64,000 nt of DNA from Aquaticitalea lipolytica (GTDB lineage Bacteria > Bacteroidota > Bacteroidia > Flavobacteriales > Flavobacteriaceae), in NCBI RefSeq assembly GCF_014641635.1, contig NZ_BMIC01000002.1:248001-312000 (forward strand). The letters are read 5' to 3'. Under the pieces are notes generated by a model. It had not been told where the DNA came from and ran no database searches. It saw nothing but the letters and a program-made list of their open reading frames with translations. This document shows positions 1-64,000 of this stretch, one piece after another (the stretch's first letter is position 1; each line of letters opens with the position of its first letter). A program made the position numbers and the translations under genes.

Positions 1-883
1 AGCGCTTTTCATTTTCTGGAATTTTAAAATAATCTTCATAACCTTCTCCATCTAGTTGATCAGAAGCTATATAATGAATTGCAATAAGCAAAGATTGAAA
101 AATATACTCTCTTACTACTTCCCTATTATAATCACCTTCAAAATGACCAGCTTCAAACAAAACAGTTGGTACATTATAGCTCTGAAATGTATCACCAACA
201 CAATTTATATTAAAAGCATCATCGTAAATACCTACTTGCTTTGGTATCTGTAATTGCAGGTTTTTATTCATTTTAACTATAATCGCCATTGCAATTTTAC
301 GATTGTCAGTTACTGTACAAGCTTCATCTTGTGCTGGAGCAAGAAAAGACACTGTTGCAGGTTTATTTATGTTTCCTGCACTAAAAATGGTACGCTGACC
401 ATGTAAATTAAAACAGAAGTCTGGCTTAAACTTATTAAAAAAAGTACGCAACGCAACACTTTCTGGCTGCGAAAGATCTTGAGCATCCCTATTTAAATCA
501 ATTTCATTAGCATTTAAGCGCGTATAAGCCTTTGCGCCATCTGGATTAAGCATTGGAATAATAGCAATTGTACAAGCTTTTAAAATCGATTTAATTTCAT
601 TTTCTGATGAATCATTAAAAAGATTACATAAATCTAAAACTGCTTTTGTGGTTGTGCTTTCGTTTCCATGCATTTGCGACCACATTAAGATTTTAGTTTT
701 ACCAGAACCAATTTTTATAACAGAAATATTTTCACCTAAAACGGATTGACCAATAGTTTCTATTAAAAAATCATCACTGTGTTTTTTAATTAACGGCTTA
801 AGATGTTGACTAAAAATATAACGACCATAAAGCGCTGTTTCTTTATGTGTTTTGAAGAGATTTTGTAGGAGTTGTAAATTCAT
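1..883 (-). CDS. M14-family zinc carboxypeptidase-like protein (3' end cut by window edge)
   Basis: The frame is open from the ATG at 881-883 to the left edge, so the C-terminus is missing. About 294 residues are visible. Around residue 75 the chain reads MWSQMHGNEST, the HxxE zinc motif of M14 peptidases. It is followed by an LNPDGA-like stretch, LNRDAQD, a third probable zinc ligand in FNLHGQ, and a late FEAGHFEGD segment that could hold the catalytic Glu. There is no signal peptide, so a cytoplasmic peptidase or amidohydrolase acting on small peptides is likely; the substrate is unknown. It is transcribed away from the XRE regulator at 1176, and the shared spacer carries operator-like repeats that overlap its probable -7 box. 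Confidence 0.85.
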   Translation of the reverse strand, partial: MNLQLLQNLFKTHKETALYGRYIFSQHLKPLIKKHSDDFLIETIGQSVLGENISVIKIGSGKTKILMWSQMHGNESTTTKAVLDLCNLFNDSSENEIKSILKACTIAIIPMLNPDGAKAYTRLNANEIDLNRDAQDLSQPESVALRTFFNKFKPDFCFNLHGQRTIFSAGNINKPATVSFLAPAQDEACTVTDNRKIAMAIIVKMNKNLQLQIPKQVGIYDDAFNINCVGDTFQSYNVPTVLFEAGHFEGDYNREVVREYIFQSLLIAIHYIASDQLDGEGYEDYFKIPENEKR

Positions 884-900
884 GTATTAAAGTTGTTATA

Positions 901-908
901 CAAATGTA
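901..908 (-). promoter_or_regulatory. Probable -7 box of the M14 peptidase gene
   Basis: Read on the minus strand this is TACATTTG, a match to the Bacteroidota -7 consensus TAnnTTTG, 18 bases upstream of the ATG. It lies inside a TACAAATGTAAAC repeat, so a protein bound to the repeat would cover the promoter. Confidence 0.5.
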
Positions 909-1136
909 AACAATTAAGAATTTACAATTGTAAACATTAAAATTTAATAAATGTGTATACTTATGTAAACGTCATGGTGCTAATTAAACATGTTTTTATA
1001 CTTGAAATTTTTGACGATTATTACTAAATATTTATATTATTGTTTTTCAGTTATTTAAAGATTATTATATGTAGTTTTAATTTAATATTAATGTGATTTA
1101 TATGTTAAATATGTTTACAAATTCATGTATAATATT

Positions 1137-1144
1137 TACATTTG
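1137..1144 (+). promoter_or_regulatory. Probable -7 box of the XRE regulator gene
   Basis: TACATTTG matches TAnnTTTG and sits 31 bases before the ATG at 1176. It is embedded in the near-palindrome TTTACATTTGTAA, consistent with autoregulation. Confidence 0.5.
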
Positions 1145-1175
1145 TAACACAGTAATCTAAATTTTAAAGTTTACA

Positions 1176-1562
1176 ATGATAAACAGTGATGATTTTGCTA
1201 AAAGACTACAAAAAGTCATCGATTTTTATGGAGAATCAGCTTCTTCTTTCTCTGAAAAAATTGGTGTACAGCGCTCTAGTATTTCTCATATTTTATCTGG
1301 CAGAAATAAACCGAGTTTAGATTTCGTTATGAAAATTTTAGACACTTTTCCTGAAATAGAATTATATTGGCTACTAAATGGTAAAGGAAATTTTCCTTCC
1401 ACTACATCTTCAGATATACCTGAAACTAAAACTCCAGAAATTCCTTTTGAGGAAAAAATTGAAGTTCCAAAAACTATAACTCCTCCAGTAAACAACAAAA
1501 CGATAGAAAGAATCGTCATTTTTTATACTGATGGAACATTTAAAAATTTTAATAAAGAATAG
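1176..1562 (+). CDS. XRE-family helix-turn-helix transcriptional regulator
   Basis: This 128-residue protein has an N-terminal HTH_3 (Cro/C1-type) domain at about residues 6-65. It includes the helix-turn-helix segment SSFSEKIGVQRSSISHILSGRNKPS and an ELYWLLNGKG end typical of flavobacterial XRE proteins. The C-terminal half is a Pro/Glu/Thr-rich linker ending in a short hydrophobic IERIVIFYTDGTF segment, possibly a dimer or sensor tail. The start codon lies within a palindromic repeat also present upstream, which suggests that it represses its own gene and the divergent peptidase gene. The ligand and wider regulon cannot be read from the sequence. Confidence 0.85.
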   Translation: MINSDDFAKRLQKVIDFYGESASSFSEKIGVQRSSISHILSGRNKPSLDFVMKILDTFPEIELYWLLNGKGNFPSTTSSDIPETKTPEIPFEEKIEVPKTITPPVNNKTIERIVIFYTDGTFKNFNKE

Positions 1563-1573
1563 CTTTCTTTTAC

Positions 1574-1581
1574 TAATTTTG
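1574..1581 (+). promoter_or_regulatory. Probable -7 box for the lipoprotein-terC pair
   Basis: TAATTTTG matches TAnnTTTG, 18 bases before the ATG at 1599. The short leader argues against the in-frame TTG at 1596 as the start. Confidence 0.45.
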
Positions 1582-1598
1582 TGTTTCAAACTTAATTG

Positions 1599-1985
1599 AT
1601 GAAATTTTTTACTTATTTACTCATTTGTATTGTTTTTGTTAGCTGCTATAATAAAGAGCGTAATTGTAAAGATTATAAAACTGGTACTTTTGAATTTACT
1701 TACATAGTTGATGGTGTTGAAAAATCTGGGAGATTTATTAGAACTGATTCGTTAAATATAGATTATTACGAAAATAAAATAGATTCTGCTTCTGTACGAT
1801 GGATAAATGATTGCGAGTTTATTCAGAAAACAATTAACCCAAAAAACATGGCCGAAGAAAATGCCATTCATTTTAAGATATTATCAACGACAGACAGCAC
1901 TTACACTTTTGAATATAAATTAGCTGTAAAAAAAGCAAACCAAAAAGCACGCGTAGAACAAGGAACAGCAAAAAGAATAAAATAA
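1599..1985 (+). CDS. Small lipoprotein of unknown function
   Basis: This 128-residue protein starts with a hydrophobic signal (KFFTYLLICIVFVSC). The lipobox FVSC predicts cleavage before Cys16 and lipid anchoring. The mature part is polar, with ERNCKDYKTGTFEFTYIVDG, a central ASVRWINDCEF and NPKNMAEENAIHFKI. I know similar proteins only as flavobacterial hypotheticals. The ATG at 1599 is preferred to the TTG three bases earlier. The terC start follows its stop by one base, so the two are probably co-transcribed. A role in envelope physiology is possible but is only inferred from the anchor. Confidence 0.8.
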   Translation: MKFFTYLLICIVFVSCYNKERNCKDYKTGTFEFTYIVDGVEKSGRFIRTDSLNIDYYENKIDSASVRWINDCEFIQKTINPKNMAEENAIHFKILSTTDSTYTFEYKLAVKKANQKARVEQGTAKRIK

Positions 1986-1986
1986 T

Positions 1987-2778
1987 ATGTTAGATTTTTT
2001 ACTTACCAGCGATGCCATAATGGCTTTACTAACGCTAACTTTTTTAGAAATAATTTTAGGTATTGATAATATTGTTTTTATATCTATAGCTGCAAATAAA
2101 CTGCCAGAACATCAACAATCTAAAGCTACAACTATTGGGCTTGTTTTAGCTATGGTACAGCGTATTATATTGCTTTTTTTTGTGTCTTTTTTAATTGGAC
2201 TTAAAGAACCTTTTTATACTATTGATACTTCATGGTTGCATGTAGCAATAAGCTGGCAAGCTGTAATTTTATTTGTTGGTGGATTGTTTTTAATTTATAA
2301 AAGCACATCAGAAATTCATGAAAAAGTAGAAATGCCTTTGCATGACGAAAATGAATTGAAGGGTAAAAAAATTAAATCGCTTTCACATGCTATTACTCAA
2401 ATACTAATAATAGATTTTATATTTTCAGTAGACTCTATACTTACAGCTGTTGGAATGACAAATGGTTTACATCCAAACCATAATTACACACTTGTACTAA
2501 TGATTATTGCTGTAGTAATATCTATTGGTGTTATGATTGGCTTTGCAAATCCGATACGTAAATTTATAAACGAGCATCCAAGTATGCAGCTATTGGGTTT
2601 AGCATTTTTAATTTTAATTGGATTTATGCTTATTACTGAAGCAGCTCATTTATCGCATACCAAGTTTCTTGGCAATGAAGTTGGTGCAATACCAAAAGGG
2701 TATTTGTATTTTGCTATTGCATTTTCTCTATTTGTTGAGTTTCTCAACTTTAGAATACAGAAAAAACATAAAAAATAA
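1987..2778 (+). CDS. TerC-family integral membrane protein
   Basis: This 263-residue protein has about seven hydrophobic helices and the TerC signature: LEIILGIDNIVFISI near residue 21-35 and IDFIFSVDSILTAVGMT near residue 140-157. The Asp residues in the ILGIDN and FSVDS motifs are the conserved membrane acidic residues of the family. TerC/Alx proteins are linked to metal (Mn, tellurite) handling and to metalation of exported proteins. No other ter genes are near, so a tellurite-resistance cluster is not supported. It follows the lipoprotein gene by one base and ends in a strong hairpin terminator. Confidence 0.92.
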   Translation: MLDFLLTSDAIMALLTLTFLEIILGIDNIVFISIAANKLPEHQQSKATTIGLVLAMVQRIILLFFVSFLIGLKEPFYTIDTSWLHVAISWQAVILFVGGLFLIYKSTSEIHEKVEMPLHDENELKGKKIKSLSHAITQILIIDFIFSVDSILTAVGMTNGLHPNHNYTLVLMIIAVVISIGVMIGFANPIRKFINEHPSMQLLGLAFLILIGFMLITEAAHLSHTKFLGNEVGAIPKGYLYFAIAFSLFVEFLNFRIQKKHKK

Positions 2779-2780
2779 TT

Positions 2781-2813
2781 AAAAAAGGTGTAATTAAAAA
2801 ATTACACCTTTTT
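2781..2813. terminator. Bidirectional hairpin terminator after terC
   Basis: Stem GGTGTAATT/AATTACACC with a four-base loop, flanked by AAAAAA and TTTTT, so it can work in both directions. It lies between terC and the minus-strand 27-codon ORF downstream of parC. Confidence 0.85.
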
Positions 2814-2817
2814 AGTT

Positions 2818-2901
2818 TTATCTATTGTTATTCTTTGTTGCAATTCGGTATAAATAATAAGCTATTAAAGCTAGCAACACTATTATGACAACTCTACCCA
2901 T
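2818..2901 (-). CDS. Putative 27-aa single-span membrane peptide downstream of parC
   Basis: This short ORF reads MGRVVIIVLLALIAYYLYRI and then ATKNNNR. It has one 15-18 residue hydrophobic helix with an Arg/Lys/Asn-rich tail, so inside-positive topology is likely. It starts 22 bases after the parC stop and ends just before the bidirectional hairpin, so it would be the last cistron of the parE-parC transcript. The composition is that of a real membrane peptide rather than random frame, but such a short ORF could be chance. I do not recognise a family. Confidence 0.4.
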   Translation of the reverse strand: MGRVVIIVLLALIAYYLYRIATKNNNR

Positions 2902-2923
2902 AATATTAAGTTTTTAATTTATT

Positions 2924-5590
<2,667 letters not shown>

Positions 5591-5598
5591 TAAAGGTT

Positions 5599-6078
5599 TT
5601 AATTATTTTGAAGGTTATTCTTAAGTATTTTTTTTAATGATTGACTTATATAGTTTTGCTTTTTTTTTGCTAAAAGAGTTACGTTAAAACAACTCTTAAT
5701 TTTATTTCCGTTTTTAGTTTTATAATACAATACTAATCGTTGATAAACAATATAATTTTGAAACTTAAAAGCAATCAAATCGGTTTTATCAAACTCTACA
5801 ACATGCTCTCTATAATTAAAATACTCAGAGAGTATAAATCCTCTGTTGATTAGGATTAAATTTAATCCGTCGCTATTATATTCAAAATACTTTGAAATAA
5901 TATAAATTAAAAAGAACAAAAAAGCTACTCCAAAAACCAATAATAAAAATGTATGGGATGCTATATTTCCAAAATCAGTAAAAACATTAAACACAACCAA
6001 TAGATAAACAACAAAAATGAACAGTAAAAAGTATACTGAAACAATTTTATTCTTAACCTTTATATTACTAGTTCTCAT
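5599..6078 (-). CDS. Small two-span membrane protein between parE and parC
   Basis: This 159-residue protein has two hydrophobic helices (about residues 14-34 and 40-61) followed by a polar beta-rich domain with [24 protein letters not shown]. This is the layout of small membrane proteins with a PH-like cytoplasmic domain, although I do not recognise a specific family. Its start overlaps the parE 3' end by 11 bases and its stop lies 8 bases before the parC start, so it is translated from the same transcript. The position is reminiscent of a passenger or regulator gene. No function is assigned. Confidence 0.75.
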
Positions 6079-7933
6079 TAATTTCTTCTACGATATCAAG
6101 CTCTACTTTTAGATTGTTTATAATAAACTCCTGCCTATCTGGTGTGTTTTTACCCATATAAAACTCAAGTAAATTTTCAATAGACATATCTTTATCTAGC
6201 ATTACTGGATCTAAGCGAATATTCTCTCCTATAAAATTAACAAATTCATCTGGCGAAATCTCACCAAGTCCTTTAAATCTGGTAATTTCTGGTTTTGGTT
6301 TCAGCTTTTCTATTGCGTCTCGACGTTCTTGGTCTGAGTAGCAATATATTGTTTCTTTTTTATTTCTAACTCTAAACAAAGGTGTTTGCAGAATATACAA
6401 ATGCCCTTCCTTTATTAGTTCAGGAAAAAATTGCAAGAAAAAAGTAATAAGCAATAATCGAATATGCATTCCATCAACGTCAGCATCTGTAGCAATAACA
6501 ATGTTGTTATAACGTAAGTCTTCAATTGACTCTTCTATATTTAAAGCTGCTTGTAAAAGATTAAACTCTTCGTTTTCGTAAACAATTTTTTTGCTCATTC
6601 CATAAGAATTAAGCGGTTTACCACGCAAACTAAATACAGCTTGTGTGTTCACATCTCTAGATTTTGTAATACTACCAGATGCTGAATCTCCCTCTGTGAT
6701 AAATAGAGTTGATTCTAAGTTTCTATCATTTTTAGTGTCCCCAAAATGTACGCGACAATCACGCAGTTTTTTATTATGAAGGCTAGCCTTTTTAGCTCTA
6801 TCTTTTGCTAATTTTCTAATTCCTGATAACTCTTTACGCTCACGTTCTGCTTGAAGAATTTTTCTCTGAATTTTATCAGCAGTTTCAGGGTTTTTATGTA
6901 AAAAATTATCTAGATTGGTTTTTAGAAAGTCATTAACAAAGGTTCTAACAGTTGGCAAATCTCCACCCATATCTGTAGAACCTAATTTAGTTTTTGTCTG
7001 GCTTTCAAAAACTGGCTCTGTAACTTTAATTGCGATTGCAGAAACAATTGATTTACGAACATCTGATGCCTCATAGTTTTTACCATAAAACTCTCTTATG
7101 GTTTTTACTAATGCTTCTCTAAATGCAGCTAAATGCGTTCCTCCTTGCGTGGTGTTTTGTCCGTTAACAAAAGAGTGATACTCTTCGCTATACTGTGTTT
7201 TACTATGAGTTATGGCAACTTCAATATCATCACCTTTTAAGTGAATAATTGGATAAGCCATATCAGATTCATTGATGTTTTCTTCCAATAAATCTTTTAA
7301 TCCATTTTCGCTAAAATATTTTTCACCATTAAACATAATGGTAAGCCCTGTGTTGAGATACACATAGTTTTTGAGCATTTTCTCAACATACTCATTACGA
7401 TACTTATAATTTTTAAAGATAATATCATCTGGAATAAAAGACACCTTAGTCCCTTTTCGTCTTGATGTATCATCCAGTAAATCTTGATTAATTAGGTTAC
7501 CTTGTTCAAACTCAGCTGAAGCAGATTTTCCGTCTCTAGTTGATTCAACTCTAAAAAAAGAAGATAACGCATTAACAGCCTTTGTACCTACTCCATTTAA
7601 TCCTACAGACTTCTTAAAAGCTTTTGAATCATACTTTCCTCCTGTATTCATTTTAGATACAACATCAACCACTTTACCTAAAGGAATACCACGACCAAAA
7701 TCTCGCACAATAACTTTATTACCTTGAATTGAAATCTCGATAGTCTTACCAGCTCCCATAACGTATTCGTCAATAGAGTTGTCTAAAACTTCTTTTAAAA
7801 GTATATAAATACCATCGTCTGGAGATGAACCATCACCAAGCTTACCAATATACATTCCTGGTCGCATTCGAATGTGTTCTTTCCAATCGAGTGAACGTAT
7901 GTTATCTTCAGTATATTTGGTTTCTTGAGACAT
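6068..7933 (-). CDS. parE: DNA topoisomerase IV subunit B
   Basis: This 621-residue ATPase subunit of topoisomerase IV has a GHKL ATP-binding domain at the N-terminus ([24 protein letters not shown] with the catalytic-type Glu; [23 protein letters not shown]). The transducer domain has the [10 protein letters not shown] segment. The TOPRIM domain has [21 protein letters not shown]-type motifs and the metal-binding [15 protein letters not shown]. The length fits ParE rather than the longer proteobacterial GyrB. It is the first gene of a parE-membrane gene-parC cluster. Confidence 0.95.
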
Positions 7934-8050
7934 AAATTAAGGTGCAATTTTTTGACAAGTTGCTAATATAACATTTCGAGATAAAAAATGAAACCGCATT
8001 ACAGTAAAGTAATTAACAATGTTTTTAGCTTGTTTGTTGAGAAAACTATA

Positions 8051-8500
8051 TTAAAGTTCAGCTTTTTCTTTTAAAAGAGAATTTCTTGTCGTCAACAATT
8101 TTATCATGTAGTTTTTAAGGAAAAGTTTATTTACCAATTTTCCAAAAATACCAAATGGGCTTTCAAAATAAAACTTATCAATCATTAAGGTCTGATTACC
8201 TTCAGTTTTAAAAATGTGCTCATGTTTAAAAGATTTGAAAACTCCAGAAACCATTTCGTCTACAAAATAATTAGGAGCATCAAAAGCAGTTATTTTTGAT
8301 GTCAGTTGTTGCTTAATTCCAAAGTGAGTCGCTTCCCAAGTAACAGATTCTCCCAATGCTATTAGCCCTGAAGTTTTACCTGCAATAGCTTTTTCATTAG
8401 AATGTTTAAGAGACTCTTGATGAAAGTCGATGTTTCGAGCTAAATCGAAACAAGTTTTTATGTCGGAATTAATATAAGTATGTAGTTGAATTAGTGGCAT
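8051..8500 (-). CDS. SRPBCC-family (START/polyketide cyclase-like) protein
   Basis: This 149-residue single-domain protein opens with a short strand, [13 protein letters not shown], and the helix TCFDLARNIDFHQESL. The central block SVTWEATHFGIKQQLTSKITAFDAPNYFVDEM and the late HEHIFKTEGNQTLMIDKFYFESPFG give the strand pattern of the SRPBCC fold. The family has a deep hydrophobic pocket for lipids or small ligands; related flavobacterial entries are sometimes labelled cell division inhibitor without direct proof. The ligand is unknown. The start codon overlaps the ychF stop by one base (TAATG), indicating translational coupling. Confidence 0.8.
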   Translation of the reverse strand: MPLIQLHTYINSDIKTCFDLARNIDFHQESLKHSNEKAIAGKTSGLIALGESVTWEATHFGIKQQLTSKITAFDAPNYFVDEMVSGVFKSFKHEHIFKTEGNQTLMIDKFYFESPFGIFGKLVNKLFLKNYMIKLLTTRNSLLKEKAEL

Positions 8501-9594
8501 TATACATTAAACAAGAAATGCATCACATCACCATCTTTTACAATATAATTTTTACCTTCAACTCTCATTTTACCAGCCTCTTTTACTTTAGCCTCACTAC
8601 CAAAAGAAGCAAAATCTTCATATCCAATAACTTCTGCTCTAATAAAACCTTTTTCAAAATCTGTATGTATTACTCCTGCTGCTTGTGGTGCAGTAGCGCC
8701 AACATCAATCGTCCAAGCTCTGACTTCTTTTACTCCTGCCGTAAAATAGGTTTGCTGATTTAATAACTTATAAGCCGATCTGATTAATTTTGAAGAACCT
8801 GGCTCGTCTAATCCAATATCTTGTAAGAACATTTTACGCTCTTCATAATCATCTAATTCATTAATATCTGCCTCTGTACCAACTGCAAGAACTAAAATTT
8901 CAGCATTTTCATCTTTAACAGCTTCTCTTACCTTTTCAACATATGCATTGCCTGTAGCTGCAGATGCTTCGTCAACATTACAAACATACATTACAGGTTT
9001 GTCTGTTATAAATTGAGCTGGACTCACAAATTCTTCATAATCTTCTTTAGAAAACTCAAGCGCTCTAACAGAAGTTCCTGCTTCTAAAGCAGATTTAATT
9101 TTTAATAATACAGCCTCTTCTTTCTGCGCTTCTTTATTCCCTGTTTTGGCTGCACGTTTAACTTTTTCAAGTTTTTTATCTACGGTTTCTAGGTCTTTTA
9201 ACTGCAATTCCATATCGATAGTCTCTTTATCTCTAATAGGATTTACATTACCATCAACATGAACAATATTATCATTATCAAAACAACGCAATACATGCAA
9301 AATAGCATCAGTTTCTCTAATATTAGCCAAGAATTGGTTACCAAGACCTTCACCTTTACTTGCTCCTTTGACCAATCCAGCAATATCAACAATTTCAACT
9401 GTTGCTGGTTGCACTCTAAGCGGTTTTACTAATGCTTCTAGTTTTTCTAGTCTTGGATCAGGCACGTTTACAATTCCAATATTAGGTTCTATAGTACAAA
9501 AAGGAAAGTTTGCACTTTGTGCCTTTGCGTTAGATAAACAGTTAAATAAGGTTGATTTTCCTACGTTTGGTAATCCTACAATTCCAGCTTTCAT
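8500..9594 (-). CDS. ychF: Obg-like GTPase/ATPase YchF
   Basis: This 364-residue, near full-length YchF/OLA1 protein carries the G1 P-loop GLPNVGKST at residues 6-14, a G3 region [22 protein letters not shown], and NVDE in place of the usual NKxD. That change is typical of this ATP-preferring family. It has a helical coiled-coil insert and a C-terminal TGS domain ([21 protein letters not shown]...GYEDF). YchF binds ribosomes and is implicated in stress and redox responses. A TATATTTG box lies 23 bases upstream. The SRPBCC gene follows with a one-base overlap. Confidence 0.97.
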
Positions 9595-9616
9595 TGATTA
9601 TATTTTTTTCAGAGTG

Positions 9617-9624
9617 CAAATATA
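9617..9624 (-). promoter_or_regulatory. Probable -7 box of ychF
   Basis: TATATTTG on the minus strand fits TAnnTTTG and lies 23 bases before the start codon. Confidence 0.45.
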
Positions 9625-9745
9625 ATTGATAGACTTATTTATTTTAGTATAAATTATAAATAAGTGCTTAAATGTTATTCATACATAATGAATATTTAAA
9701 AAATCTAGTATATTTATAAAAATAATCTCCTAAAATAATTAAAAT

Positions 9746-12427
9746 ATGAAACACTTTCTACTCTTGATGTTTACAGTATTTAGCATCAATTTTTCTTTTG
9801 CGCAAAACGTTACTGGCTTAGTAACAGATGCATCTGGAACTCCAATAGCTGGAGTTAATGTCGTTGAAAAAGGAACTACCAATGGTGTAGTTACAGATTT
9901 TGACGGAAAATATAGTATTGCTGTTGATGGTAATGCAACTTTAGTATTCAGCTATGTTGGTTCAAATACACAAGAAATTGCCGTTAACAACCGAACTACT
10001 ATTAATGTTACACTTGAAGATGGTGTTAGTCTTGATGAAGTCGTTTTGGTTGGTTCACGTAGTCCTAAAAGAACATCTGTAGATACAGCTGTAGCAATAG
10101 ATGTTATAGATGTATCAGAAGTTACCACTCAAGTTGGTAAAGTTGAAATAAATGAATTATTACAATATGCTGCACCTTCTTTTAATGCTAATAAGCAATC
10201 AGGATCAGATGGTGCTGACCATATCGATCCAGCATCGTTAAGAGGATTGGGACCAGATCAAACATTAGTATTGATTAACGGAAAAAGAAGACACCAATCT
10301 TCATTAATAAATATTTTTGGTACTAGAGGTCGTGGTAATACAGGAACTGACTTAAATGCTATTCCTGCATCTGCAATTAAAAGAATTGAGATTTTACGTG
10401 ATGGTGCATCAGCGCAATATGGATCAGATGCTATTGCTGGTGTTATAAACATTGTACTAAAAGATAATGTTGATGAATTTTCAGGAAGTGTAAACTATGG
10501 ATTTTATAGCACTAATGCAGATGTAGACACAAGTGCATTTGGTGAATATGGCGCATGGAATACTGATGGATACAGATTAGATACAGAACGTGATGGAAAT
10601 GCTATTGGAAAAGACAAAAATTTTGATGGTGGTTCTGTAAAAGTAACTGCTAACTATGGTTTTAAAATAGGCGAAAAAGGTGGTTATGCTAATTTTACTA
10701 CTGAATATTTAAGCAAAAACAAAACATTACGTCCTGCTTTCGACTTTAGAAAAGGATTTGGTGAAGCAGCTATTGATGGATTCAATTTCTTTGGAAATAT
10801 GGCAATTCCTGTTTCAGATAAAACTGAAGTATATGCTTTTGGTGGTCGTAACTATAGAGATACTGATGCTTATGCATTTACCAGAAATGGTGGTGAGCGC
10901 GTTGTAGAATCTATTTATCCTGACGGATTTACACCTCGTATTACATCAAATATCATCGATAATTCTATATCAGCTGGTGTTAGAACAGAAACTGGAAGCG
11001 GCTGGAAAGTAGATATTAGCAATACTTGGGGAAAGAATTTTTTCCATTACTATATTAAAGGAACACTTAATGCCTCTTTAGAAGATGTGTCACCAACTGA
11101 TTTTGATGCTGGTGGACATAGTTTAAGTCAAAATACTGTTAATTTAGATTTTTCTAAATATTATGACAATGTTTTAAGCGGAATGAATTTAGCTTTTGGT
11201 GCTGAGTACAGAACTGAAAACTTTATCATTTTTGCTGGTGAAGAAGGTTCATACGGAACTTATACTGAAGACGGATTACTAATTACAGATCCATCAACTC
11301 AAACACAAGCAGAAGACGATTTTGGTAATCCACGTCCAGGCGGCTCACAAGGTTTTCCTGGCTATAGTCCAGCTAACGAAGTTGATAGAAGTAGAAGCAA
11401 TTTATCATTGTATGCAGATGCAGAATTTGATTTATCAGAAAAGTTCTTACTGAGTGCTGCTGCACGTTTTGAAAACTTTAGTGACTTCGGAAGTACATTA
11501 AATGGGAAGTTAGCTGCACGTTTAAAAGCATCTGACAATGTTAATATTAGAGGTTCGCTAAGTACTGGCTTTAGAGCACCTTCTTTAGCTCAGATTTATT
11601 ACAATTTAAAGTTTACAAACTTTGTTGGAGGACAGGCTTTAGAGTCGTTATTATCTCCAAACAACAGTCCTGTGACTGCTTCATTTGGAATTGGTCCACT
11701 AAAAGAAGAAAAAGCATTTAACGCTGCACTTGGGTTTACTGCTAAATTTGGTCAGTTTACTGCTACTATTGATGGTTACTATATTGCTGTTAAAGACAGA
11801 ATTGTATTAACAGGTAATTTTGATGCGCCTCAAATTCCTAATGTTGAAGCTGCGCAGTTCTTTGCTAATGGTGCTGACACAAAAACCACTGGTTTAGATG
11901 TTATTTTATCTTGGAAAACAAACATAGGCGAAGACAGTTCGTTTGGAGCAACTTTTTTAGGAAACTTTAATGATATGAAAATCGACAAAGTTCTTAATGG
12001 TTCTCTAGATGAACAAACTTTCTTTGGAGAACGAGACAAAGCATTCTTATTAGCTTCTGCTCCTGATAGTAAATTGAGTTTAAACCTTAATTATAATAAA
12101 AACTGGTTTGATGCTGGATTAACATTTACTCGCTTTAGTGAAGTACAATTATTAGATTTCCAAATGTTTGAAGACCCAGCTGATTATGGTGGATTTAACC
12201 AACAAATTATCGCTGCAACAGATACTTATGAAGCGAAAATGGTTACTGACCTAAATTTAGGATTTAGACTTTCTGAAAATTTAAAACTAAATGCTGGTAG
12301 TAATAATCTATTTAATGTATATCCAGATCAACAAGACGATTGGACTGAAGGTGGTGGTTACTGGGATTCTGTACAAATGGGATTTGGTGGTGCTTACTAC
12401 TACTTAAAAATGAATTATAAATTTTAA
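9746..12427 (+). CDS. TonB-dependent outer-membrane receptor
   Basis: This 893-residue protein has a signal peptide (cleavage after SFSFAQ) and a carboxypeptidase-D-like domain at about residues 21-100 (VTGLVTDASGTPIAGVNVVEKGTTNG). A plug domain follows with LRGLGPDQTLVLINGKRRHQ and EILRDGASAQYGSDAIAGVINI, then a 22-strand barrel ending in an aromatic residue (LKMNYKF). The barrel includes the GFRAPSLAQIYYN signature seen in siderophore- and metal-type receptors. No SusD partner is adjacent, so it is not a standard glycan-uptake pair; the substrate is unknown. It stands alone and is followed by a perfect hairpin terminator. Confidence 0.93.
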   Translation: MKHFLLLMFTVFSINFSFAQNVTGLVTDASGTPIAGVNVVEKGTTNGVVTDFDGKYSIAVDGNATLVFSYVGSNTQEIAVNNRTTINVTLEDGVSLDEVVLVGSRSPKRTSVDTAVAIDVIDVSEVTTQVGKVEINELLQYAAPSFNANKQSGSDGADHIDPASLRGLGPDQTLVLINGKRRHQSSLINIFGTRGRGNTGTDLNAIPASAIKRIEILRDGASAQYGSDAIAGVINIVLKDNVDEFSGSVNYGFYSTNADVDTSAFGEYGAWNTDGYRLDTERDGNAIGKDKNFDGGSVKVTANYGFKIGEKGGYANFTTEYLSKNKTLRPAFDFRKGFGEAAIDGFNFFGNMAIPVSDKTEVYAFGGRNYRDTDAYAFTRNGGERVVESIYPDGFTPRITSNIIDNSISAGVRTETGSGWKVDISNTWGKNFFHYYIKGTLNASLEDVSPTDFDAGGHSLSQNTVNLDFSKYYDNVLSGMNLAFGAEYRTENFIIFAGEEGSYGTYTEDGLLITDPSTQTQAEDDFGNPRPGGSQGFPGYSPANEVDRSRSNLSLYADAEFDLSEKFLLSAAARFENFSDFGSTLNGKLAARLKASDNVNIRGSLSTGFRAPSLAQIYYNLKFTNFVGGQALESLLSPNNSPVTASFGIGPLKEEKAFNAALGFTAKFGQFTATIDGYYIAVKDRIVLTGNFDAPQIPNVEAAQFFANGADTKTTGLDVILSWKTNIGEDSSFGATFLGNFNDMKIDKVLNGSLDEQTFFGERDKAFLLASAPDSKLSLNLNYNKNWFDAGLTFTRFSEVQLLDFQMFEDPADYGGFNQQIIAATDTYEAKMVTDLNLGFRLSENLKLNAGSNNLFNVYPDQQDDWTEGGGYWDSVQMGFGGAYYYLKMNYKF

Positions 12428-12444
12428 TACTTAATAATAAGCAT

Positions 12445-12477
12445 AAAAAAACCGAGCGATATCGCTCGGTTTTTTTT
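12445..12477. terminator. Perfect bidirectional hairpin terminator
   Basis: An uninterrupted palindrome A7-CCGAGCGAT/ATCGCTCGG-T7 between the convergent TonB receptor and ferredoxin genes. Confidence 0.93.
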
Positions 12478-12496
12478 ATATAAACTATTTAAATCC

Positions 12497-13975
<1,479 letters not shown>

Positions 13976-14049
13976 TTGATAAATTATCATATTTATAACA
14001 TCTATTTTATTAGAAATTAGCACCTTTGCAAGTGTTAAAAAACTACATC

Positions 14050-15114
14050 ATGAAAATACATAATTTTAGTGCTGGTCCATGCATTTTACCTCAAGAAGTG
14101 CTTTTAAAATCTTCAGAAGCAGTAATGGATTTCAATAATTCAGGCTTATCTTTATTAGAAATATCTCACAGAAGCAAGCCTTTTGTAGATGTAATGGAAA
14201 ATGCTCGTTCTCTAGCTTTAGAACTTTTAGGATTAGAAGGAAAAGGATATAAAGCACTTTTTTTACAAGGTGGAGCTAGCACACAGTTTTTAATGGTTGC
14301 ATTAAACTTATTAGAAAAAAGAGCTGGCTACTTAAATACTGGTACTTGGTCTAATAATGCAATTAAAGAAGCGCGTATTTATGATGATGTTTATGAAGTA
14401 GCATCTTCAAAAGAAGCTGGTTACAACTATATTCCTAAAGGGTATAGTATTCCTGAAGATTACGATTATTTTCACTGTACATCAAACAACACCATATTTG
14501 GAACACAAATGAAATCGTTTCCAGACTCTCCTATTCCTATGGTTTGTGATATGAGTAGTGATATTTTTTCACGTCAGTTAGATTTTACAAAATTTGATTT
14601 AATATACGCTGGAGCTCAAAAAAATATGGGTCCTGCAGGTACAACCCTTGTAGTTATTAAAGAAGATATTTTAGGAAAAGTATCTCGTAAAATCCCTTCT
14701 GTTATGGATTACAAAGTACATATCGATAAGAGTAGTATGTTCAATACTCCTCCTGTATTTGCGGTTTATGTTTCAATGTTAACTTTAGAGTGGTTAAAAA
14801 ATTTAGGTGGAATTCCTGCAATAGAAAAGGTTAATGAAATGAAAGCTAGAGTTATCTATTCAGAAATTGATTTAAATCCATTATTTAAAGGATATTCTGT
14901 AAAAGAAGACCGTTCTAATATGAATGCTACTTTTAACCTTGTAAATGATGATTTAAAAGAAACTTTTGACACGATGTTAAAAGAAGCAGGAATAAGCGGC
15001 TTAAATGGCCATAGAAGTGTTGGTGGCTATAGAGCATCAATGTATAATGCATTACCATTAGATAGTGTGAAAGCGCTTGTAGAAGTAATGAGCGAATTAG
15101 AAACAAAAGCATAA
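14050..15114 (+). CDS. serC: Phosphoserine aminotransferase
   Basis: This 354-residue class V aminotransferase converts 3-phosphohydroxypyruvate and glutamate to phosphoserine, the second step of serine synthesis. It starts MKIHNFSAGPCILP, with ISHRSKPF, LFLQGGASTQF, and the PLP-binding Lys in YAGAQKNMGPAGTT (about residue 190). The C-terminal NGHRSVGGYRASMYNA phosphate-binding segment is intact. I chose the ATG at 14050 over an in-frame TTG at 14026, since the protein family begins at the later site. The serA-like gene follows after nine bases. Confidence 0.96.
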   Translation: MKIHNFSAGPCILPQEVLLKSSEAVMDFNNSGLSLLEISHRSKPFVDVMENARSLALELLGLEGKGYKALFLQGGASTQFLMVALNLLEKRAGYLNTGTWSNNAIKEARIYDDVYEVASSKEAGYNYIPKGYSIPEDYDYFHCTSNNTIFGTQMKSFPDSPIPMVCDMSSDIFSRQLDFTKFDLIYAGAQKNMGPAGTTLVVIKEDILGKVSRKIPSVMDYKVHIDKSSMFNTPPVFAVYVSMLTLEWLKNLGGIPAIEKVNEMKARVIYSEIDLNPLFKGYSVKEDRSNMNATFNLVNDDLKETFDTMLKEAGISGLNGHRSVGGYRASMYNALPLDSVKALVEVMSELETKA

Positions 15115-15123
15115 AAATTTATA

Positions 15124-16086
15124 ATGAAAGTATTAGCAAACGACGGAATTTCAAAAAGCGGAATTGAAGCATTAGAAAAGGCAGGTTTTCAAGTCATTAC
15201 GACTACAGTTGCGCAAGAGCAATTAGAAAATTACATAAACCAAAATCATATTGATGTACTTTTAGTTAGAAGCGCTACAACTGTTAGACAAAATTTAATA
15301 GATGCTTGTCCAAGTATAAAAATTATTGGTCGTGGTGGTGTTGGTATGGATAATATAGATGTTGAATATGCTCGCAGTAAAGGTATTCATGTTATTAACA
15401 CTCCAGCAGCATCTTCACAATCTGTTGCTGAGCTAGTATTTGCTCATTTATTTGGTGGTGTTAGATTTTTACACGATTCAAATAGAAATATGCCTCTAGA
15501 TGGCGACACTCAATTTAATGCTCTGAAAAAAAATTATGCTAAAGGAATGGAATTGAGAGGTAAAACTCTTGGTATCATTGGTTTTGGCAAAATTGGACGT
15601 GAAGTCGCAAAAATTGCTTTAGGTGTAGGCATGAAAGTAATTGCTAGCGATAAATTTGTTGGTAAGGCAGATATTAAAGTTGAGTTTTATAATGGTCAGT
15701 TTATAAATGTAGAAATTGAAACTCAGCCTATGAAAGAGATTTTACAACATGCTGATTTTATCACATTACATGTTCCTGCACAAAAAGAATATGTAATTTC
15801 AGAAAAGCATTTTGACCTTATGAAAAATGGTGTTGGTATTGTTAATGCTGCACGTGGTGGAGTAATTGATGAAGTCGCACTTATTAAAGCAATTGAGAGT
15901 GGGAAAGTAGCCTTTGCTGGTCTTGATACATTTGAAGAAGAGCCAACTCCAGCAATACCAGTTTTAATGAATGGTAAAATATCATTAACACCACATATTG
16001 GTGCTGCAACAAATGAAGCACAAGACAGAATTGGAACTGAATTAGCGTCACAAATTATCAGTCTTTTAAAAACTGAAGAAACATAA
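15124..16086 (+). CDS. serA: D-2-hydroxyacid dehydrogenase, probable phosphoglycerate dehydrogenase
   Basis: This 320-residue NAD-dependent dehydrogenase has a catalytic domain with RSATTVRQ and a Rossmann domain with GIIGFGKIGREVAKIALG (about residues 150-167). The catalytic trio is Arg in NAARGGVID, Glu in GLDTFEEEP, and His in LTPHIGAAT. It is the short type without an ACT or ASB regulatory domain, so serine feedback by the classic ACT route is not expected. The adjacent serC makes the 3-phosphoglycerate reaction the most likely role; another 2-hydroxyacid substrate cannot be excluded. Confidence 0.88.
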   Translation: MKVLANDGISKSGIEALEKAGFQVITTTVAQEQLENYINQNHIDVLLVRSATTVRQNLIDACPSIKIIGRGGVGMDNIDVEYARSKGIHVINTPAASSQSVAELVFAHLFGGVRFLHDSNRNMPLDGDTQFNALKKNYAKGMELRGKTLGIIGFGKIGREVAKIALGVGMKVIASDKFVGKADIKVEFYNGQFINVEIETQPMKEILQHADFITLHVPAQKEYVISEKHFDLMKNGVGIVNAARGGVIDEVALIKAIESGKVAFAGLDTFEEEPTPAIPVLMNGKISLTPHIGAATNEAQDRIGTELASQIISLLKTEET

Positions 16087-16107
16087 AAGTTATTAACATT
16101 AAAGGAC

Positions 16108-16146
16108 AAAAAGGCTAACTACTTAATAAGTTGTAAGCTTTTTTTG
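16108..16146 (+). terminator. Imperfect hairpin after the serC-serA operon
   Basis: AAAAAGGCT and AGCTTTTTTT flank an imperfect stem around CTTAATAAG, followed by T-rich DNA. The inner stem has mismatches, so this is a weak or partial terminator. Confidence 0.45.
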
Positions 16147-16178
16147 TATTTTGAAAATCTAACTTTAAATAATAAAAA

Positions 16179-16820
16179 ATGTCTGGAATTTTAGACCTAT
16201 TAAACAGTGATTTAGGAAAAACAATTGTAAGTGGTGTAGCTGGCCAAACTAAACAACCTGAAAACAAAACGCAAGATGTGCTAACTATGGCATTGCCTGT
16301 ATTAATGCAAGCAATGAAAAGAAATGCATCTACACCTCAAGGCGCTGAAGGGTTGCTTGGCGCTTTAAATAGCAAGCATGATGGAAGCATTTTAGAAAAC
16401 CTAGGCGGATTATTTTCTGGAGGTGTAGACTCAAATGTACTTGATGATGGTGGTAAAATACTTGGTCACGTTTTAGGTGGTAAGCAAAAAAATGTTGAAA
16501 ATGCTTTAAGTCAGAAATCTGGAATTGATGCAGGCTCTGTAGCACAAATACTTAAAGTAGCTGCTCCAATTTTAATGGGTGTTCTTGGTAATCAAGCTAA
16601 ACAACAAAATGTAAATAGTCAAGGTGGTCTAGAAGGTTTATTAGGTGGTTTGCTTAAAGGCAATTCTCCTCAGAATGAGCAAAGCTTTTTAGAATCTATA
16701 CTTGATGCTGATGGAGACGGAAGCATAATTGATGATGTTGCTGGTATGGTGCTTGGTGGAAGCAATAAAAAGAAAGGTGGACTTGCAGGTCTTTTAGGAG
16801 GTCTTTTTGGAAAAAAATAA
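16179..16820 (+). CDS. DUF937 domain protein
   Basis: This 213-residue protein is rich in Gly, Leu and Asn. It has paired helical repeats, VLTMALPVLMQAMKRNASTPQGAEGLLGALN and VAQILKVAAPILMGVLGNQAKQQN, typical of DUF937. A C-terminal DADGDGSIIDDVAG segment resembles an EF-hand-like calcium loop, and a GLAGLLGGLFGKK tail closes the chain. There is no signal peptide or clear transmembrane helix. DUF937 members have no established general function. It forms a single-gene unit ending in a good hairpin. Confidence 0.85.
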   Translation: MSGILDLLNSDLGKTIVSGVAGQTKQPENKTQDVLTMALPVLMQAMKRNASTPQGAEGLLGALNSKHDGSILENLGGLFSGGVDSNVLDDGGKILGHVLGGKQKNVENALSQKSGIDAGSVAQILKVAAPILMGVLGNQAKQQNVNSQGGLEGLLGGLLKGNSPQNEQSFLESILDADGDGSIIDDVAGMVLGGSNKKKGGLAGLLGGLFGKK

Positions 16821-16844
16821 TATTTACCAAAATATATTTATTAT

Positions 16845-16872
16845 AGCCGAGCATTATTGCTTGGCTTTTTTG
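16845..16872 (+). terminator. Hairpin terminator after the DUF937 gene
   Basis: Stem AGCCGAGCA/TGCTTGGCT with one G-T pair and a TTAT loop, followed by TTTTT. Confidence 0.85.
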
Positions 16873-16905
16873 TTAAAAACCCTTAAAAATAAATAGTTAA
16901 GGCAT

Positions 16906-16913
16906 TATTTTTG
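16906..16913 (+). promoter_or_regulatory. Probable -7 box for the 16.9-18.2 kb genes
   Basis: TATTTTTG fits TAnnTTTG and lies 25 bases before the ATG at 16939. A second near-match, TAACTTTA, follows at once. Confidence 0.4.
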
Positions 16914-16938
16914 TAACTTTAGTAGAAAAGAAATTCTT

Positions 16939-17373
16939 ATGAAAACATTTGTTTACATCCTTGTGGCTTGTGGTTTATTGGTAGGCTGTAACACATCAGG
17001 CACAGCAATAAAAAACACTAATGATATTACCAATTTACATGAGCAAGATACTGTTAGAATAGCTAATGATGATATTGAGTACGAAGTCATCATAATTGAA
17101 CCAGGTTTCAACTCATGGTTAGTAAGTACAGCACAGCCTAAAGGGTATTATTCACAGCAATATTTAGAAGGCAGAAACAGGCTGTATGTTACCGAGTGGA
17201 ATTCGCGTGTTTTACAACCTCATAATTTTAATCCTAATTTGTATGAAATGCGAATAGATTATGATCCTAGCATAGATTATGGATACGAGGTAAATTACAA
17301 ACTTTATAATTATTTTATCTATTTTCAACTTACATACAAACAAAAATTAACAGGTTACGTTCCTAGAATTTAA
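16939..17373 (+). CDS. DUF6146-family lipoprotein
   Basis: This 144-residue protein has a lipoprotein signal ending LLVGC, with Cys17 as the lipid site. The mature chain has INDDIEYEVIIIEPGFNSWL-like and QPKGYYSQQYLEGRNRLYVTEWN segments and a Tyr-rich C-terminus. I match this pattern from memory to DUF6146, a Bacteroidota family of unknown function. It lies 26 bases before the DUF6787 gene, which has its own promoter-like box. The role is unknown, and location at a membrane surface is inferred from the lipobox. Confidence 0.75.
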   Translation: MKTFVYILVACGLLVGCNTSGTAIKNTNDITNLHEQDTVRIANDDIEYEVIIIEPGFNSWLVSTAQPKGYYSQQYLEGRNRLYVTEWNSRVLQPHNFNPNLYEMRIDYDPSIDYGYEVNYKLYNYFIYFQLTYKQKLTGYVPRI

Positions 17374-17375
17374 AG

Positions 17376-17383
17376 TATATTTG
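17376..17383 (+). promoter_or_regulatory. Probable -7 box before the DUF6787 gene
   Basis: TATATTTG is an exact consensus match, 16 bases before the ATG at 17400. Confidence 0.45.
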
Positions 17384-17399
17384 CACTGCAAAATATGCT

Positions 17400-17894
17400 A
17401 TGAAAAAATTTAAGAAAAACTGGCAAATACAAAAAAACTGGCAGCTTATATTCCCTTTAATTGGTATAATTGGACTCTTTTATAGTGCTTATAAATTAGC
17501 TTTTTTAATCATTACAGAGTTTCACATTGTTTTCACTCCACTAATAATCTTAGTACTATTCTACTTATTATTAAAGTTCTTCCTTTTTTTATTTAAACTG
17601 TTAGAAAAAAAATGGATTGTTACTTATAGATGGGAAATTATTCGCATTTTTATTGTTTTTGCAATAACTGGCTCATCATCTGTATTAATAGGAAAACCAA
17701 TAATAACACTTTTAGGAATTACTAAAGAAAACTTAAACCCTTTTGTGTATTGGTTTTTATATATTATTATTGGGCTTATATTTTATCAAATTTTATTAGT
17801 ATTCTTTGGATGGCTTTTTGGTCAGTTTCAATTTTTTTGGGAATTTGAAAAGAAGATGCTAAGAAGATTTGGTCTAAAACGATTCATTAATTGA
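17400..17894 (+). CDS. DUF6787-family membrane protein
   Basis: This 164-residue protein has four hydrophobic helices at about residues 17-34, 42-66, 82-102 and 118-144. The Trp-rich start WQIQKNWQLIFPLIGIIGL and the end LFGQFQFFWEFEKKMLRRFG, with a charged tail, are conserved-looking. I associate this pattern with DUF6787, a Bacteroidota membrane family without assigned function. Its TGA stop shares one base with the ATG of the next gene, so the two are translationally coupled. Confidence 0.75.
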   Translation: MKKFKKNWQIQKNWQLIFPLIGIIGLFYSAYKLAFLIITEFHIVFTPLIILVLFYLLLKFFLFLFKLLEKKWIVTYRWEIIRIFIVFAITGSSSVLIGKPIITLLGITKENLNPFVYWFLYIIIGLIFYQILLVFFGWLFGQFQFFWEFEKKMLRRFGLKRFIN

Positions 17895-18226
17895 TGCACA
17901 AAATAAGGCAACATATAATTTTTAAACTAGTAACACTAATCTTAGCAATTGCTTTATTAGTTCCTTCTTTAGTGAAATTATCTCACGCATTTAATCATCA
18001 TCAACATGAAATATGTAAAGGAGAATATAAAGCACATCTTCACAAGTTAGATATAGACTGTAAGTTTTATAAATTTAAATTAAGCACTCCTTTTTCTGTT
18101 CCAAATTACACTACAACGATTGTTATTGCTGAAGATAATTATAAAATTATTGCTTCAGAATACACAATGTTGAGTGAGTATCAGCACTTACACTTTTCCC
18201 TTAGAGGTCCACCTCAATTTATTTAA
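17894..18226 (+). CDS. Small His/Cys-rich membrane-anchored or secreted protein
   Basis: This 110-residue protein has an N-terminal hydrophobic helix (residues 10-28). It is followed by FNHHQHEICKG, AHLHKLDIDCKFYKF and a C-terminal LHFSLRGPPQFI. The spaced His and Cys residues look like metal ligands. I know similar proteins, sharing the terminal LRGPP, just upstream of TonB receptors in flavobacteria. Here it precedes a receptor with a His/acid loop by 59 bases. I infer a periplasmic partner in transition-metal (perhaps zinc or copper) handling. The ATG at 17894 is preferred to a TTG three bases upstream. Confidence 0.75.
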   Translation: MHKIRQHIIFKLVTLILAIALLVPSLVKLSHAFNHHQHEICKGEYKAHLHKLDIDCKFYKFKLSTPFSVPNYTTTIVIAEDNYKIIASEYTMLSEYQHLHFSLRGPPQFI

Positions 18227-18285
18227 TACTTCATTTTAGACCGAAATCAATTCGGCAGTTTAAACTATTAAATAAATTAAATCAT

Positions 18286-20511
18286 ATGAAAATTATTTTT
18301 AGTGTATTGCTATTAATAGCAATGCCATCTTTATATTCTCAGAATAACTTAAACGGAGTTATTACTGACAAAACTACTAACGAGGCTATCATTTTTGCGA
18401 ATGTTTATTTTCCGCAATTAGAAAAAGGAACTACTACAGACGAAAACGGATCTTTTAGTCTTACAAACATTCCAACTGGAACATACAAAATTGTTGTTTC
18501 CATAATTGGTTATGAAACTTTATCTCAAAACATCACATTCCCATATACAGACATTTTAAATGTACAACTAAACCCTTCAGCAATTGAAATGGAAGAGGTT
18601 ATTGTATCAACTCCTTTTCACAAATTACAGAGTGAAAATGTAATGAAAGTTGAGCAAGAAAAAATATCCGATTTAAAATCTAAAGGTGCAGTTACACTTG
18701 CTGATGGATTATCGAATATTGCTGGTGTAGAAACTGTAACAACTGGTGTGAGTATTGGCAAGCCTGTAATTAGAGGTTTAAGTTCTAATCGAGTTTTAGT
18801 TTACACTCAAGGCGTTAGATTAGAAAATCAACAATTTGGCGATGAACATGGTCTTGGACTTAATGATGCTGGTATAGAAAGTGTTGAAGTAATTAAAGGG
18901 CCTGCTTCTCTACTCTATGGTAGTGATGCGCTTGGTGGAGTATTGTATTTTAATCCAGAACGATTTGCGCAAAACAACACATCCAGTGGTGATATTAGTG
19001 CAAATTACTATTCAAATACTCAAGGCTACAATACTAATGCAGGTTTTAAATCTTCTGGTGAAAAATTTAAATACATTTTTAGAGGAAGCTTAGCAGAACA
19101 TTCAGATTATAAAACTAACAGTTATAGAGTAACAAATACACGCTTTAGAGAGCAAGATTTTAAAGCTGCTTTAGGATACCAAGTAAACAACTTTAAAACA
19201 GAACTGCGTTATAATTTAAATAGCTCAAAACTAGGTATTCCAGAAGAAATTGGAGAACAATCTACTAACAGAGCGCCATTATTACCTTATCAGAATATTA
19301 CTAATCATATTTTAAGTTCAAAATCTACAGTGTTTTTTAATAATTCGAGTTTAGATATCAATTTAGGATTATTATATAACGACAGAAAAGAATTTGAAGA
19401 AGAACATCATCATGATGATGAAGATGAAGAAGATGAGCATGAAGAGCATGAAGAAGAAACCTTAGATGCAGCACTTCACATGAAGCTAAAAACGTTTAAC
19501 TATGATATAAAATACAATCTTCCAAAACTTGGTAAGTTTGAAACTATTGTAGGCGTTCAAGGTATGAGTCAAAATAACGCTAATTATGGTGAAGAAGAAT
19601 TAATTCCTGATGCAACTACAAATGATATTGGGATTTTAGCAACATCACATATTCATTTTGAAAAAGCAGATATACAACTAGGTGCACGCTTTGATAATAG
19701 AACCATAAGTGTCGTTGACGGGTTAAACAAAAAATTTAATAGTTTTAATGGTGCTATTGGAGTGAAAACAAATATTGCAAATCAAATCACAGCACGACTA
19801 AACTTAGCTTCAGGGTTTAGAGCTCCAAATTTAGCTGAATTAACTTCAGATGGAACTCATGAAGGTACTAATCGTTATGAAATTGGAAATCCAAACCTAA
19901 ACAATGAACAGAATTTTCAAATCGATTTAGCATTAGAATACAAAAATGAGCATTTAGAGCTTTTTGCAAATGGTTTTTATAATATTGTAAATGATTACAT
20001 TTTTCTGTCACCAAATGGCGATGTTATAGATGATACAGATGTTTATCTTTATCTTCAAGATGATGCTAAGTTATATGGTGGAGAAATCGGGTTTCATTTA
20101 CATCCTCACCCATTAGATTGGTTGCATTTTGAAAGCAGCTTTGAAACCGTTACAGGTAAACAAAATAATAATGACAGCTATTTACCTCTAATTCCTGCAA
20201 ATAGTTTGAATAACACAGTTAGAGTTGAATATAACACAAAATGGCTAGACAAAGGATATGCCTTTATAAAATTAAATTCTACTTTTAAACAAAACAATGT
20301 TAGTGGTTTTGAAACTACAACTAGTGGTTATGACTTATTAAGTGTTGGATTTGGTGGTATTGTTAAACTTTTTGATAATGAATTGAGCATAGCTATATCT
20401 GGTAGTAATTTAACTGATAAAGAATATATTAATCATTTATCTAGATTAAAACCTGAAGGCATTTACAATATGGGACGCAATTTTAATATTGGTCTTACAT
20501 ACACACTTTAA
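18286..20511 (+). CDS. TonB-dependent receptor with His/acid-rich loop, probable metal receptor
   Basis: This 741-residue protein has a signal peptide ending LYSQ and a carboxypeptidase-D-like domain (residues 22-100). The plug carries KPVIRGLSSNRVLVYTQGVR and VIKGPASLLYGSDALGGVLYF, and the barrel has LASGFRAPNLAELTSDG and a final Leu-ending strand. At about residues 370-392 one extracellular loop has five His among roughly fifteen Asp/Glu, a pattern known from zinc receptors of the ZnuD type. With the His-rich gene just upstream, uptake of a free divalent metal is the best guess; zinc or copper cannot be separated from sequence. Confidence 0.9.
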   Translation: MKIIFSVLLLIAMPSLYSQNNLNGVITDKTTNEAIIFANVYFPQLEKGTTTDENGSFSLTNIPTGTYKIVVSIIGYETLSQNITFPYTDILNVQLNPSAIEMEEVIVSTPFHKLQSENVMKVEQEKISDLKSKGAVTLADGLSNIAGVETVTTGVSIGKPVIRGLSSNRVLVYTQGVRLENQQFGDEHGLGLNDAGIESVEVIKGPASLLYGSDALGGVLYFNPERFAQNNTSSGDISANYYSNTQGYNTNAGFKSSGEKFKYIFRGSLAEHSDYKTNSYRVTNTRFREQDFKAALGYQVNNFKTELRYNLNSSKLGIPEEIGEQSTNRAPLLPYQNITNHILSSKSTVFFNNSSLDINLGLLYNDRKEFEEEHHHDDEDEEDEHEEHEEETLDAALHMKLKTFNYDIKYNLPKLGKFETIVGVQGMSQNNANYGEEELIPDATTNDIGILATSHIHFEKADIQLGARFDNRTISVVDGLNKKFNSFNGAIGVKTNIANQITARLNLASGFRAPNLAELTSDGTHEGTNRYEIGNPNLNNEQNFQIDLALEYKNEHLELFANGFYNIVNDYIFLSPNGDVIDDTDVYLYLQDDAKLYGGEIGFHLHPHPLDWLHFESSFETVTGKQNNNDSYLPLIPANSLNNTVRVEYNTKWLDKGYAFIKLNSTFKQNNVSGFETTTSGYDLLSVGFGGIVKLFDNELSIAISGSNLTDKEYINHLSRLKPEGIYNMGRNFNIGLTYTL

Positions 20512-20517
20512 AAACAA

Positions 20518-20550
20518 AATCCCTTCCAGAAAACGGAAGGGATTTTTTTA
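20518..20550. terminator. Bidirectional hairpin terminator
   Basis: Stem AATCCCTTCC/GGAAGGGATT with a seven-base loop and a T run, between two convergent genes. Confidence 0.92.
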
Positions 20551-20832
20551 TTGTTTTACTTGAATAGTTTTCTCTTCATTACTAAAAACATAAGTGTATA
20601 ACCACATTAAAGTAAAGGTAGGAATAACATCAAACCCAGGAAGTGCTTCTTCAACAAAATTTATAATTGCTGCAACCTTACCAGTTTTGCCTTTGTACAT
20701 TTTAGTCATTAACCATGCTGAAACAGGAGCCCAAATAATATCGGCAAACTCTCCTATTCCTGGAATAATAAAACTCGTATAACCTAAAGCATCAAAAACG
20801 ATTCCTAATGCTAATTTTTTGTATTTACTCAT
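20548..20832 (-). CDS. Conserved small membrane-associated protein, unknown function
   Basis: This 94-residue protein has two hydrophobic regions (about residues 7-25 and 68-86) and a middle stretch FADIIWAPVSAWLMTKMYKGKTGKVAAIINFVEEALPGFDVIP. The Pro/Gly pattern (SFIIPGIGEFADIIWAP...EEALPGFDVIP) repeats a short internal theme, hinting at a pseudo-symmetric two-hairpin fold. I do not recognise a named family. It is a single gene, 54 bases downstream of folE on the same strand, and ends at the shared terminator. Confidence 0.7.
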   Translation of the reverse strand: MSKYKKLALGIVFDALGYTSFIIPGIGEFADIIWAPVSAWLMTKMYKGKTGKVAAIINFVEEALPGFDVIPTFTLMWLYTYVFSNEEKTIQVKQ

Positions 20833-20886
20833 TTAATAATTTTAATTTATAATCTGTTATAAACAAGAAACATACCAAAAATTAGA

Positions 20887-21483
20887 CTAAGAAAAAGAAT
20901 TACTTATAAGCTTTAAAAACTCATTACGAGTTTCAATTTTTTCAAATTGTCCTCTAAAACCAGAAGTTGTAGTTACTGAGTTTTGTTTTTGAACACCTCG
21001 CATCATCATACACATATGTGAAGCTTCTATAACAACGGCTACACCTTGAGGCTTTAAAGTATCATTAATACAATCTAATATTTGTTGTGTTAAACGTTCT
21101 TGTACTTGCAATCTACGAGAAAAAACATCAACAATTCTAGGTAATTTGCTTAATCCAACTATATGACCATTAGGAATATAAGCTATGTGTGCTTTTCCAA
21201 AAAAAGGGAGAATGTGGTGCTCACACAAAGAATACACCTCAATATCTTTAACAATTACCATTTCATTATAAGATTCTTTAAACATTGCGCTTTTAAGAAT
21301 CTCAGCGGCATCTTGATTATACCCTTGAGTTAAAAACTGCATAGCTTTTGATGCTCTTTCTGGAGTTTTAAGTAATCCGTCTCGTGAAACATCTTCACCT
21401 AAATCTTCAATTATACTTTTGTAACGAGCTTTAATATCTTCTGTTACCTGCTCGTTGTATTCTTCAAAATATTTATATGGCAT
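20887..21483 (-). CDS. folE: GTP cyclohydrolase I
   Basis: This 198-residue protein converts GTP to 7,8-dihydroneopterin triphosphate, the first step of folate and pterin synthesis. The zinc and active-site motifs are present: [23 protein letters not shown] (Cys and His ligands near residues 88-91), [25 protein letters not shown], and the second zinc Cys in [17 protein letters not shown]. The length is typical of the type IA enzyme, so no zinc-independent FolE2 is needed. It stands upstream of the small membrane gene at 20548. Confidence 0.97.
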
Positions 21484-21620
21484 TTTATAGTTTTAGTTAA
21501 GTAGTTATAAAAATAAACAAAATTTATTTGTCTAGTTAATGGTATTTACCTTTCAAAAAACATTAACAATCTATTAAGGTTTTTAACGTTTACTTATGAT
21601 AATCACAAAAAATGCATAGT

Positions 21621-21628
21621 TAGTTTTG
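21621..21628 (+). promoter_or_regulatory. Probable -7 box upstream of the DUF5916 gene
   Basis: TAGTTTTG fits the consensus, 71 bases before the ATG. The long leader is A-rich with no hairpin that I could see. Confidence 0.4.
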
Positions 21629-21699
21629 TAATTAACTGTAACAAACTAAATTTTTTATTGTCTTTTAAAAAACAATAAAAAATCATCAATCAAAAAAAC

Positions 21700-24132
21700 A
21701 TGAAAAACCGCTTAAATTTCATTCTTGTTTTTATGCTATGTCTCTCATCAATTCTAGCGCAAGAAAAAAAAACACTACAAATTTCACGAACTGATAATCC
21801 ACCAAAAATTGATGGTGTATTAGATGACGCTGCTTGGGAAAACGCCATGGAAGCTAAAGATTTTACTCAATTTAGGCCTACCATGGGAGTTGCTGAAAAA
21901 GATTTTCAGAAAACTGTAGTAAAAATGACATATGACAATGATGCAATATATATAGCTGCATATTTGTATGACAAGCCTGAGTTAATTATGAAGCAAGTAA
22001 CAAGCAGAGATAATTTTGGGCAGAATGATTTTTTTCTAGTAGTCCTAAACCCTAATAACGATGCTCAAAATGATACTGAACTAGTAGTTTTTCCAACAGG
22101 AACACAAGCTGATGCTATTGCTAATCCCAGCAATGGAGAAGATTTTGGATGGAATGCTGTTTGGGATAGTGCTGTAAAAATTGTTGATGATGGTTGGATT
22201 GTAGAAATGAAAATACCTTATGCAGTTTTACGATTTTCAAATCAAGAAGAACCAACTTGGGGACTACAGTTTCACAGACAGTTTAGGCAAACTCGTGAAC
22301 AATACACATGGAATCCACTAGATATAACAAAAGGTAATATTGGGTTATATCATGGAGAATTAAAAGGCCTAAAAGATATTGAACCTCCTACTCGATTGAG
22401 TTTTTACCCATTTGCCTCAACACTTATAAATACATTTGATGGCAAAACTACTGATGATTATAGTTTAGGATTAGATGTAAAATATGGTATAAGTGAAAAC
22501 TTTACTTTAGATATGACACTTATTCCAGATTTTAGTCAGGCTGGTTTTGATAATAGAACTCTTAACCTTGGTCCTTTTGAACAAACATTTTCTGAGCAAC
22601 GTCAGTTTTTTACTGAAGGAGTAGATTTATTTAGTAAAGGTAATTTATTCTTTTCTAGACGTGTTGGCAACAGACCATCTGGAGATGTAACACTTAATAC
22701 AAACGAAGAAGTAACCAATTTTCCTAATACAGTAAAAGTATTGAATGCTGCTAAAGTGTCTGGTAGAACTAAAAAAGGATTAGGTATTGGTGTATTTAAT
22801 GCCATTACAGAAAAAACTAACGCTATTATAAGAGACTCTATTACAGGCGCAGTAAGAGAAGAAGTTGTTGAGCCATTATCTAATTACAATATAATAGTTT
22901 TAGACCAGCAATTTAATGGTAACTCATCTATAAGCTTAATTAATACTAATGTTACTCGTAGTGGACATTTTAGAGACGCAAATGTTACAGGACTTTTAGC
23001 AGATATTACCAATAAGAAAAACACTTATAATATTGAAGGTCAGGTAAAAATGAGTAACGTTAATAATCTTGATGGTAATACAACGGGATTGAGTACATTT
23101 TTTGTTGCAAGAAAAGTACATGGTAACTTTAGATATAGCTTTGATCATAGCTATGCTGATACCAAATACAACATAAACGATTTAGGTTTACAATATAGAA
23201 ACAATTTCAATAATTTTGGAGTTGACGCCTCTTACAGAACATTTGAGCCAACAAAAAAATTGAATAACTACTATATAGGAACATATATTAATTATACCAG
23301 ATTAGCAGATCCAGGTGAATATACAGGAAGCAGTTTTGGTTTTAATTATAATGCCCAAACAAAAACATTACACAACTTTGGAGGTAATATAAACCATCAA
23401 CCTGGAAAACAATTCGATTATTTTGAACCTAGAGCTGAAGGCCGTTATTTTATTTATGAGAATAGGATAAATTCTAATCTTTGGGTATCTACAAACTATA
23501 ATAAAACTTTTGCTTTTGATGCAAATCTTGGAGGTGCCACTTATTTTGAAAAAAACAGAAATACTAACGAATATTGGTTTGGTGTAAGCCCAAGAGTAAG
23601 ATTCAGTGATAAACTTTTAATTAGTTATTCATTTGATTATAATATGATTTATAATGACAGAGGTTATACAGATACTCAAGGAAATGATATTATTTTTGGA
23701 GAACGTGATCAAAAAACAATTGTAAATAGCATTTCTGGTAACTATAATTTTAACTCCTTTCATGCGCTTTCACTTACATTCAGAAACTATTGGTCAACAG
23801 TAATGTATGACAACGAGTTATTTACCCTTCAGGATAATGGTAGACTAACAAAAGATACTGGCTATACTGTTAATGATATTGAAGATCCAAATGTAAACTT
23901 TAACACATGGAATTTAGATTTTTCATACTCATGGCAATTTGCTCCAGGAAGTCAATTGTCAGCATTATACAGAAACCAGTTATTTAATTTCTCAAATGCT
24001 TCATCAGATGATTATTTTGATAGTTTAAGTGATTTATTTGAACAGCCTATTCAGCATACATTTTCACTTCGTTTAGTCTATTTTATAGATTATAACAATA
24101 TAAAAAATGTCTTTAATAAGAAATCGAGTTGA
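21700..24132 (+). CDS. DUF5916 outer-membrane protein with CBM9-like N-terminus
   Basis: This 810-residue protein has a signal peptide ending SSILAQ. It is followed by a CBM9-like sandwich (about residues 25-220) that starts PPKIDGVLDDAAWENA and has NDTELVVFPTGTQADAI and WIVEMKIPYAVLRF. The remainder fits DUF5916, a barrel-like outer-membrane domain marked by the DFSQAGFDNRTLNLGPFEQTFSEQRQFFTEG block near residue 275-305. Family members are common in Bacteroidota and occur near hydrolases or transporters; no biochemical function is settled. It is followed at 38 bases by the LolD-type ATPase, probably an independent gene. Confidence 0.88.
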   Translation: MKNRLNFILVFMLCLSSILAQEKKTLQISRTDNPPKIDGVLDDAAWENAMEAKDFTQFRPTMGVAEKDFQKTVVKMTYDNDAIYIAAYLYDKPELIMKQVTSRDNFGQNDFFLVVLNPNNDAQNDTELVVFPTGTQADAIANPSNGEDFGWNAVWDSAVKIVDDGWIVEMKIPYAVLRFSNQEEPTWGLQFHRQFRQTREQYTWNPLDITKGNIGLYHGELKGLKDIEPPTRLSFYPFASTLINTFDGKTTDDYSLGLDVKYGISENFTLDMTLIPDFSQAGFDNRTLNLGPFEQTFSEQRQFFTEGVDLFSKGNLFFSRRVGNRPSGDVTLNTNEEVTNFPNTVKVLNAAKVSGRTKKGLGIGVFNAITEKTNAIIRDSITGAVREEVVEPLSNYNIIVLDQQFNGNSSISLINTNVTRSGHFRDANVTGLLADITNKKNTYNIEGQVKMSNVNNLDGNTTGLSTFFVARKVHGNFRYSFDHSYADTKYNINDLGLQYRNNFNNFGVDASYRTFEPTKKLNNYYIGTYINYTRLADPGEYTGSSFGFNYNAQTKTLHNFGGNINHQPGKQFDYFEPRAEGRYFIYENRINSNLWVSTNYNKTFAFDANLGGATYFEKNRNTNEYWFGVSPRVRFSDKLLISYSFDYNMIYNDRGYTDTQGNDIIFGERDQKTIVNSISGNYNFNSFHALSLTFRNYWSTVMYDNELFTLQDNGRLTKDTGYTVNDIEDPNVNFNTWNLDFSYSWQFAPGSQLSALYRNQLFNFSNASSDDYFDSLSDLFEQPIQHTFSLRLVYFIDYNNIKNVFNKKSS

Positions 24133-24170
24133 GTATTGCCAATCACAGCTTAAAGTCTTAAATTGTGAGC

Positions 24171-24833
24171 ATGATAAAAGCAAGAAATATTCATAAATAT
24201 TATAACGATTTACACGTTTTAAAAGGTGTAGATTTAAACATTACAAAAGGCGAAATAGTATCTATTGTTGGTGCTTCTGGAGCAGGAAAAACAACATTAT
24301 TACAAATTTTAGGAACACTCGATAGAGCAAACTCAAAAGAAGATAGTTCTTTGTTAATTAATGATATAGATATCAATTCGTTAAATGATAAGTATCTTGC
24401 TAAATTTAGAAATGAACATATAGGCTTTATTTTTCAATTTCATCAGTTATTACCTGAGTTTACTGCTCTTGAGAACGTTTGCATTCCAGCATTTATAAAA
24501 AACACATCAAAATCTGATGCTGAAAAGCGTGCTAAAGAATTATTAGATTTTCTTGGTTTAAAAAATCGTTATGATCACAAACCAAATGAATTATCTGGTG
24601 GAGAACAACAACGAGTTGCTGTTGCCAGAGCTTTAGTAAATAATCCTGATTTAATTTTCGCTGATGAGCCCTCGGGAAACCTTGATAGTGAAAGTGCCGA
24701 AAATTTGCATAACCTGTTTTTTAAACTTCGTGATGAATTTGGGCAAACCTTTGTTATTGTTACTCATAACGAAGAATTAGCAGACATGGCTGACAGAAAA
24801 CTGGTTATGGTTGACGGTAACATTGTTGTTTAA
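24171..24833 (+). CDS. lolD: LolD-type ABC transporter ATPase
   Basis: This 220-residue ATPase of the lipoprotein-release/MacB-like subfamily has Walker A GASGAGKT (about residues 36-43), a Q-loop at [18 protein letters not shown], the signature [15 protein letters not shown], Walker [13 protein letters not shown], and an H-loop VTHNEE. The [11 protein letters not shown] and EPSGNLD patterns favour the LolD/FtsE/MacB group. The permease (LolC/E) is not next to it, which is common in this phylum. I use ATG 24171, not GTG 24165. Its stop overlaps the convergent DUF4256 stop by four bases. Confidence 0.85.
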
Positions 24834-25399
24834 ACCTTTAATACTCCTCTAAAACCTCTTGCTGCATAATACGATTGAGCTCCATTATGGTATACAAACA
24901 CATTTCCATAACGAAAATCTGCAAAAATAGCACCTCCAAGTTTTCTAATATCTGAAGGAGTTTTTAACCAACTTGATGTTTTAACATCAAAATTCCCTAA
25001 TTTTTGTAATGCTTTATATTGCTCTTCATTTAGTAACTCAATATTCATACTAGTAGCCATGTCAACTGCTGTATTTTCTGGCTTATATTCTTTTCTAGAC
25101 TCTAATCCTTCTCTATCATAACAAACACTTCTACGTCCTTTTGGGCTTTCGGCAGAGCAATCATAAAATACATATTCATTAGTAGTTTTATCAAAATCTA
25201 CAACATCTGGCTCACCTCCAGTTATTTCCATTTCATTAAGTGACCACAACTTTTCTGGATTAGCCTCTAGTCTGTTTTCAACTTTATTCCATTCAATACC
25301 TTTATGTCTGCTCATATTTTTTTCAAAGCGAACTTTTAATATTTTTATTAACTCTTCATGTTGGCTTTGTGTTAGTACATTATTCTTTTTAGTTGTCAT
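24830..25399 (-). CDS. DUF4256 protein
   Basis: This 189-residue soluble protein has the DUF4256 pattern: [36 protein letters not shown], then [30 protein letters not shown], and a C-terminal [31 protein letters not shown]. The family occurs in many bacteria, and I know of no assigned activity. The gene is alone, convergent with lolD, and its 3' ends overlap. No signal peptide or membrane helix is present. Confidence 0.88.
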
Positions 25400-25568
25400 C
25401 TGCGGAATATTCTTAATTAAACTATCTTAAATTGAGCAAGTAAAATATCATTCTTAATAGCTAAGTTAATTTTTTAATTCAAAAACAGCAATTTTAAACA
25501 TTCTAAAAAGCGAATAAATAGTTAAAAACTAATCCTACTTTCTATTTATAAATAACCTCTAAAAACCT

Positions 25569-25576
25569 TAACTTTG
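25569..25576 (+). promoter_or_regulatory. Probable -7 box of fumC
   Basis: TAACTTTG matches the consensus 29 bases before the ATG. The rest of the 206-base spacer is A/T-rich with no other signal. Confidence 0.5.
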
Positions 25577-25605
25577 CTACAGTAAAAAATCATCTAAAAA
25601 AAGCT

Positions 25606-27003
25606 ATGGAATACAGAATAGAAAAAGATACAATGGGAGAAGTTAAAGTGCCTGCAGATAAACTTTGGGGAGCACAAACTGAACGTTCACGTAATAACTT
25701 TAAAATAGGAACACCAGCATCTATGCCTTTAGAAATAGTGTATGGATTCGCTTATCTTAAAAAGGCTGCTGCATTTACTAATTGTGAATTAGGTGTACTA
25801 GCTATAGAAAAAAGAGATTTAATTGCTCAAGTATGTGATGAAATTCTTGAAGGAAAACACGATGATCAGTTTCCTTTAGTAATTTGGCAAACAGGTTCTG
25901 GAACACAAAGTAACATGAATGTAAATGAAGTTATTGCTAACAGAGCTCAACAACTTGCTGGGAAAGTAATTGGTGAAGGTGAAGCTGTAATAAAAGCTAA
26001 TGACGATGTTAATAAATCTCAATCATCTAATGACACTTTTCCAACAGGAATGCATATTGCGGCTTATAAAAAGGTAGTAGAAACTACTATTCCAGGTGTT
26101 ATACAATTGCGTAATACACTTCATAAAAAAGCTTTAGCTTACAAAGATGTTGTAAAAATTGGTCGTACACATTTAATGGATGCCACACCACTTACATTAG
26201 GACAAGAACTTTCTGGGTATGTAGCTCAATTAGATCATGGTATAAAAGCTTTGCAAAACACATTGTCACACTTAAGCGAACTTGCACTTGGTGGCACTGC
26301 AGTTGGAACAGGTTTAAACACACCTAAAGGTTATAGTAAAAGAGTAGCTGAGTATATTGCAAAATTTACCGAGTTACCTTTTATAACTGCTCCAAACAAG
26401 TTTGAAGCTCTTGCTGCTCATGATGCTTTAGTAGAAACTCATGGTGCTCTAAAACAACTTGCAGTAAGTTTAAATAAAATAGCTAACGATATTCGTATGA
26501 TGGCTTCTGGTCCTCGTAGTGGAATTGGTGAGATAATCATTCCAGCAAATGAACCAGGAAGTTCAATTATGCCAGGAAAAGTTAACCCAACTCAATGTGA
26601 AGCTTTAACTATGGTTTGTGCTCAAGTAATGGGTAACGATGTAGCTGTTTCAGTTGGTGGAATGCAAGGTCATTATGAGCTAAATGTTTTTAAACCAATG
26701 ATGGCTGCCAATGTATTACACTCTGCGCAATTGCTTGGTGATGCATGTATAAGCTTTGATGAACATTGTGCGCAAGGAATTGAGCCTAATCACGATGTCA
26801 TCAAAAAATTATTAAATAATTCTCTAATGTTGGTTACAGCTTTAAACACTAAAATTGGTTATTATAAAGCTGCTGAAATAGCAAATACTGCTCATAAAAA
26901 TGGTACAACTCTTAAAGAAGAAGCTATTAATTTAGGGTATGTTACAGCAGAAGATTATGATGCTTGGGTAAAACCTGAAGATATGGTTGGTGGACTAAAA
27001 TAA
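25606..27003 (+). CDS. fumC: Class II fumarate hydratase
   Basis: This 465-residue member of the fumarase/aspartase superfamily hydrates fumarate to malate in the TCA cycle without an iron-sulfur cluster. It has [12 protein letters not shown] near residue 21, [33 protein letters not shown], and the superfamily signature [13 protein letters not shown] around residues 318-330 with the catalytic Ser. The length is that of FumC rather than aspartase, and the [10 protein letters not shown] and HVD-like segments support fumarase. It is a single gene with its own promoter and terminator. Confidence 0.96.
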
Positions 27004-27028
27004 ACCGAAAACCAAAGTATAAACAGAT

Positions 27029-27066
27029 AAAGTGCTAATGATTCATTCATCTAGCACTTTTTTTTA
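27029..27066 (+). terminator. Hairpin terminator after fumC
   Basis: Stem AAAGTGCTA/TAGCACTTT with a 14-base loop followed by a T run. Confidence 0.85.
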
Positions 27067-27104
27067 TCATTTAAATTCCTAAATTTAGAATCTAAACTCT
27101 ATTT

Positions 27105-28343
27105 ATGTCTTTACTTATTATAAACATCAAAGAACTACTTCAAGTGAGAGAAACCAACGTTACCATTGTAAAAGGTAACGATATGAAAATTCTTCCAACT
27201 ATTAAAAATGCATACGTGCTAATAGATTATGACACAATTGTAGAATATGGTAGTATGGATGATTATGAAAATATAGAAGCTGATGAAGTTATTGATGCTA
27301 AAGGTAAAATAGTACTTCCAGCTTGGTGTGACTCACATACGCATCTTGTTTTTGCTGGAGACAGATCTCAAGAGTTTGTTGATAGGATTAATGGTTTAAC
27401 CTATGAAGAAATTGCAGCTCGTGGTGGAGGTATTTTAAATTCTGCTGAAAAACTGCAAAACACAAGCGAAGATGAACTTTACGAGCAATCTTTAAAACGT
27501 TTAAATGCTGTTATAAAATTAGGAACAGGAGCTATTGAAATTAAATCTGGCTATGGATTAACAGTTGATGCCGAACTAAAAATGTTACGAGTTATTAAAC
27601 GTCTAAGCAAAGAATCGCAAGTAAAAATAAAAGCAACACTTTTAGGTGCACATGCTTTACCTAAAGAATATAAAGACAATAAAAGCGCCTTTGTAGACCT
27701 TGTTATAAATGAAATGATTCCTAAAGTAAGCAAAGAGCGTTTAGCCGAGTACATTGATGTATTTTGTGAGAAAGGTTATTTTTCTCTAGAAGATACCGAA
27801 CGCATTTTAAATGCAGGTGTTGAGCATGGATTAATTCCAAAAATACATGTTAATCAGTTTAATGCATTTGGTGGTGTAGCACTTGGTGTGAAATACAATG
27901 CACTTTCTGTTGACCATCTAGAAGAATTAAATAATGAAGACGTTGATGCTTTAAAAAACAGCAAAACAATGCCAGTTGCATTACCTTCTTGTTCATACTT
28001 TTTAAGTATTCCTTATACTCCAGCTCGTCAAATTATTGATGCAGGTTTACCTATTGCACTAGCAACAGACTATAATCCTGGCTCTACTCCTAGTGGTAAT
28101 ATGAATTTTGTGGTAAGCACTGCTTGTATAAAAATGAAAATGACTCCTGAAGAAGCTATAAACGCAGCTACAATTAATGGTGCTTATGCTATGGGAATTT
28201 CCAATCAGTACGGAAGTATTTGCAGAGGTAAAAAAGCGAACCTAATTATAACTAAAGAAATTCCTAGTTATCATTATTTACCTTATGCCTTTGGAGATAA
28301 TCTGATTGATAAGGTTATAATTAATGGACGAATAGTTTTATAA
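27105..28343 (+). CDS. hutI: Imidazolonepropionase
   Basis: This 412-residue amidohydrolase performs the third step of histidine degradation, opening imidazolone-5-propionate to formimidoylglutamate. The metal site is in CDSHTHLVFAGDR (about residue 74-86), followed by GGGILNSA, GTGAIEIKSGYGLTVDAELKML, the third His in KIHVNQFN and the Asp in IALATDYNPGSTPSGNM. hutG lies about 1 kb away on the same strand, separated by a minus-strand gene. hutH and hutU are not in the window. It is followed by a strong bidirectional terminator. Confidence 0.97.
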   Translation: MSLLIINIKELLQVRETNVTIVKGNDMKILPTIKNAYVLIDYDTIVEYGSMDDYENIEADEVIDAKGKIVLPAWCDSHTHLVFAGDRSQEFVDRINGLTYEEIAARGGGILNSAEKLQNTSEDELYEQSLKRLNAVIKLGTGAIEIKSGYGLTVDAELKMLRVIKRLSKESQVKIKATLLGAHALPKEYKDNKSAFVDLVINEMIPKVSKERLAEYIDVFCEKGYFSLEDTERILNAGVEHGLIPKIHVNQFNAFGGVALGVKYNALSVDHLEELNNEDVDALKNSKTMPVALPSCSYFLSIPYTPARQIIDAGLPIALATDYNPGSTPSGNMNFVVSTACIKMKMTPEEAINAATINGAYAMGISNQYGSICRGKKANLIITKEIPSYHYLPYAFGDNLIDKVIINGRIVL

Positions 28344-28346
28344 ATA

Positions 28347-28377
28347 AAAAACCCGAAAGCTATACTTTCGGGTTTTT
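28347..28377. terminator. Bidirectional hairpin terminator after hutI
   Basis: Stem CCCGAAAG/CTTTCGGG with a five-base loop flanked by A and T runs. It separates hutI from the convergent coiled-coil gene. Confidence 0.92.
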
Positions 28378-28404
28378 CATAATGAACTAATTAATTTATA
28401 TCTA

Positions 28405-29283
28405 TTACTTAAGTGTAAACTGTGTAGAAGACACTAATTCTTTTTTGTTGTAAACATTAACTGTGTAACGTCCTTCAGAAAACTCTCCACTAGGTGAAAC
28501 AAACTCACAAATGTTTATGCTTCTGTTTTCGTAGTTAAATTTACTTATTAAGCTATAATTTAATGATTTATCACCAAATTGAATTTGCTCATTTACACCT
28601 AAAACATTACTTCTAGGATCTAATACTTGTACATATAATTCTTTATCTCCAGCACCAACTAAAGTGTTTTTAGCTACAGTAAAGCATATTCTAATTTTAT
28701 CACTTCTTGAAGCTCTTTCAGTAGGAATTAATTTACCTGAACTTCTTTCAATAACACCATAACTCTTTAAATCAACAGTTTGAAGTACAGCGGCATTTTC
28801 AACAACATTAGCTAATTCGTTGTTTTGCACTAATAATGAATCAGAAAACATTGTACGCTCAGCTAATCTAACGTTAGTACTATCTAAAGATGTTGCTAAT
28901 AATGAGTTTTCAATTTTTAATCTGTCATTTTCAGTCAACAACGCATCCATTTCTTCTTGTAACGCTAAAAATTTCTTTTTATAGCTCCATAATCCTTTAA
29001 CTGATGCTTGAGAAATTTTTAATGAATCCATTAAACCTTGAATACGATTTCTTGCTTCTACTAAATCTGCATTTGCAGCTTCATTCTCTCCAATAGCAAT
29101 ATCATATTGTTTTGCCATGTTACTCAAGTCTGTCATAACTTGTTGTTTCTCTTCTGTTAATTCAGCTTGTACTTTTTTACTGTCATTATACAATTTTGAA
29201 GTGTAAAATCCTGTTCCTAAAAACAGTGCTAATAAAATTCCTAATGCAATTTTTAATCCTGTGCCTTTGTTTGTACTTTCCAT
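28405..29283 (-). CDS. Membrane-anchored coiled-coil protein, unknown function
   Basis: This 292-residue protein has one N-terminal transmembrane helix (about residues 10-27). A long heptad-rich coiled coil runs from residue 33 to roughly 165 (VQAELTEEKQQVMTDLSNM, LLTENDRLKIENSLLATSL). The C-terminal domain is beta-rich: KIRICFTVAKNTLVGAGDKELYVQVLDPRSNVLG and ICEFVSPSGEFSEGRYTVNVYNKKELVS. This looks like an inner-membrane anchored periplasmic or envelope protein with a small sandwich head. It is placed between hutI and hutG on the opposite strand. I do not recognise a named family. Confidence 0.75.
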   Translation of the reverse strand: MESTNKGTGLKIALGILLALFLGTGFYTSKLYNDSKKVQAELTEEKQQVMTDLSNMAKQYDIAIGENEAANADLVEARNRIQGLMDSLKISQASVKGLWSYKKKFLALQEEMDALLTENDRLKIENSLLATSLDSTNVRLAERTMFSDSLLVQNNELANVVENAAVLQTVDLKSYGVIERSSGKLIPTERASRSDKIRICFTVAKNTLVGAGDKELYVQVLDPRSNVLGVNEQIQFGDKSLNYSLISKFNYENRSINICEFVSPSGEFSEGRYTVNVYNKKELVSSTQFTLK

Positions 29284-29392
29284 AAGTGTTTGTTGTATTT
29301 AACGTTAATTCTATTTTAAATAATTTATTTTTGATGAAGGAAATAAATAAAACTGTATTTTTATTTTTTAGTAAAATTAAACAAATTCCTAC

Positions 29393-30415
29393 ATGGATAA
29401 ACTTATTCTCTTTAATAATAACGATTTAAAAAATCTTTTAAAAAATCGTCCTAGCGAATCCAAGTTTGGAAATCATGTCCAATTACTTCCCGACTTCAAT
29501 ACTATATACGATTCACTTTTAACTTTGGACGTTGACTATGTTATTTTTGGTATAAAAGAAGATGTAGGAGTATTCGCAAACTACGGAAATACAGGTGCTT
29601 CAAAGGCTTGGGATGCCACTCTAAAAGTTTTGTTAAATATACAGAGTAACGAGTTTACAAACCCAAGCAAAGTTCTAATTCTTGGTCATTTAGACTTTTC
29701 TGATATGATGGAAAAAGTAAAATTACTAGACCAAAACAACAAAAAAGATATTACTAAAGCCCGAAAAAAAGTAGCCAAAATAGATAAATACGTTACCGAT
29801 TTAGTATATCAGATAGTAAAAGCTGGAAAAACACCAATAATAATTGGTGGTGGACATAACAATGCTTACGGAAATATTAAAGGCACATCATTGGCTTATA
29901 AAAAACCTATTAATGTTGTTAATTTTGATGCACATTCCGATTTTAGACGTGAAGAAGGCAGACATAGTGGTAATGGTTTTAGCTATGCATATACCGAAGG
30001 TTTTATGAAAAATTACTTCATTTTCGGATTGCATGAAAACTACACTTCTGATAATATATTTCAGATTTTAAATAAGTTTAAATCTATACAATACAACACG
30101 TTTGAAGCTATTTCTATAAGAAATGAACTTTCGTTTAAATCTGAACTAGAACGTGCCTCAGATTTTATATGTGACAAACCTTTTGGTGTTGAATTAGATT
30201 GTGATGCAATAAAAAACATGCCTAGTAGCGCCATGACACCAAGTGGTTTTAGTGTAAAAAAAGCTAGAGCGTTTGTCAATTATTTTGGAAAACATAAAAA
30301 CGCACAATATTTGCATATCTGTGAAGCTGCTCCAACACCTGAAACCGAAACTAAAGTTGGAAAACTTATTACCTATTTAGTAACCGATTTTATGAGAGCA
30401 AATCAATCCAAATGA
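29393..30415 (+). CDS. hutG: Formimidoylglutamase (arginase family)
   Basis: This 340-residue ureohydrolase-fold enzyme probably hydrolyses N-formimidoyl-glutamate to glutamate and formamide. The binuclear manganese motifs are GGGHNNAYG (about residues 150-158), NVVNFDAHSDFR (DAHxD) and FGVELDCDAIKNMP. The DCDAIK form, with two Asp, fits the family. With hutI nearby, a HutG role is more likely than arginase or agmatinase. Its TGA stop overlaps the ATG of the small membrane gene (ATGA), so the two are coupled. Confidence 0.87.
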   Translation: MDKLILFNNNDLKNLLKNRPSESKFGNHVQLLPDFNTIYDSLLTLDVDYVIFGIKEDVGVFANYGNTGASKAWDATLKVLLNIQSNEFTNPSKVLILGHLDFSDMMEKVKLLDQNNKKDITKARKKVAKIDKYVTDLVYQIVKAGKTPIIIGGGHNNAYGNIKGTSLAYKKPINVVNFDAHSDFRREEGRHSGNGFSYAYTEGFMKNYFIFGLHENYTSDNIFQILNKFKSIQYNTFEAISIRNELSFKSELERASDFICDKPFGVELDCDAIKNMPSSAMTPSGFSVKKARAFVNYFGKHKNAQYLHICEAAPTPETETKVGKLITYLVTDFMRANQSK

Positions 30416-30708
30416 AACAAGATAAGCAATATAGTATTGATTTGTGGTTGTTTATTAGCAGCGCTATAGTTTTTTTGTATTTACTTTTTATGGATTATGC
30501 AGTTGTAAATAACTGGGATAATACTGCTTGGGGAGTTATTACAGAACTAACGACCATTCCAATGCTATTTTTAGGTTGCGTTATACCAATTGTAGTCATA
30601 TATAGATTGATTACTAATAAGGCACAAAACAGATCTCTAGCTATATTATCAATGTTTTTTTCATTAATGACAGTGGCTGTTATTGCATACTTAACTTTTT
30701 ACCAATAG
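30412..30708 (+). CDS. Small membrane protein coupled to hutG
   Basis: This 98-residue protein has three hydrophobic helices, at about residues 12-30, 42-65 and 76-96, separated by short polar loops. It overlaps the hutG stop by four bases and is followed after one base by the GNAT gene, so three genes form one unit. There is no recognised domain. A transporter or stress-related role cannot be inferred from position alone. Confidence 0.75.
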   Translation: MKQDKQYSIDLWLFISSAIVFLYLLFMDYAVVNNWDNTAWGVITELTTIPMLFLGCVIPIVVIYRLITNKAQNRSLAILSMFFSLMTVAVIAYLTFYQ

Positions 30709-30709
30709 T

Positions 30710-31174
30710 ATGATAAAGATTATTTCTTTTAATAAACAATATTCTAAAGATTTTTACGAATTAAATATAGAATGGCTTAAAACTTATTTTTATGTTGAGC
30801 CATTTGACGAAGAAGTGTTAAGCAAACCAGAACTTTATATTATTGATAAAGGAGGTCATATTTTCTTTGCAAAACTTGACAATGAAATTGTTGGCACTGT
30901 TGCTTTAATGCCTACAAAAGCTGATGGTGTTTTTGAACTTACAAAAATGGCTGTATCGCCTAACCATAGAGGTTATAAAATTGGTCAGCAACTTATGCAA
31001 CATTGTATAGATTTTGCCAAACAAAGTCAGTTTAAAGGACTAATGCTCTACTCTAATACGTTACTAGAAAACGCTATTTATATTTACAGAAAACATGGTT
31101 TTATTGAGATTCCTGTTGAAGCAAACTCGCCTTATAAACGTAGTAATATTAAAATGGAGTTAAAATTCCTGTAA
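30710..31174 (+). CDS. GNAT-family N-acetyltransferase
   Basis: This 154-residue single-domain acetyltransferase has motif A, LTKMAVSPNHRGYKIGQQLMQ (about residues 79-99), with the acetyl-CoA pyrophosphate loop RGYKIG. NEIVGTVALMP comes before it, and YIYRKHGFIEIP is the motif B end. The substrate is unknown. It is the third gene of the hutG unit, but function in histidine degradation is not implied. The stop codon lies within an inverted repeat, ATTCCTGT/ACAGGAAT. Confidence 0.85.
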   Translation: MIKIISFNKQYSKDFYELNIEWLKTYFYVEPFDEEVLSKPELYIIDKGGHIFFAKLDNEIVGTVALMPTKADGVFELTKMAVSPNHRGYKIGQQLMQHCIDFAKQSQFKGLMLYSNTLLENAIYIYRKHGFIEIPVEANSPYKRSNIKMELKFL

Positions 31175-31184
31175 AAACAGGAAT
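31165..31184. terminator. Possible weak terminator over the GNAT stop codon
   Basis: A perfect eight-base stem ATTCCTGT/ACAGGAAT with an AAAA loop spans the stop codon at 31172-31174. No T run follows directly, so it may be a weak terminator or an mRNA end structure. Confidence 0.4.
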
Positions 31185-31258
31185 CCTATTATTAATTTAG
31201 CTTTTTCTGTCATTCTGTTTCGTTGTCAAAATGGCAAACACAACTAAATTTAAAAATA

Positions 31259-31729
31259 TTATATCATATCAAAATAATAGAAATTATTAAATATTTTTAA
31301 AGAAATTGCTAAACAAAAACCTACTACAAAAGCGAAAATATTAAATTTCAATAATTTTTCTTTTTCAATCTTAAAATAATCAAAACTTACCTTTTTATAA
31401 TTCATTAAAAGAATTAATGACAAGGGTATTAATATGACAGAATAAACAATTAAACCTTCATTAAAAATTAATAAGAAATTAATAAGAAAAAAATAAAAAT
31501 ATTGACATATTAAAACCCAACCCAAAAAGTTTTTTTTAAATATTCCTATTAATGGTAAAATTAGAAATAGTGTTGTTTGGAAAGCTTTTGTAATTACAAT
31601 TACTCTCCAAGAAAAACTTTCTCCTGTTACATCTATATAATCTAAAACTTTATGAAGTTCAAAAAGTAGTGAACTTAAAAATAGAATTAGAATGAAAAAT
31701 TTTATAAAATGAATGAGTTTTAATTTCAC
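31259..31729 (-). CDS. Polytopic membrane protein, last gene of the AAA cluster
   Basis: This 156-residue protein has about five hydrophobic helices, with long Leu/Ile/Phe runs and few charged residues; Lys is frequent in the loops. Its start lies two bases after the stop of the 562-residue gene, so the two are probably co-transcribed. I do not recognise a family. The composition is more A/T-rich than its upstream partners. It could be a real membrane part of the cluster or only a downstream passenger. Confidence 0.65.
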   Translation of the reverse strand: MKLKLIHFIKFFILILFLSSLLFELHKVLDYIDVTGESFSWRVIVITKAFQTTLFLILPLIGIFKKNFLGWVLICQYFYFFLINFLLIFNEGLIVYSVILIPLSLILLMNYKKVSFDYFKIEKEKLLKFNIFAFVVGFCLAISLKIFNNFYYFDMI

Positions 31730-31731
31730 TT

Positions 31732-33420
31732 CTAATTTTGGCTTTTTAACGAATCAATTTTACGCTGTAATTGTTCAATTTCATCAGCATTTTCATTAAC
31801 TCTAGGCATTGTTAAAATTGAATCTATTGCTTGTTGCACTACATCAATATCTTTAGTTTCTTCAACAAAATAATAACCAATACCTTCACTTGCTCTCCAA
31901 GCTTCATTTAATTGATCATAAACTGTTTTATCCCATTGACTTGGGTGTTTTACATCTATCCAAATTACATCTCTGTATTCACTATCAATAAGTGCTAAAT
32001 CTGGTGTTGCAGAACCATCAAATTTTTTAGAGTCATCTTTTATGGCAGATACTGTTCCTAAAAAGAACATACGTCTGCGGCCTGCTATATCTTTAATATA
32101 AGGTCTAAACTCAACAGGTTTATTTACTGACCAATCAAACTCTTTACGAGACTCTATCATTTTCAATGGCATTGCCGAAACTCCAGCATAACCTTGCTTT
32201 TTAGCTGCATGATCATAATAATAAAGCTTATCTGTTCCATCTGCAGGAATAAATACGCTATATGTTAAACTGGTTCGCTCATCGCCTACTGGTTCTAATC
32301 CAAACCAATGGTATAATCCGTTAAAAGCATCAGAATCTGTATCCTTAAAATCAAAATCGGTAACAAATGGTTGCTGATTCTGGTCGTCTGGTAAATCTGG
32401 TATTTTTACAGCTGTTTGCATTTTCCAAGGTAATGGGTCTGTAAATCCTCCTAAAAATTTCAACGATTCTGCCTGCAAACGAGATACTTTTTCTGATAAT
32501 GTATTCTGTTTTGTGAGATAAGGATATTTATGCATTTCCTCTGGACTTATATAAGTTCCTTTACCAATAAGTACACGCTCCATATAATCATTAAAATCGT
32601 GCTCACCATTATCAATAACCATTACACCTCCAAAAGTTGGATAAGGAAATAAAATGCCCTTCCATTTAATTAAGCTAACAACTTCTACCCAACTACCTGA
32701 ATCATTTTTCATATAAAACGTATCACTAGGCTCTAAAGAAAACAGCTGAAAGAAATTAAATCGTTGCACTACTGCATTGTATGTATTACGACTAAATTTT
32801 AAAGATTCTCCTATTGAAAAGGTTACTGCAATTCGATTTTCACTTGAAAAACGAGGAAAAGGCGATGTACTAGATACTGCGAATACTTCTTCAGTATTTT
32901 CACTTATTTGTTGTAACGTATATTTTTCTGAAGGTTGTATGGCCATTGTCCATTTGTTCTCTCCATCTACTCTTACTAAATGTGGTAACGATACATCTTT
33001 GGTTTCGCCAACAGACTCATTTGCCATTGAGAAAATATTGCGTAACGGCTGAATTCGTTCGTTTTGGGTTAAAGGCAATTCATTAATTTCAACTCTATTA
33101 AGGTTGTTGAAAACGTTATATGTTTTCATATAATCGTACATTTTATAATGCCAACCTACAAGATATAGTAACCCAAAATAAGCCGCTACAGTACCAAGCA
33201 ATGCAATTCGTTTTCCTGTACTAGGCGTACTTCTAAATTTTCGCATGAGCAAAAACAATACTAATGCACTAACAAGAATAATAAAAATGTATTTTCTGAT
33301 GAATAACAAAAATGGTTGATAATCATCACGTAGAAAAAACAAAGCAATCAATAGTATAATACTTACAATAATTGTAATTGTTTTTTGCCTTTTGCCTCTA
33401 TTCCAGTAGTTTTTTATCAT
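31732..33420 (-). CDS. Large membrane protein of the AAA/coiled-coil cluster
   Basis: This 562-residue protein has three N-terminal transmembrane helices (about residues 14-30, 37-58 and 70-88). A large soluble domain rich in Trp, Tyr and Pro follows, with strings such as GVMVIDNGEHDFNDYMERVLIGKG and ADGTDKLYYYDHAAKKQGYAGVSAMPLKMI. The chain ends in a short coiled coil, ENADEIEQLQRKIDSLK. It may be a large periplasmic or cytoplasmic head on a membrane hairpin. I know this pattern only as an uncharacterised Bacteroidota family. Eighty-five bases with a REP-like element separate it from the next cluster gene. Confidence 0.75.
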   Translation of the reverse strand: MIKNYWNRGKRQKTITIIVSIILLIALFFLRDDYQPFLLFIRKYIFIILVSALVLFLLMRKFRSTPSTGKRIALLGTVAAYFGLLYLVGWHYKMYDYMKTYNVFNNLNRVEINELPLTQNERIQPLRNIFSMANESVGETKDVSLPHLVRVDGENKWTMAIQPSEKYTLQQISENTEEVFAVSSTSPFPRFSSENRIAVTFSIGESLKFSRNTYNAVVQRFNFFQLFSLEPSDTFYMKNDSGSWVEVVSLIKWKGILFPYPTFGGVMVIDNGEHDFNDYMERVLIGKGTYISPEEMHKYPYLTKQNTLSEKVSRLQAESLKFLGGFTDPLPWKMQTAVKIPDLPDDQNQQPFVTDFDFKDTDSDAFNGLYHWFGLEPVGDERTSLTYSVFIPADGTDKLYYYDHAAKKQGYAGVSAMPLKMIESRKEFDWSVNKPVEFRPYIKDIAGRRRMFFLGTVSAIKDDSKKFDGSATPDLALIDSEYRDVIWIDVKHPSQWDKTVYDQLNEAWRASEGIGYYFVEETKDIDVVQQAIDSILTMPRVNENADEIEQLQRKIDSLKSQN

Positions 33421-33431
33421 AATTTATCATT

Positions 33432-33502
33432 TGTCATTCTGCGCTACGACGCAGAATCTATTCTTTTTGTTTTTGGATTCCGCATCCAAGTGAGGAATGA
33501 CA
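33432..33502. repeat. REP-like double hairpin between cluster genes
   Basis: Outer arms TGTCATTC (33432-33439) and GAATGACA (33495-33502) enclose two hairpins. The first is ATTCTGCG/CGCAGAAT with a CTACGA loop, and the second is TTGGAT/ATCCAA. This is the form of dispersed TGTCATTC...GAATGACA intergenic repeats in flavobacteria. A fragment, CTGTCATTCTG, recurs near 31207. Confidence 0.65.
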
Positions 33503-33505
33503 GGC

Positions 33506-34039
33506 TTACATCAATCCTTTATCCTTTAATCGCTCACGAGCACTTTTCTCTTGAGTTTTTGGCTCTTCTTTTACTTCATTTACTGCTTCTTTAACATCAG
33601 ATTCTTTAGTTTTTAAATCTTCAATAAAATCTTTGCCCTTTTCGATAGTGTCTTGGATTTTATCTTCTAATGAATCACTTTGTTCTTCAATAACTTTAGT
33701 TGATTTTATTACAAAATTTGCAAGATATGTGCCTACAAGAGTCCCAACGATTATCGAACAAAATATTGAAATACCATTATAGCTACCAAATATATTTATT
33801 GGCGTTAAAAACTGAAGAATAACAGCTATTACTAAAAAAGAAGCTGCTACAAAAACTAATCTTGGTAAAAATGCTTGTTGAAAAATAAACCCTTTTTTGT
33901 CTGTTGGTTTCATTTGCAACTCTTTACTGTTTACAAGTTTGTTTACAAATCGGTAAGTAGCATTACTATTAGACTCTCTCCAATACAAAAGAATACCGAA
34001 TAATATTGATGCGATAAAAATTACTAATTCTATTCCCAT
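33506..34039 (-). CDS. Membrane protein with charged helical tail, AAA cluster
   Basis: This 177-residue protein has three hydrophobic segments, at about residues 3-19, 53-73 and 86-109. A highly charged Lys/Glu-rich helical tail follows (residues 112-173), predicted to form a coiled coil (EEQSDSLEDKIQDTIEKGKDFIEDLKTKESDVKEAVNEV). The chain ends SARERLKDKGLM. It is placed between the 562-residue and 411-residue genes, all on one strand. The tail could bind a cytoplasmic partner such as the coiled-coil protein at 38.4 kb. There is no recognised family. Confidence 0.72.
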   Translation of the reverse strand: MGIELVIFIASILFGILLYWRESNSNATYRFVNKLVNSKELQMKPTDKKGFIFQQAFLPRLVFVAASFLVIAVILQFLTPINIFGSYNGISIFCSIIVGTLVGTYLANFVIKSTKVIEEQSDSLEDKIQDTIEKGKDFIEDLKTKESDVKEAVNEVKEEPKTQEKSARERLKDKGLM

Positions 34040-34087
34040 GATTTATTTTTTATGATTTGATGTCTTTATAAAATTAGTCTAAAATTC

Positions 34088-35323
34088 TCAAATATTGTTA
34101 CTTATAACTTCAATTACCCAGTCTTTAAGTGATTCATCCCAAGTATTATAAGTCACATAAAACTGCTCTTTATCATACCAATACAAAAACAACACATCCA
34201 TTGGAGAAATATTAACGAGCAATTTCCAAATTAAATCCTGGTGTTTTGCATCTAGTGACGAATGTGGCTCATGCAAAGCATTAAACAGTTTTACATCAAC
34301 AATATCTGCTATTTTATATTGATTACTAACTTCTAATTTCTCAAGATACAACTCAACACTCATCACCTTTTTACGAGTGTCTATATCTAATTTATTGAGG
34401 TAACTTTTAAACAATACATTATCATTCAAAATGTCTTTAATTGGATGTTGTGTGTCTTTTAAACACTGTGATAACATAAACTTTTTAATACGTTCATATA
34501 GTTTGGTTTTTACAACTTCTTCTAAATCGTACTCAATAATAACATGGTCACGAAGTTTTTCCATAAGTTCTGGCTGTGACATATGAAAAATTATAACTTC
34601 ATGTATTGTATCTTTTATTGCTTCTTTATACCATTTTTCGTCTTCAAAAACTACAATTGGAGTAATAAAATCTCTTAACACATAAACTCCGTTGAATGCT
34701 TTAGTATAAAATGAGTCGGTTGTAAAATGAAGTTCATGTAAATTTAAATCACGATTACGTAAATCGCCATGTGCTTTAGCTGAAGCTAATAATTGCTCAT
34801 GTAAGTCTTCATCTATAAAATTATGCTCTACTTTAAATTTCTCAACTAATTGTAGTTGTTGTTTTTGTATTTTATCTAAATCGTTTATTAAATGAAATCT
34901 AATTACAACATCATTATATTTTAAAACATCTAAGGGTTCATAAAATGCATCGATATGCTGATCAAAATCAATACAGATAGCACAATCGCGAGTAATATCG
35001 TTTATCTTATCACCATGTGTTCTAAAAACATGTTGCATCATGTCTCTATCAAATGTATGAAACGGGTTATATACAGGTTTTCCTTTTTGTAAAGGCGAAA
35101 TAATGATGCCATGCGGATTGGCATCTCCATTATTCAAATAATAAACCTCTTTTTTTTCTTCGGCAATTTCAGGGCTCCAGCCAATTCCGTCAATAGAAAA
35201 ATTAGTAAGCTTAGTAGGTGTAAATCCTAACTTAGTTAAGCATTGATTATAACGCTCAACAAGCTTTCCGCTTATAGGAATAAGTTCGCTTCTATATAAA
35301 TTTGCTGCTTTAAGTTTTTGCAT
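34088..35323 (-). CDS. Uncharacterised protein following the AAA ATPase (possibly DUF6638)
   Basis: This 411-residue soluble protein is acidic and mixed alpha/beta, with no signal peptide or transmembrane helix. Visible features are GWSPEIAEEKKEVYYLNNGDANPHGIIISPLQKGKPVY, FHTFDRDMMQHVFRTHG, and a helical C-terminus with LYWYDKEQFYVTYNTWDESLKDWVIEVI. I recall Bacteroidota proteins of this length as DUF6638, but cannot confirm it. The start overlaps the AAA gene stop by one base, so the two are translationally coupled. A role as adaptor or substrate-binding partner of the ATPase is inference. Confidence 0.75.
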   Translation of the reverse strand: MQKLKAANLYRSELIPISGKLVERYNQCLTKLGFTPTKLTNFSIDGIGWSPEIAEEKKEVYYLNNGDANPHGIIISPLQKGKPVYNPFHTFDRDMMQHVFRTHGDKINDITRDCAICIDFDQHIDAFYEPLDVLKYNDVVIRFHLINDLDKIQKQQLQLVEKFKVEHNFIDEDLHEQLLASAKAHGDLRNRDLNLHELHFTTDSFYTKAFNGVYVLRDFITPIVVFEDEKWYKEAIKDTIHEVIIFHMSQPELMEKLRDHVIIEYDLEEVVKTKLYERIKKFMLSQCLKDTQHPIKDILNDNVLFKSYLNKLDIDTRKKVMSVELYLEKLEVSNQYKIADIVDVKLFNALHEPHSSLDAKHQDLIWKLLVNISPMDVLFLYWYDKEQFYVTYNTWDESLKDWVIEVISNNI

Positions 35324-37293
35324 TAATCATCATATTCTTTATCAAACTTCTCTCTAGCTTCAGTTTCTATATGCAATTGGTCAACTCGAGCGTCTACTTT
35401 TCGTTTAAAGTCAGTATCTGCAATAGTAGCCACGTTATCGATATATCTTACTACTTCTTGTCGTCTAATTTCAGAAAAATCTAAACCTTTCATATTAGCT
35501 CGCATCAATTCTTGAAGCATATTAAACTTAGTTTGATAATCTTTCTTAAAGTAGACTTCTGGGTTTTCAAACCAGCTTTGCTCTAAATCAAAATCTGTTA
35601 AACGCAACGAAATGGCAGATTGAATATTCCTTACATCACGTGATGAAAAGAATGGAAACACCTTTTGCATGTCTTTATACAAATTAGCATAAAACAAGTG
35701 TTCGCTAGTTTTAAATTGCTTCTCTACTTTATCATAAATAGCATGTACACGTTCTTCGGAAGGCTTATCAACTTTATTAAGGATTTCTCCCATGTTTTTT
35801 GCCAAACCTTGATCTTGTAGATATTGATAATTGTCTGGGTTTTTCATATTAACAAAATCTGGCATAGTATCGTCCAACTTTCGCCACCATAAATGATCTT
35901 GATCTAAAAAATCATGTTCTGTTCGAGCTCCATCAATTTTAAATCGACCTTGCACACGAGAAATTACTGCTTTATCTAACATTTCTGGAAGGTTTGTAAA
36001 AAGCCCAATAGAACTGTTACCATAATTAACTGCATAAGCGCCTTCAGTATATCTTAAAAACACTCCAATAACCTCTTTAACACCTGCAGAAACTCCTTGA
36101 GCGGTACGTTCTTGCAAATTATTCTCAGCATCATCAATAGGTGCGAAAATTAATTTTGAAGGATCTTGTAAAGGCTTCATCCACTCCACCATTTTTTCTG
36201 CAGAACCACCTTGAAAAGTACTAATTAAAGTATCAGGCATTGGATGAAACAAGAAAGGTATTTCTAATGTATCACAATGTTCTTTAAGTCTTGTTGCTAT
36301 GGCAGCAATTAACATACTTTTACCTGTTCCTGGAATTCCATAACCCATAAACACTGGCATAAAGCCACCAAGCTCTTGAAATGGATTCTTTTTGGCTGTA
36401 AAATCATAACTCAACAAACGTTCGGTTAAACGACGTGCAAAATGCTTTGCATCTCTGTTACCAACTATTTGTTCAAATCTTATTTTATTAAACTCAACAC
36501 TCTTTGCTGCTCCTGCAAACACATTATTCCAACCAGAAATTGCAAACTCTGATTTTTCGAGTTTATAAGTCCTGTCTAATATTGTTTCTTGATATTCTAA
36601 TGAGCTTTTTCGCATTTGAATTTCAGCGATTAAAGCTTCAAAATACACCACAGTAAAATCTGCTACATCTTTATCACTTTTAATAATATCTGGATGGCTC
36701 AAATACTTGTCATAATAAAACAACATACAAGCAATCCCTTTTAGAGGCGACATAAAAGATACTTCTGGTATGCCAGCAAACTTTTGCTTCATCACACTTA
36801 AATCGTCTGAAGCTACATTTTTAAGGTTATGAAGAATATTATAAGCCGTTGAGAACAACATAAATGCTGTTGACGTATGCATTTTACTTTCATACTCTCG
36901 TTTTCCTGAATCGTCTAAAGTAGATTTACGCTCATTAAGACTCGATAAACCTGACGCATCATAATAACTATCTTTAATCCAAATACCTAAAGTAATCCCT
37001 TCTTGTACTGCAAAAAGTGTTTGATTTAACAATACAGGAATTGCAATAGATTCTGGCAACAATCGTTTTTTAAGCTCTAAAATAGTTTTAGAGACAGATG
37101 TAATTTCTGATGTGTTTGTTCCATTATTTGCGCGAGACAAATACAATAAGATAGATTCATCTTTAGCATCTTTATCTTTATTTTTAGCACGTTGCCCTTG
37201 TTCCCATTGCACACTTTTAAGATACGATGTAGCTTCATCACGAAGCATATCGAGTTCAGACTGTTTTATAGGAAAGGTTGAGTTGTGTTCCAT
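35323..37293 (-). CDS. Classical-type AAA ATPase with atypical Walker B
   Basis: This 656-residue protein has a helical N-terminal half with no known domain. The AAA module spans about residues 300-460: Walker A GIPGTGKS (319-326), pore-loop-like TFQGGSAEKMVEWM (359-372), Walker B region LIFAPIDDAEN (381-391), sensor-1 FTNLPEMLD (432-440) with Asn434, and arginine-finger candidates Arg446 and Arg450. The usual hhhhDE is not clear: either DD replaces DE, or the pair is replaced by PI. The remaining C-terminal part is helical. Such ATPases remodel or unfold protein complexes. It is coupled to the genes on both sides (2-base gap and 1-base overlap). Confidence 0.85.
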   Translation of the reverse strand: MEHNSTFPIKQSELDMLRDEATSYLKSVQWEQGQRAKNKDKDAKDESILLYLSRANNGTNTSEITSVSKTILELKKRLLPESIAIPVLLNQTLFAVQEGITLGIWIKDSYYDASGLSSLNERKSTLDDSGKREYESKMHTSTAFMLFSTAYNILHNLKNVASDDLSVMKQKFAGIPEVSFMSPLKGIACMLFYYDKYLSHPDIIKSDKDVADFTVVYFEALIAEIQMRKSSLEYQETILDRTYKLEKSEFAISGWNNVFAGAAKSVEFNKIRFEQIVGNRDAKHFARRLTERLLSYDFTAKKNPFQELGGFMPVFMGYGIPGTGKSMLIAAIATRLKEHCDTLEIPFLFHPMPDTLISTFQGGSAEKMVEWMKPLQDPSKLIFAPIDDAENNLQERTAQGVSAGVKEVIGVFLRYTEGAYAVNYGNSSIGLFTNLPEMLDKAVISRVQGRFKIDGARTEHDFLDQDHLWWRKLDDTMPDFVNMKNPDNYQYLQDQGLAKNMGEILNKVDKPSEERVHAIYDKVEKQFKTSEHLFYANLYKDMQKVFPFFSSRDVRNIQSAISLRLTDFDLEQSWFENPEVYFKKDYQTKFNMLQELMRANMKGLDFSEIRRQEVVRYIDNVATIADTDFKRKVDARVDQLHIETEAREKFDKEYDD

Positions 37294-37295
37294 GT

Positions 37296-38357
37296 TTATA
37301 TGTTATCAATTTTTAATTCAGAAATTTGAATAGGTGGCTTTGCTAGTTTATTCATAATTTCTGGTGTTTTACTATATAATAATTGAATAATTCGGTGTGG
37401 CGCAAATACATAATTTTGATTAACAGTATCACTCCATTTTTGTAATGTTTGTTTTGAAAAATAGCCTCCTTCAGTAAATTCACTTCCAGAAAAAACTTCG
37501 TCAACTTTAAGAGATAAAGCGTAAGACTCTAATGGAATTTCTTTTTTGGCAATACTCTCTAAAATTGAATGTGTTATTTCGTTTTCATCTTTGGCAAATA
37601 CATTATGAAATGGTCCTAAATCGATACGTTTTATATGCTTTGGTTTTACATCAGGTAATTTTCTGTCAATACCATAAGCCATAGTATCTAGACTCATATC
37701 TCTATCAGCATTGTTCTTTAAAACTTCATAAATTTCATCTTTATAACTGTCAATATATTTACCTTCATAATCAAAGTACATGAAACAAACATAAGGCCTA
37801 TTATTAGCAACATCATAAAAGCTCCAGCTGGTCATATACTGTGAAGACATTCCTTTTGGTACTTCTATAATTTTACCTTGTACAAAACGATTGAAAATAA
37901 ATTTTTGTTCAACAGAAGTATAATATACTATTGATGCTGCTTGAAACAATTTGTATTTACTTACTGGCTCTTTTTTGCGTAAAATTTGATCAAGGAATTC
38001 GTCTTGTAACTCATTAACATCTTTAAGTTTATTAATGTAATTGTCGCGAAGTGATAAGTCGTTAAACAAATACCTAAATTCTAAATAATTAGGAAATCCA
38101 GAGTCGGTTAAATCGACTTTCATATTATCCTCAGCATCATACATATATTTAACACGCATTGCCTCTATTGAATATAATAACAAATCACAGTATTGCTTAA
38201 AAAACACAATCTCTTTTTGAGTACATATTTGATTTTGCTGTGCACTAACTATTAACTCTTTCAAAGCAAAGTCTACCATTTTATGGTAAAATACGTATTG
38301 CTCTTTTGAGTCTAGAACTGCTGAATCTAATGGTATTACAATATGATTGATTGACAT
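37296..38357 (-). CDS. Uncharacterised acidic protein, AAA cluster
   Basis: This 353-residue soluble protein is mainly helical in the first third (KMVDFALKELIVSAQQNQICTQKEIVFFKQYCDLLLYSIEAMRVKYMYD). It then alternates strands and helices, with GMSSQYMTSWSFYDVANNRPYVCFMYFDYEGKYI and RIDLGPFHNVFAKDENEITHSILESI. There is no signal peptide, Walker motif or recognisable enzyme motif. It sits two bases upstream of the AAA gene and 71 bases downstream of the coiled-coil gene. A regulator or adaptor of the ATPase is plausible, but I cannot assign a family. Confidence 0.75.
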   Translation of the reverse strand: MSINHIVIPLDSAVLDSKEQYVFYHKMVDFALKELIVSAQQNQICTQKEIVFFKQYCDLLLYSIEAMRVKYMYDAEDNMKVDLTDSGFPNYLEFRYLFNDLSLRDNYINKLKDVNELQDEFLDQILRKKEPVSKYKLFQAASIVYYTSVEQKFIFNRFVQGKIIEVPKGMSSQYMTSWSFYDVANNRPYVCFMYFDYEGKYIDSYKDEIYEVLKNNADRDMSLDTMAYGIDRKLPDVKPKHIKRIDLGPFHNVFAKDENEITHSILESIAKKEIPLESYALSLKVDEVFSGSEFTEGGYFSKQTLQKWSDTVNQNYVFAPHRIIQLLYSKTPEIMNKLAKPPIQISELKIDNI

Positions 38358-38428
38358 TTTTTATTAAAAATGAAATGTTTAATATTAGTTTAGAAAAGAA
38401 GCGCTTCATGAAGAAGCGCTAAAAATAT

Positions 38429-39775
38429 TTATGATAACAAATCGTCTGCTCCAGCTTCTGGTTTAGGAGTACCTGATGGTTTGCCTGCATCGTCACCCGA
38501 AGGTTTATTAGCTTCAGCTTTATAATAGTCTTCAAAAATTTCTTTCATGTCTATCCCATAGCGTTCAGCAAAATTCTTTTGTATATCAGCATCTTTAATA
38601 CGAATTTCTTGTAATGCTTCAGCATAACTACTATAAACGCCTTGCATTACTTTTTCATGAACTGGAATATTGTCCATCATTTCCTGACGTGCTTTTGCAC
38701 TTGCAGTATGCATTGCTGCTAAAGTTTCTCCAATATGCTCATCTGTTTTAACACCTAAATGCTCTAAAATTGCAGCAAACTCTTGATCTGTTCGTGCTTT
38801 TAAAGCAACTACATAACCATCATAATATTTAAGGCGTTCTTCAGTGTCTGACTTTAATTTTGCGCGATGAGTTTGTAAATTACTACGTAATGATGTTAAT
38901 ACTTTTATAGTTAAGTTGTGCTTATGCACAAAGCTATCTTTACTTGCTGCCAATGTTGTATAAGCATTTTTAAGTCCTTCTAACTCTTCAACTTTTTGCT
39001 CTAATGTTGTTACTTTACCTATAGCTTGTGCATAATCGGCTGATTGCTTATCAACAATTTCTTCTAACTCTTGACGTGCTTGTTTAAGTAGCGCATAATT
39101 TTCTTCAAGCTTTGCTTCTACTTCCTTCTTTTTTTCAAGTGCTTTAGTGTGATTTTTTGTTGCTTCAACTATAGCATCCTGTAACTTATCTTCTACTTCT
39201 TTAATCTCAACTTCACGATTTTTTAATCGTGTTACTGCTGCTTGCGATTTGAATGATAATTCACTTAAAAGTGTTTGCACATCTGCAGTTTCAATACGCT
39301 CTTGAAACATTGCTTTTGCTTTATTATCAGCAGCAGCACGTATCTTCTCAGCTTCAACTAAATCTTGCTCTGCTTTTTTAATTTTGCTTTTTCTTCCCCA
39401 AAGGTTATTCCACCAAGTGTCTGGTTTGTTTTGTGCATCTTCTAATTCAATTTTTGCACGTTCTAATGCTTTTTGAGCGTCATCAATAACTTTTTGTTCG
39501 TTAGCATTTAATGAAGAGAATTTTTCAAATATAATTCCAACTTCATCTTGGTAATCTGTTAAATCTTTTATGGCATCAAGAAGTGTAGTTCTATCTTTTT
39601 CAGCCATACCTACAACATCATCTAACGTTGCATTTAATATTTTTTGACGAACCTCAGGGTCATCTTCTTGTGCTAGTTTAGATTTCATAGTATCAATGGC
39701 TTTTCCCCAATTGACATCTACTTTTCCTGTTTTTTCGTTAGAATTGGTTTCTAATAAATCAAAATCATCAGACAT
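38429..39775 (-). CDS. Long coiled-coil protein heading the AAA cluster
   Basis: This 448-residue soluble protein has a short N-terminal acidic leader and a helix. A long coiled coil runs from about residue 90 to 300 (ALERAKIELEDAQNKPDTWW, LEENYALLKQARQELEEIV), interrupted by a Trp-rich, basic hook WWNNLWGRKSKIKK near residue 120. The C-terminal part has LRSNLQTHRAKLKSDTEERLKYY and a flexible Pro/Gly/Lys tail ending ADDLLS. The layout resembles TelA/ESCRT-like scaffold proteins in form only. It is the first gene of the cluster, with no good -7 box seen upstream. Confidence 0.78.
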   Translation of the reverse strand: MSDDFDLLETNSNEKTGKVDVNWGKAIDTMKSKLAQEDDPEVRQKILNATLDDVVGMAEKDRTTLLDAIKDLTDYQDEVGIIFEKFSSLNANEQKVIDDAQKALERAKIELEDAQNKPDTWWNNLWGRKSKIKKAEQDLVEAEKIRAAADNKAKAMFQERIETADVQTLLSELSFKSQAAVTRLKNREVEIKEVEDKLQDAIVEATKNHTKALEKKKEVEAKLEENYALLKQARQELEEIVDKQSADYAQAIGKVTTLEQKVEELEGLKNAYTTLAASKDSFVHKHNLTIKVLTSLRSNLQTHRAKLKSDTEERLKYYDGYVVALKARTDQEFAAILEHLGVKTDEHIGETLAAMHTASAKARQEMMDNIPVHEKVMQGVYSSYAEALQEIRIKDADIQKNFAERYGIDMKEIFEDYYKAEANKPSGDDAGKPSGTPKPEAGADDLLS

Positions 39776-39870
39776 AGTGCGTAGTGTATTTAATTGCGTT
39801 GAACAAATTTTTAATAAGTAGCAATTTCGTTAAAAAAATATTAGTTTTAAAATTATTACTGCTTAATTTA

Positions 39871-39890
39871 TTGGTATAATATGTTACCAA
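39871..39890. promoter_or_regulatory. Inverted repeat in the spacer before the AAA cluster
   Basis: TTGGTA and TACCAA arms are separated by eight bases and lie about 96 bases upstream of the coiled-coil gene (reading the minus strand). A related GTTACC occurs at 39995-40000. Possible operator; low support. The rest of the 282-base spacer (39776-40057) shows no gene. Confidence 0.3.
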
Positions 39891-40016
39891 AATGTTACAA
39901 CAAACAAAACACAAAGTATTTTATTGTGAGCTGATTACATGATTAATGTTAATAACTCATAGTAAAAAAAGTACAACAATTTTATTATGAAATAGTTACC
40001 AATTCAAATAATATTG

Positions 40017-40024
40017 TATATTTG
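40017..40024 (+). promoter_or_regulatory. Probable -7 box of the 74-aa membrane protein gene
   Basis: TATATTTG matches the consensus 33 bases before the ATG at 40058. Confidence 0.45.
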
Positions 40025-40057
40025 ATTTCCAAACCAAATCTTTTAAATACTTAAGTT

Positions 40058-40282
40058 ATGCTTAATTTAATTAACCTAAACCTCGTAGTCAGCACAATGC
40101 AGCTTACTATTGTCCTAATAATTACCGCTGCAGTCTTCTTATTTTTTATTGTTCTTGCAATTATAAAAATGTACAAATTAAAAGCTGAAAACAAACGTCT
40201 TTTAGATAGTGATGCTTTTAAGTTTGATGTTGATGAAAGTTATAAAGATTTTACTGAAGGACATTTATACGATAATAAATAA
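40058..40282 (+). CDS. Small single-span membrane protein
   Basis: This 74-residue protein has one transmembrane helix (about residues 17-37, QLTIVLIITAAVFLFFIVLAI). A Lys-rich juxtamembrane segment and an acidic tail, FKFDVDESYKDFTEGHLYDNK, follow. A second in-frame ATG at 40097 would give a 61-residue form starting MQLTIVL, which may be the real product because the first 13 residues are not needed for the helix. It is flanked by its own promoter and a strong terminator. No family is known to me. Confidence 0.65.
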   Translation: MLNLINLNLVVSTMQLTIVLIITAAVFLFFIVLAIIKMYKLKAENKRLLDSDAFKFDVDESYKDFTEGHLYDNK

Positions 40283-40298
40283 TATTAATTTATATAAT

Positions 40299-40328
40299 AA
40301 AAAAGCCAGCATAATTGCTGGCTTTTTT
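40299..40328. terminator. Bidirectional hairpin terminator before ettA
   Basis: Stem AAAAAAGCCAGCA/TGCTGGCTTTTTT with an ATTA-type loop. It serves the plus-strand small membrane gene and the minus-strand ettA. Confidence 0.92.
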
Positions 40329-40339
40329 ATTGACTGTTA

Positions 40340-42028
40340 TTATCTAACTAGTTTTTTGTATTTAATACGTTTTGGAGCTACATCACCTAAACGTTTTTTT
40401 CTGTTTTCTTCATAGTCACTAAAACTACCTTCGAAGAAATATACCTCAGAGTTCCCTTCAAAAGCTAGAATGTGTGTACAAATTCTGTCTAAAAACCATC
40501 TGTCGTGGCTAATAACAACTGCACATCCTGCAAAATTTTCAAGACCTTCTTCTAAAGCTCTTAATGTATTAACATCTAAGTCGTTAGTTGGCTCATCTAA
40601 AAGTAATACGTTACCTTCTTCTTTAAGAGTCATTGCTAAATGCAAGCGGTTTCGCTCACCTCCAGATAACAACTTAACCTTCTTGTTTTGCTCGCTTCCC
40701 GAAAAATTAAATCGACTTAAATAAGCACGAGAGTTTACTTGTTTTCCTCCCATTAAAACTAACTCTTGCTCATCACTAAAGTTTTGCCAAATTGATTTTT
40801 CAGGATCTATATTAGAGTGCTTTTGATCTACATAAGCGATTTTTGCTGTATCTCCAACTTTAAATTCTCCTTTATCTGAGGTTTCTTCTCCCATTATCAT
40901 TCTAAAAATAGTGGTTTTACCAGCTCCATTAGGACCAATAACACCAACAATTCCTGCTTGTGGAAGATTAAAGTTTAAATTGTCATATAACAACTTGTCA
41001 TCATAACCTTTACTTACACCAATAGCTTCGATAACATTTGTTCCTAAACGTGGTCCATTAGGGATGTAAATTTCAAGTTTTTCGTCAAGTTGTTTTTGAT
41101 CTTGACTCATTAATTTATCGTAATTATTCAAACGTGCTTTTTGTTTCGTCTGACGTCCTTTTGCGCCTTGACGAACCCATTCTAACTCACGCTCTAATGT
41201 TTTTTGTCTTTTAGATGCAACCTTACTTTCTTGAGCCATACGCTTAGATTTCTGATCTAGCCAAGAAGAGTAATTTCCTTTCCAAGGAATACCTTCACCT
41301 CTATCAAGTTCTAAAATCCAACCAGCAACATTATCTAAAAAGTATCTATCATGCGTTACTGCGATAACTGTTCCTTTATATTGTGCTAAATGTTGCTCTA
41401 ACCAATGTACAGATTCTGCATCTAAATGGTTTGTTGGCTCATCTAACAATAATACATCAGGCTCTTGTAAAAGTAATCTGCATAATGCTACTCGACGACG
41501 TTCACCTCCAGAAAGTACTTCTATTTTTTTGTCGCCATCAGGAGTACGTAATGCATCCATAGCAATTTCGAGCTTAGTATCAAGTTCCCAAGCATCTGAA
41601 GCATCAATCTTATCTTGTAATTCGGCTTGACGATTCATTAGCTTTTCCATTTTTTCTGGATTGCTATAAACCTCTTCTAAGCCAAACATATCGTTTATTT
41701 TATTGTATTCATCAAGAATAGCTACAGTTTCTGCAGCACCTTCTCGAACAACTTCCATTACGGTTTTGCTTTCATCTAATTGTGGCTCTTGTTCAAGATA
41801 ACCTACTGAATAATCTTGCAAAAATGTAACGTCTCCTTGGTAATTTTTATCTACTCCAGCTATTATTTTAAGTAATGTAGATTTACCAGAACCATTAAGA
41901 CCTAGAATACCTATTTTGGCTCCATAGAAGAAACTTAAATATATATTTTTTAAAACAGGTGTGTCTGCTCCTTTAAATGTCTTGGTTAGACCAGACATTG
42001 AAAAAATCACTTTTTTATCGTCACTCAT
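40340..42028 (-). CDS. ettA: Energy-dependent translational throttle protein EttA
   Basis: This 562-residue ABC-F ATPase binds the ribosomal E site and tunes early translation to the energy state. The two ATPase domains carry Walker A GLNGSGKST (about residue 42) and GPNGAGKTT (about residue 360), signatures LSGGERRRVALCR and LSGGERNRLHLA, and Walker B LLLDEPTNHLD and LLLDEPTNDLD. A linker with lysine and glutamine-rich helices (KRMAQESKVASKRQKTLERELEWVRQG) matches the P-site tRNA interaction motif. No transmembrane helices are present. It starts one base after the 60-residue membrane gene. Confidence 0.95.
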   Translation of the reverse strand: MSDDKKVIFSMSGLTKTFKGADTPVLKNIYLSFFYGAKIGILGLNGSGKSTLLKIIAGVDKNYQGDVTFLQDYSVGYLEQEPQLDESKTVMEVVREGAAETVAILDEYNKINDMFGLEEVYSNPEKMEKLMNRQAELQDKIDASDAWELDTKLEIAMDALRTPDGDKKIEVLSGGERRRVALCRLLLQEPDVLLLDEPTNHLDAESVHWLEQHLAQYKGTVIAVTHDRYFLDNVAGWILELDRGEGIPWKGNYSSWLDQKSKRMAQESKVASKRQKTLERELEWVRQGAKGRQTKQKARLNNYDKLMSQDQKQLDEKLEIYIPNGPRLGTNVIEAIGVSKGYDDKLLYDNLNFNLPQAGIVGVIGPNGAGKTTIFRMIMGEETSDKGEFKVGDTAKIAYVDQKHSNIDPEKSIWQNFSDEQELVLMGGKQVNSRAYLSRFNFSGSEQNKKVKLLSGGERNRLHLAMTLKEEGNVLLLDEPTNDLDVNTLRALEEGLENFAGCAVVISHDRWFLDRICTHILAFEGNSEVYFFEGSFSDYEENRKKRLGDVAPKRIKYKKLVR

Positions 42029-42029
42029 A

Positions 42030-42212
42030 TTATACTCTACCTTTTAATGCGTTAAAAACCCAAGCTATTGCAAAAAAACCTAAGCCAACAGCTGCAAAAC
42101 CCCATCCAGCTACATCATCATACCTAAATGCTCCAAGAGCCATTAATCCTAATCCTACTAAAATCATAATTGTGGTAGCCCAAGCCAACACAGTATTTTT
42201 ATTCATTGCCAT
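42030..42212 (-). CDS. CAL67264-family small membrane protein
   Basis: This 60-residue protein has two transmembrane helices (about residues 7-28 and 36-56), with Gly-rich LGLMALGAFRYDDVAGWGFAAVGLGFFAI and a basic end NALKGRV. I recall this as the flavobacterial CAL67264 membrane family, often placed next to the ABC-F gene. It precedes ettA with one base between stop and start, so they are coupled. The function is unknown; a membrane link to the translational throttle is only a hypothesis. Confidence 0.8.
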   Translation of the reverse strand: MAMNKNTVLAWATTIMILVGLGLMALGAFRYDDVAGWGFAAVGLGFFAIAWVFNALKGRV

Positions 42213-42257
42213 ATTAATTAGTTATTTTATTGGAAGAGCAAATATCGTGTTTTTTAA

Positions 42258-42284
42258 TAAAAAAAGCATCTTTTACAGATGCTT
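42258..42284 (-). terminator. Terminator of the redox operon (minus strand)
   Basis: Stem AAGCATCT/AGATGCTT with a TTTAC-type loop. Read on the minus strand it is followed by seven T, and it lies 29 bases after the pirin stop. Confidence 0.85.
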
Positions 42285-42312
42285 AATTTATCAAATTATA
42301 ATGATTTTTTGG

Positions 42313-43032
42313 TTATATCATTGGAACTTCTATTAATAATAATTCTGAATCTTCATTTGCTGAGATTTTAAAATTATCTGTTTGTGAAACACCTATTGCA
42401 TCACGAGTTTGTAGTTCATTGGTTTCAACAGTTACAGTTCCATGAATATTCATTACATATACACCATGACTATTACTTTTAAGTTTATAATCGAAAGATT
42501 TATCCTTATCCAAATCTATTCTTGATATTATTGCGTCTTGATGAATTTTTAAACTCCCTTCATGATTTTCATCTATTGATGTTACTAATGTTTGAAGTTT
42601 ATTTTTTCGGTCATCTGCATTATAGTATTTTTGACCATAACGTGGCACAACATCTGTTTTATTTGGTATTACCCAAATTTGAAACAAGCTCAAGTAAGCT
42701 TTATCAGAACCATTAATCTCAGAATGCTGTAAACCTTTACCTGCTGACATTATTTGTACTTCTCCTGCTTCGATTGTTTGCCACTCATTATGCATTGAAT
42801 CACGATGTTTTAAACTTCCACTTAATGGAATTGTAATAATCTCCATATTATTATGTGGATGAGTTCCAAATCCCATTTTTGGTGCTATTATATCATCATT
42901 TAACACTCTTAATGCACCAAATTGCATTTTTTCTTGGTTAAAATAATTCGCAAAACTAAAAGAGTGATTAGCTTGTAGCCAACCATGATTAGCAAATCCT
43001 CTGCTATCTGCTTTATGCACTATTGTTTTCAT
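42313..43032 (-). CDS. Pirin-family protein
   Basis: This 239-residue bicupin has the N-terminal cupin metal ligands in THPHNNMEIITIPLSG and GKGLQHSEIN, a YhaK-like pattern. The long N-terminal AHSRGFANHGWLQANHSFSFANYFN-like segment is typical of pirins. Pirins may act as metal-dependent redox sensors or quercetin dioxygenases; the activity here is unknown. It is the last gene of a four-gene operon with MarR, GNAT and a flavin reductase, which suggests a response to electrophilic or redox-active aromatic compounds. Confidence 0.92.
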   Translation of the reverse strand: MKTIVHKADSRGFANHGWLQANHSFSFANYFNQEKMQFGALRVLNDDIIAPKMGFGTHPHNNMEIITIPLSGSLKHRDSMHNEWQTIEAGEVQIMSAGKGLQHSEINGSDKAYLSLFQIWVIPNKTDVVPRYGQKYYNADDRKNKLQTLVTSIDENHEGSLKIHQDAIISRIDLDKDKSFDYKLKSNSHGVYVMNIHGTVTVETNELQTRDAIGVSQTDNFKISANEDSELLLIEVPMI

Positions 43033-43048
43033 TTTATAAATCCTTTCT

Positions 43049-43486
43049 TTATCTTAATTTATCAAGCAAGTCACTTAGTTGTGCTGCTTCATTTTCTGTT
43101 ATGTTTTTTAATAAATCTTCATTAAAATTATCAGCTATGTCATCCAATAATTTTCTTCCTTTAGTTGTTATTTCTATATGTACTACACGTCTATCATCTG
43201 GACATGGTATACGTTCAATTAAATCTTTGGCGCATAATTTATCCATTAACCGAGTTGCATTTGGTGCTCTATCTATCATTCTTTCTTTAATAGTTTGAAC
43301 TTTTAAAGCTTTATTAGCACCTCTCAAAATTCTTAAAATATTATATTGTTGTGGCGAAATGCCATACGGTTTAAAAAAAGTGTTTTGATAACTTGTAATC
43401 CAATTTGCTGTATATAGGATATTGATTAATGCTTTAACCTTATTGTTTGCAAATTTTGAATTTACATCTTTAGAAATATCTCCCAT
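43049..43486 (-). CDS. MarR-family transcriptional regulator
   Basis: This 145-residue protein has a central winged HTH: FFKPYGISPQQYNILRILRGANKALKVQTIKERMIDRAPNATRLMDKLCAKDLIERIPCPDDRRVVHIEITTKGRKLL. The wing DDRR and GRKLL motifs are typical of MarR. Cys residues near the wing (CAKDLI and IPC) might sense redox state, but the sensor mechanism is not proven. It is third in a four-gene operon. The palindrome at 44356-44373 overlaps the operon promoter and is the likely autoregulatory operator. Confidence 0.9.
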   Translation of the reverse strand: MGDISKDVNSKFANNKVKALINILYTANWITSYQNTFFKPYGISPQQYNILRILRGANKALKVQTIKERMIDRAPNATRLMDKLCAKDLIERIPCPDDRRVVHIEITTKGRKLLDDIADNFNEDLLKNITENEAAQLSDLLDKLR

Positions 43487-43496
43487 TTTTTATAGT

Positions 43497-43784
43497 TTAA
43501 GCTAATCTGTCTGAATATTCGTGTTTCTTTTTAAAAACTGCTGCTGCAAAAGGACAAAGTGGAATAACTTTCAACCCTTTATCTCGCATAAACTCTACAG
43601 CTGCTTCAACTAATTTATAGCCTACGCCTTGCCCTTTTAATTTTTCGCTTACTTCTGTATGATCAATTATTATTTTATCACTACCAGCATAAGTGTATGT
43701 CATTTCAGCTTCTTGTTTACCATCTAACTCAACAAAAAACTTTCCTTTTTTACCATTATCTTCTTGTTTAATATTCATAATCAT
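43497..43784 (-). CDS. Small GNAT-like (YidJ/Gcn5-type) acetyltransferase
   Basis: This 95-residue protein matches the short acetyltransferase group that follows the YjdJ pattern: IIDHTEVSEKLKGQGVGYKLVEAAVEFMRDKGLKVIPLCPFAAAVFKKKHEY. The QGVGYKL loop binds acetyl-CoA, and CPFAAAVFKKH is the conserved end. Many family members lack a demonstrated substrate. The start ATG overlaps the upstream reductase stop by four bases (ATGA). It is the second gene of the MarR/pirin operon. Confidence 0.87.
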   Translation of the reverse strand: MIMNIKQEDNGKKGKFFVELDGKQEAEMTYTYAGSDKIIIDHTEVSEKLKGQGVGYKLVEAAVEFMRDKGLKVIPLCPFAAAVFKKKHEYSDRLA

Positions 43785-44311
43785 AAAGCGTTTTTAAATT
43801 GTTCAACTCTATTTTTTAATTCATTATTAAGTTCCTTATCAATAATTTTCCCTTCAGAAAAGTTTGTGTTAAACATTGGCAAAGAAAACTCAGCAACAAT
43901 GTTTGCATTATGCCTTGGAAACCTATCTTTTGCTATTGCTATAACAGAAGCTCCTCCTCTACCTCCAGGCGACGTTGCCATTAATAGCATTGGTTTATCT
44001 TGAAATGTTTTTTGCTCTATTCTAGACATCCAATCAAAAATATTTTTGAAAACAGCTGCATAAGCTCCATTATGTTCAGCTAAAGAAACCATAACACCAT
44101 CAACTTGTTTTATCTTATCGACTAATCGTTTAGCATTTTCTGGATGACCCATTTCAGATTCTAAATCGACACTAAATAATGGTACATCAAAATCATTTAA
44201 GTCTAACACTTCTACTTCTACATTTTCTGCAAGTTCAGACGCATAAGTGACTAACTGCTTATTTATTGATTTTTTACTATTGCTACCTGCAAATGCTATA
44301 ATTTTTTTCAT
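43781..44311 (-). CDS. NAD(P)H-dependent FMN reductase
   Basis: This 176-residue flavodoxin-fold enzyme has AFAGSNSKKSINKQLVTYA for FMN phosphate binding, SLAEHNGAYAAVFKNIFDWM, and ATSPGGRGGASVI. These match NADPH-dependent FMN/quinone reductases. The -7 box at 44335-44342 places the transcription start downstream of the in-frame ATG at 44332, so the ATG at 44311 (MKKIIAFAG) is the best start. It is first in the operon with GNAT, MarR and pirin, consistent with quinone or electrophile detoxification. Confidence 0.9.
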   Translation of the reverse strand: MKKIIAFAGSNSKKSINKQLVTYASELAENVEVEVLDLNDFDVPLFSVDLESEMGHPENAKRLVDKIKQVDGVMVSLAEHNGAYAAVFKNIFDWMSRIEQKTFQDKPMLLMATSPGGRGGASVIAIAKDRFPRHNANIVAEFSLPMFNTNFSEGKIIDKELNNELKNRVEQFKNAL

Positions 44312-44334
44312 TCTGTTTAATTTATTTTCCATGG

Positions 44335-44342
44335 CAAATATA
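44335..44342 (-). promoter_or_regulatory. Promoter of the FMN reductase-GNAT-MarR-pirin operon
   Basis: The minus-strand TATATTTG box has a TTG at about 20 bases upstream (44363-44365). The -33 element falls inside a palindrome. Confidence 0.6.
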
Positions 44343-44355
44343 TAATAAATATTTT

Positions 44356-44373
44356 TATATTCCAAGGAATATA
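44356..44373. promoter_or_regulatory. Palindromic operator, probable MarR site
   Basis: Perfect arms TATATTCC/GGAATATA around an AA centre cover the -33 region of the reductase operon, which itself encodes a MarR regulator. A nearby half-site TTTCCATG follows. Confidence 0.65.
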
Positions 44374-44456
44374 TTTCCATGTTATTTATTTTAACAAAGT
44401 ATTCACTTTTTAAACATCAACTTGTTTCGTAAATTCGTGGCAAATAATTTTTGAAT

Positions 44457-46085
44457 ATGGACTTAAACTTCAATAAAAACGAAGATCACAATAAATTACT
44501 ATTATCCGACTTAAAAAGACGTTTTGCCAAAGTTAAGCTTGGTGGCGGACAAAAAAGTATAGATAAACATCATGCAAAAGGTAAAATGACTGCCAGAGAG
44601 CGTATAGATTATTTATTAGATTCAAAATCGGAAAGCATTGAAATAGGTGGTTTTGCAGGCGAAGGCATGTACGAATCTCATGGTGGCTGTCCTTCTGGAG
44701 GTGTTGTTGTAAAGATAGGTTATGTTAAAGGAAAACAATGCATGGTCGTAGCAAATGATGCAACAGTAAAAGCTGGTGCTTGGTTTCCTATAACTGGAAA
44801 AAAGAATTTACGAGCTCAAGAAATAGCCATAGAAAATAGATTACCAATAATATATTTGGTAGATAGTGCTGGTGTGTATTTACCAATGCAAGATGAAATT
44901 TTTCCTGATAAAGAGCATTTTGGTCGCATTTTTCGTAATAACGCTATAATGAGTAGCATGGGAATTACTCAAATAGCAGCAGTTATGGGAAGCTGTGTTG
45001 CTGGTGGAGCTTATTTACCAATTATGAGTGATGAAGCTTTAATTGTTGATAAAACTGGAAGTATTTTTCTAGCTGGAAGCTATTTAGTGAAAGCTGCTAT
45101 TGGCGAAACGATTGACAACGAAACTCTTGGTGGAGCAACAACACATTGTGAAATTAGTGGTGTTACTGATTATAAAGCTAAAGACGATAAAGATGCTTTA
45201 GACACTATTAAGAACATTATAGATAAAATTGGTGATTATGATAAAGCTGGTTTTAACAGAGTTAAATCTGTAAAACCAAAAGAAGACCCTCAAGATATTT
45301 ATGGAATTATTCCAAGAAGTCGTACTGATCAATACGATATGTATGAAATTATTAAACGTTTAGTTGACAACTCTGAATTTGATGAATATAAAGCAGGTTA
45401 TGGTAAAACAATAATTACAGCATACGCCAGAATTGATGGTTGGGCAGTTGGTATCGTTGCAAACCAACGTCAGCTAGTAAAAACTACAAAAGGCGAAATG
45501 CAATTTGGTGGTGTTATATATAATGATAGTGCTGATAAAGCTACCCGATTTATTGCCAATTGTAATCAGAAAAAAATTCCGTTAGTATTTTTACAAGATG
45601 TTACTGGTTTTATGGTTGGTAGTAAAAGTGAACATGGTGGAATTATTAAAGATGGAGCCAAAATGGTAAATGCTGTAAGTAATTCTGTTGTACCAAAATT
45701 TACTATTGTAATTGGAAATAGCTATGGCGCTGGAAATTATGCAATGTGTGGTAAAGCTTACGACCCAAGGCTTATCGTAGCTTGGCCAAGTGCCGAACTT
45801 GCAGTAATGAGTGGTAATAGTGCTGCTAAAGTATTATTACAAATTGAAACAGCTTCACTTAAAAAGAAAGGTGAAACTATTACTAAAGAAAAAGAAGAAG
45901 AACTTTTTAATAAAATAAAAGATCGTTACGATGCACAAGTATCTCCTTACTATGCTGCTGCTCGAATTTGGACAGATGCTATTATAGATCCTTTAGATAC
46001 AAGAACATGGATTAGTATGGGAATTGAAGCTGCTGACCACGCTCCTATTGAAAAGAAATTTAATTTAGGCATCTTACAAGTTTAA
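44457..46085 (+). CDS. Acyl-CoA carboxylase beta subunit (carboxyltransferase)
   Basis: This 542-residue biotin-dependent carboxyltransferase has N and C crotonase-like domains: GKMTARERIDYLLD, VKIGYVKGKQCMVVANDATVKAGAWFPITGKKNLRAQEIAIENRLPIIYLVDSAGVYLP, and GSCVAGGAYLPIMSDEALIV. The C-terminal half has VFLQDVTGFMVG and VIGNSYGAGNYAMCGKAYDPRLIVAWPSAE. The pattern is closest to the methylcrotonyl-CoA or propionyl-CoA carboxylase beta subunit, with methylcrotonyl more likely. No biotin carboxylase subunit is adjacent. ATG 44457 is preferred to TTG 44451. Confidence 0.87.
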   Translation: MDLNFNKNEDHNKLLLSDLKRRFAKVKLGGGQKSIDKHHAKGKMTARERIDYLLDSKSESIEIGGFAGEGMYESHGGCPSGGVVVKIGYVKGKQCMVVANDATVKAGAWFPITGKKNLRAQEIAIENRLPIIYLVDSAGVYLPMQDEIFPDKEHFGRIFRNNAIMSSMGITQIAAVMGSCVAGGAYLPIMSDEALIVDKTGSIFLAGSYLVKAAIGETIDNETLGGATTHCEISGVTDYKAKDDKDALDTIKNIIDKIGDYDKAGFNRVKSVKPKEDPQDIYGIIPRSRTDQYDMYEIIKRLVDNSEFDEYKAGYGKTIITAYARIDGWAVGIVANQRQLVKTTKGEMQFGGVIYNDSADKATRFIANCNQKKIPLVFLQDVTGFMVGSKSEHGGIIKDGAKMVNAVSNSVVPKFTIVIGNSYGAGNYAMCGKAYDPRLIVAWPSAELAVMSGNSAAKVLLQIETASLKKKGETITKEKEEELFNKIKDRYDAQVSPYYAAARIWTDAIIDPLDTRTWISMGIEAADHAPIEKKFNLGILQV

Positions 46086-46138
46086 CTTTTAATCACTTTT
46101 TTTTGTATCTTAATGGTTGAAATTCAACACTTTTAATC

Positions 46139-46561
46139 ATGGGAACAATAAAATCACTCAACAAATGGGCAAATGCTCATACGTATTTACCTCTTGATCT
46201 TTTAAGAATTGCATTAGGTGTTTTTTTATTCATTAAAGGTATTTTCTTTATGAATAACATGAATTCACTCATTGAACTTTTTGAACCTATTAAAAATATA
46301 CCTGGAGGAATGATTTGGCTACATTATGTATTACCAGCTCATTTTATAGGTGGGATTTTAATTGCTTTTGGTTTACTAACACGTTGGGCAATAATCTCTC
46401 AGCTTCCCATATTAATTGGTGCTGTTATGATAAATGTTTTTGGAGAAATGCACGCTTATAATTTTACAACTGCAGCAGTAACATTACTAATTTGTGTTTT
46501 CTTTTTGTTTTATGGCTCAGGAAAACATTCAGCAGATTATTACTTTAAAATGCAACAGTAA
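46139..46561 (+). CDS. DoxX-family membrane protein
   Basis: This 140-residue protein has four transmembrane helices, with LDLLRIALGVFLFIKGIFFMNN, HFIGGILIAFGLLTRWAIISQLPILIGAVMINVFGE and ITLLICVFFLFYGSGKHSADYYF. This is the DoxX/DUF417-like architecture. DoxX proteins have been linked to redox or detoxification roles, but no substrate is known here. It ends six bases before the convergent menE stop, and no hairpin separates the two. Confidence 0.85.
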   Translation: MGTIKSLNKWANAHTYLPLDLLRIALGVFLFIKGIFFMNNMNSLIELFEPIKNIPGGMIWLHYVLPAHFIGGILIAFGLLTRWAIISQLPILIGAVMINVFGEMHAYNFTTAAVTLLICVFFLFYGSGKHSADYYFKMQQ

Positions 46562-46567
46562 TTAGGG

Positions 46568-47626
46568 CTATTTTATCAATTTTAGGGTTTCTGTACGCTT
46601 AATTTTTCCGTTGGAAGTCATTATGAATTTAGCAACTGAATATATTGCTTTTGGGATTTCAAATTTATTCAACCCTTCAAAAACGGAAGTTTCAAGGAAG
46701 TTTGATTCGCTCTCTAAAACCAAAATAAGTTTTTCGCTAAGCTTGGTATCTGGTAATGAAGCCACAAAAAACTGTTGTTTTATTTTTCCTTTTAGTTTTT
46801 CTTCAATTTGCTCAGGAAACAATTTAATTCCACCTGAATTTATTACATTGTCAATACGTCCTAACCATTCAAATTCGGTATCAGAATGCAGCTTTACTAT
46901 ATCGTTAGTAACTACTATCTTTTTTGAAACTTCAGGAGCATTTACAACCAAACACCCTCTTTCGTCTTGCGAGATAGATACTCCTGGAAGTGTTTTAAAA
47001 TATGGTTCTTGCGCTTGATTATTTAAAGGTTTTAAAGCAATATGCGTAGCCGTTTCTGTCATTCCGTATGTAGCAAACACTTTTGTTTTGAGCGTTTGTG
47101 TTAGCTCAATTAAATGTGTTGATACAGACGAACCACCAACAATAATATTTCTAACATTATGTAAATAACCCATTGTAGATTCTAGTTGCATTGGTAACAT
47201 TGCACAAAAATGGTACACCTTATCGTAATCGAAAATTGGTTGCGATGTTGGTTCTACCAAATCCATTTCCAACCCTAATATCATTGCTCTTACCAACATC
47301 ATTTTTCCAGCAATAAAATTAGTTGGCAAACAATGTAATGCTGTTTTTCCTGGTGTAAGTTTTAGGTAATTTCCCGTTGCAATAGATGAGTTCACCATTG
47401 CTTGCTTACTTAATCTAATAGTCTTAGGTCTTCCTGTAGAACCTGAAGTTTTTACAAGAATATAATCCTTCTCATCAAGCCAATCTAGCAAAAACTTACC
47501 TACAATTTTTTCATATGATTCACCTTCCTTTATAAGACTATAGGCGACCTCTTTTAATTCGTTAAAATCGTAATTATTGCCATTAAGTTTAAATTTTAAA
47601 TGGATTTTATCAAAAGAAGGAATCAT
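46568..47626 (-). CDS. menE: O-succinylbenzoate-CoA ligase-like AMP-binding enzyme
   Basis: This 352-residue adenylate-forming enzyme is shorter than typical MenE (about 450-490). The AMP-binding core is present: VKTSGSTGRPKTIRL (about residue 57), NFIAGKMMLVRAMILGLEMD, TYGMTETATHIALKP, and a C-terminal GRIDNVINSGGIKLFPEQIEEKL. It lacks the usual N-terminal extension, but I know this compact form as flavobacterial MenE. Other men genes in the window (menC, A, B, D, F) support an activating role in menaquinone synthesis. A truncated pseudogene is unlikely, since all core motifs are kept. Confidence 0.87.
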   Translation of the reverse strand: MIPSFDKIHLKFKLNGNNYDFNELKEVAYSLIKEGESYEKIVGKFLLDWLDEKDYILVKTSGSTGRPKTIRLSKQAMVNSSIATGNYLKLTPGKTALHCLPTNFIAGKMMLVRAMILGLEMDLVEPTSQPIFDYDKVYHFCAMLPMQLESTMGYLHNVRNIIVGGSSVSTHLIELTQTLKTKVFATYGMTETATHIALKPLNNQAQEPYFKTLPGVSISQDERGCLVVNAPEVSKKIVVTNDIVKLHSDTEFEWLGRIDNVINSGGIKLFPEQIEEKLKGKIKQQFFVASLPDTKLSEKLILVLESESNFLETSVFEGLNKFEIPKAIYSVAKFIMTSNGKIKRTETLKLIK

Positions 47627-47702
47627 GTTTGGTATAATATTAGATATGCAATATTATAATATTTTTAAAGGTTCTTTAGTAATTATTAAAAATAAATATC
47701 TA

Positions 47703-47710
47703 TATATTTG
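47703..47710 (+). promoter_or_regulatory. Probable -7 box for the DUF3857 pair
   Basis: TATATTTG is an exact consensus match. It favours the ATG at 47729 over an in-frame start at 47708, which lies within the box. Confidence 0.5.
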
Positions 47711-47728
47711 ATTATAAACCTAAATTAT

Positions 47729-49612
47729 ATGCGATACCTCTTAGTCCTTTTTCTGCTAGTATCTTTCTTGGGATATTCTCAGGATTTTTCAAATGAAGAT
47801 TTTATATATCTAAAACGTCACGAACATATTAAAATAGGTCTAGTAAAACAAAGTTTTGAAATCACTAAACTTGTTTCTGAACAAGCTGAATATTTAAGTG
47901 CTAATAAGTTATATTTTGCTAATGAAAGCATGAGTTTTGATAGCTTTACTTCTATTGAAGATATTGATGCTTACACCTATTTACCTAGTAGTAATAAAAA
48001 TATTAAAGTAGATTATATTGAAACCAAGCGCGAGTTTGATAATGGAATATTTTATAGCGACCAAGAGTCTAAAATTTTTACTTTTCCTGCTGTTACTAAA
48101 GGCGCTATTACTAATTTAAATTATAAAGAGGTTATCAAGGACCCTCACTTTTTAGGCTTATTCCGTTTTGGAACTTATGTACCTACAAAAAGTGCTCAGT
48201 TATCTATTGAGTTTCCTAGTAATATATCAATAGGTTATATCGATTTTAATACTAAAGATATTTCAGTCGATTTTAAACAAGAAACTTCTAAAGATATTAC
48301 AACTTACACATGGACAGCGAACAACACAAAAGGTTACCAAAGTGAAGATGATGGTGAGTCTGTTTTATATTTTGTTCCACATATTATAGTGTATATAAAA
48401 AGTTACGAATATAAAGGCGAGCGTTATAATGTTTTAAACGATGTTAACGACTTATACAAATGGTATGCATCTTTAGTAGACCAAATAGACACAAATGATC
48501 TTCAAAAGGTGTATAAAATTGCCAATGATATTACAAAATCGCTTCCTACTAAACGTGAAAAAGCTGAAGCAATTTTTCATTGGGTACAAAATAATATAAA
48601 CTATGTTGCCTTCGAAGATGGTTTAGGAGGTTTTATTCCTAGAGGAGCAGCAAGTGTTTGTGATAAACGCTATGGTGATTGTAAAGACATGGCAAACTTA
48701 CTCTACGAAATGCTAAACCATGTTGGTATTGAAGCATATAGAACATGGATTGGTACAAGAGATAGGCCTTATACTTACTCACAAGTTCCAACACCTATGG
48801 TAGATAATCACATGATTACTACTGCAATTATAGATGGTGAAACCATTTTTTTAGATGGTACAGATAGTTATGTGCCTTTTGGTATGCCAAGTGCTTTTAC
48901 ACAAACCAAAGAAGCCCTTTTAGGTATTAACAGTACTACATTTAAGCTTATAACAGTTCCTGTTCAAAAAGCCGAACAGAGTGTTACTGATGTTAATACA
49001 GCAATACATATTAAAGATGATATGTTTATAGTTACTGAAAAACGATTGCTTTCTGGTTACGAAAAAGTTGAGTTTATTACTGACTATTTATATAAAAAGG
49101 CAACTAAAACTGAAGAAGAGTTTTTAAACACTACACTTGCTCTTGGAAATAACAAAACAAGCTATAATAACATTACTAAACAGAATTTTGATAATAAGAG
49201 AAACCCTTTAGAGTTAGCTTACAATCTAACGATAGATAATTATGTAAAAAAAGTTGGAACAAAACTTTATATAAATTTAGATATTGACAGAGTATTATCA
49301 AAAAGTAAAGTAGATATTGAAGACAAAAAGTATGATAAAAAAATTGATCATACCTACACAAAAAATTATGTAACAATATTAACTATTCCAGAAGGATATA
49401 CAGCAAGTTTTATTCCTGAAGATTTATCGTTTGAGAATGAAAATTATGGCTATAAAATAACTTACACTCAAAAAGACAATACCATAATACAACACAAAAA
49501 CATTTTTGTAAATACGTTAAGCGTAAAAAAACAAGATTTTGAATCTTGGAACGAGTTTATAAAAAGCCTAATAAAAGCCTATAAAAAAAGTATAATACTA
49601 GAACAAAAATAA
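47729..49612 (+). CDS. DUF3857/transglutaminase-like secreted protein
   Basis: This 627-residue protein has a signal peptide (LLVLFLLVSFLGYSQ) and a DUF3857 N-terminal domain. A transglutaminase-like domain around residues 270-390 keeps its catalytic residues: Cys in KRYGDCKDMANLLYEML, His in MVDNHMITTA, and Asp in IFLDGTDSYVPFG. A C-terminal beta domain follows. Such proteins act in the periplasm or at the outer membrane; the target is unknown. The next gene encodes a paralog lacking these residues and overlaps by one base (TAATG). Confidence 0.88.
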   Translation: MRYLLVLFLLVSFLGYSQDFSNEDFIYLKRHEHIKIGLVKQSFEITKLVSEQAEYLSANKLYFANESMSFDSFTSIEDIDAYTYLPSSNKNIKVDYIETKREFDNGIFYSDQESKIFTFPAVTKGAITNLNYKEVIKDPHFLGLFRFGTYVPTKSAQLSIEFPSNISIGYIDFNTKDISVDFKQETSKDITTYTWTANNTKGYQSEDDGESVLYFVPHIIVYIKSYEYKGERYNVLNDVNDLYKWYASLVDQIDTNDLQKVYKIANDITKSLPTKREKAEAIFHWVQNNINYVAFEDGLGGFIPRGAASVCDKRYGDCKDMANLLYEMLNHVGIEAYRTWIGTRDRPYTYSQVPTPMVDNHMITTAIIDGETIFLDGTDSYVPFGMPSAFTQTKEALLGINSTTFKLITVPVQKAEQSVTDVNTAIHIKDDMFIVTEKRLLSGYEKVEFITDYLYKKATKTEEEFLNTTLALGNNKTSYNNITKQNFDNKRNPLELAYNLTIDNYVKKVGTKLYINLDIDRVLSKSKVDIEDKKYDKKIDHTYTKNYVTILTIPEGYTASFIPEDLSFENENYGYKITYTQKDNTIIQHKNIFVNTLSVKKQDFESWNEFIKSLIKAYKKSIILEQK

Positions 49613-51543
49613 TGACAAAACAGATTTTATTCGTCCTACTTATTGCAAGTACAAATTGCTTTTCACAATACTACAAATCGTACGATTGGAGCGAAAAGCC
49701 AAAACTACACACTATTACTGCAGATGAACAAAAAGAGCACTCAATTGGTATTTTAAAGAAGAATATTGTAGAGTACACAACAGCTGCATTAACATCAGAT
49801 TTAAAAGCTTACGAAACCTTTCATACTATTACTCGTGTTAACGACGAAAAAGGCATTGGACAACATAATACAGTTTATATTCCTATGTATGATGTAAAAA
49901 ATGTAATTGATATTAAAGCCAGAACCATAAACTCTAAAGGAAAAATTACTTTACTTAACAAAGACAATATTAAGGAAGTAAAAAATGTTGAGGAGTATGG
50001 TGATTTTAAAATCTTTGCTATTGAAGGTGTTGAGAAAAACTCTGAAATAGAAGTACTTTATACTGTTGAAAAAAATGCTGACTTATTTGGTAGCGAAACA
50101 TTACAAAGCAATTACAAGATTAAAACTGCACAGTTTTTATACATTACTGGAGATTTAAACTCTGAAATTAAAGCGTATAGAACTGCTTCAAAATTTGAAA
50201 GCGTTACAACAGACGGAAAAGCTTCAAAATTGTTAGAAATAAAAAATATTCCAGCAATGATTGAAGAAGAATATGCAACTCCAGATGCCAATAAAATTGC
50301 TGTTGTTTACCAATGCTTTCCAAAAGGGCAAAATATTACTCAAGAAATGTTTTGGAACAATGTAGTTACTAACGTTGGTAATAAAATTATTCCAGAGACT
50401 GTCAATCCAAAAGTTGATGCAGATATTCAAACTATTACAAAAGGACAGAAAGATTTAACTACCTATCAGAAAATAGTTTTGGTAGATAACTTTGTGAAAT
50501 CAAATTTCACTGTTGTTAAAAACAATAATGAAGAGTTATCAGATTTAGACTATGTGCTTAAAAATAGATCATCTAGTGATTTTGGAATCTTAAAAGTGTA
50601 TGCAAACTATTTTAAAACATTAGATGTAGCTTACGAGTTGGTAATTACCGCAAATAGATTTACTTATAAATTTGATCCAGATTTCTTTATCCCAAATATG
50701 CTTCGTGATTTCTTAATTTATATTCCGTCTGAAGATAAATATATTTCACCAGACAGAGTTGAATACAGAGTTGGCGAAGCTCCTTTTAATATTTTAGGAA
50801 ATTATGGTTTATTTATAAATGAAGAATTTGGCTACTATTTTAGTAAAATTGTGCAGTCAGATCCAAATTTTAGCACCATAAAAAGAAATACAGATATTAC
50901 TTTTAATGATGATTTTGAAAGCGCAACGCTAAAACAACACCAAGAGTATACAGGACATTGGTCTATAACCAACAGAGCTGTTTTAAGCTTATCGTCAGAT
51001 CAAGGAATAAAAGAATTTAAAGACTACTTAACAGGCTCAGGAATTGAAGATAAAGTTATTGAAAGCTATGAGGTTGAAAATGGCGATATGAATCAAACTG
51101 AATACAACAAACCTTTTATTACAAAAAGCACTATTAGTTCTGAGTCTATTATTGAAGATGCTGGAGATAGTTATTTATTTCAAATTGGAAAAGTTATTGG
51201 TACGCAAAGTGAGTTATACCAAGAAACTGAACGTGTAAATCCAATTGAAATGACATACCCAAATCAGTATGACTATACAATTACAGTTAATATTCCTGAT
51301 GGATATACTGTTGAAGGTTTAAACAGTTTAAATATTGATAAAAGCTACAAATCTAACTCTACAGGTGAGAAAATTTGCAAGTTTGAATCTAGTTACAAAT
51401 TAGAAGGCAATAAGCTTATAATTACTATTCAGGAGTTTTATAAATCTAATGAATATGATTTAAATAGATATGAAGAATTTAGAAGTGTTATTAATGCTGC
51501 TTCCGATTTTAATAAAGCATCAATAGTCTTTAAGACTAAATAA
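49612..51543 (+). CDS. DUF3857 paralog without transglutaminase catalytic residues
   Basis: This 643-residue protein has a signal peptide (QILFVLLIASTNCFSQ), a DUF3857 domain, and the same overall layout as its neighbour. Where the neighbour has GDCKD, this one reads NRSSSDFGILKVYANYFKTL with no Cys, and the His/Asp region is replaced by LRDFLIYIPSEDKYISPDR. I infer an inactive transglutaminase fold that acts as partner or substrate binder. The start overlaps the upstream stop by one base. Confidence 0.87.
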   Translation: MTKQILFVLLIASTNCFSQYYKSYDWSEKPKLHTITADEQKEHSIGILKKNIVEYTTAALTSDLKAYETFHTITRVNDEKGIGQHNTVYIPMYDVKNVIDIKARTINSKGKITLLNKDNIKEVKNVEEYGDFKIFAIEGVEKNSEIEVLYTVEKNADLFGSETLQSNYKIKTAQFLYITGDLNSEIKAYRTASKFESVTTDGKASKLLEIKNIPAMIEEEYATPDANKIAVVYQCFPKGQNITQEMFWNNVVTNVGNKIIPETVNPKVDADIQTITKGQKDLTTYQKIVLVDNFVKSNFTVVKNNNEELSDLDYVLKNRSSSDFGILKVYANYFKTLDVAYELVITANRFTYKFDPDFFIPNMLRDFLIYIPSEDKYISPDRVEYRVGEAPFNILGNYGLFINEEFGYYFSKIVQSDPNFSTIKRNTDITFNDDFESATLKQHQEYTGHWSITNRAVLSLSSDQGIKEFKDYLTGSGIEDKVIESYEVENGDMNQTEYNKPFITKSTISSESIIEDAGDSYLFQIGKVIGTQSELYQETERVNPIEMTYPNQYDYTITVNIPDGYTVEGLNSLNIDKSYKSNSTGEKICKFESSYKLEGNKLIITIQEFYKSNEYDLNRYEEFRSVINAASDFNKASIVFKTK

Positions 51544-51550
51544 AAACAAA

Positions 51551-51582
51551 AAAATAGGCACTTTAATTAGTGCCTATTTCGT
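51551..51582. terminator. Hairpin terminator overlapping the CPBP gene end
   Basis: Stem AAATAGGCACT/AGTGCCTATTT with a six-base loop. It lies between the convergent DUF3857 pair and the CPBP gene. The right arm covers the CPBP stop codon and last codons. Confidence 0.9.
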
Positions 51583-52546
51583 TTATATCTTCAAGTATTT
51601 TATAATCTTCTTTTGGTGGCTGTTCTACTCTACCAAATAATTTTTCTTTCCAATTAGTCCAATTATACTTCTTTGCAAAAATGAAAAGCAGTATTGGGAA
51701 AATAACAAAAACAGGCATAAAAATATCTAAAAATTCAGCTGCTTTTGGGTCTGACATATCTTTTAATACCGAATGTGTTTGGAAAGCTGTCCAATCTGCA
51801 GTAACCAATAATGCAGTAAACAAATTATTAGCAGCATGAAAACCAAGTGCTAGTTCTAAACCTTCGTCCATAAGTGTCATTATACCTAAAAACAATCCAG
51901 TACCAATGTAATACACCATAATAATGTAGCCTAGTTTTTCAACTTCAGGATTAGCTATATGAAGCATTCCAAAAACAAAAGATGTTATCAACAACGGAAT
52001 CCATTTTGTTTTGGTAAATGTTCCTATTCCTTGCATTAAGTAACCTCTAAATAAATACTCTTCAAAACTTGTTTGTAGTGGTACTAAAGCAATAGCAATA
52101 ACACATAGTATTAAAAAAGGAACCAGATTAAAGTTAAATACATAATCTTCTGGCGACAAGTAATAATCTAATAACACCATACTAGATGATACAATTCCCC
52201 AAAATAAAAACGAAAACCAAAAACGTTTCCAATCTATTTTAGGTCTAGATGTAGTTAACGATGTAAAGCTTTGCTTGTGTAGTAGTTTTGCTGCGCCTAA
52301 TAAAAAAATGAGTCCTCCAGCAAAAGGCAATAAAATGAACACTAAATTTACGTTTGGTTCAAATAAGGTCATTAAATAATTTGTATCTTCTAACTTACTT
52401 TGATCAACAGTTCCATCTAAAGTTTTTACTGTTATACCTATAAGATGAGGCATCGAAAACACAAAAATTCCAACTATCGAAATTAATACACCAACAATGT
52501 AGCGCCACCAATCATGCAAAACGTTATAAGCTTGAGCTATATACAT
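51563..52546 (-). CDS. CPBP-family intramembrane glutamic endopeptidase
   Basis: This 327-residue polytopic protein of the CAAX-processing/bacteriocin-processing (Abi) family has about eight helices. The active-site motifs are TSFEEYLFRGYLMQG (EExxxR, about residue 160-175), FVFGMLHIANPE (FxxxH), and FHAANNLFTALL (HxxxN type). Some members process bacteriocins or lipoproteins; the substrate here is unknown. It is nine bases downstream of menC on the same strand, so it is likely co-transcribed with it, although a link to menaquinone is not required. Confidence 0.9.
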   Translation of the reverse strand: MYIAQAYNVLHDWWRYIVGVLISIVGIFVFSMPHLIGITVKTLDGTVDQSKLEDTNYLMTLFEPNVNLVFILLPFAGGLIFLLGAAKLLHKQSFTSLTTSRPKIDWKRFWFSFLFWGIVSSSMVLLDYYLSPEDYVFNFNLVPFLILCVIAIALVPLQTSFEEYLFRGYLMQGIGTFTKTKWIPLLITSFVFGMLHIANPEVEKLGYIIMVYYIGTGLFLGIMTLMDEGLELALGFHAANNLFTALLVTADWTAFQTHSVLKDMSDPKAAEFLDIFMPVFVIFPILLFIFAKKYNWTNWKEKLFGRVEQPPKEDYKILEDINEIGTN

Positions 52547-52555
52547 ACTAAAATA

Positions 52556-53590
52556 TTATAAATTAAAATTCCAATTAAGTTCGTTATTATAATGCAATTT
52601 ACCATTTTTTACTTGTAATGGACTCTCAAAATTGTTTGTAAACAAGCCTCCTGTTCCAAGTCCTTGATACATTGTGTTTTGCAATGTATACGTCCATTGC
52701 GAAATAGCATTTAATCCTACATTACTTTCTAAAGCACTAGTAATCCACCAACCTGTTTTATTGCTATTTGCAATATCTATCCAGTGTTGAGAGCCAGCAA
52801 AACCACCAACAAAACTTGGCTTTAAAATAATGTATTGCGGATTTATGGTTTGTAGTAGTTTTTCTTTATCTGTTACAGAAAACACACCTATTAACTCTTC
52901 ATCTAAAGCAATAGGTAATGGTGTAGCTTCACATAGTCTTGCCATCTCTTGCTCCTGACCTGCTTTTATTGGCTGTTCTATAGAATGTAAGTCTAAATCT
53001 GATAGTGTTTTTAGCTTCTCTAACGCATCAAATGGTTTAAATGCTCCATTAGCATCAACACGCAACTCAATATCTTTAGAGGTAAATGTTTTACGTATTG
53101 ATTTTAGCAAAGTAATTTCGGTATTAAAATCGATAGCTCCAATCTTCATTTTTATGCACTTAAAACCGCTTTCTATCTTGTCTTTTATTTGCTGTTTCAT
53201 AAATGCTTCACTCCCCATCCAAATTAATCCGTTTATGGCAATGCTATCGTTTCCTTTTGTGAACTTTGAAGGAAATAATTCAAATGCATTGTTACTTTCT
53301 AAAGATTTAAAAGCCATTTCTAATCCAAACTGAATACTAGGAAATTCAATAAGTTTTTCTAACAATGCTTCTAAACCTAATTCTATATTATCACAAGTCC
53401 AACGTAACCTATCTTCATAATCAGGCTTATCATCTGCACTTAAACCTCGTAAAATACCACATTCGCCAATGCCTTTTTTGCCATTTTGTGATATAACAAT
53501 TAACCATGTTTCTTTGGTTTTTAATACACCACGAGATGTTCCGCTAGGTTGCTTAAATTCTAATATATACTTATGGTAAGTTGCTTTCAT
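52556..53590 (-). CDS. menC: O-succinylbenzoate synthase (enolase superfamily)
   Basis: This 344-residue enzyme of the MLE/OSBS subgroup dehydrates SHCHC to o-succinylbenzoate in menaquinone synthesis. The residues are visible: Lys pair in KCIKMKIGAIDF (about residues 140-150), Asp in RVDANGAF, Glu in SIEQPIK, Glu/Asp in IALDEELIG, and the final Lys in ILKPSFVGG. The family also includes dipeptide epimerases, but the adjoining men genes favour MenC. The ATG at 53590 is chosen because a -7 box ends nine bases before it, so an upstream start would be outside the transcript. Confidence 0.87.
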   Translation of the reverse strand: MKATYHKYILEFKQPSGTSRGVLKTKETWLIVISQNGKKGIGECGILRGLSADDKPDYEDRLRWTCDNIELGLEALLEKLIEFPSIQFGLEMAFKSLESNNAFELFPSKFTKGNDSIAINGLIWMGSEAFMKQQIKDKIESGFKCIKMKIGAIDFNTEITLLKSIRKTFTSKDIELRVDANGAFKPFDALEKLKTLSDLDLHSIEQPIKAGQEQEMARLCEATPLPIALDEELIGVFSVTDKEKLLQTINPQYIILKPSFVGGFAGSQHWIDIANSNKTGWWITSALESNVGLNAISQWTYTLQNTMYQGLGTGGLFTNNFESPLQVKNGKLHYNNELNWNFNL

Positions 53591-53598
53591 ACAAGCAC

Positions 53599-53606
53599 CA
53601 AAAATA
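53599..53606 (-). promoter_or_regulatory. Probable -7 box of menC with a very short leader
   Basis: The minus-strand TATTTTTG box ends nine bases before the ATG at 53590. The predicted leader is only a few bases, so the mRNA may be nearly leaderless. Confidence 0.5.
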
Positions 53607-53636
53607 CTTAAATAATTTTGCAATTTATCTATGTAA

Positions 53637-53660
53637 AAAGGTTTCGACTGCGCTCAAGCT
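53637..53660. repeat. Dispersed repeat fragment (TTTCGACTGCGCTCAAGC)
   Basis: AAAAGGTTTCGACTGCGCTC is like the TTTCGACTCCGCTCA elements seen between genes in many flavobacterial genomes. Only one arm is present, between the divergent menC and hydroxylase genes. Confidence 0.45.
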
Positions 53661-53670
53661 TACAATTAGA

Positions 53671-53678
53671 TAATTTTG
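53671..53678 (+). promoter_or_regulatory. Probable -7 box of the fatty acid hydroxylase gene
   Basis: TAATTTTG matches the consensus, 29 bases before the ATG at 53708. Confidence 0.45.
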
Positions 53679-53707
53679 TATTTTTAAACTTCAAAAAATC
53701 ATTGTTT

Positions 53708-54634
53708 ATGCCACAATTCCCAAATCTTATTCACTTTGCAATTCCTTTTTTTATTCTATCGATGTTGTTAGAACTTTATATTACTAAAAAAAGGGAAATT
53801 AAAACTTATGAGCCTAAAGATGCTTTTACATCTATAGCTATGGGTTTAGGCAATGTGTTTTTGGGTATAATTAGTAAAGCATTAGTCCTTTTATTCTTTT
53901 ATTGGATTTATAACAACTTCAGATTGTTTACAATACCAATAGCTTGGTGGAGTTTTATTCTGTTGTTTTTTGCTGATGATTTTTCATACTATTGGTTTCA
54001 TCGTATCTCACATCAATCGCGCTTGTTTTGGGCTTCGCATGTTGTACATCATTCGTCACAACACTATAATTTAAGTACAGCATTGCGCCAAACATGGTCT
54101 GGAGGCTTTTACACTTTTATTTTTTGGTTGTGGTTACCTCTTTTAGGATTTCATCCAGCTATGATTTTACTACAAATGTCGGTGAGTTTATTATATCAAT
54201 TCTGGATACATACTGAAGCTATTGATAAAATGCCTAAATGGTTTGAAGCCATAATGAACACACCTTCTCACCATAGAGTACATCATGGTAGTAATCCGTT
54301 GTATTTAGATAGAAATCATGCAGGAATTTTAATTATTTGGGATAAATGGTTTGGAACCTTTCAGCCAGAACTTAAAGATGAAAAAGTAGTATATGGTTTG
54401 GTAAAAAATATAAACACTTACAATCCTGTAAAAGTTGCTTTTATTGAATGGTACTATATGATTTTAGATGTGTTTTCTGGTAAAAAATCTTTAAAAAACC
54501 GATTGTTATACCTTATAAAGCCACCAGGTTGGAGACACGATGGCACAGGAAAAATAAGCGACGATTTACGTGAAGAATGGAAGAAAAAAGTTAGCAGTAT
54601 TCAGTCGCAGTCTTCAGTAAATACTAAAAATTAA
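53708..54634 (+). CDS. Fatty acid hydroxylase/sterol desaturase family membrane enzyme
   Basis: This 308-residue di-iron membrane enzyme has four or five helices and the three His clusters: HRISH with HxxxH near residue 98, WASHVVHHSSQHYN (HxxHH), and HHRVHHG near residue 195. These match the FA_hydroxylase family, which oxidises or desaturates lipids. The long C-terminal soluble tail is charged. The substrate, a fatty acid, carotenoid or sterol-like lipid, cannot be set. The start is MPQFPNLIHF at 53708. It precedes an SDR gene by five bases, so the two may act in one pathway. Confidence 0.87.
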   Translation: MPQFPNLIHFAIPFFILSMLLELYITKKREIKTYEPKDAFTSIAMGLGNVFLGIISKALVLLFFYWIYNNFRLFTIPIAWWSFILLFFADDFSYYWFHRISHQSRLFWASHVVHHSSQHYNLSTALRQTWSGGFYTFIFWLWLPLLGFHPAMILLQMSVSLLYQFWIHTEAIDKMPKWFEAIMNTPSHHRVHHGSNPLYLDRNHAGILIIWDKWFGTFQPELKDEKVVYGLVKNINTYNPVKVAFIEWYYMILDVFSGKKSLKNRLLYLIKPPGWRHDGTGKISDDLREEWKKKVSSIQSQSSVNTKN

Positions 54635-54639
54635 TTAAT

Positions 54640-55431
54640 ATGTCATTCAATAATAAAGTAATTTGGATAACAGGAGCTTCCAGTGGTATTGGTAAAGCAT
54701 TAGCGTTAGAACTTTCTAAACACGATTGTAAACTTATATTGTCTGCAAGACGAGAACATGCTTTACAAGAGGTAAAACAACAATGCAAAACTCCAGATCA
54801 TGTTGCTATTTTACCTTTCGATTTGGCTAACTATGGTAATATGTTTGTAGTTACTGATGATGCCAAAAAATGCTTTGGACATATTGACATTTTAATTAAT
54901 AATGGAGGTATTAGCCAACGTTCTTTGGTTATTGATACTGATATAAGTGTCGATAAAAAACTAATGGAAATAGATTATTTAGGTACAGTTGCACTAACTA
55001 AAGCTGTGTTACCACATTTTGTAGAACGTAAATCTGGGCAATTTGTAACGGTTACTAGTTTAATGGGAAAATTTTCGTCACCATATCGTTCTGGTTATTG
55101 TGGTGCCAAACATGCACTACATGGTTTTTTTGATGCTTTACGCATGGAGCATGATAAAGACAACATAAAAGTGACTCTTATTTGCCCTGGATTTGTAAAT
55201 ACAGATGTTGCTAAAAATGCATTAGTTGGCGACGGAACAAAACAAAACACTCAAGATACTGCTACCCAAAACGGATTGCCTGTTAATGTGTTTGCAAAAA
55301 AAATGATAACAGCTATACAAAAACAAAAATTTGAAGCTTATATTGGCAGAAAAGAAGTGTTAGGTATATCCCTCAAGCGTTTCTTCCCAAAGTTTTTACA
55401 TTGGTATGTACTGAAAAGTACTGTGAGGTAA
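54640..55431 (+). CDS. SDR-family oxidoreductase
   Basis: This 263-residue Rossmann-fold dehydrogenase has the TGASSGIGKALALEL nucleotide-binding loop at residues 11-25, DILINNGGISQRS (NAG-like motif), and the catalytic Ser...Tyr-x3-Lys in VTSLMGKFSSPYRSGYCGAKHALHG. The C-terminal part, SLKRFFPKFLHWYVLKS, is basic and hydrophobic, possibly a membrane contact. It resembles DHRS7-like lipid dehydrogenases. It is co-transcribed with the hydroxylase, and no substrate is known. Confidence 0.9.
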   Translation: MSFNNKVIWITGASSGIGKALALELSKHDCKLILSARREHALQEVKQQCKTPDHVAILPFDLANYGNMFVVTDDAKKCFGHIDILINNGGISQRSLVIDTDISVDKKLMEIDYLGTVALTKAVLPHFVERKSGQFVTVTSLMGKFSSPYRSGYCGAKHALHGFFDALRMEHDKDNIKVTLICPGFVNTDVAKNALVGDGTKQNTQDTATQNGLPVNVFAKKMITAIQKQKFEAYIGRKEVLGISLKRFFPKFLHWYVLKSTVR

Positions 55432-55526
55432 AACTGTTTGTGTGGATGTTTAAGCAACTTATTTAATAAAGGGTTTTTGTAAGTAAGTGAGAAATAGCAA
55501 TGAACTATAAATGATATTGTCGCCAG

Positions 55527-55973
55527 TTATTTATTCCAATTAGCAATTAAATTCGGATTATTTTTTTTCAATTCATTTACTAAATTATCTGCATTTTGAA
55601 ATTTCAATTTCCAATCTTCATTTAGTTTACTTTTTGGATATCCTTTTCCAGATTTCAAATCATATACAGCGTAAATTTCATTTTCATTTCCCCAGGTCAA
55701 ATACATAATACTGTCAAATGAACTAGCTTTAAAATCATTTAAATTCGTAATGTCATCTTCTGTTCCAACTAATTGAGATTTTACTAAAACCAGATTTTTT
55801 TCAGAATCAACTATTTCATATTTTAAAGCGGTTACAAAATCGAACTCATCTTCTTGATAGATATTCACAAACACATTTTCAATTCCGTTAACTTTTAGTT
55901 GTCCTATTTTACGTTCTTTAAAGCAAGAAGTAAATAAAATTAAAGTTATTAATGGAATTATCTTAGTTTTCAT
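55527..55973 (-). CDS. Accessory lipoprotein of unknown function
   Basis: This 148-residue protein has a lipoprotein signal (IIPLITLILFTSC, lipobox FTSC) starting at MKTKII (55973). The mature part is polar with KYEIVDSEKNLVLVKSQLVGTEDDITNLNDFKASSFDSIMYLTWGNENEIYAVYD. There is no recognised domain. With the next gene, it sits in a 1.3 kb stretch of lower conservation between the SDR and MBL genes, and looks like accessory DNA. It is divergent from no obvious promoter; the function is unknown. Confidence 0.65.
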   Translation of the reverse strand: MKTKIIPLITLILFTSCFKERKIGQLKVNGIENVFVNIYQEDEFDFVTALKYEIVDSEKNLVLVKSQLVGTEDDITNLNDFKASSFDSIMYLTWGNENEIYAVYDLKSGKGYPKSKLNEDWKLKFQNADNLVNELKKNNPNLIANWNK

Positions 55974-56105
55974 TTTTCTGATTGATACCAACTTTATGAA
56001 ATGCAATCGTTTAAATACTCAATATCAAACAGTAAGTAAAGTAAAATTACAATTATACTCTCAATAATATAGTATTACTATTATACATTGTTAGGTGCAG
56101 TTGTT

Positions 56106-56657
56106 TTATTCCGAGCAATAAACATATCCAACTTGTCCTCCTAAATATCCTTGTTCGTTCGTAGATAATCCAAGAAAAAATTCGGCGCTTAATCGTTCAG
56201 AAATTTTCTCAATAGTACATTCACATAATTTTTCGCTATTCTTCTTTTTAGATAGAGCATAATTACAAATGTCTAGAAATTGTTTTTTTTCATTTTCAGT
56301 CCAAGGAATATCGTTTTCACTCATTATATAAATATCCCATAGTTTAAAAGCATCTTGTCGTCCTTTGCTTTTAGCTTTTAGTTTACTTCCAACAGTTGAA
56401 TATTCTAAAAATGAAGGGCATAATTCGTGAAGTTTTCTTGAAATACTTTCTTCTCTTTCAGTATCGTAATTCACGAGTTTAATTTGAATGGTTTTAATAT
56501 AAATCATTCGGTTAATTTGATAACTATTCCTTTTAGAATAGTGTTTTGAGAACTCATCACACAGTTCCAAAGAAATTTCATTATCAGTTTTAATTTCCTT
56601 TTGTTGAGCATAACTCGAACTTGTCATTAAAAGAAAAAATATTAAAGTGTATCTCAT
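56106..56657 (-). CDS. Small secreted protein of unknown function
   Basis: This 183-residue protein has a signal peptide (MRYTLIFFLLMTSSSYAQQ). The mature part is helical and charged (NEISLELCDEFSKHYSKRNSYQINRMIYIKT) and ends with GQVGYVYCSE. Four Cys residues (LCDEF, ELCPS, KLCECT and VYCSE) may form disulfides. I do not recognise a family. It follows the accessory lipoprotein gene on the same strand, separated by 99 bases that include a GTTAGGTGCAGTTG motif. Confidence 0.62.
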   Translation of the reverse strand: MRYTLIFFLLMTSSSYAQQKEIKTDNEISLELCDEFSKHYSKRNSYQINRMIYIKTIQIKLVNYDTEREESISRKLHELCPSFLEYSTVGSKLKAKSKGRQDAFKLWDIYIMSENDIPWTENEKKQFLDICNYALSKKKNSEKLCECTIEKISERLSAEFFLGLSTNEQGYLGGQVGYVYCSE

Positions 56658-56726
56658 ATCCGTTTTTCCTAACTAAATAACATATAAAAGCATAACAATC
56701 TGCATCATACTATAAGCGAAGTTAAA

Positions 56727-57404
56727 TTATAATTCTATACTATCACCAATTTCCAACAGCATTAAATCTTTGTTTTTATCAAAAAACTTGCGTTTAGCTT
56801 CTTCGTGGTCAATTTCTATATATCCAAAAGTATCAAAATGGTAGCCTAACACTTTATCGCATTGTACAAAATCGCTTGCCAATATAGCATCATCAATTCC
56901 CATTGTAAAATTATCTCCAATAGGTAAAATGGCTAAATCTAGCTTTATCTGTAATGGTATAAGTTTCATATCCATAGTTAAAGCTGTATCTCCAGCTATA
57001 TAAATGTTTTTATGTTCGCCTTCTATTACAAAACCACCTGGTTGTCCTCCATAGCTACCATCAGGAAATGACGATGTGTGTATGGCATTTACATACTTTA
57101 CATTACCAAACTCAAAATCCCACGAACCTCCAAGGTTCATTGGATGACCTTCTAAACCAAGTTTTTCAAAATGAGACACAATTTCATAATTAGAAACAAT
57201 AACTGCATTGGTGCGTTTTGCAATAGCTTTAACATCTAGTATATGATCTTGGTGTGCATGTGTAAGTAAAATATAATCTGCTTTTATAGTATGTATATCT
57301 ATATGTGAAGCTTTAGGATTACCAGAGATAAAAGGATCGACAAGTATATTAACATCATCTACTTTAATTCCTAAACTTGCGTGACCGTAAAATGTTATTT
57401 TCAT
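56727..57404 (-). CDS. MBL-fold metal-dependent hydrolase (UPF0173 type)
   Basis: This 225-residue metallo-beta-lactamase-fold protein has LLTHAHQDHILD (the HxHxDH zinc motif, about residues 47-58), a second-site DTALTMD, and HFDTFGYIEID. The N-terminal MKITFYGHASLGIKV matches the UPF0173 family of predicted metal-dependent hydrolases. No substrate is known. It is upstream of the accessory pair and downstream of menA (reading the minus strand), with a hairpin between it and menA. The reader should not treat it as a lactamase. Confidence 0.88.
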   Translation of the reverse strand: MKITFYGHASLGIKVDDVNILVDPFISGNPKASHIDIHTIKADYILLTHAHQDHILDVKAIAKRTNAVIVSNYEIVSHFEKLGLEGHPMNLGGSWDFEFGNVKYVNAIHTSSFPDGSYGGQPGGFVIEGEHKNIYIAGDTALTMDMKLIPLQIKLDLAILPIGDNFTMGIDDAILASDFVQCDKVLGYHFDTFGYIEIDHEEAKRKFFDKNKDLMLLEIGDSIEL

Positions 57405-57434
57405 TGGATTAATTTTAGAAAATGAAAATACAAA

Positions 57435-57472
57435 AAAACTCAGACAGAATTAAGAAAATTTGTCTGAGTTTT
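57435..57472 (-). terminator. Hairpin terminator of the menB-menA operon
   Basis: Stem AAAACTCAGACA/TGTCTGAGTTTT with a 14-base loop. On the minus strand it continues into TTTTTT, right after the menA stop region. Confidence 0.85.
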
Positions 57473-57490
57473 CAAGCCCCAAATTTTAAT

Positions 57491-57517
57491 GCCAACGTGA
57501 TAGCAAGAAGTGTTGGC
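57491..57517. repeat. GCCAAC/GTTGGC inverted repeat between menA and the terminator
   Basis: Arms GCCAAC (57491-57496) and GTTGGC (57512-57517) enclose 15 bases. Such GCCAAC...GTTGGC elements recur as intergenic repeats in flavobacteria, and it could also be a minor stem. Confidence 0.4.
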
Positions 57518-57579
57518 TGAAAAATTATAGTTTAAATATAACTATTAATTATTTGATTTGCAAACATTTATGATAATTT

Positions 57580-58485
57580 TTACAAAATATAACCAATCCC
57601 TAAAAGCAGTGAAAATACAAAAGTAGTAAGTGCTAATACTTTTAATTGCGAATCAAAATCGTTTGGTTGTTTTGCTTTTATGATATGCTTTATATGTAGT
57701 ATTAATGGAATGTATGTTACTAAAAACAAAAAGTTCCATAATGAGGTGTAATACAATATTGAAAATATCAATGATATAATAATAGCACCAGCAATTAGTA
57801 TAACATGATAAATTTTAGCACCTTTTTTGCCCATTTTTACTGCTAATGTCATTTTGTTAGACATTTTATCAGAGTCTATATCTCTCATGTTATTAAGATT
57901 TAAAACACCTACACTTAATAAACCTAAAGTTAAAGCTGGTAGTACTAATACATGATCGAGCTGCATTGTATGCAAAAAATAAGTACCCACAACACTAACA
58001 AAGCCAAAGAAAATTAATACAAAAAGGTCGCCTAATCCTTTATAACCATAAGCGGAGTTTCCCATAGTATAACTTACTGCAGAGTAAATTGAGATTCCTG
58101 CTAAAGCTAAAAACAGAACTGCATAAAGAAAATGTCGTACTCCAAATGCACAATAAACAAGCAAAAAGGCTAGAATAATAACAATAATAATGTTCATTTT
58201 TACTGCCTCAAACATTTGATCTGAAGTAATCTTTCCGCTTTGTACAGCACGTTCTGGTCCTACTCTATGTTCGTTGTCTGTTCCTTTTTCACTATCGCCT
58301 AAATCGTTAGCAAGGTTAGATAAGATTTGGAGCGCAATGGTTGTTAAAATGGCTAGTAAAAAAACTATCCAATTAAAAAATCCATTATAAAAAGCAAAAC
58401 AGCTTCCTAAAATGATTCCAGATACTGATAATGGTAGAGTTCTTAAACGAAAGGCAGAAAGCCAAGGTTTTATGTCTTTAATCAT
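57580..58485 (-). CDS. menA: 1,4-dihydroxy-2-naphthoate polyprenyltransferase
   Basis: This 301-residue integral UbiA-type prenyltransferase attaches the isoprenoid tail to DHNA. The first Asp-rich motif is NLANDLGDSEKGTDNEHRVGPERAVQSGKIT (about residues 61-91), and the second is NNMRDIDSDKMSNKMTLAVKMG. About eight helices follow. It is 16 bases downstream of menB, so the two are co-transcribed. Product membrane location is expected from the helices. Confidence 0.95.
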   Translation of the reverse strand: MIKDIKPWLSAFRLRTLPLSVSGIILGSCFAFYNGFFNWIVFLLAILTTIALQILSNLANDLGDSEKGTDNEHRVGPERAVQSGKITSDQMFEAVKMNIIIVIILAFLLVYCAFGVRHFLYAVLFLALAGISIYSAVSYTMGNSAYGYKGLGDLFVLIFFGFVSVVGTYFLHTMQLDHVLVLPALTLGLLSVGVLNLNNMRDIDSDKMSNKMTLAVKMGKKGAKIYHVILIAGAIIISLIFSILYYTSLWNFLFLVTYIPLILHIKHIIKAKQPNDFDSQLKVLALTTFVFSLLLGIGYIL

Positions 58486-58501
58486 AACTATTAACGAGTC
58501 G

Positions 58502-59341
58502 TTAAGGAATCCATTTTTTTACAAAATTTGGTTTACGTTTTTCTAAAAACGCATTTCTACCTTCAATTGCTTCGTCTGTCATGTATGCCAATCTGGTAGC
58601 TTCACCAGCAAAAACTTGCTGACCAACCATACCATCGTCGGTTAAATTCATAGCGAATTTTAACATTTTTATAGACGTAGGCGATTTTGCTAATATTTCT
58701 TGAGCCCACTCATAAGCAGTAGCTTCTAGTTCGTCATGAGGAATAACAGCATTTACCATTCCCATCTCAAATGCATCTTGCGCTGAATAATTTCTGCCTA
58801 AGAAAAAGATTTCTCTGGCCTTTTTTTGTCCAACCATTTTTGCTAAATATGCTGAACCATAACCACCATCAAAACTTGTAACATCAGCATCTGTCTGTTT
58901 AAAAATAGCGTGTTCTTTGCTTGCTAGTGTTAAATCGCAAACTACATGCAAACTATGTCCACCACCAACTGCCCAACCAGGAACTACTGCAATAACAGCT
59001 TTTGGCATAAAACGTATAAGCCTTTGTACTTCTAAAATGTTTAAACGATGATAACCATCTTCTCCTACATAGCCTTGATGACCACGTGCTTTTTGATCTC
59101 CACCACTACAAAAGCTCCAAATTCCATCTTTTGTTGATGGTCCTTCAGCCGAAAGTAATACAACACCAATATTTACATCTTCACTAGCATCATAAAAAGC
59201 ATCATAAAGTTCTTTAGTTGTTTTTGGTCTAAACGCATTACGCACATTTGGTCTGTTAAAAGCAATTCTTGCAACTCCATTACACTTTTTGTATGTAATG
59301 TCTTCATAAGTTTTTGCTGTGACCCATTTAATTTCACTCAT
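58502..59341 (-). CDS. menB: 1,4-dihydroxy-2-naphthoyl-CoA synthase
   Basis: This 279-residue crotonase-fold enzyme cyclises o-succinylbenzoyl-CoA. It has FNRPNVRNAFRPKT, FCSGGDQKARGHQGYVGEDGYHRLNILEVQRLIRFMPKAVIAVVPGWAVGGGHSLHVVCDLTLAS, TDADVTSFDGGYGSAYLAKMVGQKKAREIFFLGRNYSA and the typical end KRKPNFVKKWIP. The length matches the bacterial MenB. It is the first gene of the menB-menA operon. Confidence 0.96.
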   Translation of the reverse strand: MSEIKWVTAKTYEDITYKKCNGVARIAFNRPNVRNAFRPKTTKELYDAFYDASEDVNIGVVLLSAEGPSTKDGIWSFCSGGDQKARGHQGYVGEDGYHRLNILEVQRLIRFMPKAVIAVVPGWAVGGGHSLHVVCDLTLASKEHAIFKQTDADVTSFDGGYGSAYLAKMVGQKKAREIFFLGRNYSAQDAFEMGMVNAVIPHDELEATAYEWAQEILAKSPTSIKMLKFAMNLTDDGMVGQQVFAGEATRLAYMTDEAIEGRNAFLEKRKPNFVKKWIP

Positions 59342-59509
59342 TGGTAATTATTTAACAGTGTAAAAATACATCTTTTCGAATTAGTATTAAAAACACTATT
59401 ATTCTTTAAAAACAAAAGCTTTTAATAAGAAAAATTCAAAGAAAAAGTCCAAATTGAAAGAAAAATAGTATATTAAATAAGAAATTATCCTTTTTTACTA
59501 AAAAACACA

Positions 59510-59932
59510 ATGAAAGTAATAGAGTCAAAAATTGCAGATCTTGTCATTAAAAAAAATAAAACCGAGTTAGGTTTTATTTATTTTTTTGAAGATGTTTTGG
59601 TTGTAGAATTTAATGAAGGTGTACATATTGATTACCAAGCTTCTCGAGAACACATTGACTTAATTTTAGATTTTTATAAAGACAAATCTTTTGGTTATAT
59701 ATGCAATAGGATTGATAAATTTTCTGTTTATCCACTAGATTTTTCAAAATTCAACAAAGCTCTAAATAACTTAACTGCCTTTTGTATAGTTTGTTATAGT
59801 GAGTTTGATAGAATAAATACCGAAATTGAAAGCATGTTTTGTGTAGATAAGCCATACAAAGCTTTTGATACTATTGAAGATGCTTATTATTGGATTAAAG
59901 ATTACTCAAACAATAGATCAATTAAGCATTAA
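59510..59932 (+). CDS. Uncharacterised SpoIIAA-like fold protein
   Basis: This 140-residue soluble protein has FGYICNRIDKFSVYPLDFSKFNKALNNLTAFCIVCYSEFDRINTEIES, with alternating strands and helices typical of the SpoIIAA/STAS-like fold. I recall flavobacterial homologs of this length without a function; the fold call is inference. It stands alone, convergent with the S1 RNA-binding gene whose stop is three bases away. Tyr and Phe are frequent. Confidence 0.7.
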   Translation: MKVIESKIADLVIKKNKTELGFIYFFEDVLVVEFNEGVHIDYQASREHIDLILDFYKDKSFGYICNRIDKFSVYPLDFSKFNKALNNLTAFCIVCYSEFDRINTEIESMFCVDKPYKAFDTIEDAYYWIKDYSNNRSIKH

Positions 59933-59934
59933 AA

Positions 59935-60765
59935 CTAAACCAAATAAATACCATCGTCTTTAATTTCAATTAAACGCTGTTTGTATAAAGTACCTACTGC
60001 TTTTTTAAAGTTCTTTTTACTCATTTGTAAAACTTCTTTAATAGTCTCTGGGTCTGACTTATCAGTTAAGTTTAAATAACCTCCATTATCTTCAAGTTCG
60101 TGCATTATTGCATCTGCATTAGGCTCTATATTACGATAACCTATTTGTCCTAAAGAAATATCTAGTTTATTATCTGGACGCACTTTTTTTACGATTCCTT
60201 TTAATCGGTCTCCAATACTTAAATCTTGAAAAATATCATCTTTAAAAATTAATCCTGAATGTATATTATTAACAATAACATTCATACCAATATCTGAAGG
60301 GTGTGACACAATAATATCTACCTCATCAAACTGCTGAACAGTTAATTCTTTATTACTTAAAAAATGATTGGTTTTACTAGATGCAGCTAATCGTCCTGTT
60401 TTTTCATCAACATAGCAATACACCAAATACCAACCTCCTCGCTTCATTTTAAAGGCTTGCTCTTTAAATGGGCAGAATAACTCTTTTAAAAGTCCCCAAT
60501 CTAAAAAAGCACCATAATCTGATACTTGGCTACATCTTAATACAGCAAATTCACCAACTTTTATATGAGGTTTATCTGTTACAGCAACAGGTCGTTCTTC
60601 ATTATCTAAATAAACAAACACTTCAAGTTTTTCCCAAATCTTGAAGGCTTCTGGAATATATCTATTTGGTAATAATACTTCATTACCTTCTTCATCTGCA
60701 AGGTATAAACCTTGCTCAGTTTCTCTAATAATTTCGAGTGTATTGTAATCTCCTATTTTTATCAT
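59935..60765 (-). CDS. S1-domain RNA-binding protein (CvfB-type)
   Basis: This 276-residue protein of the CvfB/YitL family has S1-like domains (KVGEFAVLRCSQVSDYGAFLDWGLLKELFCPFKEQAFKM and IFQDLSIGDRLKGIVKKVRPDNKLDISLGQIGYR). A winged helix follows at the C-terminus (SDPETIKEVLQMSKKNFKKAVGTLYKQRLIEIKDDGIYLV). It is likely involved in RNA-linked regulation. The -7 box ends five bases before the ATG, so the mRNA is probably leaderless. Confidence 0.9.
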   Translation of the reverse strand: MIKIGDYNTLEIIRETEQGLYLADEEGNEVLLPNRYIPEAFKIWEKLEVFVYLDNEERPVAVTDKPHIKVGEFAVLRCSQVSDYGAFLDWGLLKELFCPFKEQAFKMKRGGWYLVYCYVDEKTGRLAASSKTNHFLSNKELTVQQFDEVDIIVSHPSDIGMNVIVNNIHSGLIFKDDIFQDLSIGDRLKGIVKKVRPDNKLDISLGQIGYRNIEPNADAIMHELEDNGGYLNLTDKSDPETIKEVLQMSKKNFKKAVGTLYKQRLIEIKDDGIYLV

Positions 60766-60769
60766 GCTG

Positions 60770-60777
60770 CAAAGGTA
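60770..60777 (-). promoter_or_regulatory. -7 box of the S1 gene (leaderless start)
   Basis: The minus-strand TACCTTTG box ends five bases before the ATG at 60765, leaving no room for a ribosome binding site if the usual spacing to the transcription start holds. Confidence 0.55.
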
Positions 60778-60799
60778 GTGATATTAGTGTTTTTGAATA

Positions 60800-60828
60800 T
60801 AAAAAAAGCGCTACAAATTAGTAACGCT
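60800..60828 (-). terminator. Terminator of the DUF2853 gene
   Basis: Stem AGCGCTAC/GTAACGCT with one mismatch and an AAATTA loop, followed on the minus strand by seven T. It lies 28 bases after the DUF2853 stop. Confidence 0.8.
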
Positions 60829-60855
60829 CTATAAATTTATGTTGTAAACTGAATT

Positions 60856-61197
60856 TTATTTGTATACAGCTTCTTTTTTAAAGTGTTTAGTAAGTAAATA
60901 ATATACTACTGCTCTGTATTTGTTACGGTTAGAACGACCATATTTATCAATTACAGCATCAATGCCTTTGTCTAAATCTGGACCATTTTTAAGTCCTAAT
61001 TTTTTAATTAAGAAGTTATTTTTAACTGTTGCTAATTCTTTTTCATCAGAACCAGAAACTGTTGCAGCATCAGCATTATAAATTGAAGGTCCGCAACCAA
61101 TAGTTACTTTAGTCAATAAAGCCATGTCAGCCGTTACGCCACACTTGTCTTTTAAATCCGCAGCGTACTTAGCAATTAATTCATCTCTTTTACTCAT
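60856..61197 (-). CDS. DUF2853 family protein
   Basis: This 113-residue soluble helical protein has KRDELIAKYAADLKDKCGVTADMALLTKVTIGCGPSIYNADAATVSGSDEKELATVKNNFLIKKLGLK and GRSNRNKYRAVVYYLLTKHF. These match DUF2853, a family of unknown function. It is 59 bases upstream of the hairpin and 92 bases downstream of menD, so its transcription may continue from the men genes or be separate. Confidence 0.87.
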   Translation of the reverse strand: MSKRDELIAKYAADLKDKCGVTADMALLTKVTIGCGPSIYNADAATVSGSDEKELATVKNNFLIKKLGLKNGPDLDKGIDAVIDKYGRSNRNKYRAVVYYLLTKHFKKEAVYK

Positions 61198-61289
61198 TTT
61201 TAATGTGTTTTTAAGTTAAAATATTTATTCTCTATAAATATAACTCTTTTTTAAATAGGTAAAAAGCCTAACAGTCACTAATTTAACAA

Positions 61290-63050
61290 TTACTTAATGG
61301 CATTAAAATAATTTAACAACTCTTCATCGTTTATTAACCTTGGTGTAAAAACTTCTAACAATTTTGGAGTATCAGACTCTGTAAAAAATGTTTTGAGTTT
61401 TAATTTTAATTGTTTGTCTGAATCGGTTTGCGAATATTCAAAATTATACATTTTGCTTAACTGCTTTGCTGAAAGCTCATGCTTAGTTTCAAAATAGTAA
61501 TCAAAATTGTCAGTGTTTTTATGTCCTGGAAGGATTCTGAAGATACCTCCTCCTCCATTATTTATAACAACAATTCTAAAGTTCTTTGGTATATAATTGT
61601 TCCAAAGCGCATTACTATCATAAAAGAAACTCAAATCGCCTGTAACCAATATGGTTTGTTTGTCTCTAACTGTAGCACAACCAATTGCTGTAGATGTTGA
61701 ACCATCAATTCCACTTGTACCTCTATTACAAAATACCTCAACAGACGGATTTACATCAAACAATTGTACATAACGAACAGCAGAACTGTTTCCTACTTGT
61801 AAAATCGAGTCGTTTGGTAAAGATTTTAAAAGTGTATCAAAAACTTTAAAATCACTAAAAACGGCATCTTTAGTAAACTCGTCATGTTTTTTATTACGCA
61901 TTTGCTTTATCGATTCCCAATAGGTTTTGTAATCACTCTTTACAAAATGTGTGATTTTAGGCAAAAAGTCTGTAAAAAATATGTTTGGATGTACTTCAAT
62001 GTGTTTCTCTAAACAGAAAAAAGTATTATTTGCCTTATTGTCATCTATATGCCAATGTTGTTTTGGTTGATATTGTCTTAAAAACGCTTTTACTTTTTTT
62101 GAGATAATTAAGCCTCCAAAGGTGATTAAAATATCTGGTTGTAATTGTTTAAACTCTTCATCAGTAAGAGGAGCAATCATTTTATCGATGCTCGCAAAAA
62201 AGTCTTTATGATGTAAATTAGATGTTGTTTCGGTAAATACCACAACACTATCATCCATTGCCAAATCATTTAACCAACGTTGCTCAATCTGGTTTGGTGG
62301 ATTAACACCAACTAAAATCATCTTTTTTGAGGCATCGTTCCAATCTTCAATACAATGTTGAAGTTCGAAATTTTCAATTTTTTTCTTTCTAGCTTCAGCC
62401 TCAATAACTTTTGGTTTTACTGAAAGTTTATTTGTTAATTCATATAAAGGCTCATCAAAAGGAACATTTATATGTACAGGCCCTTTTTTAAAATTAGCCT
62501 TATTTATGGCATTATTTATTTCTTCTTCGTTATGCGATTGAATGCTTTGCTGAAACCCTAAAAAACGCTCTAACTTGCCTTCTATACTCTTTAAAATTGG
62601 AAGTTCTTCGTTTTCTGGAATTTTGTGTTCATCTTTTAAATCTAGCTTAAGGTTTGCTGAATATAAAATATGATTCTCAAAAACGTTCTTCTGATTAATC
62701 GTTTGTCCGTCACCAATACCTATCAAATAGTTTGGTCTGTCTGCCGATAATACAATTAAAGGTACATCGCTGTAAAAAGCTTCTGCAACTGCAGGATAAT
62801 AATTAAGTAAAGCGCTTCCAGAAGTACAAACAACAGCTACTGCTTCATCTAATTGTTGAGCAATACCTATAGCAAAAAAAGCAGCACAACGTTCATCAAC
62901 AATACTATAACACTTAAAAAACGGATCGTTAGTAAAGCCTATTGTTAAAGGAGCATTTCTGCTTCCTGGTGAAATAATGATGTGTTTTACTTTTTTTAAT
63001 TTAAAGAGTTGAATTACTGTTTGTGCAAGCGGTATATTAGGATAATTCAT
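61290..63050 (-). CDS. menD: SEPHCHC synthase (MenD)
   Basis: This 586-residue thiamine-diphosphate enzyme joins 2-oxoglutarate and isochorismate to SEPHCHC. Visible features are VKHIIISPGSRNAPLTIGF near residue 20, IVDERCAAFFAIGIAQ with the catalytic-type Glu, VCTSGSALLNYYPAVAEA, and the ThDP motif GDLSFFYDSNALWNN near residue 430. The ATG at 63050 is used because a -7 box lies just upstream (63070-63077), and the TTG at 63089 would be outside the transcript. It follows menF by 50 bases. Confidence 0.95.
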   Translation of the reverse strand: MNYPNIPLAQTVIQLFKLKKVKHIIISPGSRNAPLTIGFTNDPFFKCYSIVDERCAAFFAIGIAQQLDEAVAVVCTSGSALLNYYPAVAEAFYSDVPLIVLSADRPNYLIGIGDGQTINQKNVFENHILYSANLKLDLKDEHKIPENEELPILKSIEGKLERFLGFQQSIQSHNEEEINNAINKANFKKGPVHINVPFDEPLYELTNKLSVKPKVIEAEARKKKIENFELQHCIEDWNDASKKMILVGVNPPNQIEQRWLNDLAMDDSVVVFTETTSNLHHKDFFASIDKMIAPLTDEEFKQLQPDILITFGGLIISKKVKAFLRQYQPKQHWHIDDNKANNTFFCLEKHIEVHPNIFFTDFLPKITHFVKSDYKTYWESIKQMRNKKHDEFTKDAVFSDFKVFDTLLKSLPNDSILQVGNSSAVRYVQLFDVNPSVEVFCNRGTSGIDGSTSTAIGCATVRDKQTILVTGDLSFFYDSNALWNNYIPKNFRIVVINNGGGGIFRILPGHKNTDNFDYYFETKHELSAKQLSKMYNFEYSQTDSDKQLKLKLKTFFTESDTPKLLEVFTPRLINDEELLNYFNAIK

Positions 63051-63069
63051 AAAATGGTTAATATTGAGG

Positions 63070-63077
63070 CAAAAGTA
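63070..63077 (-). promoter_or_regulatory. Possible menD promoter in the menF-menD gap
   Basis: The minus-strand TACTTTTG box fits the consensus 19 bases before the MenD ATG, allowing menD to be expressed apart from menF. Confidence 0.4.
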
Positions 63078-63100
63078 ATGAATCGGCAAACGAAATAAAA

Positions 63101-64000
63101 CTATTGCAACACCTTTTTCATTATCAATGACTTATAAACAGTTTCTTGCCATTCTTCCTCTGAATTAGAGTCTTTTGTAATTCCGCCTCCAATATAAATT
63201 GTTGCTGCTGAATTATTTAACTGCATACAACGCAAGTTTACATACAAATTAGACACCGTTTTTACAGTTGCATAAGCATTGTTTTCAACATTACGCTTGT
63301 TTGTGTTTCTGGTACTTTTTTCTTTTAGATTCAATTCACCTAAAAATCCTGTATAAAACTCACGATTATAAGTTTCGTTTTGCAATATAAATTGTTTGGC
63401 ATCTTCTTTTGGTAAGCCACAGACAGCAGGAGTTGGATGCAAGGTCTTTAAAACGCTTTTAAAACTAGACTGCTTGTTAAATAATCCTGTAATTTTAGTT
63501 TGTAGGTGAAGTAAATTACCCGCTTTTATGGTTGCTGGTTTTGATTGGTATATACTATCAACTGAAGCCTTTAAATTCTTAACAATAAAATCGGTAACGT
63601 ATTGCTGCTCGTCTTGTTCTTTACTTTGCCAATTAACATTTAAAGTTCCACTATAATTTTGGGTTCCAGCCAAAGCCATTGTAGAAAACCTATTCCCTTC
63701 GGTCTTTAATAATGTTTCAGGAGTTGCTCCTAACCACAACCCTATTTTTGGATGATACCAACAATACACAAAAGCAGTATGATATGTATTTAATAGTTTT
63801 TTAAAAATAGCTATAGGATGTTGTTTGCTAGAGATAGATTCACATCTCGATAAGACAACTTTTTGAAGGTTACTTTTATGAATTGCTTCGATTCCTTTTT
63901 GAACTAGAGTAATATGTTTCTGTTTTTCATCAGATGATGAATCATTTGGTGTAGTTTCTTTTAAGTTTTCTTCAGAAATATTATAAGCACTGCTTACAAA
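63101..64000 (-). CDS. menF: Isochorismate synthase (5' end beyond window)
   Basis: The frame is open to the right edge, so the N-terminus is missing; 299 residues are visible. It is of the chorismate-binding family: IHKSNLQKVVLSRCESI, WYHPKIGLWLGATPETLLKTEG, FSTMALAGTQ, HLQTKITGLF, LHPTPAVCGLPKEDAKQFI and YIGGGITKDSNSEEEWQET. The HPTPAVCG and GGGI motifs and the menD neighbour favour isochorismate synthase over anthranilate or salicylate synthase. It makes isochorismate for MenD. Confidence 0.92.
   Translation of the reverse strand, partial: FVSSAYNISEENLKETTPNDSSSDEKQKHITLVQKGIEAIHKSNLQKVVLSRCESISSKQHPIAIFKKLLNTYHTAFVYCWYHPKIGLWLGATPETLLKTEGNRFSTMALAGTQNYSGTLNVNWQSKEQDEQQYVTDFIVKNLKASVDSIYQSKPATIKAGNLLHLQTKITGLFNKQSSFKSVLKTLHPTPAVCGLPKEDAKQFILQNETYNREFYTGFLGELNLKEKSTRNTNKRNVENNAYATVKTVSNLYVNLRCMQLNNSAATIYIGGGITKDSNSEEEWQETVYKSLIMKKVLQ

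Follow-up and report, generated by a model that had tools for sequence, protein, structure and literature searches.

Six adjoining genes of Aquaticitalea lipolytica form one unit that is present or absent as a whole in Flavobacteriaceae, and we propose, with a probability of about 0.4, that they encode an inner-membrane machine, composed of an AAA ATPase and a coiled-coil scaffold, for upkeep of the membrane or envelope under stress. The cluster lies in a 64,000-nucleotide stretch of contig NZ_BMIC01000002.1 (positions 248,001 to 312,000), hereafter the window. On this reading DUF6638, the family of the 353-aa protein, the coiled-coil family and, through its gene neighbourhood, DUF2333 would become components of a single testable machine, and these components span Bacteroidota, Proteobacteria and a phage contig. 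No description of the operon was found among the open-literature titles and abstracts listed by the searches.

Gene organization of the cluster

The ORF check located all seven minus-strand reading frames of the preliminary description (Table 1). The acidic character ascribed to the gene 2 product agrees with its calculated pI, and each of the three proteins considered to be membrane-bound carries hydrophobic stretches.

Table 1. Genes of the cluster, in order of transcription, with their positions in the window
Gene and product	Position	Strand	Basis
Gene 1, 448-aa coiled-coil scaffold (predicted)	38429..39775	(-)	ORF list
Gene 2, 353-aa soluble protein, pI 5.4	37296..38357	(-)	no Pfam family above cut-off
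Gene 3, 656-aa classical AAA ATPase	35323..37293	(-)	PF00004, E 9.1e-9
Gene 4, 411-aa DUF6638 protein	34088..35323	(-)	PF20343, E 2.6e-32
Gene 5, 177-aa membrane protein, charged C-terminal part	33506..34039	(-)	3 hydrophobic stretches
Gene 6, 562-aa membrane protein	31732..33420	(-)	3 N-terminal hydrophobic stretches
Gene 7, 156-aa membrane protein, GTG start, passenger	31259..31729	(-)	5 hydrophobic stretches

The junctions are as tight in the window as had been claimed, with a 2-base gap between the 353-aa and AAA genes, a 1-base overlap between the AAA and 411-aa genes, and a 2-base gap between the 562-aa and 156-aa genes. Such couplings are rarely seen elsewhere: among 79 related loci, a gap of at most 5 bases was found in 5/79 cases for the 353-aa/AAA junction and in 5/79 for the AAA/411-aa junction, the wider spacing often being due to small genes in the gaps. 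What is conserved across the loci is gene order and strand, not spacing. The order of genes 1–6 is retained in 74/80 related loci, and homologues of genes 5 and 6 were found in 77/80 and 74/80 loci, respectively. Gene 7, suspected earlier to be a passenger, behaves as one: only 5/80 loci contain a homologue (30–35% identical).

When traced through 60 genomes, the coiled-coil, AAA and 562-aa genes pick out the identical 14, a count from which three AAA matches (E 1e-4 to 8e-4) and a single match to the 562-aa protein (E 3e-4) elsewhere were excluded. The cluster is present in 114 of 397 family genomes and absent from the other 283, and in a cluster-free relative the flanking genes are closed up; such a clean empty site is a natural deletion usable for comparison. 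Genes 1–6 are one unit, present or absent together. The shared function proposed for the core is well supported by this conserved order, by the joint presence and absence of three of the genes, by the empty site and by a distant four-gene version of the core (see below). We also looked for the genes apart from one another, an arrangement that would have spoken against a common function; 72,556 plasmid records gave shared sets and so did not refute it. An Rfam search of positions 31000–40400 matched nothing, and promoter-like sites (49 counted vs. 48.6 by chance) were not used as evidence.

The AAA ATPase, its soluble partners and the membrane proteins

The 656-aa protein belongs to PF00004 (36.3 bits vs. 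a cut-off of 21.2). In full-length numbering it contains Walker A (319–326), Walker B (D387-D388), pore loop 1 (F360-Q-G), sensor 1 (N434) and an arginine motif (R446/R450), with the Walker B ending in DD, not DE, and the arginines spaced R-x3-R. Overall, the AAA motifs are kept in 80–81 of 81 sequences (all 81 in the case of Walker A, sensor 1 and the arginine motif), and the pore-loop motif of the window in 78/81. An aromatic Y-Q-G pore loop is found in all three proteobacterial sequences aligned. For the 656-aa protein, a Pfam scan at E<=1 listed neither MIT nor Vps4_C, the domains that define Vps4-type AAA proteins (PMC11237479).

The 411-aa protein, previously listed as an unknown, still lacks a function name but is a clear member of the named family DUF6638 (112.7 bits vs. 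a cut-off of 27), which was not mentioned in the open literature searched. Its predicted model is confident. When the model was compared by Foldseek with PDB and BFVD, no match reached E<=0.001 (best E 1.3 and 0.42), and the best VIA-align score was Z 4.2 over 39 residues, a miss that proves neither a new fold nor different folds. The profile of the 353-aa family, built from 45 members, matched no PDB chain at E<=1; a BrxA match of the phage homologue (E 1.5e-4) was taken as chance.

For the 562-aa protein, the positive-inside rule suggests that a domain of ~470 aa is located outside the cytosol. Three weak matches of the 177-aa protein were put down to chance: LeoBC (E 0.0021), DUF1319 (E 1.6e-4, under the cut-off) and a Chlamydia inclusion-protein model (E 1.4e-6, well under the cut-off of that model).

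The coiled-coil scaffold

The predicted helical scaffold is strongly conserved, with a median identity of 87% over 78 loci and, within residues 249–415, 134 of 167 positions kept in >=97% of sequences. It has a conserved head (MSDDFDLLET) and a hairpin insert at approximately residues 105–150 with the tip W121-W122-N-N-L-W; the corresponding motif WW..LWG is found in 75/80 sequences and lies at a predicted hairpin turn. Residues 416–443 are variable (mean 0.50), and the last five residues are kept (0.91), reading DDLLS in 45/78 and DDLLG in 21/78 sequences. The hairpin, DDFDLLET and DDLLS were seen only in the Flavobacteriaceae sequences; the scaffolds of Proteobacteria and of the phage contig lack them, so these elements cannot be essential to the core mechanism.

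No kinship of the scaffold to known membrane-remodelling proteins was detected. It gave no Pfam match for ESCRT-III/Snf7 and none for PF04012 (PspA/IM30) at E<=1, and comparison with a single E. coli PspA gave 0.7% by hhalign; a PspA relationship was rejected on both grounds. No ESCRT-III or PspA chain was among the best 50 rows of a structure comparison, which does not exclude either; the predicted model is poor (pLDDT 66.6, with much of the C-terminal part <50). A JetC match (E 0.0013) was taken as chance.

The four-gene core in Proteobacteria and a phage contig

The coiled-coil, 353-aa, AAA and DUF6638 genes make up a core that was also found in Vibrio, in Rhizobiaceae and on a phage contig of 359 kb. 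In the plasmid scan, homologues of the AAA, DUF6638 and 353-aa proteins mark the same 10 records, and coiled-coil homologues mark those 10 and one more. The coiled-coil homologues of Vibrio, Rhizobiaceae and the phage contig were found by phmmer and supported by hhalign (97%). The 353-aa protein aligned with its proteobacterial set at 99% by hhalign, and the DUF6638 homologues of Vibrio, Sinorhizobium and the phage contig are also above the Pfam gathering score.

The membrane proteins differ between the phyla, with no homology detectable by hhalign. In Sinorhizobium, Shinella and the phage contig, the membrane slot beside the core is taken by a DUF2333 (PF10095) protein; in Vibrio, DUF2333 is not adjoining and lies elsewhere on the same replicon. 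Homology of DUF2333 to the 562-aa or 177-aa protein was not supported (no Pfam match at E<=1; hhalign 0.4% and 0.1%). At the search setting used, the R. leguminosarum pSK03 record holds the coiled coil and DUF2333 alone, the scaffold being retained without AAA, 353-aa or DUF6638 genes. Together with the position of DUF2333 beside the core, this ties the scaffold to a membrane protein. Like DUF6638, DUF2333 is named as a family of unknown function.

The phage nature of the 359-kb contig is indicated by spanin, tail-fibre, DNA-polymerase and HNH families; a terminase (PF03237) was not found on it. It was the one viral contig with the core found in IMG/VR, returned by each of three scans, and 50,697 phage records gave no match with AAA or DUF6638 queries.

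Relation to PspA and the proposed machine

PspA and the cluster co-occur less often than chance predicts. They were found together in 3 of 397 genomes vs. 9.5 expected (P 0.005) and, counted by genus, in 3 vs. 8.0 expected (P 0.016), both values being uncorrected for phylogeny; two of the three genomes share one genus. Of the 283 family genomes that lack the cluster, however, 253 have no PspA above the cut-off either, and neither do the four cluster-negative genomes whose site was inspected. In the window genome there was no PF04012 match at E<=0.001.

We suggest that genes 1–6 work as one inner-membrane machine. The coiled-coil protein would be cytosolic and build a helical scaffold against the cytosolic side of the inner membrane; in Flavobacteriaceae the hairpin with its WWNNLW tip may assist in this. 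The classical AAA ATPase, as a hexamer, may grip the scaffold through its pore loop and, with the 353-aa and DUF6638 proteins as putative adaptors, use successive rounds of ATP hydrolysis to remodel or disassemble it. Anchoring of the scaffold, and the passage of a signal or work to the periplasm, would fall to the 177- and 562-aa proteins, or to DUF2333 in Proteobacteria, and the whole could serve to maintain the inner membrane or envelope during stress. The envelope-associated remodelling or stress machine of the preliminary description would fit the pore loop, the membrane proteins, the W-rich tip and the avoidance of PspA. Several observations speak against our reading: the poor scaffold model, the lack of the hairpin and of both end motifs outside Flavobacteriaceae, the different membrane proteins in other phyla, the Vibrio core with no adjoining DUF2333, the pSK03 scaffold without the other core genes, the DD ending of Walker B, the many family genomes that lack both the cluster and PspA, and an ABC-F neighbour that is more conserved than the scaffold.

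The arrangement resembles ESCRT-III/Vps4 of the archaeal Cdv and eukaryotic ESCRT systems in that the gene for a predicted helical scaffold neighbours one for a classical AAA protein with an aromatic pore loop, and in a variable tail that ends in a short conserved motif (for the cluster, in Flavobacteriaceae only). It differs in that neither MIT, Vps4_C nor scaffold homology was found, and there are two extra soluble partners and dedicated membrane proteins. In bacteria, PspA/Snf7 genes are reported to lie beside AAA genes, and ATP-dependent membrane remodelling has been proposed (PMC11237479); unlike PspA/Vipp1 or Snf7 with such AAA partners, the coiled coil of the cluster does not match PF04012. 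A bolder version of our reading, which we consider doubtful, is an undescribed bacterial membrane-remodelling machine that follows the logic of ESCRT-III and PspA without detectable sequence kinship, has two orphan adaptor families and interchangeable anchors, takes the place of PspA in many members of the family and was taken up by a giant phage. If membranes are indeed remodelled, the machine would independently solve a problem known until now from ESCRT-III/PspA, and it could explain how many PspA-free Flavobacteriaceae care for their inner membrane.

Alternative explanations

The cluster could instead encode a cytoskeletal or cell-shape system, or a part of secretion or gliding, with the scaffold as a cytosolic filament. 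Strong conservation of a long helical protein suits a filament former, and a membrane protein with a putative large outer domain is in line with this reading. Yet no such gene was recognised among the window neighbours compared, and most family genomes live without the cluster, which makes this explanation unlikely.

We regard a conflict or anti-phage defence module as rather improbable. Here the AAA protein would sense or process, the membrane proteins would act as effectors, and the phage would either use its version as a counter-measure or simply have captured it. The patchy all-or-nothing presence, the empty site and the copy on a phage contig are in line with this, as is a weak match of the AAA protein to IetA (E 1.1e-5 in the window, 6.8e-7 for the Vibrio homologue). 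However, this match spans the AAA core only, and no nuclease, protease or toxin family was above cut-off in the core proteins. The IetAS system consists of IetA and the subtilase IetS; none of the seven cluster proteins matched a subtilase, and the cluster was not assigned to IetAS. An ABC-F neighbour in 59/80 loci and strong constraint are unlike fast-evolving defence islands, and the scans of IMG/VR and of the phage records gave a single carrier contig.

Still less probable is a relative of the Ter/TelA systems, in which the coiled coil would be a diverged TelA and the operon would answer oxyanion or metal stress. The lead came from gene layouts: TelA (PF05816) proteins are helical and of like length (~345–400 aa) and sit in stress-type operons with TerD-like or XpaC-like neighbours, and in 55/79 loci a NudK-like Nudix gene is found alongside the cluster. 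Profile similarity to TelA is nevertheless lacking. No TelA match was found in the window genome at E<=0.001, the coiled coil aligned with TelA at 0.1–1.4% by hhalign, and kinship was not supported. By hmmsearch in a 24-sequence set, the TelA profile reached at best E 0.006, on one of 15 coiled coils, and the coiled-coil profile E 0.036, on one of 9 TelA. No match to a TerD family was found for any of the seven proteins.

Alpha pore-forming proteins likewise combine a helical bundle with a hydrophobic hairpin, and they make up most of the top 16 structure rows for the scaffold model (Z 11.6–13.0). That the coiled coil is a ClyA-type membrane-inserting protein, restrained or loaded by the AAA, is nonetheless highly improbable, as the comparison tool rates Z below ~13 as common for helical bundles, the model is of low confidence, a designed bundle (Z 11.6) and an SMC arm (Z 11.2) score close by, and the distant homologues lack the hairpin.

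Neighbouring genes

Of the 55 gap ORFs that represent the NudK-like gene, 19 fit a strict Nudix-box pattern (17 with another regular expression), so we do not claim activity for all of them. The gene was not found in the window genome by a search run without a positive control. In P. fluorescens, a DUF2333 gene adjoins a Nudix gene (PMC5256989). Conservation of the ABC-F neighbour is 93%, above the median of the scaffold itself.

Gene order and co-occurrence of the cluster

All seven open reading frames proposed in the preliminary description exist in the window and lie where it had placed them. In Pfam scans the 656-aa product was assigned to the AAA family (PF00004, E 9.1e-9) and the 411-aa product to DUF6638 (PF20343, E 2.6e-32), both above cut-off; the remaining five proteins gave no Pfam family above cut-off, and an NCBIfam scan of all seven gave none above its cut-offs. 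The nearest named relatives of the window are Flavobacteriaceae. For gene order we kept the best 80 loci from species genomes encoding AAA relatives (79-93% identical), so that this set represents the nearest relatives; their labels give Flavobacteriaceae, one of its genera or, less closely, Bacteroidota. As shown by 74 of the 80 loci, the genes of the coiled-coil protein (448 aa), the 353-aa protein, the AAA protein, DUF6638 and the 177-aa and 562-aa membrane proteins follow each other in this order on a single strand, which supports the earlier proposal of one functional set for these six. Among the exceptions, the sequence pieces of L061, L091, L095 and L097 stop near the cluster, a 7.9-kb insert in L106 splits AAA from DUF6638 before the sequence runs out ahead of the last gene, and DUF6638 was not found within 10 kb of sequence in L080. 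The seventh gene (156 aa), suspected of being a passenger, behaves as one, with a homologue in just 5/80 best loci.

Among 60 whole genomes of relatives, own genome included, the coiled-coil protein was present in 14. All 14 also have the AAA and 562-aa proteins; outside them the AAA protein gave three weak matches (E 1e-4 to 8e-4) and the 562-aa protein one (E 3e-4). Four genomes without the cluster but with a good match to its left neighbour (w28405, named by window position) were inspected at the corresponding site. In G025, w28405, arginase, acetyltransferase and ABC-F ATPase genes are consecutive, with approximately 360 bases between the last two at the place the cluster would occupy. G015 has 1.2 kb between arginase and ABC-F, the acetyltransferase not being detected; in G018 the place is occupied by about 7 kb of other DNA, and the stretch of G029 showed no neighbours beyond the first two. 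Gene order, co-occurrence in the 60 genomes and these sites together show that the cluster comes or goes as a block. The coiled-coil protein matched in 115 of 397 family genomes at E<=0.001 (114 after a weak match in G454 was set aside). DUF6638 was found in 4/296 genomes across the phylum, all of the same family and own genome among them; the three others carry the coiled-coil protein too. The 292-aa coiled-coil left neighbour has one N-terminal anchor, and it has paralogues.

Positions of features in and around the cluster and its relatives
Feature	Sequence	Position	Strand	Content
Left neighbours	window	28405-31174		292-aa coiled-coil protein, arginase-family enzyme, GNAT-like acetyltransferase; recurring in many loci
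156-aa gene	window	31259-31729	minus	
Terminator-like hairpin	window	38400-38420	minus	8 pairs, in the 71-base gap directly after the coiled-coil gene
Insert between AAA and DUF6638	L106	11957-19817		as judged from the sequence, 1492-aa protein of CheB/CheR/PAS type, two AraC-like regulators
Region near AAA cluster	phage contig (L109)	4619-20242		SmpB, DnaJ, ClpA-like protein, peptide deformylase family match
Coiled-coil and DUF2333 pair	R. leguminosarum pSK03 (L159)	5989-8343		

Inserted genes

In 55/79 of the best loci (L029-L108) a Nudix-group ORF lies between AAA and DUF6638. Three of these ORFs were scanned with NCBIfam and all fell into the YffH/AdpP subfamily (best model NudK, above cut-off in one); the two that were also Pfam-scanned match NUDIX. 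A Nudix insert is absent from the window, and one such ORF used as query found no match in the window genome in a search run without a positive control. As larger AAA/DUF6638 gaps hold further small genes in addition to the Nudix inserts, the slot appears to be a small hotspot for insertions. Other gaps contain ORFs that on reading their sequences appear four-helix-bundle, GIY-YIG-like or RDD-like. By the same naming, homology groups of these hitchhikers comprise 21 four-helix-bundle-like and 4 GIY-YIG-like ORFs; both kinds recur in the 353-aa/AAA and DUF6638/177-aa gaps (L031, L034, L038 and others).

A four-gene core in Proteobacteria and a phage

The AAA protein was found in 10 of 72,556 plasmid records, on large replicons of Vibrio, Sinorhizobium, Shinella and Rhizobium. 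The DUF6638 protein and the 353-aa homologue mark the identical 10 records, and the coiled-coil protein those 10 plus one more. All four plasmid loci inspected have the order coiled coil, unknown, AAA, DUF6638. In the S. meliloti Ak57 locus the AAA and DUF6638 genes are separated by an endonuclease ORF together with an IS4-type transposase. Each of the Vibrio and S. meliloti genes is homologous to its window counterpart (phmmer, E 2e-5 to 1e-66), and hhalign of proteobacterial against window proteins gave 97% for the coiled coil and 99% for the 353-aa protein.

On the 359-kb IMG/VR contig IMGVR_UViG_3300035698_035310, five genes follow one another: DUF2333, coiled coil, 353-aa homologue, AAA and DUF6638. 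In a survey of 30 kb of its ORFs, an Rz-like spanin and tail-fibre and DNA-polymerase phage families were seen around the cluster and elsewhere; a terminase was not found with the one model used. This was the one contig with the cluster in the IMG/VR scans, and tblastn of 50,697 phage records with AAA or DUF6638 queries found no copy.

DUF2333, a membrane protein placed ahead of the coiled coil on the phage contig, follows DUF6638 in Sinorhizobium and Shinella. In Vibrio its gene is elsewhere on the replicon, away from the core, and on the inspected stretch of R. leguminosarum pRlX5 no homologue was found at E<=1e-5. The extra plasmid record, pSK03, has the family members reduced to coiled coil and DUF2333, a pair flanked as in Sinorhizobium by choline transporter, thymidine kinase and formate-THF ligase. 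No homology was found between DUF2333 and the 177-aa or 562-aa proteins. Like the 562-aa protein, DUF2333 is anchored at its N-terminus, and its large domain would, by the positive-inside rule, lie outside the cytosol. We read the membrane slot as being filled by interchangeable partners of the scaffold.

Properties of the conserved proteins

Of 81 AAA sequences (window plus best 80 loci), none lacks Walker A, sensor 1 or the arginine motif. Walker B reads FAPIDDAEN in 80 of them, and 78 have ISTFQGGS as pore-loop motif; three proteobacterial sequences have I-S-x-Y-Q-G-K-S at the pore loop. A profile search linked the protein to ATPases of solved structure, namely those of Cdc48/VCP type, pachytene checkpoint 2, the proteasome, Pex6 and Vps4. 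The DUF6638 structure was predicted with a mean pLDDT of 92.1; Foldseek searches of PDB and viral structures yielded nothing at E<=0.001, and the family is not named in the open-access literature searched.

The coiled-coil protein is predicted, with modest confidence (pLDDT 66.6), to be helical throughout; two of the helices are long (166-239, 246-326), and a shorter hairpin spans 91-163. Its median identity to the window is 87% over 78 of the best 80 loci, which marks it as strongly constrained; the values are 85% for AAA, 77% for the 562-aa, 73% for the DUF6638, 71% for the 353-aa and 64% for the 177-aa protein. Among the flanking genes, ABC-F ATPase (93%) exceeds the coiled coil and the others are lower (55-71%). 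The hairpin tip carries WW..LWG in 75/80 sequences; with two fragments dropped, the N-terminus MSDDFDLLET was found in 67/78 and a C-terminal DDLLS or DDLLG behind a variable linker in 66/78. All three motifs are absent from the proteobacterial and phage scaffolds aligned.

Relation to PspA and proposed function

The most economical account of the cluster is an ATP-driven machine, which would act, at the inner membrane, upon a helical scaffold; the 353-aa and DUF6638 proteins would serve as adaptors, and the membrane anchors would be lineage-specific. In its layout the machine would resemble Vps4/ESCRT-III, but tests for membership in Vps4, PspA and TelA were negative. As to an ESCRT-III scaffold, the coiled-coil protein gave no Pfam match, and its predicted structure was too weak to judge the fold. 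PMC11237479 reports PspA/Snf7 genes adjoining AAA genes and puts forward ATP-dependent membrane remodelling; this account is the closest precedent found.

As the layout resembles ESCRT-III/PspA with an ATPase, the hosts were checked for PspA, setting aside PF04012 matches below cut-off (four among the 60 relatives, six among the 397 family genomes). None of the 14 cluster genomes was among the 11 of the 60 relatives with PF04012 above cut-off (expected 2.6, P 0.039, kinship ignored). In the overlapping sample of 397, 114 have the cluster, 33 PspA and 3 both, vs. 9.5 expected (P 0.005, kinship ignored); counted by genus, both occur in 3/237 vs. 8.0 expected (P 0.016, kinship ignored), and one of these three genera holds them in different species. 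PspA is also missing in most cluster-negative genomes (253/283). These counts hint that cluster and PspA tend to avoid each other.

Terminator-like sites numbered 7 vs. 3.9 expected in shuffles; the hairpin after the coiled-coil gene, if real, could allow the scaffold to be produced in excess over the other parts.
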